From Styela clava (Eukaryota; Chordata; Ascidiacea; Stolidobranchia; Styelidae): a stretch of 64,000 nt of DNA. A program made the translations under genes and the position numbers. Each line of letters begins with the position of its first letter. The stretch's first letter is position 1. Location: contig NC_135255.1 of the NCBI RefSeq assembly GCF_964204865.1, forward strand, positions 15,219,135 through 15,283,134. Reading direction: 5' to 3'. Below, piece by piece: positions 1-64,000 of this stretch. A model generated the notes under the pieces. That model had not been told where the DNA came from. It searched no databases and saw only the letters and a list, made by a program, of their open reading frames with translations.

Positions 1-84
1 TTTACAAGCATTCAAGTTGCAGCAAAATAAAACATTAAAACGAAATATTTTCTTCAGAATATTCTTTGTTTTTATTCACCATAG

Positions 85-3000
85 AATTAAAAGTAAAGAT
101 CACTGGCAAAGCACATGTTGGATGGCATGAATATTACGGACAAAACAATCATGTTTATCATTACAATAAGCAAGGTCTTTTCAAAGAGAAAACAATTGTG
201 TATGGCGAAGGTACGTTTGTGAAAAATAAAAAACGTTAAGATTTTGTTTTACTTCCTGAAAGCAATTGGTTAGTAATTAAATGGAAAAGTGTTTAATAAT
301 TTGAATCTAACACAAATAAGGTATAAACTTTGTTAAAAGCAAGGTCACAGCTCTCAAATATACAGATCTGTGAGCCCTCACAACTATTAAAATCATTCCC
401 GACTATGGGATGAAGAAACAGACCATATTATCAGTATTCAAATTTTCTACACAGGGGGTTCTAGCGCCGATGACGCAACAACTTTAGCACAAGGAAGCCA
501 TTCTTTTCCATTTAGCTTTCGTCTCCCATCACCTTTGCCGTCTTCATATGAAGGTAAGTCTAAGAAGAATACTTCGATTGGTTGATAAAAATCATTGATG
601 TCTCTTCTCCATGTTTAAATAAAAATATTTGTGTTGAAAATAACAGACATAGAATAGCCTAGAATCTGGGCCCTAGATGGACATAAGATAGGAGTAAGAT
701 TCTACTAAATTTCGGGCTGTGAAAAACACAACATTACTCCATACATCGCAATATGTTTCACGTAGGACATTCAGATTGAGTACGAAAAATGCCAAGTCCT
801 AATATATATAAATATATTATAGAAAATAAGGAAAATACCCAAACGAGCGGAATTTCGCTAATTTGCCCGACAGACCAGACCTCTGGCGATACTTGACTGA
901 TTTTAGAACAAGAATTGAAATTGAATTTCATTTATTGATAACTTCGCTAATATATATGACTATATATACAGATAAAATCGGGTACGTACGATACTACGCC
1001 AAAGCGAAAATTGTTAGACCGTGGAAATATGATCACAATACAAAAAGTATGTTTACATTGTTGGACATATTAGATCTCAACAAGGAACAGGACATGATGG
1101 TGAGAGTCAAAAATAAAATAAAATCCTTATATCTTATATATAGAAGTCAGTTATATATAGAACTATAGAAGTATAGTTCTGACGACAAGGCCATCTTTTT
1201 TGACCCTTTTGTGACGTTATGTGATTTCCTATGTGATGAGTATAGTGGGACATTCTTAATTGTTGCGTTGCGGCGCATCTCATCTATTCACCAGCCATTG
1301 TACAGCTTGTAGACGCTTTGTTTATTGTCTCTCTTTGAGTTGTATTGGGAAGTTGTGCCGCTGTTGTCAGTGAATTGCGTTCAGTTGTACGCGAGTTTCT
1401 ATGCTTAGCAGAAAGCACGTACGTAACAAACTCGCTCGCTATTCTTTGATAACTGAATGTGAATACACAGTAATACAAATGAAAAATTGCAGCATTGAAT
1501 AAGCTACTTCGATTCAAAATGTTAAGTAACCAATACTACAAAACATGTTTTTATATATATTTTATTATCTAATCAAGACTCCTCGGAGTCACTGGCAGTT
1601 ATTATATTTGGTGTAGTTGGTTCAATTCCGTCTTAGCATTGTTTGATTATTTCATCTTCTTCTTATGAGGAGATTTATATTGACTGTGTAGGATAGGATT
1701 TACATATTTATCCCGGGGGAGAGGAAAGTCGATAAGATGGTTTAACCATATGGCGAACCACGGCTTCTCGTCCGGTTACCATTCCATGTTCGGTATGGGA
1801 TTAGTTATAGTTATTTGTTATTGTAAGCATGGACCTGATGGTGGAGGAAGACGTAACCGAGCAGGGGTTAAGTGAACCACCCTTCGGCGGCAAGGAGTCC
1901 GGCAATCCTCTCGCACGTAACTATCCCCGCAAGGGATCCGAACCTGCGAACCCACGCAGAGTAATCAGGGGTGCGGTGGCTAGCGTATTCCTAACGCTTA
2001 GTACGATGAGCCACATCGCCGCGTTACCACAGCTATATCGGGCTATCCACCAGGGCATCTCGCCATTCAAGTCCTAAGATATATAAAACTACATGATAAA
2101 CATTTTATTCTATTGAATTGTATGCGATTGGTTTGTTTATTCTCTAGGCGCCTTCATCGGGTGACGAAGAAAAATACTTGTGCTGTCTCTGTTGCAAAAG
2201 TGGTCCTATTAAAGGAAAAATTGAAACGGACAGGAAAGGATATGTTCCGGGAGAATGGATTGTTGCAACAGGTTCAGTAAAAAATAAAAGGTAAAATAAA
2301 CGGACAAAAAACAGTACTCCCGAATTATGTGAACCAAGATGGCGGGCACAGGAACGTAGTATGTGTGCCAGATTAGGGTTAGGCTATAATTTTATTTCAA
2401 TTTTCCCTATTTTAGTTCTATTACGAGTTCGGGAGTAATAGAACTAAAATAAGGAAAATTGGAAAAAAATTATGGTCTAACCCTAACCTGGTGCACATAC
2501 TACGTTTCGATATCCGCCATCTTGGTTCACATACTTCGGGAGTACTTAAAAACAATGATTGAGCATTTATAAATTCGAAATACTATTTCACTTATGTTTC
2601 ATTAAATTAAACGAGCCATTCTAACGAAAAATTTGTGTGGTCTGGAGATAAAATATTTTTATCCATCTGTTTCAAAATCTTGTTATTTCTCGTTTACCTT
2701 CCTCTTTTGCCCTTACGTCCTCCTGCATTGAATAACTGTTTATATTTGAAATGAAGTAAAAATTGATAGTGCTCCCGTAGTATGTGCACCAAGATGGCGC
2801 ACAACCTAAACATAGTATGTGTGCCAGGTCAGGGTTCAGGTTGTGCGTCATCTTATTACACATACTACGGGAGCGCCGAATCGATTTATCCGTTCTTGTA
2901 TCATGTAAATATCTTTATATCATTTATACGTTTTAAAGTAAAAGCAAAGTACAGCAGACATCTGTCGAGTTAATGAAGATTGTAACTTATCGTGCAAAGA

Positions 3001-4286
3001 TGAAAACCAAAACTGAAACATACAGTATGCAGCAAGTGTTTGGATCGCATTGTAGTAAAGGAAAAACCGCCTCACTGGAAAACGTCAAACTGCAGATTCC
3101 ACCCTTACCACCAACAGAAAATAAACATTGCAAAATTATTGATATAAATTATGCCGTCATGGTAAGAAATATTAGTAAATTTTAATTAGATGTACATACG
3201 TGAAATAGGCTTGCGTGTCTCTCAAAATCATCAACTTATTGGGTGTAAAGATGGTGCTCTAGAAGTATGTGCACCAAGATGGCGGACACCGAAACGTATT
3301 ATGTGTGCCAGCTTAGGGTTAGGCCATAATTTTATTTCAATTTTCCCTATTTTAGTTCTATTACGAGTTAGGGAATTAGCCAAGTGACTCCCGTAATATT
3401 TGTACCTAAAATTATGGCCTAACCCTAACCCGGTACACATAATACGTTCCGGTGTCCGCCATCTTGGTGCACATATTTCTGGAGTACCGTAAAGATTGGA
3501 GTATAGTGACCCTAATGGTTGACATCTTAGCATCATTAGTCTGTGTAGAGCAAGGTCACGCTATGGGAAGTCGAGCAGTTATCGAAATAACGCGCATCAC
3601 ATCTCTCATCCCATATTATTGAGCAAACAGAGAAATTGCCAGAAAAATTAACTCCCGTTTTAGACTGAACTCAGTTGGAACCTAAAATTACAATCTTGAG
3701 ACGGACGTGAATAGGAATATTTATTTGAGCATCGAAGTATACGCCTAACTTCTATAAATTGAAATACGCCTGTTGTTTTTAGGTGCATGGCCATCTCCGC
3801 ACATGTGCTATCGATCTCCGTGGATATGCACCTATTGTCATCGGCACAGTTCCACTCCAAAGTCTACCTATGTACTCTGGTACAAACGACGGCGTTCAAA
3901 AGCGAACCGAATCGCCCCAACCCGTAGCTTATCCGTCACTTTCTGACCCTGATTCAACCGTGATACAAAATCCGACGACAGTTTCTGCTGAAACGGCCTA
4001 TGGATTACAAGGTATCTAAAATTACTGAAATAAAAAAATAGTTATTTTGTTTTTGAAACAAAGAAATTGCACTGCAATTCTGACTAATCTGCTACGTTTT
4101 TCCAAAAGCGTGCTTCTACCATTTGCTAAGATTTTATCTTTTTTAGTTCCTCCGCCCCCATCTTACGTGGCAGCAACAGAAGGGAGTTTTACTGTTGTGG
4201 ATGACGAATACACAAGAGGAGATAAGACATACACTCCTCAGTATACATTTTACGATTGGAGTCAATCTGCATTTACTTATAAATAA
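85..4286 (+). CDS. Alpha-arrestin (ARRDC2/3/4-like), copy 1, 5'-partial
   Basis: Arrestin domain-containing protein, a family known to link NEDD4-type ubiquitin ligases to membrane cargo. Seven coding exons are visible: 85-210, 455-553, 972-1099, 2148-2290, 2939-3161, 3783-4011 and 4147-4286 (TAA). All have AG/GT borders, and their phases match the two complete copies downstream. The first coding exon (about 39 codons in the paralogues) lies left of the window. Seen features are the arrestin-N stretch (KVKITGKAHVGWHE), a CCLCC motif in the fourth visible exon, an arrestin-C stretch (APIVIGTVPLQSLPMYSG) and a C-tail with PPPPSY, then YTPQYTFYDW. No stop or frameshift interrupts the joined exons. 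Introns carry a SINE and three foldback MITEs. Family assignment is firm; which vertebrate ARRDC it matches one-to-one is not. Confidence 0.9.
1690..2033 (-). repeat. tRNA-derived SINE, near full length
   Basis: Minus-strand copy of the SINE that is best seen at 34,273-34,622. It lies in an intron of alpha-arrestin copy 1. The tRNA-like head, with A-box and B-box-like stretches, is at the right end (about 1,935-2,033). The body reads left toward GGATAGGATTTACATATTTA at the tail. An 82-codon open frame inside it is a by-product of the repeat. Confidence 0.8.
2313..2546. repeat. Foldback MITE, GGTACTCCCG family
   Basis: Inverted-repeat element of about 234 bp in an intron of alpha-arrestin copy 1. 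The ends read AGTACTCCCG and CGGGAGTACT, and each arm carries CAAGATGGCG in inverted orientation. The flanks (CAAAAAAC / TTAAAAAC) look like a decayed 8-bp TSD. Other copies are at 3,253, 6,816 and 11,152. Confidence 0.8.
2768..2877. repeat. Short palindromic MITE, GGCGCTCCCG subfamily
   Basis: A 110-bp near-palindrome with ends AGTGCTCCCG and CGGGAGCGCC and inner CACCAAGATGGCGC arms. It lies just upstream of the exon at 2,939. The sister copy at 12,614-12,731 has a 7/8-matching TSD. Here the flanks AAATTGAT and GAATCGAT match at 6 of 8 bases. Confidence 0.75.
3253..3488. repeat. Foldback MITE with perfect 8-bp TSD
   Basis: A 236-bp inverted-repeat element with ends GGTGCTCTAG and CTGGAGTACC. 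It is flanked on both sides by GTAAAGAT (3,245-3,252 and 3,489-3,496). The arms contain CACCAAGATGGCGG and its complement. It lies in the intron between exons 2,939-3,161 and 3,783-4,011 of alpha-arrestin copy 1. Confidence 0.88.
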
Positions 4287-4360
4287 AGAATATGTTCTGT
4301 GTATAAAAAACTTTTTCAGATGAAATTTATATATTTGTAACGTTCTTGTACCATTTTTTG

Positions 4361-4366
4361 AATAAA
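4361..4366 (+). terminator. Poly(A) signal of alpha-arrestin copy 1
   Basis: AATAAA lies 75 bp past the stop codon of copy 1 and is followed by TG-rich DNA (AATGTGTGTGTCC). This is a plausible cleavage and polyadenylation site. Confidence 0.6.
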
Positions 4367-4399
4367 TTATAGCAAACTAACTTCCAAATGTGTGTGTCC

Positions 4400-6590
4400 A
4401 TGTTTATTAGAAACTGACTCTCGTATTTTGCTGCTGTATTCAATATCTTCTATGGTCAATACCTGGTTACTGTAGCAGCAAATATTATTTTGACTGGAAT
4501 GTTACGCACCGCTTGACGTGAAATAATTTGACAGGTAACGCTTCGACTTTAAAGCTGAAAGAAATAAGGATCTGTAGGTGCCAGCACTAGATCTCGGTAT
4601 ACAGCTTCTCCGTAACAAGCGAAGCGCGTCTGGGGTTACTCATTTTTACGCTATTTTACGCGGATCATGTGATGGCTCTCTTTAGTGACGTATAATGCAC
4701 GGCGTTACTATTGGTGGAGGTGTTTTGTACCGCAGCAGATTTACAATGTGACCGGATTGATAGTCCAGTGACAAGCGATTTTAAACGGAGTTTTCCCAGG
4801 GCGTTATTTTTATTACACAAAGTGGCACATCATACTAAAATTTAGATCCAGAATCCAAATAGGATTTACACGATTATGTTATTGTCGCACTACTTGATTC
4901 TGTTTACCTAGATTAGTTTGAGTTGTTGTCCCCCATATTGCTATTTAATTCATGTCGTTCGAACCTTGTGCTAATCAGGTTATCTTCACATTGCCCGTGA
5001 TAAGCAGAATAAACGAAACAGATAAAAAATTGAACGTACGATTCTGGTTTAAATTACAATGTAGGTTTTGTATGATTTCTTTGTATGATTATTTGTTTGT
5101 AGAACGCCATGACAAAGTTGTCTTTTTGTCTGAACAATGCAACAAAAACTACTTAACTACAAATATGTTCCATAAAACAAAACGACGAGTTGCAGAATTT
5201 TCTTAGTCGTCACACACTCAGTTTGCCCAACAATTCATTCGTAACAAAAGGAGTAGAGCCACGCATCACTAAACTTTGCGTAAAATTTCTTCAGTAAGCT
5301 GTATGTGGCGGTCACTAGGCCAACTAGTGTTTACGTCGACGAAGAGTGTCATAGAATAGCAAAATTCATAATAATTTCGGTCGCACTTCTGCATTAAAGC
5401 CACTTCCGTGTTTGAGGTATTAACTGCGAATAACATTTCGTGAATCAGGCAAATCAGACCGGTATAACAAAACAGTAGGCAGTATCGACGTGGTCCACTT
5501 ACATAAATAAGAGAGGTCTGAGAAAGGCATACAGATATATGTGAGCCATAGGTTTAAGTTACGTTAAAAATAATTCGTTTTGTTTTCATAGCTGAATTAT
5601 ACCAAATTATATTCAGTCATAGCTATTTTAAGCAGTTACATGCGGCCCCACGTTATAGCATAGCGTATCAGAGAGCGGATATCAGAGGTTAGAAAGGATT
5701 GGATTTACATGTTTATCCCGAGGGAGAGGAAATCCGATAACACGGCTCAACCATATGGCGAACCCCGGCCTCTCGTCCGGTTATCAGTCCATGTCGTGTA
5801 TGGGATTAGTTAGCCGGTTATTTGTTTTCGGAAGCATGGACTTGATGGTGGAGGAAGCCGTAACCGACCAGCGGTTATGTGAACCATCCTACGATTAGGT
5901 TTGTTTTATCAGATATCTTTTTAAAATGTGCATTTAACAATGTACATTGAAGAACGAATTATATGTTTAGAATTCACATATTTCTGCATTTCACTGCCTC
6001 TTAGGCCATAGCACCACAACGAACTTCATTAAATTAAAAGCATCTCAACAGACGATATATTGGGGCCAAATAGGAGAAACACTAGAACCCAAATGGGTAT
6101 TGTATTCTATTGTTTCCGCGATTCTTTTTTTTGTAATGTGATATCTTAGATGGGCTGAAATTCGCTAACCGTCTTTACATTTCAATGATAAATACAGTGA
6201 AAGAATGATGTATGTCCGCGGTATTTTCTGTTGGCATGGAGCCGAGAAAAGCACGAGAATTCTCAGCCGATATCAACAGCATGGAGTAACAAAATGCGCT
6301 TTCCTGTGACGTCTTTTAATGCAGTTTGTTAAGGGAATGAGGAGCTTGCGGCGCCGTAAAAAAATTAAAAACATGTATTTTAAAACAATTTTTCGATAAT
6401 ATAAAACTGAAAGAATCAGTTCATCTTGGTATAAGTCAGAGAATTAGAAGACTAAAGGATTCCCAGGGCGAATGTGAGCAAAATTATAACTCAAATCGTC
6501 TTGTAGTCGGTATAGTACACGAGGAGAAAAGTCTGTATTCCCTATAATACAGGTCCCCTACTTTTTAGTCGATATTTTTGAGAGCAAATA
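4400..6590. other. Intergenic DNA between alpha-arrestin copies 1 and 2
   Basis: No coding exon is recognised here. The segment holds a truncated SINE (5,695-5,895), a CRE-like TGACGTC at 6,307-6,313 and, close to the copy 2 start, a TATAAA at 6,593-6,598 preceded by CTTTTTAG (6,561-6,568). The last could be a cis or spliced-leader acceptor. An 84-codon open frame at 4,952-5,206 has no recognisable features. Confidence 0.5.
5695..5895 (-). repeat. tRNA-derived SINE, head-truncated
   Basis: Minus-strand SINE fragment. It shares GTTTATCCCGAGGGAGAGGA, CTCGTCCGGTTA and GGTGGAGGAAGCCGTAACCG with the full copies at 1,690 and 34,273, but stops before the tRNA-like head. Confidence 0.75.
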
Positions 6591-6622
6591 TTTATAAACG
6601 TTATTATATTATACCTTCAATT

Positions 6623-9600
6623 ATGCCATCGTTACAAGACTTCAACGTTACGTTTGACGATAATAAGTCGATATTCAGTCCCGGAGAGACATTGGAAGGG
6701 AAGATTGAAATTACTCTTACTGAATCAATGGAAATGAAAGGTGAGTAATATCGTTCCAAACAAAAGATTTGGACAATCAAACCATCATAGATCTATATCC
6801 ATTTGCACTGGTTTCGGTACTCCCGTAGTATGTGAACCAAGATGGCGGACACCGGAACGTAGAATGTGTACCAGGTTAGAGTTAGGCCATATGTTCAGGT
6901 ACAAATAGTACGGGAATCACTTGGCTAGTCCCCGAACTCATAATAGAACTAAAATAAGGAAAATTGGAATAAAATTACGGCTTAACCCCCGATCTGGTAC
7001 ACATACTACGTTCCGGTGTCCACCATCATGGTTCACATACTACGGGAGTACCCTGGTTTCAGTCGAAAAGGTAGATTTTCTATTTCTTTCGAATTACCTA
7101 TGCATGGTAAGACGGTTGTATCTAACAGCATATACGTCAGTATGAAAATAAATTGCCCTAATCCTAGTTTTTACGCAAAATCTCGACTATAAAATAATCG
7201 AAAAGTTTGACATCCCTCGATGATGTGAAAAGTTTTAAGTTCTTTTTTAATATGATTTAAATAGTGGCGCTGGCATTGGTGAATATGCCTCGCCTTTTAT
7301 CTATTGACTACATTATCTATTTGGTAAACACAAATTTATCTGTAGGTGACTGGGAAAATAGTGAAAATTGAAACAAAACAATCCGCTTAACTCGACAAAG
7401 CTTCACAGTATGTATTAGATATTTTGGGCATTTTGAGTTACACTTGTATGCTTTACATTTTTCGATTTTGGTGGCAATTTCAAAAATGCAAGTTTAAAAA
7501 TGATGCCCTAGCGATTGGTCAATACAATCAATACATTAAAAAATACCGTATTTCTCCGTGTATAACACGCACTTCCGGTTCCGGATTTCATCTCCAAAAT
7601 TAGTGGGTGCGTATTATACATTGGTATAGAAAAAATCTTGATCGATATTTCACACGCAACTGCCGAATACTTATCACATGTTTCCTTGCCGTCTTATTTC
7701 TATTATTTTATGTTATAACCAGTTATAAGCGTTATAACCAGATCATGCTTGCTGCAGTAGAATCACACCCACAGAATGGACTGCATCTATTTCAATTACC
7801 AGTGTATATAAGTGATAAGAACAGCAGTCTGTATCATAGTTTAATTGTTGTGTCGTCCAGTCTGGCGTCTCTCATTTACAGTAAAACTGAATGTTCCTAA
7901 ATCATTTTGTCTCATTCTGATTTGCGGCCAATCGGCAAACCTAACGTCACAAATTTTTTTTCCTAGCCATTTTCAAAATGCTCTAAGATAGGTAACAGCA
8001 CGATAGTTCAAAGCGGGGTAACATCACTCCGAGATTGACAGACAACAGGCCTGTCGACCTCATAAACATTTGAAACATATTATTAAATCAAAGTGAAACT
8101 TTCTAGGCTAGCTTCTCGAAAATACCAAACGCGGTCGACGCAAGTGACCGAATTCGACCGTGCGTATTATGCATGAACCTTGGTATTTTCATACAATCCA
8201 CTTCCTAAAAGAGCCCTGCGTATTATACATGGGTGCGTATTATACGCGAAGCAATACGGTAATGACTATAAAAGCTAAAAATCATAAGAGATAACTGATA
8301 GAACAGGCATGGATAAAAAACACGACGTTCGGAAATGCAATTTTCTAATTTAATTGAAATCAGGATAAATTTTCAGAAATACGAGTGAAAGTTACTGGAA
8401 AGGCGCACGTTGGTTGGCATGAGCAACACGGAAAAGTTCATGTTTATCACTATAACAACCAGGATTTAATGGAGCAGAACATCACGGTTTACGGAGTAGG
8501 TGCGTTTTTAGGAAATTATATAACTGTTTATAATTCAAGCTTTGTTATGAATAATATGAATCTGCCGTTGAAATAAAACGCTTACAGCTCGCAGTGATTA
8601 GATATTGTTTATCAAATCATTGCATTAAATGTGTGTGGTGCCAAATTTCGAATCAATACGGAGTGAATAGAATAGACAATTTTATATATTTTTTCTTATT
8701 TTTCTTGTCAAAGGGTTTGGCAATTCATGTTTTGTCTGATAGATACAACAATACTTCTTTGTCATTTACGAATACAAGGTGGAAGCTAATGCAATATATA
8801 TATAAATCATAAAAGACGTCATCTGAACGGATCGTTGACTATTGTATTTTACAGGAACTGCAGAGAATATGACCCTGTCAGTAGGATCGCACAGTTTTCC
8901 GTTCAGTTGCACCTTGCCAGCGCCGTTGCCGTCATCATACGAAGGTACAAGTTTACCCAATTCTAAGATAAGCTTTTAAAACACCACTTCGATTTCAGAA
9001 TACTAATACTATTCGACGCCGAACTTCCCTTGAAACTATTAGAGTCAGTTTAAAATTATAGACCAGATTTTTCACCAAATTAAAATAATTAACTGCTGAA
9101 TAATTTAAACGGATTACTTGATTTTATTTAATTTAGTAATTGATGTTGTTTTTCAGACAAAATAGGGTACATACGATACTATGTCAAAGCAACAATAGTT
9201 AGGCCGTGGAAATTTGATCACAATACGAAAAGTATGATAACAATATTAGACATTCTGGATCTTAACAAAGAGCAGAACATGATGGTAAAATGGCAATGCA
9301 AGCTTCTCTTATATTTTGAACACTAATCCTAATATATATGTCGTCAAATGAGAAATCCAGATATGCATACTTACATAATATGTATTTAATATATTTTATA
9401 TTCTATAAATTGTAAAGTTCCTAACGCGAGTCCAATATGAAAGTATAACCATATTATTCATAATTTATTGGGACCTCCTGAAGTATGCGCACCAAGATGG
9501 CGCTCAACCTGAACTCAGGTTGTGTACTGGGTTAGGGTTCAGGTTATGCGACATCTTGGTGCGCATACTTCAGGAGGTCCATTTATTGAGTACGATGCAC

Positions 9601-12600
9601 CTATTAAGATGACTTAAATTTGAGTCTTCAATTAAATGATTCTTTCCTAGGCGTAGAGAGGGGGCAATTATTGAGCAATTCTCAGATAACCCGATGTTTT
9701 CCTGGCGTACTTCGCGCTCATACAGCTCGGATAACTATGGCAGCGGAGTAACTTTATGGAGATATTATTCAACACATTGCAAAATAATAGTGACTGCTAT
9801 TTAGAGCAGGGGTGTGCAAAGTGCGACCCGCGGGCCAAATGCGGCCCGCAAGAAAAAATTGTGCGGCCCGCGGAAAAATGCCAATTTTGAAAGGTGCGCG
9901 GCCAGCTAAACTAGTTTTGAAATTTGGTTGAATCTGGTTTCCTTTGCGTTGCAAAGCTTTTATTCAAGTTCAATTTATTATCCATGTCTACGACTTACAG
10001 CGTCCTGACAGCGAGGCGAACAACGCGATTCTCAAAGTTGTCCCTTGCTGAGCAGCAAATAATTTAAGAAAAATGCGGAGCAGACGCTAATGAATTTGTA
10101 AGAACGATTAATTGAAGATTAGGTAACTGGAAAGCAGTTTAAAAAAATTATCAATATATAGATACAAAGGCTAAATGAGTTTTGGTTCCAACCTATCAAT
10201 TGATTTTATTTAAATCTAGTCCAGAATAAGATTTAACAGAAAATTACTTGGAAATGATTCTTACCGAAAACACCAAGATAACTTTCCACATTTTCAAAAA
10301 AGTCATGGCTTCAAATATGCACTTTTCGGTAACATATTTATTTCTAAAATGAGCTATTCTCTACCTGCCACTAATAGAAAGCCTATGTTAAATGACGGTG
10401 CAGCCCGCGGTTTCACTTAGTTATTGGTATTTGGCCCGCTCGCGAAAAAGGTTGCAACACCCCTGATTTAGAGTGTTCGGAGCGAGTAAGCGTCATATTA
10501 CGTCATTTAAATCCCCCCATTTTTTCAAAATTTTGGGCTGACTACCGATCTTGGGCCCTCCTCCTATGCTTTTCTTTGTTGTGCCGTTGCAAGCTATGTG
10601 ATTTGTTCTGTTAATATTCATCATTATAAACTAACCCTATTTCTATCACGATTGTCAGGCACCTTCTTCTGGTAAAGAAAACAAATATCTGTGCTGTCTT
10701 TGCTGTAAAAGTGGACCAATTCAAGGTGAAATTACTACGGACCGAACTGGTTATGTTCCTGGCGAATGGGTCATCGTGAATGTAAAAGTAAATAACAAGA
10801 GGTAAACCCATTTAGAGTGTCTTTTGTTGGTTGAGTACGAAGTTTATTCCTTTCTCTTGTTAGGTTAATAAGTTCAACTGTAACTGTAACTTTACGTTTT
10901 ATCAGCGGAAGCAAGGTGCAGAAAACATCCATTGAAATAATGAAAATCGTCAAATATCGTGCAAAAATGAAGTCAAAAACAGTTAAATACAGCATGCAGC
11001 AAGTATTTGGTTCTCATTGCGACTCAAAAAAATCAACATCTTTTGACAACATTAAAATTCAGATTCCGGCTCTTCCACCAACAGAAAATACACATTGCAA
11101 GATTATCGATATCAACTATGCTGTTATGGTACGTACAAACAAACATTTATGGGTACTCCTGTAGTATGTTAATCAAGATGGCGGACACCGGAACATAGTA
11201 TGTGTACCAGGTTAGGGTCAGGCCATAATTTCAGGTACAAATACTACGGGAAAATACACTTGGCTAGTCCCCGTAATAGAACTGAAATAAGGAAAATTGA
11301 AATAAAATTATGACCTAACCCTAACCTGGTACACATATACGTTACGGTGTCCGCCATCTTGGTTCACATACTACAGGAGTACACATTTATGACATCTACC
11401 TTTTTGTCAAACTCGCGGAGAATAGCGAGTCACAATGCCTATGCCCTACCAGGCGTCTAATTTCAAATTTTTGTCGTATATGTGGTAACTTCGGCATCCT
11501 ACATCAAAATCGTATCCGTTTCATAACGAATGTCGCCTTTCTCCTAGCATGGATACCATTTGGGCTTTCTGTATCTTATGATCGTTTTGCAACCGACTTG
11601 AACTAGGCCTTTGTTCCTAACTGATTCTTCGGTCAGTATTGTATGCGATATTAAAAATGGGAGAGGACTAATGAGTTAGGGTATAGGGTTAAGAGCGAAC
11701 ACTCAGAGGTTTAAATCACAATTCTATTTACTAAGCTGTTCAAGCGAAAAACGGAACACGTATTTTGTTATGCAGATTCATGGGCATTTGCGCTTGTGTG
11801 CAATCGATTTACGTGGTATGGCGCCCATTGTAATTGGTTCTGTTCCAATCCGTAGTCTTCCCATGTATTCTGGTCAACAAGATCCTCAAGTACAGCCTGC
11901 ACCATCCGCATATCCTTCTTTACCTGATTCCTCAGCAACAGTGATAGAAAACACGACAGCAAGTTCATATGCTACTACAACGACTTCAGTTCTGCCTACG
12001 TCATTTGGATTTCAAGGTATATTCGGGACCATTTCTGTCATAATTAGTAATTTTAGTACGGGTTATTCACTAAAAAGAGACACGTGAATTTTACTGCTGT
12101 GTTCCAATAATAGATAATCATTTGATAGGACTCAAAAACGGCGTTGATAGGAAATATTTGCCTTGTCAACAATGCTCCTAATTATATATTATCAATCATC
12201 GAATACCATATTCCGAAATATAGTGGCAAAAACTAATGGGAGAAAGAGGTGTTTTTAGTTTAAAAAAATCCTGTAAATCTAATCACTTAAGTAGAGTCTT
12301 TTGGAGAGCTGCAAAGCACTTTCATTTCAATAACTTCATACCCAACATTTCGGCTCCTCAGAAGTGTATGTATCAATATGGAGGTAACTTAATTTGTTCG
12401 CCTACTTTACATCGAGTTGTGTAAACGTATGGAAGCGTATGGACAGGGGGTATATTCACTTGGCTAACACAGACAGCCCCCAAAATCATGATGGAACTAA
12501 AAAAAGGAAAATCGGAACAAATTAAGGCATAGCCCTAACCTGGTACACATACTAAGGGAGTACCGACATTTCTATTTAATGCATGGAATATAATGCCACT

Positions 12601-13023
12601 TGCTAGAAAAGTAGAAGCTCCCGAAGTATGTGCACCAAAATGGCGCACACCCTGAACAGAGTATGTATAGTTGTATACCATGTCAGGGTTCAGGCTGTGC
12701 GCCATCTTGATGCACATACTTCGGGAGCGCCGAAAAGTGAACGAGAATCTGAGGATTTCTGTATAATAAATCTGAGGATTAACGAGCAATATCAGGAAGA
12801 TCAACTATTATGAATTTGCTTCGATTGTTATTAACATAAAACGTACCGAGTATATCAATTTTGATAATTTCATTGTCTTATAGTTCCTCCTCCCTCTTAC
12901 ATGGATGCGACTGAAGGGAACTTCGACGTTAAAGATGATAAATATACCAGAGGAGACACAACGTATACGCCCAAATATACCTTCTATGACTGGAACCAAA
13001 CAGCTTTTACTTATAATAAATAA
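6623..13023 (+). CDS. Alpha-arrestin (ARRDC2/3/4-like), copy 2, complete
   Basis: Eight coding exons: 6,623-6,740, 8,377-8,499, 8,855-8,944, 9,157-9,284, 10,659-10,801, 10,906-11,128, 11,776-12,016 and 12,884-13,023 (TAA). They join to 401 codons with all phases consistent and GT-AG borders throughout. Arrestin-N covers roughly residues 5-150 (start MPSLQDFNVTFDDNKSIFSP). CCLCC lies at about 165-169, in the same place as the Cys cluster of vertebrate ARRDC3. Arrestin-C runs about 170-310, and PPSY at 358-361 is a likely NEDD4-family WW-domain ligand. The tail contains YTPKYTFYDW. Exon lengths equal those of copy 1 except exons 2, 3 and 7, so the two are a tandem duplicate pair. The likely role is that of an endosomal or plasma-membrane ubiquitination adaptor (family knowledge). 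Introns hold MITEs, a Tc1-like element and a hAT-like element. Confidence 0.93.
6816..7052. repeat. Foldback MITE with perfect 8-bp TSD
   Basis: A 237-bp element with ends GGTACTCCCGTAGTATGTG and CACATACTACGGGAGTACC, the best-preserved termini in the window. It is flanked by CTGGTTTC on both sides (6,808-6,815 and 7,053-7,060) and lies in intron 1 of alpha-arrestin copy 2. Confidence 0.92.
7544..8261. mobile_element. Tc1/mariner-like non-autonomous element
   Basis: A 718-bp segment in intron 1 of copy 2. It starts TACCGTATTTCTCCGTGTAT and ends TATACGCGAAGCAATACGGTA, which are inverted repeats beginning CCGTATT and flanked by TA. A second, inner array of GTGCGTATTATAC motifs lies near both ends. 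No transposase is recognised; the 97-codon open frame at 7,607-7,900 is not similar to one. The TA target suggests the superfamily, but the assignment is tentative. Confidence 0.65.
9471..9580. repeat. Short palindromic MITE with perfect 8-bp TSD
   Basis: A 110-bp near-palindrome with ends GGACCTCCTGAAG and CTTCAGGAGGTCC, bracketed by ATTTATTG on each side (9,463-9,470 and 9,581-9,588). The arms contain CACCAAGATGGCGC. It lies in intron 4 of alpha-arrestin copy 2. Confidence 0.92.
9807..10465. mobile_element. hAT-like non-autonomous element (GCGGCCCGCGGGCC type)
   Basis: A 659-bp element with ends CAGGGGTGTGCAAAG and GTTGCAACACCCCTG. It has a perfect 8-bp TSD, ATTTAGAG (9,799-9,806 and 10,466-10,473). 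Just inside are GACCCGCGGGCCAAATGCGG and related GGCCCG stretches, as in Charlie-type hAT MITEs of other animals. No transposase is present. It lies in intron 4 of copy 2. Confidence 0.92.
11152..11383. repeat. Foldback MITE with 8-bp TSD
   Basis: A 232-bp member of the GGTACTCCCG family with ends GGTACTCCTG and CAGGAGTACA. It is flanked by CATTTATG (11,144-11,151 and 11,384-11,391) and lies in intron 6 of alpha-arrestin copy 2. Confidence 0.9.
12352..12564. repeat. MITE variant with a replaced 5' arm
   Basis: Element of about 213 bp in intron 7 of copy 2. The left end is GGCTCCTCAG followed by ATCAATATGGAGGTAAC; the right end is the usual TGGTACACATACTAAGGGAG. Flanks AACATTTC and GACATTTC match at 7 of 8 bases. 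Sisters of this variant are at 20,183 and 45,662. Confidence 0.75.
12614..12731. repeat. Short palindromic MITE, GGCGCTCCCG subfamily
   Basis: A 118-bp near-palindrome with ends GAAGCTCCCG and CGGGAGCGCC, flanked by GAAAAGTA and GAAAAGTG (7/8 match). It lies in intron 7 of alpha-arrestin copy 2, about 50 bp from the preceding MITE. Confidence 0.8.
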
Positions 13024-13686
13024 GTAATTAAAACTTGGTTTTATTCAATCAGTCAAACTAGCCTTAGCCTGAACTTAGCCTATTGTGTTGTTGTGAATGT
13101 TAGCGGTTTGATAATAATTTAGACGCTGGGCACTAATGATGTAATTATCTATGCTTTTTGCACAAAGCTCGTTAATCTGTTAAAGTAGGCTGTATTTATT
13201 TTTGATAAATTTTCTATAGTACATCACTTCGCGGTCAAATCGAAATGAATATTTCACGGCGAGCGTATTTTGCGTTCAAAAGTACGATCGACTCGACTGC
13301 TGTCTGCAAACATAAGCGACAATATATTATTCATCATTCGGTATATTATAATCAACCAGTGGCAGGTATTACATTGCAAGCTGTTCACATTTAACTACAT
13401 TCTACCCACAGTTACCTCATTTTTTGTGTTGTTTTCATTTTTTATACATATTATATACAAAAATATTACATGTTTTTAATAAGAAATATTATTCTATAAA
13501 TAACTAATAAATATATTAATACCAGCCATCGAGTACCGGGTTATGAGCAGGGCAAATCTCAGAAATTAATAAAATTTATGTCTGGCTTTATTACATATTT
13601 AGAAGTGGTGTTTCTAGGACGCTTATCGTTTGAATGCTGCCTGGGCGAAGGTATAATCGAAAGGTCAATAAATAACAATCTAGTAG
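13024..13686. other. 3' flank of alpha-arrestin copy 2
   Basis: AT-rich 3' UTR and intergenic DNA. No canonical AATAAA is obvious in the first 100 bp after the stop. A 69-codon open frame at 13,270-13,479 has nothing to support it. Confidence 0.45.
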
Positions 13687-13694
13687 GCTGCAAC

Positions 13695-13863
13695 CAGTAG
13701 TGGGATTCAGCCGGTTCGCACCGGTTCTATAGAATCGTCTTACGGAATTTTATGCGAATCAGCGAACCGGTTAGCATTACATGACTTTTTGTAACAGAAC
13801 CGCCTGGAAAATCGACATTTGTATGATGGAACCGGCTGACAAAAAATTTGATTCCCACCACTG
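13695..13863. repeat. hAT-like MITE (CAGTGGTGGGA type) with perfect TSD
   Basis: A 169-bp element with ends CAGTAGTGGGATTCAGCCGG and GATTCCCACCACTG and an 8-bp TSD GCTGCAAC on both sides (13,687-13,694 and 13,864-13,871). The interior carries repeated AACCGGTT-like motifs. Confidence 0.92.
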
Positions 13864-13871
13864 GCTGCAAC

Positions 13872-15278
13872 TTACATTCACAAATCGACTATTTATTGTA
13901 AAGATGAGTATATAATTTTCCCAATGTCCGTTTTGAGATCATTTCGTTTTAAAAAGATCACTTATTTTTTGTCCATCACGTTGTGCAAAGGGGCTTTCAA
14001 ATGAAATTTGTTTTTTTAATGCTGGATAATTCCTAGAATAGACTTTTGAAGTGATGCACCGACCGAGGAGGTCTCAGTACCTGGGATATATTAGACGTAA
14101 GTCGTAGACTTCGAAATGAAATCACTATATCTTCGATGCATGACGATAATAATATTGTATATGGTGAAATCGGCTACTAATAGGTAATATATGTGAAGTA
14201 ACAATGTTCACCTTATTTGGATAAATATACGTCGCAAAATTTGATTTTTGTTAATCGTAACCAAGGATTAAAGCGTATTATCCGATGAAAACTGAATGCT
14301 GATAATAAAACATATTTGACAATGCAACGTTAGCACGTATAAGGTTACAATTGAAAAGCAGACCATCAGAGCGATTATGTTTGGTCATCACTTCTAAACA
14401 TAATCTAATCGACTTTTCCTATCTATAAAAGAAGTTTATTCTTCCAACCAGTAAAAATCAATTGCAAACGAAAAACACAAACACGAAAATTTACTTTAGC
14501 AGAGTAGCTGCGGGAAACTGGAACAGATATTTTAATACAATTTTCAAATTTACATATCATTTACATATTACTAGGCTTGTCAATGGAAATGGGACATTGT
14601 TCCTCAAATTATGCTGAAGCTATTTTATCTAGTATGAATCCTATGTGAAACTCACTAGTCACTACTCATCCGAAACTCTATCAATGTTTTTTGAATACAA
14701 GAGAGCTACGTCCAAATATATGGACACGTCTGTTCGCAGTACAGTACGGTTTACCGTACCGTCAGATCACAGTCTACAAATATATTCACACCAAGCGAAG
14801 CAGTACAGTAGGACTTCCAACTTTCGCTAAGGCGGTACGGTAACGTCCCCGCAGAAAAGAAAACCAACATTATTGCAATACTGTACGGTACAGTACCGGT
14901 ACCGTAGTAAGACAGCGTAAGGAAAAAATCGTAGCAAAGTACCGTAAGGACTTCGTTACGAACCATCGACGTTCGATGGCACGTGATCAAAATGTAGGGG
15001 AGTGTCGGCTATGCGTTCGCAGAACGTTCGGCGACGTCATAGCAAACAAAAACAAATCTCACAGAGCTAACAGAAATATTTGAAATAAATAAAAGTAACA
15101 GCCTTCTTGAGAAAAAATTTCATCTTTAACCAGTAAAAATTTCGAAGCAATCGGTCCAGTAATGAAAGAGAAAAGCGGTTTTTTAGATTTCCCACTAGAT
15201 GTCCAAAAAGTGTCAAAGAACAACAACAACAAGACCAACATAATATTGAAACGATCGTTATGTCCACTACGTGTCCAA
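13872..15278. other. Intergenic DNA with a CGGTAC-rich inverted-repeat patch
   Basis: No gene is recognised. Between about 14,736 and 14,950 the motif ACGGTA/TACCGT recurs many times in both orientations (for example TACTGTACGGTACAGTACCG), and could be a decayed foldback element. Small open frames at 14,751-14,990 and 15,059-15,352 (minus) have no recognisable content. Confidence 0.45.
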
Positions 15279-15763
15279 TAACAGTTTTTTGCCTCAAATG
15301 CATTAGCATTGTTTGCAGTGTATGAGAATATTGAATGAATGACTAACATCAAATTTAATACTTTCTCTCCGCAAAAGAATCGGGTTTCACTAACTACTCA
15401 TCAAATCATATTCTTTGAAAATCGCATTTGAATATTGTAATTGATATTTAAGAATACCTTGTAAGATTTGCATAGTTATTTAGGTCGCTGGCGGAAGTAT
15501 GTATCATTTAAATATCCAAATGAGTAGAAAAATTTGCATTCATTTCGATTAATATAAGGCAATGTTGAGTGTTGGGAAAGGCACTCCCAAGATACAGTTT
15601 CTAGTAGAAATAACTATTAGAAATAGTTTTCTCGAATTTATTGAAATCTCCATGTGGGCCTTTTGATGTGAGTGATATATATATAGGTAGTGTAAGTAAG
15701 AAGAAATATTTCTTTTTATACAGTGTAAACTTGTAGATAAAAAAGTTTTAACAGTCGTTCAAA

Positions 15764-17071
15764 ATGAATCTGGTTGCAATCGCATGTTTGGTTGTAATAT
15801 TGGCCTCTTCAGGTGAGTAAATAAATCCTTTGGAATATTCAAATATTGATCCAAATTATAAAAAAGAATCGAAATTTTAAAATATCTTCACAAATTTTCT
15901 TGCCTGTCAGAAAATTCTAAAATACAAAAATTAAAGTATGTTTTTATATCCGATGTTTTTCTAATAGTATCAGCTAAATAAATACCTGAAATATTGTGCT
16001 TATTAGCACTGATCACCAAGTAGTTTTGCCCCCTCGTAAATTGCATTAGTTACAATTTCCATAAACAGGTAAACTTTCTTATGTCAATTAGGCCATGGAA
16101 TACGGTGTTACGTATGCACCAATTGCAACGAAGCCAAACAGCTAAATGGTACTCAGCTTCAAAATTGCCCGGATTCCCTACCAGCTTGCTACAAAGTGTT
16201 TGCAAACGGTAAGCTATTCACGAATATTCCAAATAAAATGGAAATAGTCAGCACAGTTAACATTTATTTAAAATATATAATTGTACACGAAGCCATTTTA
16301 AATATTTAAACAAAGTTTCTTATATGATCCATGATGTGCTTTTGATTTGGGCAATGATAACTTCAATTGCCCTAAATACCAGAACATATATATCTTGACA
16401 GTTATAGCTGAAGTAGACGACCAGTTGGGTCAATAAACCAAAACCATCTGGCATTATCACTAATTTAAAACATTTAAGGTGATGTGACGAGGTCGTGTAT
16501 TAGCGGCAATCTCGATGTTGGCTGTAAAACGGAAAATCAGATTGAAGCATGTGTGTGCAAAAAAGGTAAAATTGATTTGTGATATTTTAAGCAAATGAAT
16601 GCAAACGATATACAGAAGGTGGGAAATAGTTCTTCTTCTTCATAAATTTATGGTGAATTAAATACGTAGCTTCTTCGAGCACAACAATTTTTCGTTTTAC
16701 GAACGATAGCAAGATATTTTTTAAAACAAGAGAATAATGCTCAAATAAATAGACACGAAGTTCTAATGTCCACGTCAAAGATCCTAATTTCGGGTAAACA
16801 TACCTTATTTTAATGAAACTAGTCATTGACCACGTGTTGCCAAATTTACTCAGCGGGACATTAATTTGGTCCATGCTGGCACATTAAATGAAATAAAATA
16901 GATTTTTCGTGCGGTATCAGGCCGCATGGTGCTCAGAGAAAAAAATAAAAGTAATAGTCATCTGGCGATTTATTTATTCCAGATGAATGCAACGGGACTG
17001 GAACTGTCAAATCTACCGCCATATTTGGATTCGTCATCAGTTTCCTCGTCGCAAAGTTTAACATTATATAG
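15764..17071 (+). CDS. Ly6/uPAR-type GPI-anchored-like protein, copy A
   Basis: Four exons: 15,764-15,812, 16,092-16,208, 16,479-16,565 and 16,983-17,071 (TAG). All junctions are phase 1, giving 113 aa. Residues 1-17 form a hydrophobic signal peptide (MNLVAIACLVVILASSG). The mature part has ten cysteines (22, 25, 28, 42, 49, 62, 71, 80, 82, 87), starts CYVC and ends with the CN pair at 87-88 typical of Ly6/uPAR three-finger domains. NGT sequons lie at 35 and 88. Residues 96-110 are hydrophobic and end the protein, as in a GPI-attachment signal. It is probably an extracellular, membrane-anchored protein; ligand and role are unknown. It is near identical to copy B at 26,800. The family call rests on the cysteine pattern, not on a database match. 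Confidence 0.85.
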
Positions 17072-17658
17072 GGTGGTATAGAATGCAGAGTAAACGCCAA
17101 TTTTTGATTTCAAGCCTGGGTATTTGGACATTTGTTCGAATTTTAATATTACTTTATAAAATAATGAATAGAATAGAAAAATATATAAAAGTTTGGCAAA
17201 ACATGACTTCAGAATCTTCCCGTCAACTCAATGTTAAATATTGATAGTTCAATAAAACTTTTGACAACTTTTTGAAATTCCGAAACTTAAAATAGGTTAA
17301 TAACCAAAATAGCAGTTACAGCTTACAGATAAATCTCTTTTTTATAATCGATGTATAACCAAATCGATGTTTTCGTAAATTTTAGTGTGTTATATAAAAC
17401 TATTATTGTTATTTTTACTTCGTGCTGGAGTTATGTTCATAGGTGAGGAACAACCTATGATGGAGCTTTGACGAAACCATGGAAACGAAACCAGAAAAAA
17501 TGCTGTTTCGTAATGATATATAATATAAAAGTTGACAGTTTTCAGAATATTACTTGTTTTATTACTGTAGTTAATGTTAAAATTTCATTTCAGTTGATAT
17601 GATTGACTATAGTCCTTAATTGCATTGTACTCATGACGTCATATTTTATGATTAAAAA

Positions 17659-17664
17659 AATAAA
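17659..17664 (+). terminator. Candidate poly(A) signal, Ly6-like copy A
   Basis: AATAAA followed by CTGTTTCAATGTCGAGTTG and a T-rich stretch. The motif and its context are conserved in copy B at 29,052-29,057. An alternative AATAAA at 17,251 is not kept in copy B. Confidence 0.5.
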
Positions 17665-18201
17665 CTGTTTCAATGTCGAGTTGTTTTATTAATTTGGTAA
17701 CTGAAAATGAATAGACTGAGTGCGAATGAAACTAAAAGAAAAAATCGAGGGAATCTTACAGTCAGTACAACATCAGGTTACTCTAAAAATAAACCGAGAA
17801 AGACCCTTAAATAATTTTCCAACTAGGAAATCTATGTTATCTTTAGTTCGTACAATTACACGAGGATGTTAAGCAAGTGTCCTCAAGATACAAATAGGAA
17901 TACACAAATAGTCTAAACTTAGTTTTTCCAATTTACGACCATGATTTACGACAATTCCACGCAACGATGTGTCTGATGTTAAAATATATATATTCTTTAA
18001 TTATTCTAAGAGAAAGAATATACACGGCACTCAATTTATTTACGGCCAACCTAACCATTGGCTAGATTCTGGTAAACGCTGGTATATTCAGCCAAGAAGA
18101 AGAACGCAGTACACCCGACACAACAAACAAATAACTAGAACAGCATTTTCATACCCGAAGCGGGTATCAGTACAAGGCAATAAATATCTTCTTGGTTCCA
18201 T

Positions 18202-18405
18202 TACATGTGAACCCACGTACATTTGAACTCACGACAATTGCACCCTGCATATACTATTGCACCTATGGGAATTTGCACCTACGGATATTTGAACCCATAC
18301 TAACCATAACCCATGGATTTTAGCACCTCATATAGATTGTATCCGCGTATATACGGGTGAAAATGTATGGGTTCAAATGTACGTGGGTTCAAATGTGCTG
18401 TACCC
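18202..18405. repeat. Palindromic element with long perfect arms
   Basis: The arms GAACCCACGTACATTTGAAC and GTTCAAATGTACGTGGGTTC enclose about 140 bp with repeated TTGCACCTA / TTTGAACCCAT motifs. A degraded relative is at 32,027-32,188. No coding capacity. Confidence 0.75.
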
Positions 18406-18417
18406 ATCTTCTAGTAC

Positions 18418-19425
18418 AGGGGTCACCAACCTTTTCGAGGCCGAGCGCTATTTTCTAGGTACAGATTAGGTAAGCCGCGGGCTACCAATTCAATGTACAC
18501 TTCTAAAAAGTCGCGGCTGTGTGGCCATCGTTAGTGTGCTAAGCGTTAGGTTCGCAGATTAGAATCCCATGCGAGGATAGTTATGTGCGAGAGAATTGCT
18601 GGACCCCTTGCCGCCGTTGGGATGGCTTCCTTCGCCATCAAGTCCATGCTCACGAAAACAAATAACTAACTAATCCCAAACCCGATATGAAATGGTAACC
18701 GGACGAGAGGCCATATGGTTTAGCCATCTTATCGGCTATCTTCTCCCCCGGGATAAATATGTAAATCCCATCCTATTCTGAGTTTATGTCAAAAATGTTG
18801 ATTCACAAAGATAAGTTGAACGAAACAATGGTCTCGTAAAATAGAATTGCTGTGTGATTTGAATCGCTAGCTTTTTTGATTGTAATGCGCTGACCAGTGG
18901 ATAGTTAGCGCGGTGGATTGCGTGACAAGCCGTGAAATATCTTTTCGCTTTGCCGTCACTACAATCGCCCCACAAATGAGACACGCGCAGGCTGTTTTCA
19001 TGGTGGTAAATATATATCCACCATCCCCATTCATCGTGAAAATGGTGGGTTTTTCATCGTTTTTCTGCCATTTTTCTTTGGAATCAATAATTATATTATT
19101 GCTGCTCCACAAATCAACGGACAAGAAAAAGCGCGGGTTCGTGGTAAGTGATATCAGTGTGATGTCATAATTGGAAAAATATTAATTGACCCGTCACATT
19201 ACTGAGGTCAAATAAAAATCAGGTTGATGGCTACAATAAATAATGTAGTGCCATTCCCGATTCCCATATAAGTGTGAATTATACAAGAATAGCAAGACAA
19301 AATTTAATTGATGTAGCTCAATCATAAGCGCCGTTATTAAGCTTAGTTTGGAACAGACCTGCGGGCGACTCATATGGTCGTCACGGGCGACTTGGTGCCC
19401 GCGGGCAACGAGTTGGTGATCCCTG
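18418..19425. mobile_element. hAT-like non-autonomous element with perfect TSD, SINE inside
   Basis: About 1.0 kb with inverted ends (GTCACCAACC near the left, GTTGGTGATCCCTG at the right) and a perfect 8-bp TSD TTCTAGTA (18,410-18,417 and 19,426-19,433). The right part has GGCGACTTGGTGCCCGCGGG. It interrupts copy A of the segmental duplication. A SINE lies inside at 18,513-18,778. No transposase is seen. Confidence 0.88.
18513..18778 (+). repeat. tRNA-derived SINE nested in a hAT-like element
   Basis: Plus-strand SINE with a shortened tRNA-like head (GCTAAGCGTTAGG, then AGATTAGAATCCCATGCGAG) and the body CCATCAAGTCCATGC, GGTAACCGGACGAGAGGCC and CCCCCGGGATAAATATGTAA. Confidence 0.8.
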
Positions 19426-20182
19426 TTCTAGTATGACCATATCAAATAATAGAGACTCCTTCAGAGCGCGGCACGTCGTGGTTGTTGCGAGAAGGTAATT
19501 TGGAATACACGCAGCACTGATCTCAGCTCTGACCAAAGCTGTTCCGTCATTACACTCAGTAATCAGTAGTTTATTTTTTCACCATACCAAAAATACACAT
19601 TGTACATACAAAATGAAGTAAAAAAAACAAAGAATTCCATTTTAAGGGTGGAAGGAGACACGATAAACCAGGACTACTATATCGAGCAGCTACACCCGTG
19701 TGGTGTTAGTATTTATTTATAGTGTAATTATTAGATAAACAATGTACTCTTGATTACCCTAGTTCTGTCGTACTACACACTTTACTGTTTGCGTGTTATT
19801 CTATTGTTTACAGTGTTAAGTTGTGGTAGTGGTGTTCTTATGTTTAATAAAGCCTAGAATCAGTATCCTGTTATCTTTCATAACAACCCGATACCTATTA
19901 AAATAAATCCAAGATTAAATCATACCAGAGTAAAACGTCGAACACTAAATACTAGCATAAATCGCCTATGGCATATGAATATGTTAAAGAAACCGGATAT
20001 TTCCAGTATCAAAATGCGATGAAATTACTGAGGAAGAAAAGTTAATTATATTTGCGATGGCGACGTGTTCCTCAACAGGGTGCGACAATCACCAAGCACA
20101 TTTATGGTACGTAATACTGTCGATGTTAGGGGAATTTGCCCAAAACTCGACTCGAGTGGGGCGCATCGTGCTTAGCAATAGG

Positions 20183-20395
20183 GGCACTACAGAGGTATGT
20201 GTACCAATATGAAGGTAACTAATTTGTTCGCCTGCTCTAGATCAAGTTGTGTAAAGGGACGGAAGCCTATGGGCAGGGGGTATATTTACTTGGCTAACAC
20301 AGACAGTACTCGGACTCGTAATAAAATTAAAATAAGGAAAATCGGAAGAAAATTATGGCCTAACCCTAACCTGGTACACATACTACGGGAGTACC
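20183..20395. repeat. MITE variant with a replaced 5' arm
   Basis: Element of 213 bp. The left arm contains GTACCAATATGAAGGTAACT; the right end is TGGTACACATACTACGGGAG, then TACC. Flanks GCAATAGG and GCTTTAGG match at 6 of 8 bases. It belongs with 12,352 and 45,662. Chance open frames across it are not genes. Confidence 0.7.
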
Positions 20396-20407
20396 GCTTT
20401 AGGATGA

Positions 20408-20622
20408 TTCACGTAAGCGCTGCCCGCTGGTTAGTTACGGCTTCCCCCGCCATCAAGTCCATGCATCTGAAAAAAATAAAAATAAATAACTGGCTAACTA
20501 ATCCCATACCCGACAATGCGACATGGGCTGGTAATCGGACGAGAGGCCGTGGTTCGTCATATGATCAAGCCGTCTTATCTACTTTCCTCTCATCTGGGAT
20601 AAATATATATGTAAATCCTATT
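20408..20622 (+). repeat. tRNA-derived SINE, 5'-truncated
   Basis: Lacks the tRNA-like head. Shares CATCAAGTCCATGC, CTAACTAATCCCATACCCGA, GGACGAGAGGCCGTGGTTCG and the TATGTAAATCCTATTC tail with the other SINEs. Confidence 0.75.
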
Positions 20623-20810
20623 CATTCGTTTTGTATTGGAGAAAGAAAATGTAAGTGAAGTTCTCTGCAAAGTTACATAGTGGTTTGTTGATGCCCTTGT
20701 CACAGTCACTAATTTCAGAATTTGTTTTAAACGAAAAGTCTTGAAGTTGAGCGGTATTCCGGTATCGTGCCTGTTGTACATCTCTTCATTCAGTTATTTA
20801 CGTGTTACAG

Positions 20811-20881
20811 AGTTTGACGGCTTGATAATGGGGAAGCTAACGAAGTTTAAAATCGACTTAGTTGATGATAAGGATATATAT
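20811..20881 (+). pseudogene. Broken alpha-arrestin exon 1, left half
   Basis: After TTACAG (acceptor-like, ending 20,810) the sequence AGTTTGACGG is followed by ATGGGGAAGCTAACGAAGTT, matching exon 1 of alpha-arrestin copy 3 (35,575-35,709) closely. The match stops at GATAAGGATATATAT, where a minus-strand LTR element begins. The right half resumes at 26,003. The sequence upstream (TTTCAGAATTTGTTTTAAAC) also matches the 5' flank of copy 3, so this is a duplicated gene 5' end. Confidence 0.88.
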
Positions 20882-21270
20882 TATAGGGCAACAAAGATTC
20901 GACCCTATCTGCGTGTCCACACTCCCGTGTTATTGAACACACGTTAACAGAGTGTAACTCCGATCTTGACTCCTTCAGAGGTCAAAAAGCACACAATGTA
21001 TTGAATGCCAATTGTTATATTGTAAAGTTGCACAATCGAATTGATCCAAATAACGAATTACACTTGAAACCTTAAAGCAAGTATATGTGATGAAACCAAA
21101 TTTCTAACTAACAAAGAACGGCAAAGACAAGCTACACTGAGCGAGAAAAATATATCATAAAGGAAATGAATTGGGACAACGACCTTGTTTCAGGCAAATA
21201 GCATGCACTACTAACAGTAAGTGGTAAAAATATTAAAATACACAGTAACTATCCTTATGTACTTGCTGCA
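20882..21270 (-). repeat. LTR (3' LTR in element orientation)
   Basis: Begins TATAGGGCAACAAAG and ends GTACTTGCTGCA on the plus strand. Nearly identical to 25,614-26,002. Next to it, on the inner side, is CAATTCCCCCCG, a polypurine tract on the minus strand. Confidence 0.88.
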
Positions 21271-21796
21271 CAATTCCCCCCGACAATGAAAAAAATTAGT
21301 TTGCTTATTTTTAAATTTTGTAAGACTAGCTAATAACGATTTCTGATTGAATAATATGTCGTAAAATTTGCCATGTATTGGTGTATTTAATTCTGCATCA
21401 AAGTCGCTGATGACCAACTAATGCAACGACACAGGAAAACCAATTTGATTGAGATACCTCCGGTTGAAGGATCTTTTGCGGTGAAATCTACAGATTTTCA
21501 CGAAATCTTCGATAACACCCAGAACTAAGCCATTGCGTTTGGACAATCGACTTCTTTCTGTTTTGTAAAATAATGAGCGTAATAGTTGATTTGAAGAATA
21601 TTGTTGACGTTAAGATTTCGTTCGTTGAAAACATTCCTCTAAGCTTTGAAAACCTGTCCAACTCTCGGATTTTTCAATCTGGGAAGATTGTCCGATGAAT
21701 TGAGATGTAACAAGAGTGTGGTAGCGTTGAATTTCGGAGAGTCGACGGCCGTGCAAACTTTCGTATCATAAACGTTCCAGACAAATGTAAACGCAC

Positions 21797-22035
21797 TGTT
21801 GTATATTATATGATGTAATACCGCTAGGTGACGCTATTGACCCAGACTGATTTGACCTTGTATATCCGAGGCTGTCATTCATTTTCTATCTGTGCACGTG
21901 TTAAGTGCTGACTTGCTGTTTAGTCTGTTACTGCTATGGTGTCTTAATGTTGAAGTGCTCGACTCTTATAATAAAGTAGTGTTGTAATGGAAACTTGTGC
22001 TTGTTTATAAAGATCTAAAGGCAGAATACACTACA
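21797..22035 (+). repeat. 5' LTR of the Gypsy element
   Basis: 239 bp, TGTTGTATAT...ACACTACA. Contains TTATAATAAAGTAG, which may supply the poly(A) signal. It has a 19-bp stretch that LTR2 lacks. Confidence 0.92.
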
Positions 22036-22056
22036 ATTTGGCGATGAGGATGGGAT
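22036..22056 (+). promoter_or_regulatory. Primer-binding site of the Gypsy element
   Basis: ATTTGGCGATGAGGATGGG directly follows the 5' LTR. TGGCGAnGAGGAT is a common minus-strand priming site layout in Ty3/Gypsy elements. The matching tRNA was not determined. Confidence 0.7.
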
Positions 22057-22252
22057 TGGTCTGCTGCCGTATAGCGTTAACTGTTACAATGGGATCGGTC
22101 TGCTGCATGCCGGTGTCACAGTAAGTGTTTCAAGTCAACGTTATTACAAGTACCTGAAAAGAAGAGTCTGAAATATAGGCAGATGAAATTGTCTTTATAG
22201 ACTGAAATTTATGAGCCTGAAATTCCATAGCTGAAAAATTACTATACCTGAA

Positions 22253-23719
22253 ATGACTACTTTTGGAAAAATAGAAGAGTATGGTAATGGCCAAGATTGG
22301 TTTGAATATGTTGAACGCTTAGGACATTTTTTTGAAGCAAACGAGATTGAAAGTGCTGATAAAAAGAAAGCCATATTATTAAGCGTTTGCGGGGCTCAAA
22401 CATACAGTTTGATCAGAAACTTATGTGCTCCTGAAAAGCCTGGTGAAAAAACTTATGTCCAGCTGAAAGAACTTGTGAAAAAGCATCTCAACCCCAAACC
22501 ATTGGTGATAGCAGAAAGAGTCAAATTTCATGAAAGAATCCAACATGATGGAGAAAAGGTGAATGAGTTCCTGGCACAGCTCAGGAAATTATCTGAACAT
22601 TGTCAATTCGGTGAGTTCTTAAATGATTCACTAAGAGATAGATTTGTGAGTGGACTAATGTCAACTCGAATGAAACGTAAATTATTAACTGAAGTTGACC
22701 TAACTCTGCAGAATGCTGTGAAAATTGCTACTGGTATGGAATTGGCAGAAAAACAAGCCAATGAAATAAGTTGCAAATTTGGAAAATTGCCAGTAGATGA
22801 AAGTAAACCAAAAGTTCATAAAGTTCAAAATAATCAAAGATTTGCAACGCGTTCTGAAATTCGAAAATTCAAAGAATGTTTTCGATGTGGGAAAAGTAAC
22901 CATCCTGCTGAAAGCTGTTTCTACAGAAATGCAAAGTGCCATAAATGTAAACGAATTGGGCATATAAGTCGAAAATGCTCAATGCAACGTAACTTCTATC
23001 GAGGTTCCAATCCTCTGAAAAGTAAAAAGTCTTCGAATTGTGACTACATGCAACCTACGAATGATGATAACCTATCTTCGGACTGTTCTCAAAATGAAAT
23101 GTGTCCTGTATTTACTACTAAGTCTAGTTCTTATGGTCCAATAGTAGTTCCACTGAGAATCGAAAAATGTGATTGTAAATTTGAATTAGATACTGGTAGT
23201 GGGGTGTCACTCATTTCTGAAAGCATGTATGAAAAGAATTTTAAACATTTGCCCTTGCTGAAATCTAATGTTGTATTGACAACTTATACTGGTGAAAATA
23301 TTACTGTCTTAGGTAAAGTGAATGCTACTGTTGAATATGAGTCGCAGTGTGTAAATTTACCTTTGCAAATTGTTCGTGGCAATGGTCCATTACTATTGGG
23401 TAGAAATTGGTTATCCCAATTGCAATTGAATTGGCATCGTATTTGTCATATTGGTTCCAAGCTCACGCTTGAGAATATTTTGAAAAAGTACCCTGTTTTT
23501 GATAATTCCCTTGGTACTATAAAAGGTATAACTGCTAAACTAAGGGTGAAAGAGAGTGCCATTCCGAAATTCTACAAGCCACGTCCTGTTCCTTTTGCTC
23601 TTCGTGATAAAATTTCGGATGAGCTGAAAAGACTAGTAAATATGGGGGTCCTGAAAAAAGTTGAAAGTTCTGATTGGGCTTCACCCATTGTTCCAGTATT
23701 GAAAGGCCTGAATTGTTGA
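22253..23719 (+). CDS. Gypsy Gag-protease-partial reverse transcriptase
   Basis: Open frame of 488 aa. Residues 1-200 are a Gag capsid-like region (WFEYVERLGHFFEAN). Two CCHC zinc knuckles span residues 209-222 (CFRCGKSNHPAESC) and 229-242. An aspartic protease active site, DTGS, is at 313-316, and LLGRNWL lies near 381-387. The N-terminal motif of reverse transcriptase (KPRPVPFALRDKISDELKRL, 442-461; SSDWASPIVPVLK) ends abruptly at about residue 484. Beyond that the sequence is joined to a distant part of pol and stops. It makes structural and protease parts only; the YxDD catalytic part of RT is absent. The start was chosen as the first ATG after the 5' leader, matching Mag-like Gags. Confidence 0.93.
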   Translation: MTTFGKIEEYGNGQDWFEYVERLGHFFEANEIESADKKKAILLSVCGAQTYSLIRNLCAPEKPGEKTYVQLKELVKKHLNPKPLVIAERVKFHERIQHDGEKVNEFLAQLRKLSEHCQFGEFLNDSLRDRFVSGLMSTRMKRKLLTEVDLTLQNAVKIATGMELAEKQANEISCKFGKLPVDESKPKVHKVQNNQRFATRSEIRKFKECFRCGKSNHPAESCFYRNAKCHKCKRIGHISRKCSMQRNFYRGSNPLKSKKSSNCDYMQPTNDDNLSSDCSQNEMCPVFTTKSSSYGPIVVPLRIEKCDCKFELDTGSGVSLISESMYEKNFKHLPLLKSNVVLTTYTGENITVLGKVNATVEYESQCVNLPLQIVRGNGPLLLGRNWLSQLQLNWHRICHIGSKLTLENILKKYPVFDNSLGTIKGITAKLRVKESAIPKFYKPRPVPFALRDKISDELKRLVNMGVLKKVESSDWASPIVPVLKGLNC

Positions 23720-24540
23720 GAATGCCTTCAACTACTTCTGAAAAGACTGTTGATGCATTGAGATATTTATTTTCGAAATATGGACTACCTGAAATTTTGG
23801 TAAGTGAATGCTCCTAACCTGTCATCGAAAGAGTTTAGAGATTTTATGATACGAAATGGAATTAAGCAAATCTTCTCAAGTCCGTATCATCCGTCCTCTA
23901 ATGGTGAGGCTGAAAGAAATGTGCGTACCTTCAAAACTGCACTGAAAACTTTAAAGAAATTACCTGGAACACTGAATCAGAAGTTGGCATCGTTCTTGTT
24001 AACTTATCGAACAACGCCACATTCTACAACGAAATGTACTCCAGCTGAATTATTCATGAAAAGAAGACTGAGAACAAGATTAGATTTAATGAAACCTAAT
24101 TTGAGTAATTCGATGCAGAAAAGAACAACTCCAGTGCAAAAGCCTATTAGAAATTTGGAAGTTGGAAATCGTGTTCAAGTTCGTGATTATAGAGATCCAA
24201 ACCGAAAATGGATTCATGGAATAATCGTAAAGAAGTTGAGTCCTGTAACCTATCGTGTGAAAGTTGGTTCAATGATCTGGAAAAGACATATTGATCAAAT
24301 ATTGGACATGTCTAAAGTGAAATTAGAGAAATCATATGATAGTAGTTTGGATGATGACGTTTCATTGCCTTCTGTGTTTCCAAATACTGATGTAATTGAT
24401 CTAATGTTGATATCCCTAGTGCTAATGAAAATTTGCCTGTTAATCCTAATGTTAGTACTGAAAGTGAAACCCAGTGCCCCGATGAAATTTCACGTTATCC
24501 GAAACGTCTTAGGGTTAAGCCTGAGCGGTTGATTGAAACA
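23720..24540 (+). pseudogene. Gypsy integrase remnant (C-terminal half)
   Basis: Integrase core fragments begin near 23,722. A small deletion close to 23,807 breaks the frame at the second catalytic aspartate position. An open frame of 242 codons (23,804-24,532) carries the end of the core, including SPYHPSSNGEAERNVRTFK with the catalytic glutamate, then the C-terminal domain (VGNRVQVRDYRDPNRKWIHG). Near the end the original frame is lost again, since the last residues read better in another frame. The N-terminal zinc-binding (HHCC) domain and first catalytic aspartate are missing. Non-functional. Confidence 0.88.
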
Positions 24541-24575
24541 ATGTAAATGAAATGTAATGACATTCTCATTTTTTT

Positions 24576-24590
24576 GAAGGGGGGAAAAAG
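24576..24590 (+). other. Polypurine tract of the Gypsy element
   Basis: GAAGGGGGGAAAAAG directly before the 3' LTR, the expected plus-strand primer position. Confidence 0.88.
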
Positions 24591-24811
24591 TGTTGTATAT
24601 TATATGATGTAATACCGCTAGGTGACGCTATTGACCCAGACTGAGGCTGTCATTCTTTTTCTATCTGTGCACGTGTTAAGTGATGACTTGCTGTTTAGTC
24701 TGTTACTGCTATGGTGTCTTAATGTTGAAGTGCTCGACTCTTATAATAAAGTAGTGTTGTAATGGAAACTTGGTGCTTGTTTATAAAGATCTAAAGGCAG
24801 AATACACTACA
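24591..24811 (+). repeat. 3' LTR of the Gypsy element
   Basis: 221 bp. Relative to the 5' LTR it lacks a 19-bp stretch (ATTTGACCTTGTATATCCG in the 5' LTR), has one extra G near the end and differs by a few substitutions, as judged by eye. Confidence 0.92.
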
Positions 24812-24816
24812 CGCAC

Positions 24817-25613
24817 CTTTCCGGCAAAACCCGGAATTGGGTGAGCATTGGCTTAAATCAGCTAGGGGAGATTGAAGTTTTCGTGTTATGTGATTGAAGT
24901 AGAGAGGACCCTTCCACGCGGGCCACGAGTATTTGGGTTCGACTTGGTTTCTAAAGATGCTGCAATAGATGATGATCGACTTGAGAAAAATAAATTAGAT
25001 GTTCGTTCGTACGTTCGTCAAACAGTAGGTCGCTAAATGCTGCTTCTTGGTGTAAAAAAATCGGCTTGCGTATAATATCAATTTTTTTTTTCTACGTAGC
25101 TTGCTTTGTCGATAAACACATTTGAAAATCCAGTAATAATACGAAGTTGTCCTGGTAACTTTTAATTGTAATGAGGCGGATCGATCTGCTGAAGTCCATA
25201 TCTCTTGATCCGGTTGACACACAAAACATATAGTTGTAATATATAGGTTGATAATGAGACACAAATTCAAAGAATTTGGGCGTTGATGCTTGGAAAATAA
25301 AAATACACGAGCGTGAACTCGGGCGTTAAACTTGAAGAGTTGAAGTTGAGTTAGTGCTGTCTGATCGTAGGAGGTCCTGGTCCAGATTCCTCGTTTTGAG
25401 TCAAAAATCTACCTTGTTCTGGCCTTCTTGACTGCTTAATAAATTGACATACCGCCAAAGACTGCAGTTTGGTTGGTTGCTTGATTCCTGAAATGCTGAC
25501 GTATTGTCCTTTGACTCGGTTAGTGATGAATTTCTTTTCCATTTTGATTGACGAAATTCCAGTTGCTGAATTGAAGTTGATTGCTTATTGATCACGAACG
25601 GCTATCACCAAAA
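24817..25613 (-). other. Interior of the minus-strand LTR element
   Basis: About 0.8 kb between the Gypsy 3' end and the other LTR. On the minus strand a 63-codon open frame (25,351-25,542, MEKKFITNRVKGQYVSISG) starts about 70 bp after the LTR, where a Gag would start, but the protein is not recognised. A second overlapping frame is at 25,401-25,595. No zinc knuckle, protease or RT motif was seen. Confidence 0.5.
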
Positions 25614-26002
25614 TATAGGGCAACAAAGATTCGACCCTATCTGCGTGTCCACACTCCCGTGTTATTGAACACACGTTAACAGAGTGTAACTCCGATCTTG
25701 ACTCCTTCAGAGGTCAAAAAGCACACAATGTATTGAATGCCAATTGTTATATTGTAAAGTTGCACAATCGAATTGATCCAAATAACGAATTACACTTGAA
25801 ACCTTAAAGCAAGTATATGTGATGAAACCAAATTTCTAACTAACAAAGAACGGCAAAGACAAGCTACACTGAGCGAGAAAAATATATCATAAAGGAAATG
25901 AATTGGGACAACGACCTTGTTTCAGGCAAATAACATGCACTACTAACAATAAGTGGTGAAAATATTAAAATACACAGTAACTATCCTTATGTACTTGCTA
26001 CA
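25614..26002 (-). repeat. LTR (5' LTR in element orientation)
   Basis: 389 bp, nearly identical to 20,882-21,270. Its right end, GTACTTGCTACA, abuts the TSD ATAT and then resumed arrestin exon sequence. Confidence 0.88.
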
Positions 26003-26240
26003 ATATCATTCGGGAAAAGAAGTTGTCGGTGGAGTGAAAATCAAATTATCAGAGGCAAATGAAAGATACCGGTGATAATTATTTGTGGTTTTGATGCACC
26101 CAAAGTGCTGACGTGATAAACATGTTAACTACAGGAACTAACGATATCGCAAAGTTCGATAGTTGGTTACTGCATTCCTACATTTGCTGAATTGACAAAA
26201 CTTGTTGTGTCACTAACTGACTTGTGTTTTTATATTCGGT
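26003..26240 (+). pseudogene. Broken alpha-arrestin exon 1, right half, plus intron 1 start
   Basis: ATCATTCGGGAAAAGAAGTT continues the exon interrupted at 20,881 and matches 35,647-35,709. The end is damaged: a few bases are missing from the last codons, and the donor GT reads AT (GAAAG|ATACC). The sequence that follows, TTTTGATGCACCCAA and TTTGCTGAATTGACAAAAC, matches the start of intron 1 of alpha-arrestin copy 3 (35,730-35,830). No later exon follows; the next gene is Ly6-like copy B. Confidence 0.85.
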
Positions 26241-26670
26241 GCATAAGGCGTGAGTAAGGGTCGTATTACGTCATATAAAAAGTAACAGTAATTTTGCTGT
26301 AAATGCATTTGTATTGTTTGCAATGTATGACTCAGAATGGTGAACACCAAACTTAGTACTCACCCCGCCAAAAGAATCAGTTTTCACGAACTACTCATCA
26401 AATCATTTTCGTTGAAAATCACATTTGAATATTGTGAGTAATATTTAGCAATGCTTTGCAAGATATGCAGAATTATTTTTGTCTCTGACAAAAGTATGTA
26501 TCATATAATACCCAAATGAGTAGAAAAATATGCATACATTTCGATTAATATAAGGCAATGTTGAGTGTTGGGAATGGCACTCCCAAGATACAGTTTCTAG
26601 TGGAAATAACTATTAGAGTTAGTTTTCTCGAATTTATTGAAATCTCCATGTGGGCCTTTTGATGTTAGTG

Positions 26671-26720
26671 ATATATATATATATGTATACGTATATATAT
26701 ATACATAGGTTAATATATAT
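26671..26720. repeat. AT-dinucleotide and palindromic microsatellite
   Basis: GATATATATATATATGTATA, then CGTATATATATATACATAGG. The equivalent place in copy A (about 15,675) has only a short TATATATATAGG. It lies 80-130 bp upstream of the copy B start codon. Confidence 0.8.
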
Positions 26721-26799
26721 AGGTAGTGTAAGTAAGAAGAAATATTTCTTTTTATACAGTGTAAACTTGTAGATAAAAAAGTTTTAACAGTCGTTCAAA

Positions 26800-28215
26800 A
26801 TGAATCTGGTTGCAATCGCATGTTTGGTTGTAATATTGGCCTCTTCAGGTGAGTAAATAAATCTTTTGTAATATTCAAATATTGATCCAAATTATAAAAA
26901 AAGAATTAAAATTTCAAAATATCTTCACAAATCTTCTTGCCTGTCAGAAAATTCTAAAATACAAAAATTAAAGTATGTTTTTATATCCGATGTTTTTCTA
27001 ATAGTATCAGCTAAATAAATACCTGAAATATTGTGCTTATTAGCACTGATCACCAAGTAGTTTTGCTCCCTCGTAAATTGCATTAGTTACAATTTCCGTA
27101 AACAGGTAAACTTTCTTATGTCAATTAGGCCATGGAATACGGTGTTACATGTGCATCAATTGCGACGAAGCCAAACAGCTAAATGGTACTCAGCTTCAAA
27201 ACTGCCCGGATGCCCTAACAGCTTGCTACAAAGTGTTTGCAAACGGTAAGTTACTCACGAATATTCCAAATAAAATGGAAATGGTCAGTACAGTTAACAT
27301 TTATTTAAAATATATAATAGTACACAAAGCCATTTTAAATATTTAAACAAAGTTTCTTATATGATCCATGATGTGCTTTTGATTTGGGCAATGATAACTT
27401 CAATTGCCCTAAATACCGGAACAAATATTTTGACAGTTACAGCTGAAGTAGACGACCAGTTGGGTCAATAAACCAAAACCATCTGGCATTATCACTAATT
27501 TAAAAACATTTTAGGTCATGTAATCAGATCGTGTGGTATCGGCACTCTCGAGGTTGGCTGTAAAACCGAATATCAGATTGAAGCATGTGTGTGCAAAAAA
27601 GGTAAAAATTGATTTTATGATATTTTAAGCAAATGAATGCAAACGATATACAGAAGGTGAGAAATAGTTCTTCTTCTTCATAAATTTATGATGAATTAAA
27701 CACGTAGCTTCTCCGAGCACAAAAGTTTTCCGTTTTACGAACGATCGCAAGATATTTTTTAAAACAAGAGAATAATGCTCAAATAAATAGACACGAAGTT
27801 CTAATGTCCACGTCAAAGATCTTAATTTCGGCTGAACATACCCTATTTTTAATGAAACTAGTCATTGACCACGTGATGCCAAATTTACTCAGTGAAACAT
27901 TTATTAGGTCATTAATGAAATAAAATAAATTTTTCGAGCGGTATCAGACCGCATGGTGCTCAGAGAAAAAATAAAAGTAATATTCTTCTGGCGACTACTT
28001 CCCTCTTTGCGTAATTAAAATTGAAAATTATTCCATAGCGATGGTGACGTTGCAAGGTGAAAGAAACTTAGTTTAATTTAGAAATAGTGAAAAAAGCTAA
28101 AATAATATATTTATTCATTCTAGATGCATGCAACGGGGCTGGAACTGTCAAATCTACCGCCCTATTTGGATTCGTCATCAGTCTCTTCGTCGCAAAGTTT
28201 ATTAACATTATATAG
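26800..28215 (+). CDS. Ly6/uPAR-type GPI-anchored-like protein, copy B
   Basis: Four exons: 26,800-26,848, 27,129-27,245, 27,515-27,601 and 28,124-28,215 (TAG), all phase-1 junctions, 114 aa. The signal peptide is identical to copy A. All ten mature cysteines, the CN pair and the hydrophobic C-terminal tail are kept. Changes fall mainly in the loops, for example YVCTNCN to YMCINCD and SCISGNLDVGC to SCGIGTLEVGC, with one extra residue near the end. The reading frame is intact, so both copies are probably active. Expected location is the outer cell surface through a GPI anchor; partner unknown. TTTAACAG lies 11 bases before the ATG in both copies and could be a splice or spliced-leader acceptor. 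Confidence 0.85.
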
Positions 28216-29051
28216 GGTGGAAGAGTGCACGTATTTTTTTCTATTACACTAATCGCCATTTTTTTTTAATTTAATATTACTATTTACAATGGATAGGTGT
28301 AATAGAAAAATATCAAAAATTTGGCAAAACATGACTTCAAGATATTTCCCATCAACATCATGTTAAATATTGATAATTCAATCAAACTTTTGGCAAGTTT
28401 TCAAAAATTCCGCAGATTGGCGATGCTGAAACCAAATTTTGTGAAACTTAAAATCTTGTCTAAATATATCACATGATCGATCAAAAAATTCTGAAAAGGG
28501 CGATTTTTATTAATAAACTATAAATTTGAAATTGCTGATAGTATGTTATATATAATGCCCAAACCTGCTTTCTCGTATGTACTCATATAGTTCGACTCGA
28601 AAATGACCTTAAAACAAAACTGTTGGCATAATTCTTCATCATGCAATAATTATAATTGTTTAATTCCAGATATTGTCAGGTTTGTAATCAAAATGGCAGT
28701 TACAGCTTACAGATAAATCTCTTTCTTGTAATCGATGTATAACCAAATCAATGTTTTCGTAAATTTTAGTGTTTTAAATAAAACTATTATTGTTATTTTT
28801 ACTTCGTGCTGGAGTTATGTTCCTAGGTGATAAACAACCTATGATGGAGCTTTGACGAAACCAAGGAAACGAAACCGGAAAAAATGCTGTTTTGTAATGA
28901 TATATAGTATGAGAGTTGACAGTTTTCAGAATATTACTTTTTTTATTACTGTAGTTAATGTTAAAATTTCATTTCAGTTGATGTGATTGACAAAGGGTAC
29001 TATTGTCCTTAATTGCATTGTACTTATGACGTCATATTTTATGATTTGAAA

Positions 29052-29057
29052 AATAAA
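29052..29057 (+). terminator. Candidate poly(A) signal, Ly6-like copy B
   Basis: AATAAA followed by CTGTTTCAATGTCGATTTG, in the same place as in copy A (17,659). Confidence 0.5.
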
Positions 29058-29702
29058 CTGTTTCAATGTCGATTTGTTTTATTAATTTGGTAACCGAAAA
29101 TGAACAGGATGGGTGGTGCAAATGAAACTAACAGAAAAATCGAGAGGATTTTACAGTCAGTACAACATCAGGTTACCCAAAACATAAAACGGAAAATGAC
29201 CCTAAAATAATAAATACCTCATCTTTATTTCGTACAATTACCCAAAGACGTTAAGCGGGTGTCTTCAAAATACAAATAGTAACACACAAGTAGTTTAAAG
29301 CTAAACTTAGTCTTTTTAATTTAACAAACCACATAAGGTGTGTCTGATGGTGATATATTCCTTAACTATTCTTAAAGCAAGAATATACATAGATATGTTC
29401 AGCCGAGAAAAAAAACGCAGTGCACCCGGCACAACAAACAGATAACTAAAACATATATTTTATAACAGACACAGGTAATAGTACAAGACAATACATAACT
29501 TCTGGCAGGACCATACCAAAAATAAACTAACTCCCTTACGCGCGGCACATCGTGGTTGTTGTGCAAAGCTAATTTGGAATACCTGGAGCATTGATCCCAG
29601 TTTTGCCTAAAGCGGTCCCGTCATTATTATACTACAGCCAGGTACAAAAGATTTCTGACTAACTATATGACTGGCTAACTAGTCCCATACCCGACCCACA
29701 AG

Positions 29703-29886
29703 ATTCACGTTACCGCTGGTCGGTTACTGTTTCCTCCACCATCAATTCCATGCATCTGAATTTTTTTTAATAAATGGCAAACTAATCCCTTAACCGACAT
29801 GTACCGAACGAAGGGTCGTGGTTTGCCATATGATTAAGCCATCTTATCGGCTGTTCTCCGGGATAAATATGCAAATCCTATCCTAT
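29703..29886 (+). repeat. tRNA-derived SINE, 5'-truncated
   Basis: TTCACGTTACCGCTGGTCGG, CACCATCAATTCCATGCATC, TTTGCCATATGATTAAGCC and CGGGATAAATATGCAAATCC match the SINE body. The tRNA-like head is missing. Confidence 0.75.
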
Positions 29887-29951
29887 ACATTGACGGGGCC
29901 ATTGGCATTCGTCTTGGATTGCAGGAAGCAAATGTCAACAAAGGTCTATGC

Positions 29952-30443
29952 CAGGGGTTCTCAACCTGGGGTTCGCGAACCCCCAGGGGTTCACGAGAAG
30001 ATTTCCATGGGTACTTGGAAGGCAGTCGAGTTTTTGTGTGTTGTTGTTTTTATTATCCTTTATTACTACCAGAGGAAAAAGCATGTCAATTGAAACGTAG
30101 ATTTTCACTGATCTTGCGTTATTGTGATTGTGACGCAACAATGTGGAATTCACGGCTTTGCAGAAAACTGAAATCTCTAAGACAGCGTGCAACGAGCATT
30201 AGAGAAAGTGATCTCGCTTATTAAAACTTGGAACGATTTTGAGAATTCATTAGTTAGGCAGACGACAAGGGCAATATTATTAACGCAGAGATTTAATTTA
30301 GTTACATATGGTTAATAAATTGTCGTTGCAACAAATTGTTATTCAATTTATCACAAATTTGTTCGATGCCTGATTACGGGGGTTCGCGTTGCTCGCTTCG
30401 TGACTCGAGGGGTACTTGACAGAAAAAAGGTTGAGAACCCCTG
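29952..30443. mobile_element. hAT-like non-autonomous element with perfect TSD
   Basis: A 492-bp element with perfect 15-bp ends CAGGGGTTCTCAACC and GGTTGAGAACCCCTG and the 8-bp TSD GTCTATGC (29,944-29,951 and 30,444-30,451). Inside the left end GGTTCGCGAACCCCCAGGGG forms a hairpin; a GGGGGTTCGCG motif recurs near the right end. No transposase. Confidence 0.95.
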
Positions 30444-30451
30444 GTCTATGC

Positions 30452-30867
30452 AAACTTATCTGGTTCGCGATGTTTGCTCATGGTCTACAATGGAACGTAC
30501 CATGGCCCGAAGGGGATCGGGGGGACAAGTTTATTTGAAAACCGCCGGGAGTTTATTGTATGGCCATTGATAATAAATAAACGAACAGAAGGAAAAAAAT
30601 GTTCAATAACAACATTAACAACAACATAATAACAATAGGATTCATCTGGATATTTTGTGTCCAATAACCAAGTTTTGTATTCAATGTATAATCACCGTCA
30701 CACACGTTGAATTTTGTTTAACTCAGGATGGATCGCCATTGGGATGGATATTCGTGAGGTGCATCTAACACTGACATGGGAACTACGGCCCGCGGGCCAA
30801 ATCCGTTCCGTTGGGCAATTCAATCTGACCCGCATGATGATGTCATAATCATCATTACGTTTTGCAG
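30452..30867. other. Repeat-derived DNA with a hAT-type fragment
   Basis: No gene. Around 30,772-30,845 ACGGCCCGCGGGCCAAATCC resembles the left end of the hAT-like element at 38,532. GTGTCCAATAACCAAGTTTT near 30,658 resembles 15,270-15,290, so this may be a third, decayed piece of the Ly6-flank duplication. Confidence 0.5.
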
Positions 30868-30966
30868 AGTTTGACGTTTTGATAATGGCAGAATGGGGAA
30901 GTTAACCAAATTCAAAATCAACTTGATGATAAGGATATATATCATTCGCAAGAAGTTTTTGAGAAA
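30868..30966 (+). pseudogene. Second broken alpha-arrestin exon 1
   Basis: TTTGCAG, then AGTTTGACG, and further GGGGAAGTTAACCAAATTCA match exon 1 of alpha-arrestin copy 3. Small insertions and deletions disturb the frame, and similarity fades after CATTCGCAAGAAG. No other exon lies near. It comes from a duplicated gene 5' end, like 20,811. Confidence 0.8.
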
Positions 30967-31241
30967 AATATTAAGAACGGCTTTTGATAAAAAAATATTG
31001 ATAGCACATATAGTAAGTATATTGAATGGAATAACGTTAAGTAGCTTAGTGTGCATCTTAAATAGTTAATTCATGAGAAAATTTTTTGTATTGCTGGCAA
31101 TGTACACTGAGTGATTCATCGAAATGTATCGAGACAAGAATTTCCACGCAACAATTATTGTATTCGCGGTCGCGGGAGGACCCACAGCGCAACGGGGCCC
31201 AAGCGGTTAGAATTTAGAAATTTAAGCCGCAAAACCAAAAG

Positions 31242-31643
31242 TTGGATTGCAAAACCAGTAATACACATCGTATTAAAGTTGATGTTAGTTCTGCTCAAAT
31301 CGTTTTGTTACGTAACAATGCCAGGGAGTCATCGATTTTCGGCGTCTTGTGGTTTGATCGCATCGGCAAAATTACGAAGGCTGTCAGAATGATGTCGAAA
31401 GCAAAACCTCTCAGTGGCGCACAGAAACGCAGAAAAATGGCAGAAGAGGAAGCACGTATGAAAAAAATTAAAGTAACCAAGATAAACGGCAAATTTTAGG
31501 TTACCATTGCCTTTTAATAGCGACATGTTATGCTTTTTAACGAAATAAAAAAAGCGTTGTTTTAGCTTATGTCCGAGAGTTTTTAGGGTCATTTCAACGA
31601 AATATTTTTGCGGGGGGCCCACGAGAGTCTTGCCTCGCCACTG
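31242..31643 (+). pseudogene. Probable hAT-type transposase N-terminal remnant
   Basis: An open frame at 31,242-31,499 ends with KPLSGAQKRRKMAEEEARM. KPLSGAQKRK is the opening of many hAT-type (ZMYM/DUF4371-like) transposases. The frame ends soon after with no further transposase. The stretch closes with GCCTCGCCACTG (31,632-31,643), a hAT-like terminus; a matching left end was not found. Likely a dead, internally deleted transposon. Confidence 0.55.
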
Positions 31644-32026
31644 GAATAGATAGAATTTATCCGCTTCAAAAAAATGGTTTTGATACTTTGTTCTGATCCA
31701 TCAGAATACACTGTTGCATCATCTACATGTAAGGCGATTTGAATTTCCATGTTTGCTAGACATATTCCTTTTATGTCATGGTTTTGTCGAATTCGCTTTT
31801 ACCTTTTTTTTTTATCAAAATTTGCGTTCAGCTACACATTCCTACCACCAGACATGTTTTTCGGATGATTATATAAGCTAGCTACGCTGGTAGAATACCG
31901 CCTTCTCCCATCCCAATGCTTTTTTAGCACGAATATTCAGGCTCGATAAGAAAAGGCAATATCAGGGACGTATGTGTCCCGACGGGATTGAAAGGGTTGG
32001 TTGTGCGAAGCTAATTCTGACGGTTT

Positions 32027-32188
32027 CATCTCATTTAACTCACGACAATTTCACCTGCATACTATTGCACCTTTGGAAAAAAAAATTGTTTTATGGATAT
32101 TTGAACCCATACTAACCCTAACCCATGGGTTTCAGAACCCGCATGTAGATTGAACCCGCGGATATACACATGGGTTCAAACGTACGGT
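32027..32188. repeat. Degraded copy of the palindromic element at 18,202
   Basis: Shares AACTCACGACAATT, TGCATACTATTGCACCT, ATATTTGAACCCATACTAAC and CATGGGTTCAAACGTACG with 18,202-18,405. Confidence 0.65.
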
Positions 32189-32303
32189 CACCAATTCTGA
32201 ACATCCGGAGCATTGATGTCAGCTTTGCCCAAAGCTGTTCCGTTTTGGTGGGTCATTATTATTATACTACACTCAAGTACAAAAAAATTCATATGTATCA
32301 CGT

Positions 32304-32476
32304 ATGGTTCACGTTACCGTTGGTCTGTTACCGCTTTCTCCATCAGCAAGTCCATGCATCTGAAAAAAAATGGATAACTATCCGGTTCGGACGAGAGGTC
32401 ATGGTTCGCCATATGATTAAACCATCCTATCGACTTTTTCTTCCTGTGGGATAAATATGTAAGTTTCATCCTATAT
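32304..32476 (+). repeat. tRNA-derived SINE, 5'-truncated
   Basis: GGTTCACGTTACCGTTGGTC, AGCAAGTCCATGCATCTG, GTTCGCCATATGATTAAACC and GGGATAAATATGTAAG match the SINE body. Just before it CATTGATGTCAGCTTTGCCC matches the Ly6-flank duplications near 19,520 and 29,595. Confidence 0.7.
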
Positions 32477-32479
32477 CGC

Positions 32480-34272
32480 ATGATTGCCACCAGGTACAGT
32501 ATATTCATGTCGAAGATAAATATTGTATACACCGGTTGTGCAATATCTATTTTCCGTCCTATACATTGACGATGATTTTGCTTTTTGTCTAGGGTTGAAG
32601 AAAACGAATGTCAGTGGAGGTCTCTACAAAGGCACCTAGTGCGGGACGCTTGCTTGGGGTCCCCAATGAAACGCGCAATGGTCCGAAAGCGAAGGATTGC
32701 GAAGTATCGTTTATTCAAAAAAAAAAAGAACTGGAGTTTATTGCATGGCCTATGGTAATAAAACGCGGGGTAACAAAGTTGGTTATCGAGCAGCGACACC
32801 CAAGGTCGCGATATTATTTTTTTAAGGTGCATCTAGCATCGCTGCAAGACATGTTAGTGTTTTCTGTTTAATACAAATATTCAATTATATAATAGGACTT
32901 GCTATACAGCCTATTATTATAGTATATTCTTTAGACTTATTTATTTGTGCTGTTATACCATCTGCCAGCAATTCAATGATTATAATACTCAATACTGTAC
33001 TCGTAAATTTCCTGCCTTCATTTTGGTAATACAAGCACAAATGTTTTAAACAATATAAAAAAAAATGCTGACACAGAAACATGTGGTTTATATGAAATAC
33101 AAGTATTGCAAATTGTCTTACATTGTGTTTTTCCTGAAGTCAGATAGTGGGCCATTATTCATGTAATGGCAGGCCATGTGTGCTATCAAACATTTGTCCA
33201 TGAACTTACCCGGGCATCATCCCAACAACTGATATCGATTTGAAAACAATTATAAAGTATGTTTAAAGTGATTATCAATTATCATTGGTATGGACATTTC
33301 AAGCTTCGGAATAACGCATAACATGCATGAAATAAAAAATAAACATTTTGAGTAATAGATGTCCAAATTTAGGTGTACAGTTTGCAAAGGTTACTGAACA
33401 ATCGGCCAAAAAAAGTCGCGGTATTTATCAAATAACTATATTATATAGGATCTGAAATATGATTTCCTATTCCAGGCCTTCCAATGGATTTACCAACATT
33501 GATACTCACGTCAACTATGCACATACCGGTATGTCCAAATGCGGAAGTGTTCGCTTCTACCTTTTGATAATCCCATAATACAGTATTATGGCAGAAGTTC
33601 ACATGTTGCAGTTCAGATATTTTGACAACAAGATTTACAAAAGAGCATGGACTAATAGATCAAAGCGACTGATTTTAGTATAGACTGGGAGATCGTGATA
33701 AGATCGAAGTCGTCACCCACTATCAAAATAAACATACCGTAATTACTTAATTTTCAGGCGCATTAGGACCATTCAAATATAATTATCAGTGCGTAAAAAG
33801 TATATATGTATGCTCGAAGACACATTAATTTTCAATTTTTTATTGAAAGTTGCTAAGTACTAGACTGACAAACTGTCAGATGAACTCTCATGCACAAGTT
33901 TAAACTGTTCAATTTCCATAAAGTTTTGTTGTAATAGGGTATTTCAAATAGTCTTAACATCCCTATTATAAATATTTTTTATTTGATTCAAACAAATCTC
34001 TAATGTAATGCCTGATGATATAATACGATATTGTTAAAAGGATTGAATCATAAAAATAAATTGTTGTAAAAACGGGCTATAATTTAATGTTTGCGAATTA
34101 AAAATGCTGGAAGCCCTTGACGGGTTAACGTATACCGGCAATAGACTCTACCATCATGCCATGCCAATGTTGGTCAATATAAATACCATGAGGCTTAACA
34201 GAAATATGCAATGGCAAAAGATTCCACGTAATGAACAACTCACAATTTTTTGCTGTTTTATTTGCTCAAGAT
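32480..34272. other. Intergenic AT-rich DNA, no gene recognised
   Basis: Around 32,600 AATGTCAGTGGAGGTCTCTA resembles 29,930 and 20,650, a further remnant of the duplicated flank. The rest shows no coding pattern, RNA gene or clear repeat. Confidence 0.5.
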
Positions 34273-34622
34273 TTCGGCGGTGTGGCTCAACGGGCTAAGC
34301 GTTAGGAATACGCTCGCCACCGCACCTCTAATTACTCTGCGTGGGTTCGCAGGTTCGAATCCCATGCAGGGATGGTTATGTGCGAGAGGATTGCTGCTGG
34401 ACTCCTCGGCGTCGTTTAGTGGTTCACGTAACCGCTGGTCAGTTACGGCTTCCTCCACCACCAAGTCCATGCTTCCGAAAACAAACAATACAGTATAACT
34501 AATCCCATACCCGACTTGGAATGGTAACCGGACAAGAGGCCGTGGTTCGTCATATGGATAAGCCGTCTTATCGGCTTTCTTCTCCCCCGGGATGAATATG
34601 TAAATCCTATCCTGTCCTATCC
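34273..34622 (+). repeat. tRNA-derived SINE, full-length reference copy
   Basis: The head GTGTGGCTCAACGGGCTAAG is an A-box-like stretch and GCAGGTTCGAATCCCATGC a B-box, as in tRNA-derived RNA polymerase III promoters. The body contains TAACCGCTGGTCAGTTACGG and ATGGTAACCGGAC, then CCCCCGGGATGAATATGTAA, and it ends in a short TCCTATCC-type tail. About eight other copies occur in the window. The head does not fold as an intact tRNA and has an extended D-arm to T-arm spacing, so it is not a tRNA gene. Confidence 0.85.
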
Positions 34623-35574
34623 TAATTTAGAACCCCAAAAATTTATTTATATACTCAGGCTATGCTAAATCGGTGCATAGAAGTTTTTTATTCATCTCCT
34701 CTCCAAGGTATTCAAATTTCAGAAGAATATGTTCCGCAATATCGTTATTCTTTCAATAAAATATGATTTTAATATTGCCATAAATCATTAAAAAACCTCA
34801 CAGAGAAATGACTTCATATTAGATTTCCTACAGGTTAGGAAGGTCACGTTTTAACCTTAAACTGCATGGCTACTCTGCAGTAAAATACAGGTTCAGTGCT
34901 GGGTAACGTACGGGTACCGCTGCTGTTCCGCGTGGCAACCATTCTAAATTGACAAGCAGTAAGGTAATATCTATTTTATCAACCATATAAATTTGTCAAA
35001 CCCTTTTCGGATCCATCAGAATAAATATGAAAACTCCATTCCGTAGCTCTCTCTTATGATAACGGAAAAGCGCGGCGACAACGCTAGCGCTCTCCATCTC
35101 CGTGGAAAGTCCACAGCATACCTAAACTACTACCGGTACTAGATAGTGTAGGACTATAGGTGACGACGTAAAAGTACCGGTACGGTGCTTGTCATCTTGT
35201 TGTTATTTGAAATATATGGTTGATGCCCTTTCACAGTCCATGCAGTCACTAATTTCAGAAGTTGTTTAAACGAAAAGTCTCAAAGTTGAGTTTAACCTAT
35301 TTGTACTGGTATTGGGTGAGTAAACACGTACCTACCACTTCGACTTCCTCTTTGCAAAACCTTCCATCATATATTTTGTACGTCATCTAAGGTTTCGTTT
35401 TCTCCCCTGATTTCATAATCCAGTAATCAGTTCTTATTTATTTGTTTTTATCTGTCAAATGTATTGTTATGCTGATTATGAAGTCCAAATAAATTTATAC
35501 TTATTCCGTTACGGTACCGGTACCTGGTGTGCGCCCCTGGCTCCTCCATTACGGTACGTCTGTACGTGTTGCAG
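34623..35574. other. 5' flank of alpha-arrestin copy 3
   Basis: No coding sequence. TTTCAGAAGTTGTTTAAAC at 35,260 is shared with the duplicated 5' ends upstream. Many TACCGGTAC/ACGGTACCGG motifs occur, at 34,910-34,925, 35,130-35,185 and 35,510-35,550. TGTTGCAG ends at 35,574, 17 bases before the ATG, and is kept in both broken copies; it may be a splice or spliced-leader acceptor. Confidence 0.5.
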
Positions 35575-35591
35575 AGTTTGACGACTTCATG

Positions 35592-38500
35592 ATGGGGAAA
35601 CTAACTAAGTTCAAAATCCACTTAGTTGATGATAAGGATATATACCATTCGGGAGAAGAAGTCGTCGGTGAGGTGAAAATCAAATTATCAGAGGCAATGC
35701 AAATGAAAGGTAAGAATTAAGGTATATGTTTTGATGCACCCAACCTCTGACTAACGATATTGCATAGTACAGGAGTTGGGTGCTGGCGTGCTGCATTCCC
35801 TCTTCCTCAGCATTTGCTGAATTGACAAAACTCGTGTCACTTTTTCACTTATTGCTGTATTGACTTACGGTATGTTTTTATATCAGTACCGGTACCGGTA
35901 TATTGCCGGATTGCAGTAGGGCTGTACCGTATACCGGTACTGCATTTCTTGTTGAAATGTAGGATAAGCCTATATATCTATTCTGAATAAAATATGGGAT
36001 CCCTTGTAGAAAGCCCCCACCAAAATAATTATCCCCAACTTCGCTCAAAATAAATAAATTAGTAATTATCCAGTTAGACTCAGGAATACCACAGATTGCA
36101 CTGGAAATTCAACTTTTCAAATCATTCCAGCATTCTGAAGCCTAACCCTGTAACCCTAACTGGATAAATAGTAATTTTTATTTTAAAAATATTGGCAGGT
36201 GTTTTTGCATTACAGCATTAATGGCGGGGCTGTGAGGGATTTTTATAAAATATGTAAAAATGACAAATATATCTTCTATAACTTGCTTTATAAACTGTTA
36301 ACTGAATAATCTAATGTACATCAGTCACTATAAAATCAGAATATTCAAATCTAACAAATCGGATACAGTATTGGCCATTGCCCATTGGTATACCTGATAA
36401 AATTATATGTATAATAGATTTTTTCGTATCAAAAGATATTATTGCAGTATTGCAAATTCTACAATATTAAACATAATTAATAATAATTTATCTAGGGGTG
36501 AGGCTAACTTTCAGCGGAAAAGCCCACGTGGATTGGGAAGAGGGAAGTGATGATAGTAAAAGCTCTTACTGGGCAACTCAAAACCTCTTTTATAAAGAAA
36601 TATATGTTTATGGACGAGGTAAAATCTGTTATTCAGATTCTCAACATAGTTGATTTAGAGTTGTGTGGAGCCACTAGAATTCATTCAATTGTGGTGAGTT
36701 TGAGAACTGACTGACTGAAGCAGAGCGCTGAGGTGCCTTTCTATATCTGTTTTGTATATTGCTGCATGACTATGCATTTGTTTATAGTATAGGGTTTAAA
36801 TATTTATCCCGGGGGAGAGAAAAGCCGATAAGACGACTTAACCATATGGCGAACCATGTCCTCTCGTCCGGTTACCATTCCATGTCGGGTATGGGATTAG
36901 TTAATTATTTATTTTCGGAAGCATAGACTTGATGGTGGAGGAAGCCGTAACTGACCAGCGGTTATGTGAACCACCCTACGGCGACGAGGTGTCCAGCAAT
37001 CCTCTCGCACATAACTATTCCAGCATGGGATTCGAACCTGCGATCTCACGCAGAGTATTCAGAGGTGCGGTGGCGAGCGTATTCCTAACGCTAAGCAAGA
37101 TGAGCCACACTGCAGCACTGCCACTAAGGCAGTGATTCCCAAACTGTCAAGTTACTTTCTGTCTTTTGTTTAGAACTTCTCATAATAATATTCATAAATA
37201 AATAAAACTTCACCTTTGCTGGGTGTAACATTTGATTGCTTATAGCTTTCCCAACAATACTATCTCATAACAGAATGAACATTTTATGCGTGCTTTTAAC
37301 AGTTATAAACTGGTTAGTTACTCAGACTGTCAATCCTGTGTATTCAGTGTTTTTTTCCAAATACCTTATATATAGACATATAGTTCAACATTTTTCTCTT
37401 TTACCATGTTCTGCCTGTAACTTTTTTATCGCTGCCGCTGGCGTATTGGTTTTTTATGTCTTCCTTCACCCTGAAATACGAGTTTTCTTTATGCGGCCTG
37501 TATGGTTGTTTTTTATGTCCCTTTCAATTGACTGAGATCTAGGGCTCAACAAGAAAGGAAATGGTTACCGTTTTGTCAATGTATTTGCTCCCATGTTCTT
37601 TTTAGTTGATGCATTATTTTGTACATTCAGGAAGCTCTGATGCCAATGATACTGTTGAACTTTCACCTGGATCACATACATTCAGCTTTAACTTCACACT
37701 TCCTCATGCACTGCCATCATCTTATGAAGGTTTCCATTATTATTAGTAATATATCTTCAATTATCAAATTTTTTCTGTACTCTTAACAGAGATTATTACT
37801 TATCGATTTCAATCGGTAAGTATGTTGATAGGTATTTGTCTGTCTGTTTGTTTGTCTGTTAGATGCACGCGATATCTCACGAAAGCGAGATTGAATCTGT
37901 TCTTGATTTTGCATGTGCATTCATCATATGTCGTACCAAAAGCCTATTGATTTTGGATAAATTATGTCCTATAATTAGCGAGGTATTAATTATTTAGTGA
38001 TGGGACACAAGGTGTCACTATGGAGTAAAAGTGCTGTTTAAGGGGATCCCCTAACTTTCGATCGATAAGTCTTCGGTCTCTGACCGATATTCTCATTTGA
38101 TTCTTGGTTTGTCTTTTCTATATGGCCCAGACTCATGGCTGTTTTTACTTAACCAAACTGTATGACTGTCAACTAATACTGTTCATTGCCACCTGAATGT
38201 GCAGATTTTCATTTTTTTTATGGTTATTCACATAGAGCGGTTGAAAATTGATTTTAAAGACATAAAAAACTTAATGTATGTAGTACGTCACTTATTCCAA
38301 TTAAATTTACTCTGATTACAGATTTTGGTTGTTTCATAAGATATTTTATCAAAGCATCAATAGTCAAGCCATGGAAATTTGATCACAATACAAAGAAAGT
38401 TTTCACTGTTCTGGATACCTTGGACCTCAACACAATTCCAACAGCCCTGGTACGGTAATTTTCTTTTAATAATGAACAGCAATTAGTTCGTTTTCATTGT

Positions 38501-41500
38501 TTTTTGATTGATATGATTGATGTATGTTGAGCTAACATGGGCAAACCACGGCCGGCGGGCCAAATCCAGCCTGTTGGGTAATGCAATCTGGCCCGCCTGA
38601 TGCTGCCCCAACCAAACAAACCAAATTTAGATGTGGAATTTGTTGAGATTGCGATTAAATTTAGTTTTGGCACAATGCCTATTGTTTTCCACTATTGCTT
38701 TTGTAACACTGTAAATATTGTTCATAAAATGTACCTTCTTCCATCATACTTACATGGCCTGCCCGTCTAGATGGGCAAAATTTTTGGCCCGCAAATCAAA
38801 ATCTTTGCTCACCCCTGATGTAAAGAAGTAATTGGGGTGTAAAAGATACACTGGGGGCAAGAAATCCGTAGGGGGTGATAGCGTGTTCTTGAAAGGTCAG
38901 ATGTATTACGAAACTTGTTATGTTTATGTGCAAATTGTTTATTAAGCGATAATGATGTAAAAAGTGCTGTAAGTGGGCGACGGGTGTGATTTCATACTAG
39001 ATAGGATAGGACTTACATATTTATCCAGGGGGAGAGGAAAGACGATAGGACAGATTTAATCATATGGTGGACCAAGACCTCTTGTTCGGGTACCAGTCCA
39101 TGTCGGGTATGGGAGGAGTTAGCCAGTGTTATTAGTTTCCAGATGCATGAATTTGATGATGGAGAAGGCAGTAACCGACCAGCAGATATTGATACTTCAC
39201 TCCATAACTGACACCATAATATTTATCCTTATCCATAAGGTGAAGACTCCATCTAACACAACGGCATCTGGTACTATCCATAGCTACATTTGTAATATGT
39301 GGTGGGGTCTTGCTTTGTTGAAAATTCATTGGTGAGAAGGAGGCAAATGGTAAGATTGGGTTATGCAAAAAATTTTGGTTCTATTATATTACATCAGGTA
39401 CCTCCCATAAAAAAAAATTTGAATAAGAATTTGAAACTGTATTAATTCAATGATATAATAACTGTCATAGTTTGCAGGCTTCACCGGGGGATTCTCAGAG
39501 TAAAAGCTTTTGTTGCATGTGCTGTACAAGTGGACCAATCGAACTTGAATTCTATTTGGATCGAACGGGATATGTTCCAGGGGAATTTATAACTATAAAT
39601 GCAAATGTTACAAATTCAAGGTAAGTATTGGGTGTAATGTAACTATACAGTGTTGAATTTATTGATTTTGGAGTCTGGTACATAACGTACATTAAATTTT
39701 TTATGACAGGATTACACAAAGTTAATAGGCCCTTTTATATATACCTAGTTGGAATTAACGATAGAGAGAGAGAGAGATTTTATTTCCACAAACAATGAAA
39801 AACAATATAAAAACAATATCGATAATTTTTATAGAAGTAGAATATTCATTTCTCACATTGTTCTGTGTTGGCCGTTGCAAGAGCGTTGAAGGTCATCAAG
39901 GCTTCTGTCCAATATATCTATATATATATAACTTTGCCGTTAAGTTACGCTATGCCCCAATAGCTGGTGTAGGCAGAATGTGGAGGATTGAAATGGAAAC
40001 AAAGCGCGTATTTTAATAGAATGGAGACGTTTTTTTACAGTATTATTCACCTTTCCATCAGAATTGAACATTTTCCAATTTTATTATACTTTTGGTGTGT
40101 GTATCTCAAAAAATTTTATCATCTCCTTTTTAACGTCAGTGATCGGAATCTTACCAAAACAACAGCGGAACTTTATAAAGACATAACCTATCGTGCACAA
40201 GGACGTGAAAAGAAGGAATTAAAGTTTGTTACGAAGATCACCGGAGATGGTTGCCCTCCTAAAGAAAGTCTTACATGGACAAACAAAAAGATGCAAATTC
40301 CCGCTCTGCCTCCAACTGAGTTGAGACATTGTGACATCATTGATGTAGAATATTTAGTTCAGGTACAATCTAGATTTTCTTAGATGGAGTTTATTAAGTT
40401 CGGAAAAAGAATTGCTTTACTGCTATTTTTATTAAACAGTAAAATGTTATTTTCATTGTTATTATTAAGGTAATTTTCATTTGCTGATTACCCTGCACAG
40501 ATTGAAGGGAAAATTTCATTTTATGCTCAACGGGATTGCCATGCTTCTCAGTTATAGTCATTGGCTTGCTTTAGTACCAATACATCTAGCCAATCCCATA
40601 TTCAAACTGGGCTATACTGGTCTTACGATTAAGGCCCTTTTGTTGCATCCACTTTGTTTTAGGAGAGATAAGTCATTCTGTCCTATTTGAAGCTATACTC
40701 CCTTTTGCAGTTTACAGTTCACACTCCAGCATTCAGTATAAGTCTACGTGGGAAGGCTCCTATTGTCATAGGAACGGTCCCACTCAGACATCTGCCAGAA
40801 TATAGAAGAACAGAATCAGAAACGATTGCAGTAGAATTTTCCAGAACACCTCCACCCTCGTTCTCAACATTACCTGCAAATGACTTGGATGTAACTTATA
40901 ATAATTTTCGTGAGTTTTGCTATTTTCATGAACTTATATTCAACAATTTAATTCAAACTGTATTACATGTAATAATACCAGGTTTGGTCGTGTCGCCCAT
41001 ACCAAAACAATTTTATTGTTCTCACTTTTTTATTGTATTGATGATTGCATTTTTGGTTGACAAAAAAGTAGTAGTAAATCTCCATACAAATAAAGTGAAA
41101 TAAATTAATTAATTACGTTATATACCATGTTCTCGATTTTATGATTTCCCTAGAATATTTCATTGGAAATATTTTTTAAGCAATTGACCACATGTGAGGT
41201 ATTTGTGATTATTTTCTCTAGTACCGAATTTTACGGACCCCAAGACACGCTTCAAATACTTTATTTTCCTTAAAAATAAATCAATCTTATCAATATGCCT
41301 TATGTGTGAATAAAAACCCAATCTAAGCGATTTATTGACAAGTGCATGACAACCTTATAACCTGCCAACTTATGGTCCATAAAATATGGTACTAATGTCC
41401 AATTCAGAATACATTGATATTGATAACCTGAATACACTTTATGAGTTTCTAAATCAATTACCTTTATCTGACAAGACATTATACTATTATCAATATCTTA

Positions 41501-41669
41501 CTTCTTTTTAGCCCCCCCACCGTCATATGTGGCCGCTACACAAGGAAGTACAAATGTTCGTGACAATGATGACAATGAATTTACGATGGGTGAGATGTCG
41601 TATACTCCACACTACACGTATTATGACTGGGGACAAACTGAGTTAACTGTTGATGACAGCAGGCTTTAA
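35592..41669 (+). CDS. Alpha-arrestin (ARRDC2/3/4-like), copy 3, complete
   Basis: Eight coding exons: 35,592-35,709, 36,496-36,618, 37,631-37,729, 38,322-38,449, 39,478-39,620, 40,140-40,362, 40,711-40,909 and 41,512-41,669 (TAA), 396 aa, all phases consistent. Start: MGKLTKFKIHLVDDKDIYHS. The second of two adjacent ATGs was chosen because the broken copy at 20,828 keeps only that one and the exon length then equals copy 2. Arrestin-N is about 5-155, CCMCC at 168-172, arrestin-C about 175-315 (APIVIGTVPLRHLPEY), PPSY at 347-350 and tail motif YTPHYTYYDWGQ. It is clearly more diverged from copies 1 and 2 than they are from each other. Likely a NEDD4-family adaptor for membrane protein ubiquitination. 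Introns hold two SINEs and a hAT-like element. Confidence 0.93.
36790..37120 (-). repeat. tRNA-derived SINE, near full length
   Basis: Minus-strand copy in intron 2 of alpha-arrestin copy 3. TTTATCCCGGGGGAGAG at the left, the head with GGGATTCGAACCTGCGATC and GCCACACTGCAGCACTGCC at the right. Confidence 0.82.
37838..38105. repeat. Probable dispersed repeat with TGTCTGTTTG start
   Basis: TGTCTGTCTGTTTGTTTGTC is followed by GCACGCGATATCTCACGAAA and further non-coding sequence in intron 3 of copy 3. The TCTG/TTTG run followed by a GATATCTC box is common in dispersed repeats of invertebrates. Only one copy was seen here, so the call is weak. Confidence 0.4.
38532..38817. mobile_element. hAT-like non-autonomous element, degraded
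   Basis: A 286-bp element. The left end CTAACATGGGCAAACCACGG is a mutated CAGGGGTGGGCAAAC-type terminus; the right end is TTTGCTCACCCCTG. Flanks ATGTTGAG and ATGTAAAG match at 6 of 8. Inside are GGCCGGCGGGCCAAATCCAG and GGCCCGCAAATC. It lies in intron 4 of alpha-arrestin copy 3. Confidence 0.78.
39000..39182 (-). repeat. tRNA-derived SINE, head-truncated
   Basis: GGATAGGACTTACATATTTA, then CAGTCCATGTCGGGTATGGG and CAGTAACCGACCAGC, in intron 4 of copy 3. Confidence 0.75.
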
Positions 41670-43600
41670 TATTTAGAGAGAAATTTTAAATTTGATTTAG
41701 TGAATTTGTTTTCTCACAAATTTAATAATTTGCTCGTTTGTAAATCATTGAAATTGATGCAATATATGTTTATCACTCAATAATTCATCATTTTATAATT
41801 TTGAAATCTGGTGCTATTTCTACATCATTTGCAATTTTTTTTCATATTTTTCGAACTTGTTATTTTCATATATCTTTAGCATGTATTAATATTGTATCTG
41901 AAAATATCGTGGTTTGTGTGACTATTTTGTAGAGAGAACTAAATTATTTCAATGGACCAAAAATGTTTAGTCATTTATGTGATTTCAAAATAATAACTAT
42001 CAATTTTAAGAAAACGATGGCTACCATATATGCCAATTGAGATAAAATAAGCTTCCACGCTTAAAATAAAGTCTTCTTTTAATAATTTTACAGTACTTTC
42101 TATTATTTAGTGTACTTCAGTAATACTTATTATTATAGGCTACTAGCAAAACAAATGACACAAGAGCAATTTTTTTTATTCAACTAACAAATATATGACC
42201 ATTTTTTTGATATTTTTTCCTAATGATTTTATTATAACTTAGCAATATTTAATATTCTAATCCAGAGTTTTCCAAATGGACAGAACAAGGTGAAAAAGTG
42301 TTGACAATAAACATCCTTTTTTGACACTTTAAAATAGTGAGCCATGGAAATAAATAATAATTGTATCCACAATTTTTTTCTTCAAGTCTTTTATTTGCTC
42401 AACTTCTTGGTAACTGTACGAAAATTTTGATGTATTGTACGAAAATTCTTGCAATAGGCTGCATTTGTAACGGGTAGAAATAGCAAAAAGAAAATTTAGG
42501 TCAATTTTATAAGAGAAAGAGAAGCCACTCCACAAGATGGAAAAGAGAAGCCACTCCACAAGATGGTGCTAGTGGACCATGTGAAATTAGCGTATTGAAT
42601 ATGTTCAAAAACTTCACTACGATCGCTCTGTTTTATCTGCAGTATTACTTGTTCCTTCTGTACATCATTTTACATTTGCTATATCTTCCTCATTACAATT
42701 TCCTCAATCCAACATCATTATGTTGTTTTTATATAAATACTAATTGACAAACCTCGTTAATTTTATCATCTCATGTATTTTAATAATTTCATAATTTTGC
42801 AAATCATATTTCTGGTTTTACATAATTACAACAGGAAATCCCAGACAGTCTTGGGAATAGTAATGTATAATATGATATGATTTTTATGGTGACACCATGA
42901 TAGCAAGACAATTGGTACTATTTTGTAAACTTTTGGTATTTTGTATTTCGTAGAAGTTTAACAGGCATGTTTTGAAACATACTGGATACCACTAGTGCTA
43001 GCCATTATCAGTATATACATATCAGTTTGTATCTGTTTCAATATAATCATTTTTTTTAAATCATTCAATTGTACTTTTACAATACCATGAATCAGGAATT
43101 ATCTCAATTGAATTAGCGTGTGTATTTTTATTATGTATTATTGAAATTTACTTGTCTCTTAGAGATTATATTGAGGGTGTTTTGAAGGGTTTTTCAAATG
43201 ACTTTATGATTGAACAACCTCAAAAAAGATCTTGTGATGATCTTATTTTGGCATTATTATGTTTTTATTATCCCAATTTTTCTTAATTTTAAAGTGCTGT
43301 TCTTTTTTGTTATGAATTTGGCCAAAATTACGTTACATTAGTCGCAGTCTGATATTTGCAGTTTCAACAAAATGATCCGAATGTATTTTAGTATTGGCAA
43401 TTTTATTTCACATATTAATTGATCATATTTAATTGATGTATTTTTAATTTTACATATATATTTTTCTCAATTATATGATAAAACATTTAAATACTACTCT
43501 ACTCTGTTAATATGAGTAGTTGCTGACGGGATTGTCACCGCCGTTGGTACTTGTATCTCTATTGTTGGTACCAATGGTGATCGTCCATGACTTCCAAGAG
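41670..43600. other. 3' flank of alpha-arrestin copy 3 and AT-rich DNA
   Basis: Candidate AATAAA poly(A) signals occur at about 42,065 and 42,305. A 25-26-bp tandem duplication (GAAGCCACTCCACAAGATGG core, 42,515-42,566) is present. No gene is recognised. Confidence 0.5.
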
Positions 43601-45655
43601 CGTGGCATATAGGGGCCATATTTTTGGCCGCTCCGAATTATTCGTACCGGTTGTGCGCCATCTTGGTACGAATACTTCGGAAGTACCATTTTTTGTATAA
43701 TGTCATCATGCGACGCTCGCTCGTTTCTTTCAAATGGAAATAGTCGATGATACTGTAAGTGTAACAACATTTTCAACAATATAGAAAAAGCTAATGCTCT
43801 GCGAATCTCAAATTGACTCAAAACCTATAAAAAGCTGTTAACAAATATTCGTACATGTTCTTCGAATATGAACATATAAAACATAGATTATTTGTAGTCC
43901 ATAGGCTGGATGTTTGGGTGCGCAGTTTCGAATACGGTGTCTGATAACTTTGTGAAAAAGGATTTCCGGACTTCTTGCAATGGTGTGGACCTAGCTAAAT
44001 ATTCTTGCAGTGAATATGACCAGAACGAAGGCGGTGGTTCTCCATATGACCAAATCTCTCTCCCGGAAGAAAATACCTATCCCAGAGTAAATTGAATTTT
44101 CAGCGTGCCGTTGGTCAACGTGGTGTGTGAAAACGCTACTGTGTAATGACTAAAATAAACTACATACGGTATCTATCATTCTGTAATTACAAACTAATTT
44201 TGAGCCAGTAATCTCCACAGATAGTTTCTGGATATTCACCACACGGTGTCGCGTATGGACCAGTTAACGAGTTTCACCTCGCTCTGCTCAAGATGTGACT
44301 CACGACAGTAATAGAAAATGATACCACCAGTCCACCACATTGAAACCGAGCATTCACGTATCCGAATAAAAAAGTGCAATTCGATGTTTTTATTTTACAA
44401 GGCCCGTACGTCCTACAACAGAAGAATTGATGCATTTTTCATTTATATATTATTTGTGTCACTATCATTATCACAACTATTCGGAATCTTTATCAATATC
44501 TTGTAAATACACGAACGACGGAACATATACCAGTATTGTCATGTCATTGTTTGGGAGGTCATGTTCTTATGAACCTGATATTTAACAAGGTGTTTTATCT
44601 AAGACTTAATATGATTTAAATATACCTAATATGACGGTGAGTAGTCGATCATTTCACAAATGCGACGCACTGCCATCGACTTAAGCCAAACCTTAATTTA
44701 ACAATGCTGGTGACACTGAATCTTTTAATTTATGTTACTATACCGGTTCGTATATCATTCATTTGCTATCATTTTCCGATCTAAAAAAGTCTTTCCCCTA
44801 AAATGAATGAGGCACAAATTTGAATTGTTTTTCATTTGATACATGCCAGCTGAAGTTTTTCACATAACTGATTTGTTTGAACTGGTAATATAGTCATCAA
44901 CGGTCGCCTGCGAGCAATTGAATAACTTCTTCGACTGGTGTAAGCTTGTATTGGCGGCGTTTTCAAACTACAAATCAAGTGGATTCACGGCTTAAGTGCT
45001 TTCTGCTGTGTTTCCATCAAGTGGATGGTACCCTAAGTGAAAGGAAAACACCAAAGCGAGATGAACAAATATTACCCTAATGAGTATTGAGAAATCAGAC
45101 ACATATACTTAGAGACACTGTTGCAAAACGTAGTGAAATTACAGAAATCTAATCGCCCAATTTTGGCAAGGTCTTGGTCGGGACAGTGCTAGTTTTACAG
45201 AAACCTAACGTACAATGTAACACGTAACATGTGTCGGTAAATTCCAAGTTTCATTAGTTACAAACTGCCATTACCAAATGTACAAATTTATTCTTATTTT
45301 TTATTAAAGTCTTCATTGTTATGTCATATGCTTTATCATATTATCAAAAATACATAAAAGCGATAGTAGCCAATCGAAAATGTTCAAGTGTTGTTTATGA
45401 CATGAAAAAGAGTAATATGTTTCCATACGAATAAAATGATAAATCACCAAACTGGCTTCAATATTATATAGTTTGCAGAAAATCTTATATTTATTCTTGC
45501 CTGGAAAAATTTGAATTCAATTTCACAACTACCTCTCCGATATCTTCCAATGTTCTCAATCTTTTTATACTTTTTATTGTAGGCCTATCTGATTTTCATT
45601 TTCTGTACAAAATTAGAATTTTTTTGTGCTATGAATTTTATTAGAAACTTTGGTA
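43601..45655. other. Intergenic DNA with MITE remnant
   Basis: TTGTGCGCCATCTTGGTACG, then AATACTTCGGAAGTACC (43,651-43,688), is one arm of the foldback MITE family. GGTTCTCCATATGACC near 44,036 resembles the SINE body. No coding gene is supported; a 104-codon minus-strand frame (43,507-43,821) overlaps the MITE remnant. Confidence 0.5.
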
Positions 45656-45661
45656 AAAAAT

Positions 45662-45875
45662 GAGTACTCGCGCGGTGTGTGTACCAGGTGGAGTTTGGGC
45701 CATAATTTTATTCCTATTTTCCTTATTTTAGTTCTGTTACGAGTTCGGGGACTGTCTGTGTTAGCCAACTGAATATACCCCTGCCCACGTTTTTCAGTCC
45801 CTTCACACAACTTGATGTAAAGTAGGCGAGCAAAAATAGTTACCTTCATATTGGTACACATACTTCTAGAGCACC
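45662..45875. repeat. MITE variant with replaced arm, inverted
   Basis: A 214-bp element related to 12,352 and 20,183 but in opposite orientation: left GAGTACTCGCGCG; right ACCTTCATATTGGTACACAT, then TTCTAGAGCACC. The A-rich flanks fit an 8-bp TSD only loosely. Confidence 0.7.
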
Positions 45876-45879
45876 AAAA

Positions 45880-48800
45880 AAATGCTATTATATGAATTGC
45901 TTCCCAAAATACCCACTATGTTGAATTAAGATTTTAAACAGTTTTTGAGGTATTTGCTTTTCTTGTTAAAGTGTGTGCTATGTCGTCCACACGACAGTAC
46001 TTGAAACAGCAACATTTATTTGCCAATTCACTATTTACCACATTACATAAGTGTGCCTTCTAAAAATAACGGGGAAGGTTTTTTGATTTTTTAAAGCCAG
46101 ACAAAGCAATAAACAACGCGAAATCGACACTCGAAGTATTTTTATAAATAGTATAAACATCAATTTGTTTAAATGAATAATTAAACTCACAGAAGAATAC
46201 TCGATATATATTCGAGTTTGATTTCTCAATTTTAAGAAGTTTGAAGCAAAAAATCCACTCAAAATAAAACAGTACAGCACTTTGTGGTAACAGAATTACA
46301 AAGTATTTGATTGAAATCTCATATTGGGCTCATCATTGCGTGATTTGATTTGTATAATGCTTGTGTATGAAATAAAATATAAGATTTAAAATAAAAATCT
46401 ATAATAATAACCGGTCCATTTGGAGGACGATTTTTCTGAATTGTTCTTTTTGTTGTTTGGCGCTGTGGTTGTTTCTCCAGCATCAAATGGACTATTCCAT
46501 TTCTAATTGTCAGAACTTTATGGACGACGAAGTTACTAGAAGGGTATTAGGTTCATTTTCTTTTCTGGACCCGAGGTACTACGAACAATTTTACAGTTTT
46601 GTTTTAGTCCATGAAATCACTATTTTGACATTTGTGTTTATATGTTTGACCAGTGCTCATTTGTTATATTGTTTGATAGTCATTTTAGTTGGATTTGTTC
46701 CGTTAGCTTAATTACGACTAACGAAAAATATGCAATTAAATTATAATGAAGATTTTATTCCATCATCATACGAATACAACATATTTCTATTTTATACCTT
46801 GGTTTAAACTGATTCGATGAATATATGTGTTTAGACGACATGTCTTCAACACTGAAGCATACCATTCTACCATTATATAAATTCATATCACAACTTCACA
46901 AGTGTAAATAATTTCGATCAAATTTGATTTCAGTTATAATCAAGGAGCTATCTTTATTCAGATAACTGTGTGATACACAAAAATCCTTCTTTAAAAAACT
47001 GCGTGGGGTTTATTGAAAACATCAACTAGTGATTTTCTTTTCATTCCACTCGAAAATAAAACCATTGACAACCTGAGTTCAACCAAACACGGCCACTAAA
47101 TAATCCAATTTCGAAATAATATATTACCTATGCCCACACTTGGCATATAAGGACAAAAACAATAACCATATGATGTGATGGGACCCGCATAGCAATAAGA
47201 AGTGGCAGCAGTATTTAATCAACTGCCGCAGAAACTCTAAGTGGCGTACTCGACAAGATGCTTTCCCTTTTGAGTACTGGGATTTCGGTTTGAAAGTTTG
47301 GAATTTTAGTTTTTATATTCGATTTGGATGTTTTATTGTATTATTTGTTAATGAAAAAATGATTCAACGGTAAGATATTTAGTGGGCTTCAGCCCACGTA
47401 GCTTTAGCATAACGATGATTCGTTAAATTCGCCGTGGCCACCAAAATGGATATAAATATTCATCATTTATGTGAGCGTTGTCATATATAATGAAGATTCT
47501 CAACTAGTCGCCTCTTGATTGATGGAATTTGGATACATTTTTAAAATATATAAGATAATTACCTTCGAACCGTACTTATTCATGCCTGACGATGACTCTC
47601 ACTTCATGTAAATATCACGTGTTTTGTGTCACGTGTGCGAACTGAAAATATGAGTGTCATTAACTATTACTTTTTCTATTTTTAATTTGTACTGCTCTTA
47701 AATGTGAATAAAGTTTATGATAGCAATATAGTTGTGTGTGCATACATATTACCTTAAAAAGAGATTTTTGCGTAACAAGTTTGTTTAATTTGTTGTATGA
47801 AAAACAACAATATTATCATGAAAAGACTTTGATTATTCCGTGTCTACAAATGCACTTCAGAATTGATTGAATTGGTAAATGCGCATAATATTTCATGTTT
47901 ATACAACCTAAAAAAGTCTGTTTTTTAGAAGTGTTAATGGAGTGTATATTTATTCCGAGCAAGGTTATGTACAAAAAGTCACCATTTTCACCATATGTTA
48001 CTCTGTTATGGTTCCTCGTAGCTCATTCATACTCTTATTGAGATTTCATCTTGACACATGAAGTATTTGCATTGATTTGCCATTTGTTTTACGACCTGTG
48101 ATCGCAGAGCTTTCAGATTTATGAGAAAATTTTTCATAATCTGTGAACACCACTTGGTCTAGTTATTGGTGATAAGGATTGATGTTGGGCGGACACAGGT
48201 TTCGTATTGAAAAAACGCCGGATATTTGCATTGACGAGTTCAAACGAAAAAAAAAACTAAATCAAATACAGTTATCTATAGACCTTTCAGGAGCCAAGAA
48301 ATCGATGCATCAAGTTAAAGAATTTTCAATATGTGGCCATGTGTGGAGAAAAGCAAAATCATCCGAATTCAGATTTTTTCCATTGTTAAGTTTGATTGGG
48401 AGATTAGATAAGAATTCAAATAAAATCAAATGTTTATTTATTGTAATGTGGTGATTTTTTCTTCATATTTTATTTGAAAATAATTTTAAATGCGAATGAA
48501 ACTTATTTTACTTAAAGGCTCGCCTGGTCGTTTTTGTTATAAAAACATCTCATAAATTTGTTCACGCTGTCCACATTTTCTTTTCGTATTACTTACATAA
48601 GTATAGATCGGTGTTTTTCTTCCACATATTGCGTGATTGATCTATTATCTGAAAGCATAATTAGGTGATTAATTCGACCTGCAACATTGTATTTAACGTA
48701 AGACCATTCGGAAGTGCCTCCCTGCGTGTAGTATATCATCAACACGTGTCACATATTAACGATTACAACAAAATATTACTGTATTCATATTTTGCCCGCT

Positions 48801-51800
48801 GTTTTCTGCAACAATTATTCTGGCAGCTGCACCCGAGAATAAACTCCTGAGGTTAGTTGTGATATTCCCCGTCGAGCTAATATGACGTATTGTAATTGAA
48901 ATTGTGATGAGATAATCACATCGTTAATCGGATTTATCTCATTTACATAGTGAACAAATAATAGGTACTCTGTCATCATTGTTGAAGATTTGACATCATC
49001 TTATTCATGTAGGAATATGGAACATAACTCAAAACAATTTGCGTCCCGGGTTAATGCAATTGTTACTGTATCACATATCTCGTTGTATCCCACAGAAAGT
49101 GACAATTTTTTTCACCTCATAGATAATACCGAGTGATTTCCGATCTGTTATTTTTCACCTAACGGCCCGATTCAACGAAACTATACCCTGAATGCTATGT
49201 ACAGAGAGGGAACCGGAGTGAATAAAAATATATCAAGATACACAGAAACTTCTGTCGAAACTTTTTTAGAGTTTCAACTTTAATTTGAAGAAAACTTGAA
49301 TCCCGTAATCATACGCACACGACCATTTAATAAGTGATTTGATGCGCTTGACTTTCTGAGTGAATTTATCACGCTGTCAATAAATAAAGTGAAGAATTGC
49401 ATATTTGATTAAATATAAATTCATAGTCAAAGACACTGTTTTGTCGCTGTGCTGAACACTTCTTTGTTTATAATTTTTTGATATTTCACTCCCGCGAGAT
49501 CTTAAATTCAATGTTGCTGTGCAGTGTTCATAGCTTCTTTTACGATGACATTATACTCCGTTGAGAAATGTTACCTAATTAAGACTTCATTGCTTGAAAG
49601 CCCATGTGAGTTTAATGTGATATTTAGGCTTACCATATATACGAAACAATCACCAAGACGGACAATGTGGATTAAACGAACCTTGGTTTGATTCTGAGAC
49701 TTAGTAGTATTCAACTCATATGAATCTTAGAAATATAAAAATCCTTGGAAAACGAGCATTTTCTTTCCAGCATTTTGAATACTTTAACGGCAGTACAGTT
49801 AACGTTAGATGTTGAATTAACGTAATGATTATATTTACATAACAATATAGTTCTCGATCGCTGAACTAGTGAAGTGAGTAACAAATCAGTGATAAATGGG
49901 CTGTCTCTGTTAAAAAAGCGTATCACGTATGTATATTGAATAAAAAAAATATTCATGATTGCAGTATTGCATGACCGGGACATTTAAGTCTGCCGGACCG
50001 GACGGAGAAAGATCATGTCAAACCCGGGACTGTCTCGGTTAACCGGGACGTATTCATTGATAAATTTCAGGAAATTTGACCCAATTTTGTTACTGTGTAA
50101 CAAGCGAATACTTATCTCTCCATCCGCCATATATCCAACCCAATGCATGTTTGTTTACCATGTGGGAGGCAGACCTTTATTATGCAGCGTTTAAGCGGAC
50201 TCCATACAGCGAAAACAAATAATAAAATTGAATTTGCCCATAAAATTAGCGCCTAATTCAACCTAACGATGCCACCACCAGTGAAAAGCTATTGTGGGAT
50301 TTTAGTATTTCTAATTTAAACAGAAAATTGCTTTAAGATATCAGTTCACTGTTAAGCTTGAAAAATAACAATCTTAAGATTCATCCAATAACGGTTGCCA
50401 AATATGTCGTTTGAATTCAAAATTTAGCCTCATCCCGTAATCTCTATATTACTTTCCACGTTCTACCGGAACTTTGAAAATTGAGAACAAATTGGTCTTC
50501 AATTTAGGCGGGAAGCTAGTCACGCCTCGTTGCGCCCACCCGCGATCTTGACACGGTGTCCTGTGGGGTTGGTGTTGCTTTTACACATTGCAAATTACAT
50601 AAGTAATTTGCCGCAAATATTAGTGTTTTTAATAGTGGGATACATTTGAATAGTTTTAAAAAGACACCATTTATCATTGTTTTAAAATCGATCAGCGCTT
50701 CAACTCAAAAAAAACTGTTGAATATTAGAAATCTTCCGGACTAGGAAACAACATGTAAGTGATTGACGTGACCCCCGGAGTTGCTTTAACGACCTTCGTG
50801 AATATATGTATATCAGATCATTTGTCAAGACTTTGACTTTTTGCAGTTTGGAAAGTATTTTAAAACTAGTGTTTTGGCTTGTCTCGATAACAGCAGTCAA
50901 TGAGGCTTGAGCAATATTCTGACTAATTCGATAAATCAATATTGGCGGTGTGAATGCCTTGTTGTCGAGTCGGGAATTCGTCATTATTTCCATCCTGCTC
51001 GCGTGTTTTCATCTCACCCACGGGTCTATTCTCCTGAGTAAAACAATATTATTATCTGCATAATGCAAAAGGCCTAAATGAACCAAATAATTGAGCAAAC
51101 ATGTAATGTTTATTCAAGGTTATCTATATTGTTGTTAACTTAATTGGTGGTGCATGCCAAATTCACCATAACTAATAAGCGGATAGCATGTATTTTTAGT
51201 TATCCTGATATTATTTCTAGTTGTGGGGGTCACTCAATTTATTCTCGAATCTTTTAGTTAGAGAAACAGCCAGCAAAATCTATATTCATTGAAATTCGGT
51301 ACGATTTTCCGTATAGCGTAACATCATTAAAACATTTCTTGCTCATCTCTGATACTCAATAACTGAGATTGATCATGTATATTGTATATGTACATGTACA
51401 ATATGTTGAATTTGATGTGGGTTTTTTTCAATACTCGTGCAGAGAATGAGTTTTAATATCAGATAAACGACATTCGCAATGTAGTCACATATATTATAGA
51501 ATCTTGTTGTATCACACTTTCAAAAATTCAATTTTGCAAGGTTTCGTGTTACTAAATTCAGACTGCTACAGACAATCATTTTACATTGATGAATTCATAA
51601 TGATGCAATGCCAAAAAATTGTTGCCATCTGATATAATAGTTTTGATTCTTGTTACAGTATTCTTGTAGATGAATTTAACGAAAAAAAAAATAATAATAC
51701 TATATATTTCAGGGCGGCAAATTTTACCCTTGTCGAAACGCGGACAAGTTATGTGAATGAGAGTTCAGTTTCCCCTAAAGTAGCCCTTTTCTTCATCCCT

Positions 51801-54800
51801 CTTGTCGTAAAATATAATTAAATTCACATTCGAATCTTCGGAGATTAAATCGTCGCTATTCTATAACACCTCTCCGTGAATTACGACGATGCTGTGGGAA
51901 TCTCATTGACGATTTATTGGACTGAAGCATTTGACCTTAAAGACTCACGACGTTTTATTTGACTTTGGGATATAAGTTTGGATTCTGGGTATTTATCAGC
52001 AATGCCAAACCTGATCGGAAGAATAATATAAATGCGGAATAGCATTCCATGCTTGTGCGATGCTTAAATTTAAATTGGTCGCTAAACGAATAATAGGGTG
52101 TTCAACTTACACCAAACCTCGAAATTATGCGTCTGGTAGAAATCTAACGTTCCGACCTCGAACGGCTTAATTAATTTTATTTGTTTAGCGCAGTTTTCTG
52201 TTTGCATTTGTACGGGCATGTCCTCGTTAACAGACAGATTTTGTGTCGTTGAAGACAGACTCGATTTTATGACGACGAAAATGGAAAATTATTTCTTCTT
52301 TTTTCGTTTTATTGAATTAATTAACTTTAATGAGTATTCTTGTCTTTTTTTATAAGTGACATAACAATACACAAGTTATATTCAAATGTACTTACTTCAA
52401 ATGTACCAAATATTATTTGTACCGACTTCAAATATTACCAATCTTAAAATGAGCCACATCTAATAATAAATACTCTACGTCATTTTTGCTTTTAAATAAA
52501 CTAGACCGCTTTGTAGGAAATTGAACTTTGGATTTATTTATTTTACACATATGTGTACGTGAAGAAAAATTTCTATTTAGTGTACGAAAAATAAAAATAC
52601 TTTATTGCCTTATCGTTGTGCATTAATTAGAATAAGTTTGAACAAAGTCAATTACAATAAACTGGCATTCTAATCATGAATGCTATTTCTAAATTTTCAA
52701 TGTCCATTTACTTTAATCTTTTATCAGCCATTGATAATGTGGATATCTCATCTCGGCGGCATTTCTTTGAGATAGCTTTCACTCATCAAGAAATGTTCTA
52801 ATTCAAAATCATTAAGTTTCTAATTCTGACTAAAAATCTGATTTAGAAAAATATTCACTGATATGATATCAGAGCGGTTTTATTTGATTCTGTTGGTATC
52901 TACTTCATCAGATCATTACACACGTCGAGTGGAAAATGGATGTTTACTGTTCGTTTCATTCTATTGAATTGCTAGTTGATAGCACGTGTTTTGAATAAAT
53001 TCTTGCACATATATTTATTATACACAATGTACATCAGCAACAATTTTGTAACTCTTTAAGTCAAGTCCCGTTTATTTTCAGTCAGGTGGTCACCCTACCC
53101 TAGGTGACTAATATATTCAAAATGAACCTACCGTTTTGTTAAATAAAGATATTACAGGAAAATTCTTAACATCCGGGTAATTGGGAATATCGCTATATAT
53201 AAAATTTTCCATGTTCGTAATATTGTATTATCGTTTTCATTTTACTAAATTGTGTACAGTGGACATCACTAATACTTAGTGATGATTATGAACAAAACAA
53301 TAGAATATATGACGTAACAATGACATAACATGAAACAGTAATCCCGAGATATCATTTCAAGATAACATAAAATCTTATCGGTTTGTGGTTCAAATTAGAG
53401 GCGCTTTGTGAAGCATAATTAAGACTTCTAATATTAAAACAGAAATGATGTTATTCACTTGTTTGATGATTTTATCAAGGTATTGTGATAAGACACACTT
53501 TGATATTTCATGAGATAACGAATCATGCGATTGAAACGATCCATTTTAAAATGAGTTCTTTTCAGTAATATAATAAATTTTTTAAATTACTCATTTCCAA
53601 CTCAATATTGAATTGATGCAATATTTTGTCCGCACAAACCTTCACTTACATCCTCCCATTACCTCACAAAGCTGACGCACACAGTGGCGTCATGTTTTGA
53701 CACGTCATGATATCTTTTCTTGACCGATGCCACATTTTGTGAGGATATTAGGTCCTAACAAGCATTATACGAATATAATTTTACATACTTTTTGTGGCCG
53801 AAACTAATTCCGGGGTCATTGAAAAGGTCAGCTAGCAGAAAACAAAGTTTGTTAAAGTCAAACCTGGGACAAATCAATTCGTTTGTGAATGCCCGTGCGA
53901 TTAAATCCCTTTGTAAATTTTAACAGTATTCGGAGATGTAGCCCATGACTAAAAAATGTTACACTAAAAGTCACTTTTGCTTTCAATAAACCTAATTAGC
54001 CCATTAATTGCAATTAATCTCAGCGTCCCCACCTGCGATGTTGCACCTTCGCCTCATCATAGGAAGCGTCACTACGGGTTTTCCGGTGATCTTGGCGTGC
54101 GCAGGTAGTGCGTGTTTGTTCTTGAACGCATCACCGCTGGCTGCATTTGTTTTGCACACCTGAATGATATTGTTGCAATATTTTTGAATAATTGAAGTTG
54201 AACAATTAAAACATTTCCGTTACAAATTAAATGCTACATTTTAGAGGAATCAATGCAGTAATGAATGCAAATGTTTTTATAACAATTTTTCCAACCATAC
54301 TAGATCACACATGGCTATTTTTTTATTAGCTTTCTCAATTAATTCTCCACAAAAATTTAAATTTAAATTAACAAAGACAATTTGTAAAACTACTAAAAAC
54401 GCTCCTGAAGTGTTTTTATGTATTTATTATTAAAGCATTCCCAAGTAACAGTTGAAAGTTGGAATCATTTGTAATTTTCGACCAGAAGTTCACTTGTTCA
54501 ATGTATAATGGATATTTCTTGAGTGCTGTCAGTAAATTTTAATTTTTGTTAATTTCAGTGTGGTGTAATTTTCAGATCAAAACTTATATCACAGATCAAT
54601 AAATAACTTACACACGCAAGGTGTCGTGTTTGCGTAGTTTATCCAAATGTACGTTAGCCAAAATTTTCCTAAAATAACCCTGTAAACAGAAAATTGCTTT
54701 CTATGAGTGTCCCGGCATGTTCCTAAATATTGACTTGTGGCAACACTTGAAGCCAACTGCAAATATTATAATACGGGAGTTAACAAATAAGCCAAAGGGT

Positions 54801-55040
54801 GAAAAAACATAAAATTTTGTTGATGTGTTCAATGCAAATATGCCTTGAAAACCAAAATCGAATGGCAAATTTGTTTAGGTAAATAAGAACGGGTATTTTG
54901 ATATTTGAACATAAGTATACAAGACAAGGAAAAGCAAATAAAATGAATCAATATTGTAATGTGTTTTCGGTGCTTTGTTAGTTTTCTACAATTTCGTTTA
55001 TTGGCATCAGAATAAACTTTGATAATTTAGAAATTACATG
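45880..55040. other. Long non-coding region upstream of FoxA
   Basis: About 9 kb with no recognised exon, RNA gene or well-defined transposon. It is uniformly AT-rich apart from a few richer blocks, such as 50,510-50,575 and 53,990-54,165. The latter has ATTAGCCCATTAATTGCAAT (homeodomain-type ATTA sites) and CACCTG E-boxes at 54,030 and near 54,160. By position this is candidate cis-regulatory DNA for FoxA. Open frames at 46,457-46,711 and 48,179-48,454 have no recognisable content. Confidence 0.5.
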
Positions 55041-55480
55041 TTTTATTTTAGAATGACAAATAGGGAAAATTTCTAAAATGAGGTGATCCTAAATTAACTG
55101 GTCTACATAGATAAGAGCGTGTGATGTCTACCGATCGAAATTGGCTGATACGAGAAGTTGAGGGGCACCGCGACTCATTAGTAGGCATTAGTGATATCGG
55201 TTGATACGCATCTCGATAGAGAAGCGGCGACACCTGAAACGAGGCATTTCTAACAACTCTATCTAGGAAACCCCATTGATGGCAGTGCCGCATTAGAATG
55301 AAGGGAGAGAGAAGAGAGACTGACGGGACGACCCGCGATAAGATAAACAAACCAAAGGCGGTCGGGCGAAGAAAAAATGCCCAATTGGTTCTTTATAAGC
55401 CCAACACTGTTGACTGACCACACAAACTCAATTTGGTATTGTTCCATACAGAGTATTTCATTAGTGAGTTACTGACTTAG
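55041..55480 (+). promoter_or_regulatory. Candidate FoxA proximal enhancer/promoter
   Basis: A less AT-rich block directly upstream of the TATA box. It contains GATAAG (55,110-55,115), CACCTG (55,231-55,236, a Snail-type E-box) and, at 55,337-55,358, GATAAGATAAACAAACC followed by AAAGG. This packs a GATA site, a FoxA-type site (GTTTGTTTAT on the minus strand) and a TCF-like CCTTTGG (minus strand) into about 22 bp. Known biology of ascidian FoxA.a (early control by GATA and beta-catenin/TCF inputs) makes this a natural candidate; no binding is shown here. Confidence 0.55.
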
Positions 55481-55488
55481 TATAAAAA
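55481..55488 (+). promoter_or_regulatory. TATA box of FoxA
   Basis: TATAAAAA lies about 660 bp upstream of the FoxA ATG. Transcription would start near 55,510. A donor-like AAG|GTATGT at 55,557 and an acceptor TTCTTTTTAG ending at 55,990 would remove a 5'-UTR intron of about 434 bp. The acceptor could instead receive a spliced leader. Confidence 0.55.
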
Positions 55489-56144
55489 TCGAATATATAT
55501 ATTTGGAATCTACAAGCGAGATTGTTCACTACTAAACTACTGGGAATATATACAAGGTATGTGTTGCAACTTTCTCTCGTGTTATTTTCTCTTTCGTGAT
55601 GTTGAAATCAATCCGACCTTGAAGGTCAAATACTTTTGAAGGTCGAATACATTGAATTGTGTTTTGTTGTCTGAAGTTTACAAGTAAAATGTTTTCAAGT
55701 TTTGATAATATCTCAAGCTTTACTTATACGAGAAAAAGGAGAATTTCAACCGATCAAAAGCATTCTGCGTCTTGGTCGGCGCTGACTTGCAAAATATTAG
55801 TCGGCTTAGTTGCATAAGATTGCTAAAGTTTTAAAATATCGAATAACATACTTAGCGTTGACTTTAAAAATATTTTGAGAATTTGGCAGCGAGTTGTTGC
55901 ACAGTTGACTAAATAGATCTAGACATACGACAGGGGACTACTGTTTCTGTTTCGCTTTCAATTTCTAACCGTCCGCCATTTTCTTTTTAGGACTCTCTGC
56001 TCAGATATATTGTACAAGAAATATTTGGATTTAATCATCAAGCAAAGTGAATCAAAGCTACAACAACGAGAAGGGGAAAGCAAGAAACGAGTTATTTATT
56101 CTTGATAGACTGAACTTTCAGCGCAATCGTTCAATACCGACATT

Positions 56145-57845
56145 ATGATGCTTTCATCTCCTCCATCAAAATACCAGCCATTCCAGCAATCTTACGGAGT
56201 TAGTATGCCGAACATGGTTAACTCAATGCCATCATCATACGTCAATTCAATCAATCCGATGTCAATCACTGGAAATCAAGTTGCTGGAATTCATAATCCG
56301 ATGAATCAAGCATTTGCCGGCGGTGCATTGAACGGCATGGGATCTGCGGCGGGGGTCCATGCACACTCGGCACACGCTTCACAAATGGCGGTCGGTGTAG
56401 GCGGAATGGGTTCGGCATACCCGGGCATGAATCCGGCCGTAGGACTTGGTCCAAACTTACCAATCGTTCCTATGGGTTTCAACAGAAGACCAGAAAAGAC
56501 ATACAGAAGAAATTACACTCACGCCAAACCACCATACAGCTACATTTCTTTGATTACAATGGCGCTTCAATCATCAAAACAGAAAATGATGACACTGAGT
56601 GAAATTTATCAATGGATTATGGATTTATTTCCTTTTTATCGCCAGAACCAACAAAGATGGCAAAACTCAATTCGTCATAGTTTGTCGTTCAATGACTGCT
56701 TTGTCAAAGTTGCTCGCTCTCCAGACAAGCCAGGAAAAGGTTCATATTGGTCTCTTCACGAAGAAGCTCACAACATGTTCGAAAATGGCTGCTACCTTCG
56801 AAGACAGAAACGATTCAAGTGCGGAAAGAAATCGAACGTGAAAAGTGTCAACAAAAATGGCCACGAACCTTCAAATCTTCCTCAGCTCGATTTGCAACAT
56901 ATATCACCGGCAACTACTCCACCACTTCAAGACTCATCAAATGAAAGTCCACACAGTCAACATGAATTTGAACGCGATCATATCTCAAAGACGACAAATC
57001 GTTCAGATAGCCACGAAGAACATAGCGGACCAGAAAACTCAAGCGGAGAACAATCGCCTAGAAATTTAGATCAACATCAACAACAAATGCCTAGTTATTC
57101 TCATCTGGAAGTACCTTCGTCATCAGCAAATGAACATGACATTCACCACCAGCGAGCGGCACAGCATCACGGTTTGCAGCGAAACATGGTACAGCGTACG
57201 ACATCTCCACGCGAGGCTACCTCATACAGCAGTGCAATGCCTTCTAGTTCACCATCTGAAATCAACACGCATGAAAGTCTGGCACAAACCAAGAGCGATC
57301 CGATCTCGTATTCACATCACCAATTCTATTTGGGACATTTTCCTACAACTGGAGCTCAGCACAATGGTCACCATTCTCAATATCACGCTCACAATCCGTT
57401 TGCTCATTCATTCAGCCATCCATTCTCAATCCGAGGTCTTATGAATGCTGGTGAAGGTCAACAACAAGGCAAAGACATGAGAGCTTACCATGAAATGATG
57501 CAATATGCTCAACAATATTCAAATTCGGCATCGACACACAACGTACAAGAAGTTTCGCCACTCGAGCCGCTGCCACCTTCAACTACACCCGATTCAATTC
57601 ATGGATCTAATTCATCAGCAACCTGTTCATCAACCAATGTATCAAGATTGTCAAGCTCTCCATCGGAAAGCAGTCAATTACATCATCAACACCCTTATTA
57701 TCAAATGCAATATCATATGGAATCGGGTGCTGGTCTTCAACACGCATCAGCAATGGGTCACGCCGGAATCGAAGAGGGAATTAACGACACTGCTTATTAT
57801 CAAGGGTGCGTACCTCAGCATGGCACTAACGCTGCAATGGCATAA
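56145..57845 (+). CDS. FoxA: FoxA (HNF3/fork head) transcription factor
   Basis: Uninterrupted 566-aa coding region. The forkhead DNA-binding domain spans about residues 124-225, with [49 protein letters not shown] and [17 protein letters not shown], all diagnostic of the FoxA class. The C-terminus keeps the FoxA transactivation motifs: [10 protein letters not shown] (425-434; HPFSINNLM in vertebrates), [12 protein letters not shown] (443-454) and, near the end, NDTAYYQG. Linkers are rich in Ser, His and Gln. It acts in the nucleus as a pioneer-type factor for endoderm, notochord and floor-plate programmes (family knowledge). The first ATG of the frame is used; a second ATG follows at once. 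The coding region has no intron. Poly(A) signal AATAAA at 58,232. Confidence 0.97.
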
Positions 57846-58231
57846 GTTACAACTAAGAGCCATCACTAACAACGCATAAAATTATGCTCTCAGGAGTTAA
57901 TCTCCACAAAAAGTGCAAAACAGGCGCACATGGCACAGGGCCAGGAATGGCAGTCCATGAGCGCCCAGGCGACAGAACTTCTTTGCATGCTCTAAATTGC
58001 TTGTTCAATTTTTCCGAATTGTTAACATGACATGCGCTACTCATCAGCTAATTCTCGTTTTTCTTTTTTTAACGAATAATGATACAATGTTGCTGAGTGT
58101 AAAATTAAATCAATTTGAAATTGAATGCTATAATATCATTTCGGTGCAATTTTTCCAACTTCATTCAGAAATTGCTGTTGCTAATTATTGCAATCTTTCT
58201 AATACTCATCATATTATGTTAATTGTTGAAT

Positions 58232-58237
58232 AATAAA
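58232..58237 (+). terminator. Poly(A) signal of FoxA
   Basis: AATAAA about 390 bp past the FoxA stop, followed by a T-rich run (TTCTTCCTTTCCTTTATTTT). Confidence 0.6.
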
Positions 58238-58259
58238 ATTAATAATTGCTTGTACAAGA

Positions 58260-61200
58260 ATTCTTCCTTTCCTTTATTTTTTCTCAATTTTATTGTTTAA
58301 TATCATTTACTATTTTTCGAATTATTCTTTTTTCAATTTAATTTTTTCAATAAATATTTCAGAAAAATTATATCAATTTTTGTGATGATTTAATAACTCC
58401 ATATTTTAATTAACAGCCGAGTTGCATACGCTTTGCAAGACTACTCGTAACAAGTATATCAAATACCTGAGCATGTGAGCCAAATCAACTGACTGATTTG
58501 TCTTTATTCCAATTGTTTTAACAAAATACCTATGCTAGACATGTGTTTTGTATGAAAAATAGTTGAATGTATACAAATATACCTTTACCAGTAAATCAAA
58601 TACTACAACAAAAGGCATACATAAAAATGGAGCGCGCCAAGTCTAGACTAACTTTAGAAACAATGTCCCAACAAAGAATCCATTCTAAGTAAAATTTGTC
58701 GTATTGTGTTAAACCAAGAATGGCACATTAAAGGGGGAGCATTTCCAAAAGTGTAATACATACAATTTACAACTTAAAGTGAATATAAAAGAATCAAACT
58801 TCAAATGGCATGAGCGGGTGGAAAAACTAATCCCACCACCTTAAATGGTCTAATTAAAATTTACCGAAAATATAGAAAATACTGTATGTGTTCTATATTT
58901 GACCTACTTGCCAAGTTATAGGATGTTTAGCTAAGCAAAACGCGGTAGACTAAGGTAGCGTTGCCAAAAATACGTACACCTATGACTGAGTTCACCTATA
59001 GGTAGGATATTAAGCGTATCTCCAAATTGACGCCATTTTGTCTGAGGGTAATCGACGCTCAGTCAAGCAACGTCGATATTTCGATTGGCGAAGGATTTGC
59101 ATTCATGAGTTGAATTATTAAAGGTTCACGAGAGATGGATATATTCTTTCAATAATTTGATGAAGTGCGGGTATCTATGGTAAGTGCTTAATCAAGTATA
59201 TTTTAAATCGCCTCGTGATTTATACTTGGTATCGGTATATTATTGAAGTATAAATTTGTATCAAAGTTCTAAGTTTGCCAAAATTCTCTAAAAATTAGTC
59301 TAAATGACAGCAGATATTAGGTCGTAAATTTGGCATAAAAAGAAACGCTTTTCAGAAACAATTTTAATTTATCGTACCTTTGCTTTTTTGATTTAACAAA
59401 ATGCACTGAATATCCCGAACGCATTTTTCTATTTAGTTGTGAACGAAAGATCATTGTTGGTCATGTTATTGTGGCATAACGCTCTTTAGATTACCCTTTT
59501 CAACTTGTTTAATTTGGTAATCTACACAAATTAGTACTAAGCAATAAACTTTAATATATAAAATTTGATGAGTTTCAAACGGTGACCCACATGGCTTCAT
59601 TTCAATCTGTTTGTTTCAAAATAACGTTTCGCATATTTGAGCTTGTAGTCATCCAAGCAAAACGAAATTTTTGCCAAAGGTATTAATATTTCATCTCAAA
59701 CTCTAGTGAATAAAGAATAAGCGAGGGGATTAATGCCCGTGTTGTTGGTTGACGGTCATCTTTTCGTCCGCCTTTGCAACCAATTCAAAATTACACAAGT
59801 TTAAGTAGCAACACTGCGAAGGTAGATAGCAACGCACTGATCTTAGCGCGAGTGTGGTTTATGATGACGTCAGTCAATATCTCTTGTTAAGTAGTTTCAT
59901 ACATGGTTCGTGAGTTCATCAGTCTTTGAATGAATTAAACAACAGAATATTTCTAATGAACATGTTTCGGTAATAAATATAGCCCCTATGATGTCTCGTT
60001 TCAATAGTGGGTTAGGAGTAGTGTTAGTTACCTTGTACCAATCGCGATTCATATATATTGTCATATCAGACTGCTATATATACAGCAAGTTTGATTTTGA
60101 TGGCAACTTCTCAAAGGGTGTACTGCTGCAAGCAAGTACGGTATGTTATGTAAAGGCTTGTCCTATGTTTAGGCTGCGCTTTGATGTAAATTTGTTTTAT
60201 TTTATAGGGTACCCATACACAATTTTTATTCTTTTTTGACAATTCACTACCGACAGGGTCTATCTTTTCACTTTTACGGATACTATGGATATCTATGAAA
60301 CTGGCGACCGATTTGCTCTATAAATCCTAAATAGAACCTTATGTAAGATATATTTTATGTACTCTATTCGATCCATTATAAATTCAAGTTGCTGTCATAT
60401 GGAAGAACGACAAGAACAGGTGTTACAAAAGTCGTGTACGGGGCAATCGCGCGTGCACGTTTTAATATAATCCATCTTAAAAATAGAGCAAGGGTCATTG
60501 TTTGCCCCATTTAGATAAACTTTTGAAAATGTTTGATAAAATTTTTGCATATTTGCAAAACCGCCGAGCGTGGCCGTTCATGATTCATATGTATTGAAAC
60601 TAGCAGTTAACTATAACAAGTAAATCGCAGCATAAATTACTGTGCAACTCAACTAACATGCACCAATTGTTTTTACAATACTAGGTATTCTGCATGGGAA
60701 CCAAAAATTTAATTTTGCACCTATTTCAATTTTAACGCTCCAACACCTTTACTTTTCAATCCATTAGCGACTTGTCTCCGGTTCGCTCTACAATCGGGGG
60801 TCGTGAGATGTAATTTGACACCGATAAGTTTCAAATTTCGATTATAATGACAGGGGGTTGGGGATAACACCGTCAATCAGAAATTTGTCGCAAAATTTAA
60901 ACCAAGACCACCCAATTTCACCCCCTGTTGTTTTTAAAGTAGAAAAATATTCAATGTTCTGCCATAGGTCTAGGTAGACTGCAAGACATTTTATATGCAA
61001 ACTATCCAATTATTGACAGCTATGTTGTTTTTGTACTAAATTAGAGGCTCGTCGAATCGTCCAAACAAAAAGAAAGGGGCAGGCATTATAATTACTTTCT
61101 TATTAAATACCATGTGCTATTTTTTTTTTTTCAAATTTGATTTTTGTATGTCCACTACAGAAAAATTGTGCTCATATCTCGATATTATAAGATTATTTTT

Positions 61201-64000
61201 GGCCATAATTTAGCGATAAAATAATGCGAAGTACGCTATAGATAAGTAACATGTCTAAAGCAGATGCTCGTGGCTCAGTCTCAGCTAAAATAACAAACCT
61301 TAGCTATGGTAACAAATGGGGCTTTAAATTTCCATCGGTACTTACCAAAATTTTTCTGTCTACTTTCTTATCAAGTGCCCACAACAATAGCATGCGTTCC
61401 TATAAGGTAATTCATTCCCGTTTGCTGACAGGTGGGGAAGCCTTGTTTCCTATGTCCCTGATAAGTTGCATGCTTCTATCGATAAGAATTTAACTACAAT
61501 AAGTGATTCATGATTTTTGGTGAAACATAACATAGCTACACTACAAACTTAATAGATGTAAATATAGAAAAAATAAACTACATTTCGGTTGAATTTAGGC
61601 AATTTTTTGTTATGAAGTCGTCGTGATGTAGCCCCAAATTTTTGTAATTTCAAGTTTCCGATAATAATTTTCCGGTATTAAATTAATATAATAGTACCAC
61701 TGCGCCTGATCAATTTTATTTTTTGATTCAAATCCAAAATGACGACTACGACATTCGTGAATCATCAAAAGTATCCAAATTTTTGTTCAATATTGTGTCA
61801 CATTAGCCTTCAGTTTTTCTGAACTATGGAATCGGTTGAGCGACGTTCTGTGGTATGTACCCATTGAATTTGATACCGGCTTAATCCAAAGCGCAAACAA
61901 CAAACGAATTCAGAGTGGTGTACCTTGACCAACAGAGAAAAAAAACGTTGACACCAAACAAAAACTGTTTACTATTTGACTGCTGATGTTGGCTACTGTA
62001 CTTGACTGATTCCGTGAAGCCCGGCTCAGCACAGTAGGAATTGGTATTGATGATTGTAATTTCTTTAAGCGAATTTTAGTTAAACAAAAAAATAGGTCAA
62101 CTGATTGTATATTAGTTTAGCAATGTATTTTTAATATCACCTTAATGTCAGCGAACGACTGTATTCTATGCATAATACAAAATGAGTGAGGCATGTCTTT
62201 AAAGGACTATCTAATAAATTGAAAGCAAATTTCTTTATTTTTAATGTAGGTATCAATTCTACAGTAAGACGAAACGAATTTGAAATAAAAATTTTAAAAA
62301 ATGTTTCTGATGTTATTTTTTTCAAATAATGAGTTATTTAATAAGCCTGACATTTTTACCAAAACTATTACCAACATTTAGAAAGATGTACTATAAGATT
62401 TTTCGACTTCATCAATACCGCCTTTCATATCTTTTGAATAAAATTCGTATTTCCAAAAATAAGCGATACAATCAACAAAATTATCCGGAAAGGGAATTTA
62501 ATTTTATAATTTTCAATAGCATAATCGTTTATAAGGTAAAACCTTCCACCCACATTTCACTGTATGCTGATCCAGTTTCCACAACCTCACCCGTATCAAA
62601 TAAACAGGAAACTTCATCCGTGCGTGGCAATACACAATGTTATATCTTAGTTAACATCGTATATATTGAAGGCAAGTCGGGATATTTTAGTAAGTTGAAA
62701 CACAATTTTTTTAGGACGAATGTAGTCAAACAAAGGGTTTGCCAAGGAGAGACACAAAATACCAAAACTAAAAGGTTGTTTCCTAGTATGTCAGCAGAAT
62801 AGTTTTGTGATGATGTGATTAAGTGAGAACCAAAATGTATTAAAACGTTGGTTATTTCAATACAATCCTAGTCTTAAATTTTTCAGCTTAATTACTTTGA
62901 GGGTTTTTAGAATTTAAACTGTTTTTCGTTTTCGTTTTCATTCAAAAAGTTGATATAAATGTGCTTGTGCATAATATAAAATTGTACTGTGAAATACCAT
63001 TAACTTAAATTTTTGAATACGAACACCCTCATAGGTTTAGTGATATGTTTGTAATATAGAGAATTGCAATAACAGGTCGAACCAGATATTGTTTATTACA
63101 AAGTAAAATAGAAATTAGTTGCATTATTTCTGTTTAGTGAATTGGTGAAATATTTATTTTTATATATTACAGTTTCTAGCGACTCAAGAACGATTTTTGT
63201 GTTAATCTGAGAAAATTTTTCAATATTTTTAATTAAATGTTGTTAAAATTAAACACTAATGAATGATATCAATAATAATATAAAATATGTTGAAGTAATA
63301 CATTACGAGAAAACTGTACATTTATTGATAATGATCATAATGCCATATTGTTCCTTGTGTATTTGATTGTGAAGTTTAGGTTTCGGTAATAATTTGATTA
63401 GTCGCCACATAACGCATGTTACTGACAATAATAGTTCTTGATGTTTCCATGTTTGAATTCAAATTTTATATGGCAACAAATAACTCAAAATGTGAAACAT
63501 TTAAAAAGTTGTATATATTCTAATATTAATTTGACTTGTTTGACATGTTGTATATATTTAAATATAGATTATCCTAATAAGGTAGCAAAGCTTGTACATC
63601 TATCCACGCACTTTAATTGAACAATCAATTGTAGGGTTAAATTAAGTGTTAAATTTCGCTAGGGGGTATTTGAAGTATGTATATTTATAACTGTATAGGA
63701 TGTATTGTATTGATTTTTGTAGAAATAAATGTTTATTTGGACCAAATCTAATTTTCCAAATACATCTTTTCAATAATTAGTTGAAATTATGCAATGTTTA
63801 TGTATATTCGGATACTGTTACAAATCAGATGTATTTTGGAATATTGATCCATTTCAATTTATAGATATCACATAAATGAATAGAACAATTAATATATACA
63901 AGTTTTAATCTTTTGTAATGATCTTTCATATAATTTTATTCATTTATTTGTAATGTATTGTATTTTAAATGTAAAATTCTAATATAAGTAATACACATAC
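58260..64000. other. Downstream non-coding region, no gene recognised
   Basis: AT-rich DNA without recognisable exons, RNA genes or transposons. A 157-codon plus-strand open frame at 62,329-62,802 and an 80-codon frame at 61,251-61,493 stand out by length only. Neither has a recognisable domain, and both are probably chance frames. AATAAA-type signals are frequent but uninformative. Confidence 0.5.

Follow-up and report, generated by a model that had tools for sequence, protein, structure and literature searches.

Two nested LTR elements in a duplicated arrestin first exon of Styela clava

In one arrestin gene cluster of the ascidian Styela clava, a copy of an alpha-arrestin first exon is broken by LTR-element sequence and resumes on its far side. 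This raises the question of what was duplicated, what was inserted, and in which order. We analysed a 64-kb window around the break (C6:15219135-15283134; genome of 376.6 Mb in 379 contigs), and positions below are those of the window unless a region is named.

An interrupted first exon in an arrestin cluster

The window contains three arrestin genes in tandem (A, B and C) and two relics of a first coding exon.

Window start to about 4277: exons of arrestin gene A, which is partly in the window
6620-6742: probable first exon of arrestin gene B
8379-13011: other exons of gene B
20687-20751, plus strand: 5' flank of the interrupted exon relic, homologous to 35219-35290 (82% over 73 columns)
20799-20881, plus strand: left portion of the interrupted relic (first coding exon, ATG at 20828), matching 35563-35644 at 90.2% over 82 bases
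26007-26223, plus strand: right portion of the interrupted relic with the beginning of the intron, homologous to gene C up to 35850
30855-30955, plus strand: another relic of this first exon, with 4 bp deleted and its 3' half decayed
35589-35709, plus strand: intact first coding exon of gene C
36496-36618, 37631-37729, 38322-38454, 39471-39620 and 40140-40362, plus strand: remaining exons of gene C
From about 40711, and another ending about 41669, plus strand: last two exons of gene C, placed by their resemblance to genes A and B

Gene C is an alpha-arrestin. Joining its first six exons gives an open frame of 283 codons, Pfam reports both Arrestin_N (115.6 bits) and Arrestin_C (90.6 bits), and the solved structures that match it include TXNIP and ARRDC3. 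Gene C resembles these alpha-arrestins in both domains and in its structure matches, whereas the interrupted copy is a first-exon fragment: its homology is to the first exon only, without the Arrestin_N and Arrestin_C pair.

The relic matches gene C at 35219-35290 and 35563-35850, and the copied region covers ~0.7 kb of gene C (20687-20881 plus 26007-26223 in the relic). When the host flanks are joined at 20881/26007, they give one HSP to gene C of 183 bp (84.7% identity, 196 bits), compared to 113 bits for the left flank and 87 bits for the right flank unjoined. This is also the best ungapped join, with 99 of 110 positions matching, and is tied by 20880/26006. The first-pass annotation had placed the cut directly after GATATATAT and proposed that removal of the inserted DNA restores a continuous match to 35592-35700; the cut is exactly there, and the restored match is wider than proposed. 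The joined codons read MGKLTKFKIDLVDDKDIYHSGKEVVGGVKIKLSEA in the relic and MGKLTKFKIHLVDDKDIYHSGEEVVGEVKIKLSEA in gene C. At the exon end, the splice donor AAAG/GTAAG of gene C is replaced by AAAGATACC, so the donor is lost, and the relic frame terminates at two stops.

When 20811-20884 was used as a DNA query against the 376.6-Mb genome, in a search that scores the best candidates only (three of three were scored), three places were returned (20811, 35575 and 30868), all in the window. The last of these belongs to the relic at 30855-30955, which is more decayed than the one at 20799-20881. Using gene C frames of 22 aa or longer as queries, we found no later arrestin exon beside the relic on either strand between gene B and gene C (~13-35.5 kb, E 0.01). 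The first-pass annotation spoke of a duplicated alpha-arrestin gene. A copy of the first-exon region is indeed present, but as far as can be seen the duplicated unit appears to be a fragment of the gene and not the whole.

Across 35 codons, relic and gene C are separated by nine changes, 6 of them synonymous and 3 non-synonymous (dS 0.346, dN 0.037). When nine changes were placed neutrally 5000 times, 0.54% of placements were free of stops and kept non-synonymous changes this low (P = 0.0054), a value that reflects nine changes only and to which selection on the gene C branch contributes; a stop was present in 34% of placements. This codon pattern hints at a period in which the relic was more than a dead fragment.

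The outer element, its family and the inner Ty3/Gypsy element

The sequence between the two parts of the relic resolves into one LTR element inside another.

20878-20881: left ATAT target duplication of the outer element
20882-21270, minus strand: 3' LTR of the outer element, 389 bp, four transitions from the other LTR
21271-21796, minus strand: 3' internal part of the outer element, with a six-C run on the plus strand at 21276-21281
21792-21796: left CGCAC target duplication of the inner element, single in uninterrupted copies
21797-22035, plus strand: 5' LTR of the inner Ty3/Gypsy element
22235-23719, plus strand: 494-aa open frame of the inner element (gag with zinc knuckle, protease, start of RT)
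23804-24532, plus strand: integrase remnant of the inner element (rve_3, below cut-off)
24591-24811, plus strand: 3' LTR of the inner element, with a 19-bp deletion
24812-24816: right CGCAC target duplication of the inner element
24817-25613, minus strand: 5' internal part of the outer element, with primer-site-like TTTTGGTGATA adjoining the LTR
25614-26002, minus strand: 5' LTR of the outer element, beginning TGTAGC and ending CCTATA in its own sense
26003-26006: right ATAT target duplication of the outer element

Both elements agree with what had been proposed, namely a minus-strand LTR element with 389-bp LTRs and an ATAT duplication (20878-20881/26003-26006) and, inside it, a plus-strand Gypsy element with a CGCAC duplication (21792-21796/24812-24816), for which an LTR pair was also found. 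The outer element extends over 20882-26002 and is 2.1 kb long without the Gypsy (2101 bp after removing the Gypsy and one CGCAC). Its LTRs, 389 bp each, are 98.97% identical, with four transitions and no gap. In the element's own sense, the six-C run is a polypurine run (GGGGGG before the 3' LTR), and the TGG-containing sequence directly after the 5' LTR is a putative primer site. Uninterrupted genomic copies match 21273-21796 at 93.7-98.7%.

The outer LTR family is abundant, with 449 first-look candidates, of which the best 40 were scored and 42 matches listed. Our sample consisted of 20 regions around copies of the outer LTR, ten of which hold both internal halves. The test for target duplications took in 15 of these regions (leaving out L052, L053, L060, L062 and L064), and perfect 4-bp duplications were found in 13 of the 15 copies: all seven complete copies and six of eight LTR-only copies. 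The other two LTR-only copies had no target duplication. Complete copies are 2099-2111 bp long in six of seven cases and 1774 bp in the remaining one, and their LTR pairs carry 0, 1, 1, 5, 0, 2 and 0 substitutions. The family is young. Two of the seven, L046 and L047 (C9, ~10 kb apart), have the same flanks and GTAC duplication and are 99.9% identical over 3201 bp; they are one insertion, later duplicated, either as a very recent duplication or as an assembly duplicate.

Empty sites for the Gypsy element are found within this family. In eight of the ten copies that hold both internal halves, the halves abut exactly at a single CGCAC, with the junction AAACGCAC/CTTTCC and no Gypsy. Since L046 and L047 are one insertion, this is an exact empty site in seven independent copies. 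The other two copies (L051 and L064) also lack the Gypsy; they are a more diverged variant of the outer element, with ~31 bases diverged at the junction.

Some copies depart from the usual form. Of the outer or solo LTR ends caught by our search pattern, 19 of 20 start with TGT; the 3' LTR in the window starts with TGC, alone among six 3' LTRs, the five others starting with TGT. Two outer LTRs lie in tandem, five bases apart, at L053:1530-2259, and two abut in opposite orientation at L052:3540-4211. At L063:2400-2787, an outer LTR without duplication is followed by TTTTGGTGA, as in full elements, and then by unrelated sequence.

The longest frame of L045, an uninterrupted outer copy, is 202 aa long, and Pfam finds nothing in it at E 0.01. 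L048 carries a frame of about this length in the corresponding place, and the two differ by 1 synonymous and 17 non-synonymous codons and two gaps. Among nine other outer copies, the shared frame has a stop in six and gaps in all nine. A protein-coding frame of ~200 aa was rejected due to the mostly non-synonymous changes, the gaps and stops and the lack of a Pfam match, and the similarity of L045 and L048 looks like descent, not selection. For the distant copies, changes in this frame number 21 synonymous and 33 not for L064, and 19 and 29 for L051; these counts do not clearly suggest constraint either.

Since no coding domain was recognised (Pfam on the longest frame of L045), the outer element looks non-autonomous. 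Beside L063 and L059, the two LTRs without duplication, no autonomous partner was found in a search that rests on the best 40 of 449 outer-LTR candidates and is not exhaustive. The longest frame listed for these two regions is 145 aa. No second LTR was found within about 9 kb of L063 or in L065 and L066, the regions that extend L063 and L059. With paired LTRs, a short target duplication and no replication proteins of its own recognised in the one longest frame scanned, the outer element has the features of a non-autonomous LTR retrotransposon (TRIM/LARD-like). TRIMs are well under 1 kb or so in total length, and we do not file the outer element as a TRIM in the strict sense because it is 2.1 kb long. 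Its LTR size and 4-bp duplication also suggested a retrozyme, an LTR element with a hammerhead ribozyme in the LTR. This origin was rejected because the Rfam matches up to E 1 across window positions 15000-36500 included no hammerhead; the only hits there were two weak ones to mir-3149, both at a single place and under the gathering score.

The inner element (21797-24811, plus strand, 3.0 kb) is a Ty3/Gypsy element. Such elements have LTRs with a 4-6 bp target duplication and encode protease, RT, RNase H and then integrase; the copy in the window has a 5-bp duplication (CGCAC). Its LTRs are 90.8% identical over 240 columns, gaps included. The 19-bp gap of its 3' LTR is absent from seven other LTRs (six copies) aligned with it, and a different 23-bp gap is common to five of the seven. 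Pfam matches to the zinc knuckle, protease and integrase were all below curated cut-offs. RT, RNase H and early integrase sequence is largely deleted ahead of the integrase remnant, with the deletion junction near 23702-23705, and compared to a longer relative ~1.5 kb of pol is missing. LTR pairs of the same family elsewhere in the genome span about 4.4-4.7 kb (from coordinates; best 40 of 54 candidates scored). A piece of the longer relative, L075, contains RT and RNase H above the Pfam cut-off, with Ty3 RT as the best solved-structure matches. Of the domains typical of Ty3/Gypsy (Metaviridae), the zinc knuckle and remnants of protease and integrase were seen in the window copy (all below cut-off) and RT and RNase H in L075; the window copy differs from a full member of the group in lacking much of pol. 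Because so much of pol is missing, the inner element looks non-autonomous. A copy on C19 is of near-equal length (2996 bp); a shared deleted lineage with it was rejected, since the breakpoints differ.

Order of events and alternative explanations

Because the Gypsy is nested in the outer element, the order of the two insertions can be read directly. Dating both LTR pairs had been suggested as a check, and it does not order the insertions: the outer pair differs at 4 of 389 sites (0.0028-0.0263) and the inner pair at 2 of 219 (0.0011-0.0330), which are not separable (Fisher P = 1.0). The pairs are of the same age within error, so the nesting order is not confirmed by LTR dates on their own. The exon copy differs from gene C at 21 of 209 aligned non-coding sites, making it ~tenfold more diverged than the outer LTR pair, and this indicates that the exon duplication predates both insertions. 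The sequence of duplication, minus-strand LTR element and plus-strand Gypsy is supported by the nesting, by both target duplications, by empty sites at both levels and by the greater divergence of the duplication. The order given in the first-pass annotation stands, with an exon region in place of the duplicated gene.

We propose, with high confidence for the explanation as a whole, that a fragment duplication was followed by insertion of the outer LTR element and then of the Gypsy. The segment that was duplicated within the tandem arrestin cluster, ~0.7 kb in length, took in the first coding exon together with 5' flank sequence and the beginning of intron 1; since flank and intron sequence is included, we infer a segmental duplication at the DNA level. 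The 2.1-kb LTR element, without a recognised coding domain and presumably mobilised by proteins of another element, then inserted in minus-strand orientation directly after GATATATAT and duplicated ATAT. The Ty3/Gypsy element followed on the plus strand within the outer element, duplicating CGCAC. Divergence shows that both elements are recent relative to the exon duplication. An empty allele of the locus would read GATATATATCATTCGGG. Most likely, the insertion had no effect on the intact gene C, which starts 9.6 kb downstream.

The fragment part of this explanation has one competitor, which bears on that part only. The exon copy could be all that is left of a complete arrestin gene duplicate, its other exons having been deleted or replaced when a 3-kb segment was copied from 15279-18192 to 26283-29503. 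The copied segment starts at 26283, shortly past the end of relic homology near 26223, the relic codons look constrained, and three arrestin genes (A, B and C) stand in tandem here, the first of them partly in the window. However, the search from about 13 to 35.5 kb found no later arrestin exons, and the second first-exon relic (30855) is solitary as well, which suggests repeated copying of fragments. We consider a whole-gene origin possible but unlikely. It is improbable that gene C used the copy as an alternative first exon, with a 15-kb splice to 36496, until the LTR insertion silenced it: the 5' flank and first-exon codons are conserved, but the present-day copy has lost its donor and its frame ends in stops. 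That the relic was working in this way until recently, and was silenced by the outer element, seems to us a shade less probable again; if true, this lineage recently lost a promoter or isoform through the insertion.

The remaining alternatives concern the insertions themselves. Insertion of the LTR element before the duplication, with later loss from the other copy, is extremely unlikely. We found no point in its favour, it requires a precise loss, the outer LTRs differ about ten times less than the exon copies, and no LTR scar is seen in gene C at about 35644. Furthermore, in the only such case seen, the duplicated insertion on C9, both copies retain the element. It is very unlikely, though slightly less so, that the structure is an assembly artefact or a haplotype pair placed in tandem. 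No result favours this, the ATAT and CGCAC duplications are both intact, the inner junction agrees with other genomic copies, and beyond ~0.7 kb the exon regions share no collinear match except dispersed repeats. Fragment duplication followed by two nested insertions remains our preferred explanation.

Comparison with known systems and other repeats in the window

PbTRIM of the red harvester ant is described in its report as the first TRIM family outside plants (PMC3532108). It is a small non-autonomous LTR element with many young copies and solo LTRs, inserted in or near genes, with 4-bp duplications of which ATAT is the most common (PMC3532108). Compared with that description, the outer element is likewise from an animal, looks non-autonomous and has a 4-bp duplication (ATAT here), young copies and LTR-only copies; it differs in its 2.1-kb length and 389-bp LTRs, which make it larger than TRIMs. 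REANNOTATE automates the ordering of nested insertions and the dating of LTR pairs (PMC2672092). The present case is similar in taking order from nesting level and age from LTR pairs, but the lowest level is a duplicated exon and not a repeat. The locus records three steps cleanly, and for both insertions an empty site can be read from the same genome. It also reveals an LTR family of this animal that is young and abundant, makes a 4-bp duplication and has no recognised coding domain. The locus is a clean yet ordinary case of genome turnover that leaves general views unchanged.

Other duplications and repeats were observed in the window. The ~3-kb segment at 15279-18192 and 26283-29503 is 89% identical over the first 1.7 kb and 77-83% beyond. 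It includes a cysteine-containing frame at 27110-27343 without a Pfam match, perhaps part of a small secreted-protein gene. A dispersed repeat of roughly 160-340 bp occurs in both orientations in nine copies about 69-87% alike.

1690-2021, 5690-5893, 18549-18779, 20398-20627 and 29704-29887: dispersed repeat copies
32305-32475, 34275-34616, 36784-37113 and 38998-39189: dispersed repeat copies, continued

Near-palindromic units of ~110-240 bp lie at 2313-2546, 3253-3488, 6816-7052, 11149-11386, 9471-9580 and 12617-12728, three of the six with perfect 8-bp flanking repeats (GTAAAGAT, CTGGTTTC and ATTTATTG). With these flanking repeats they resemble hairpin-type MITEs. Those at 3253 and 11149 occupy the same intron in gene A and in gene B. 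Beyond the arrestin cluster, a forkhead gene with an HNF3 C-terminal domain, which we take to be FoxA, is found at 56109-57845.
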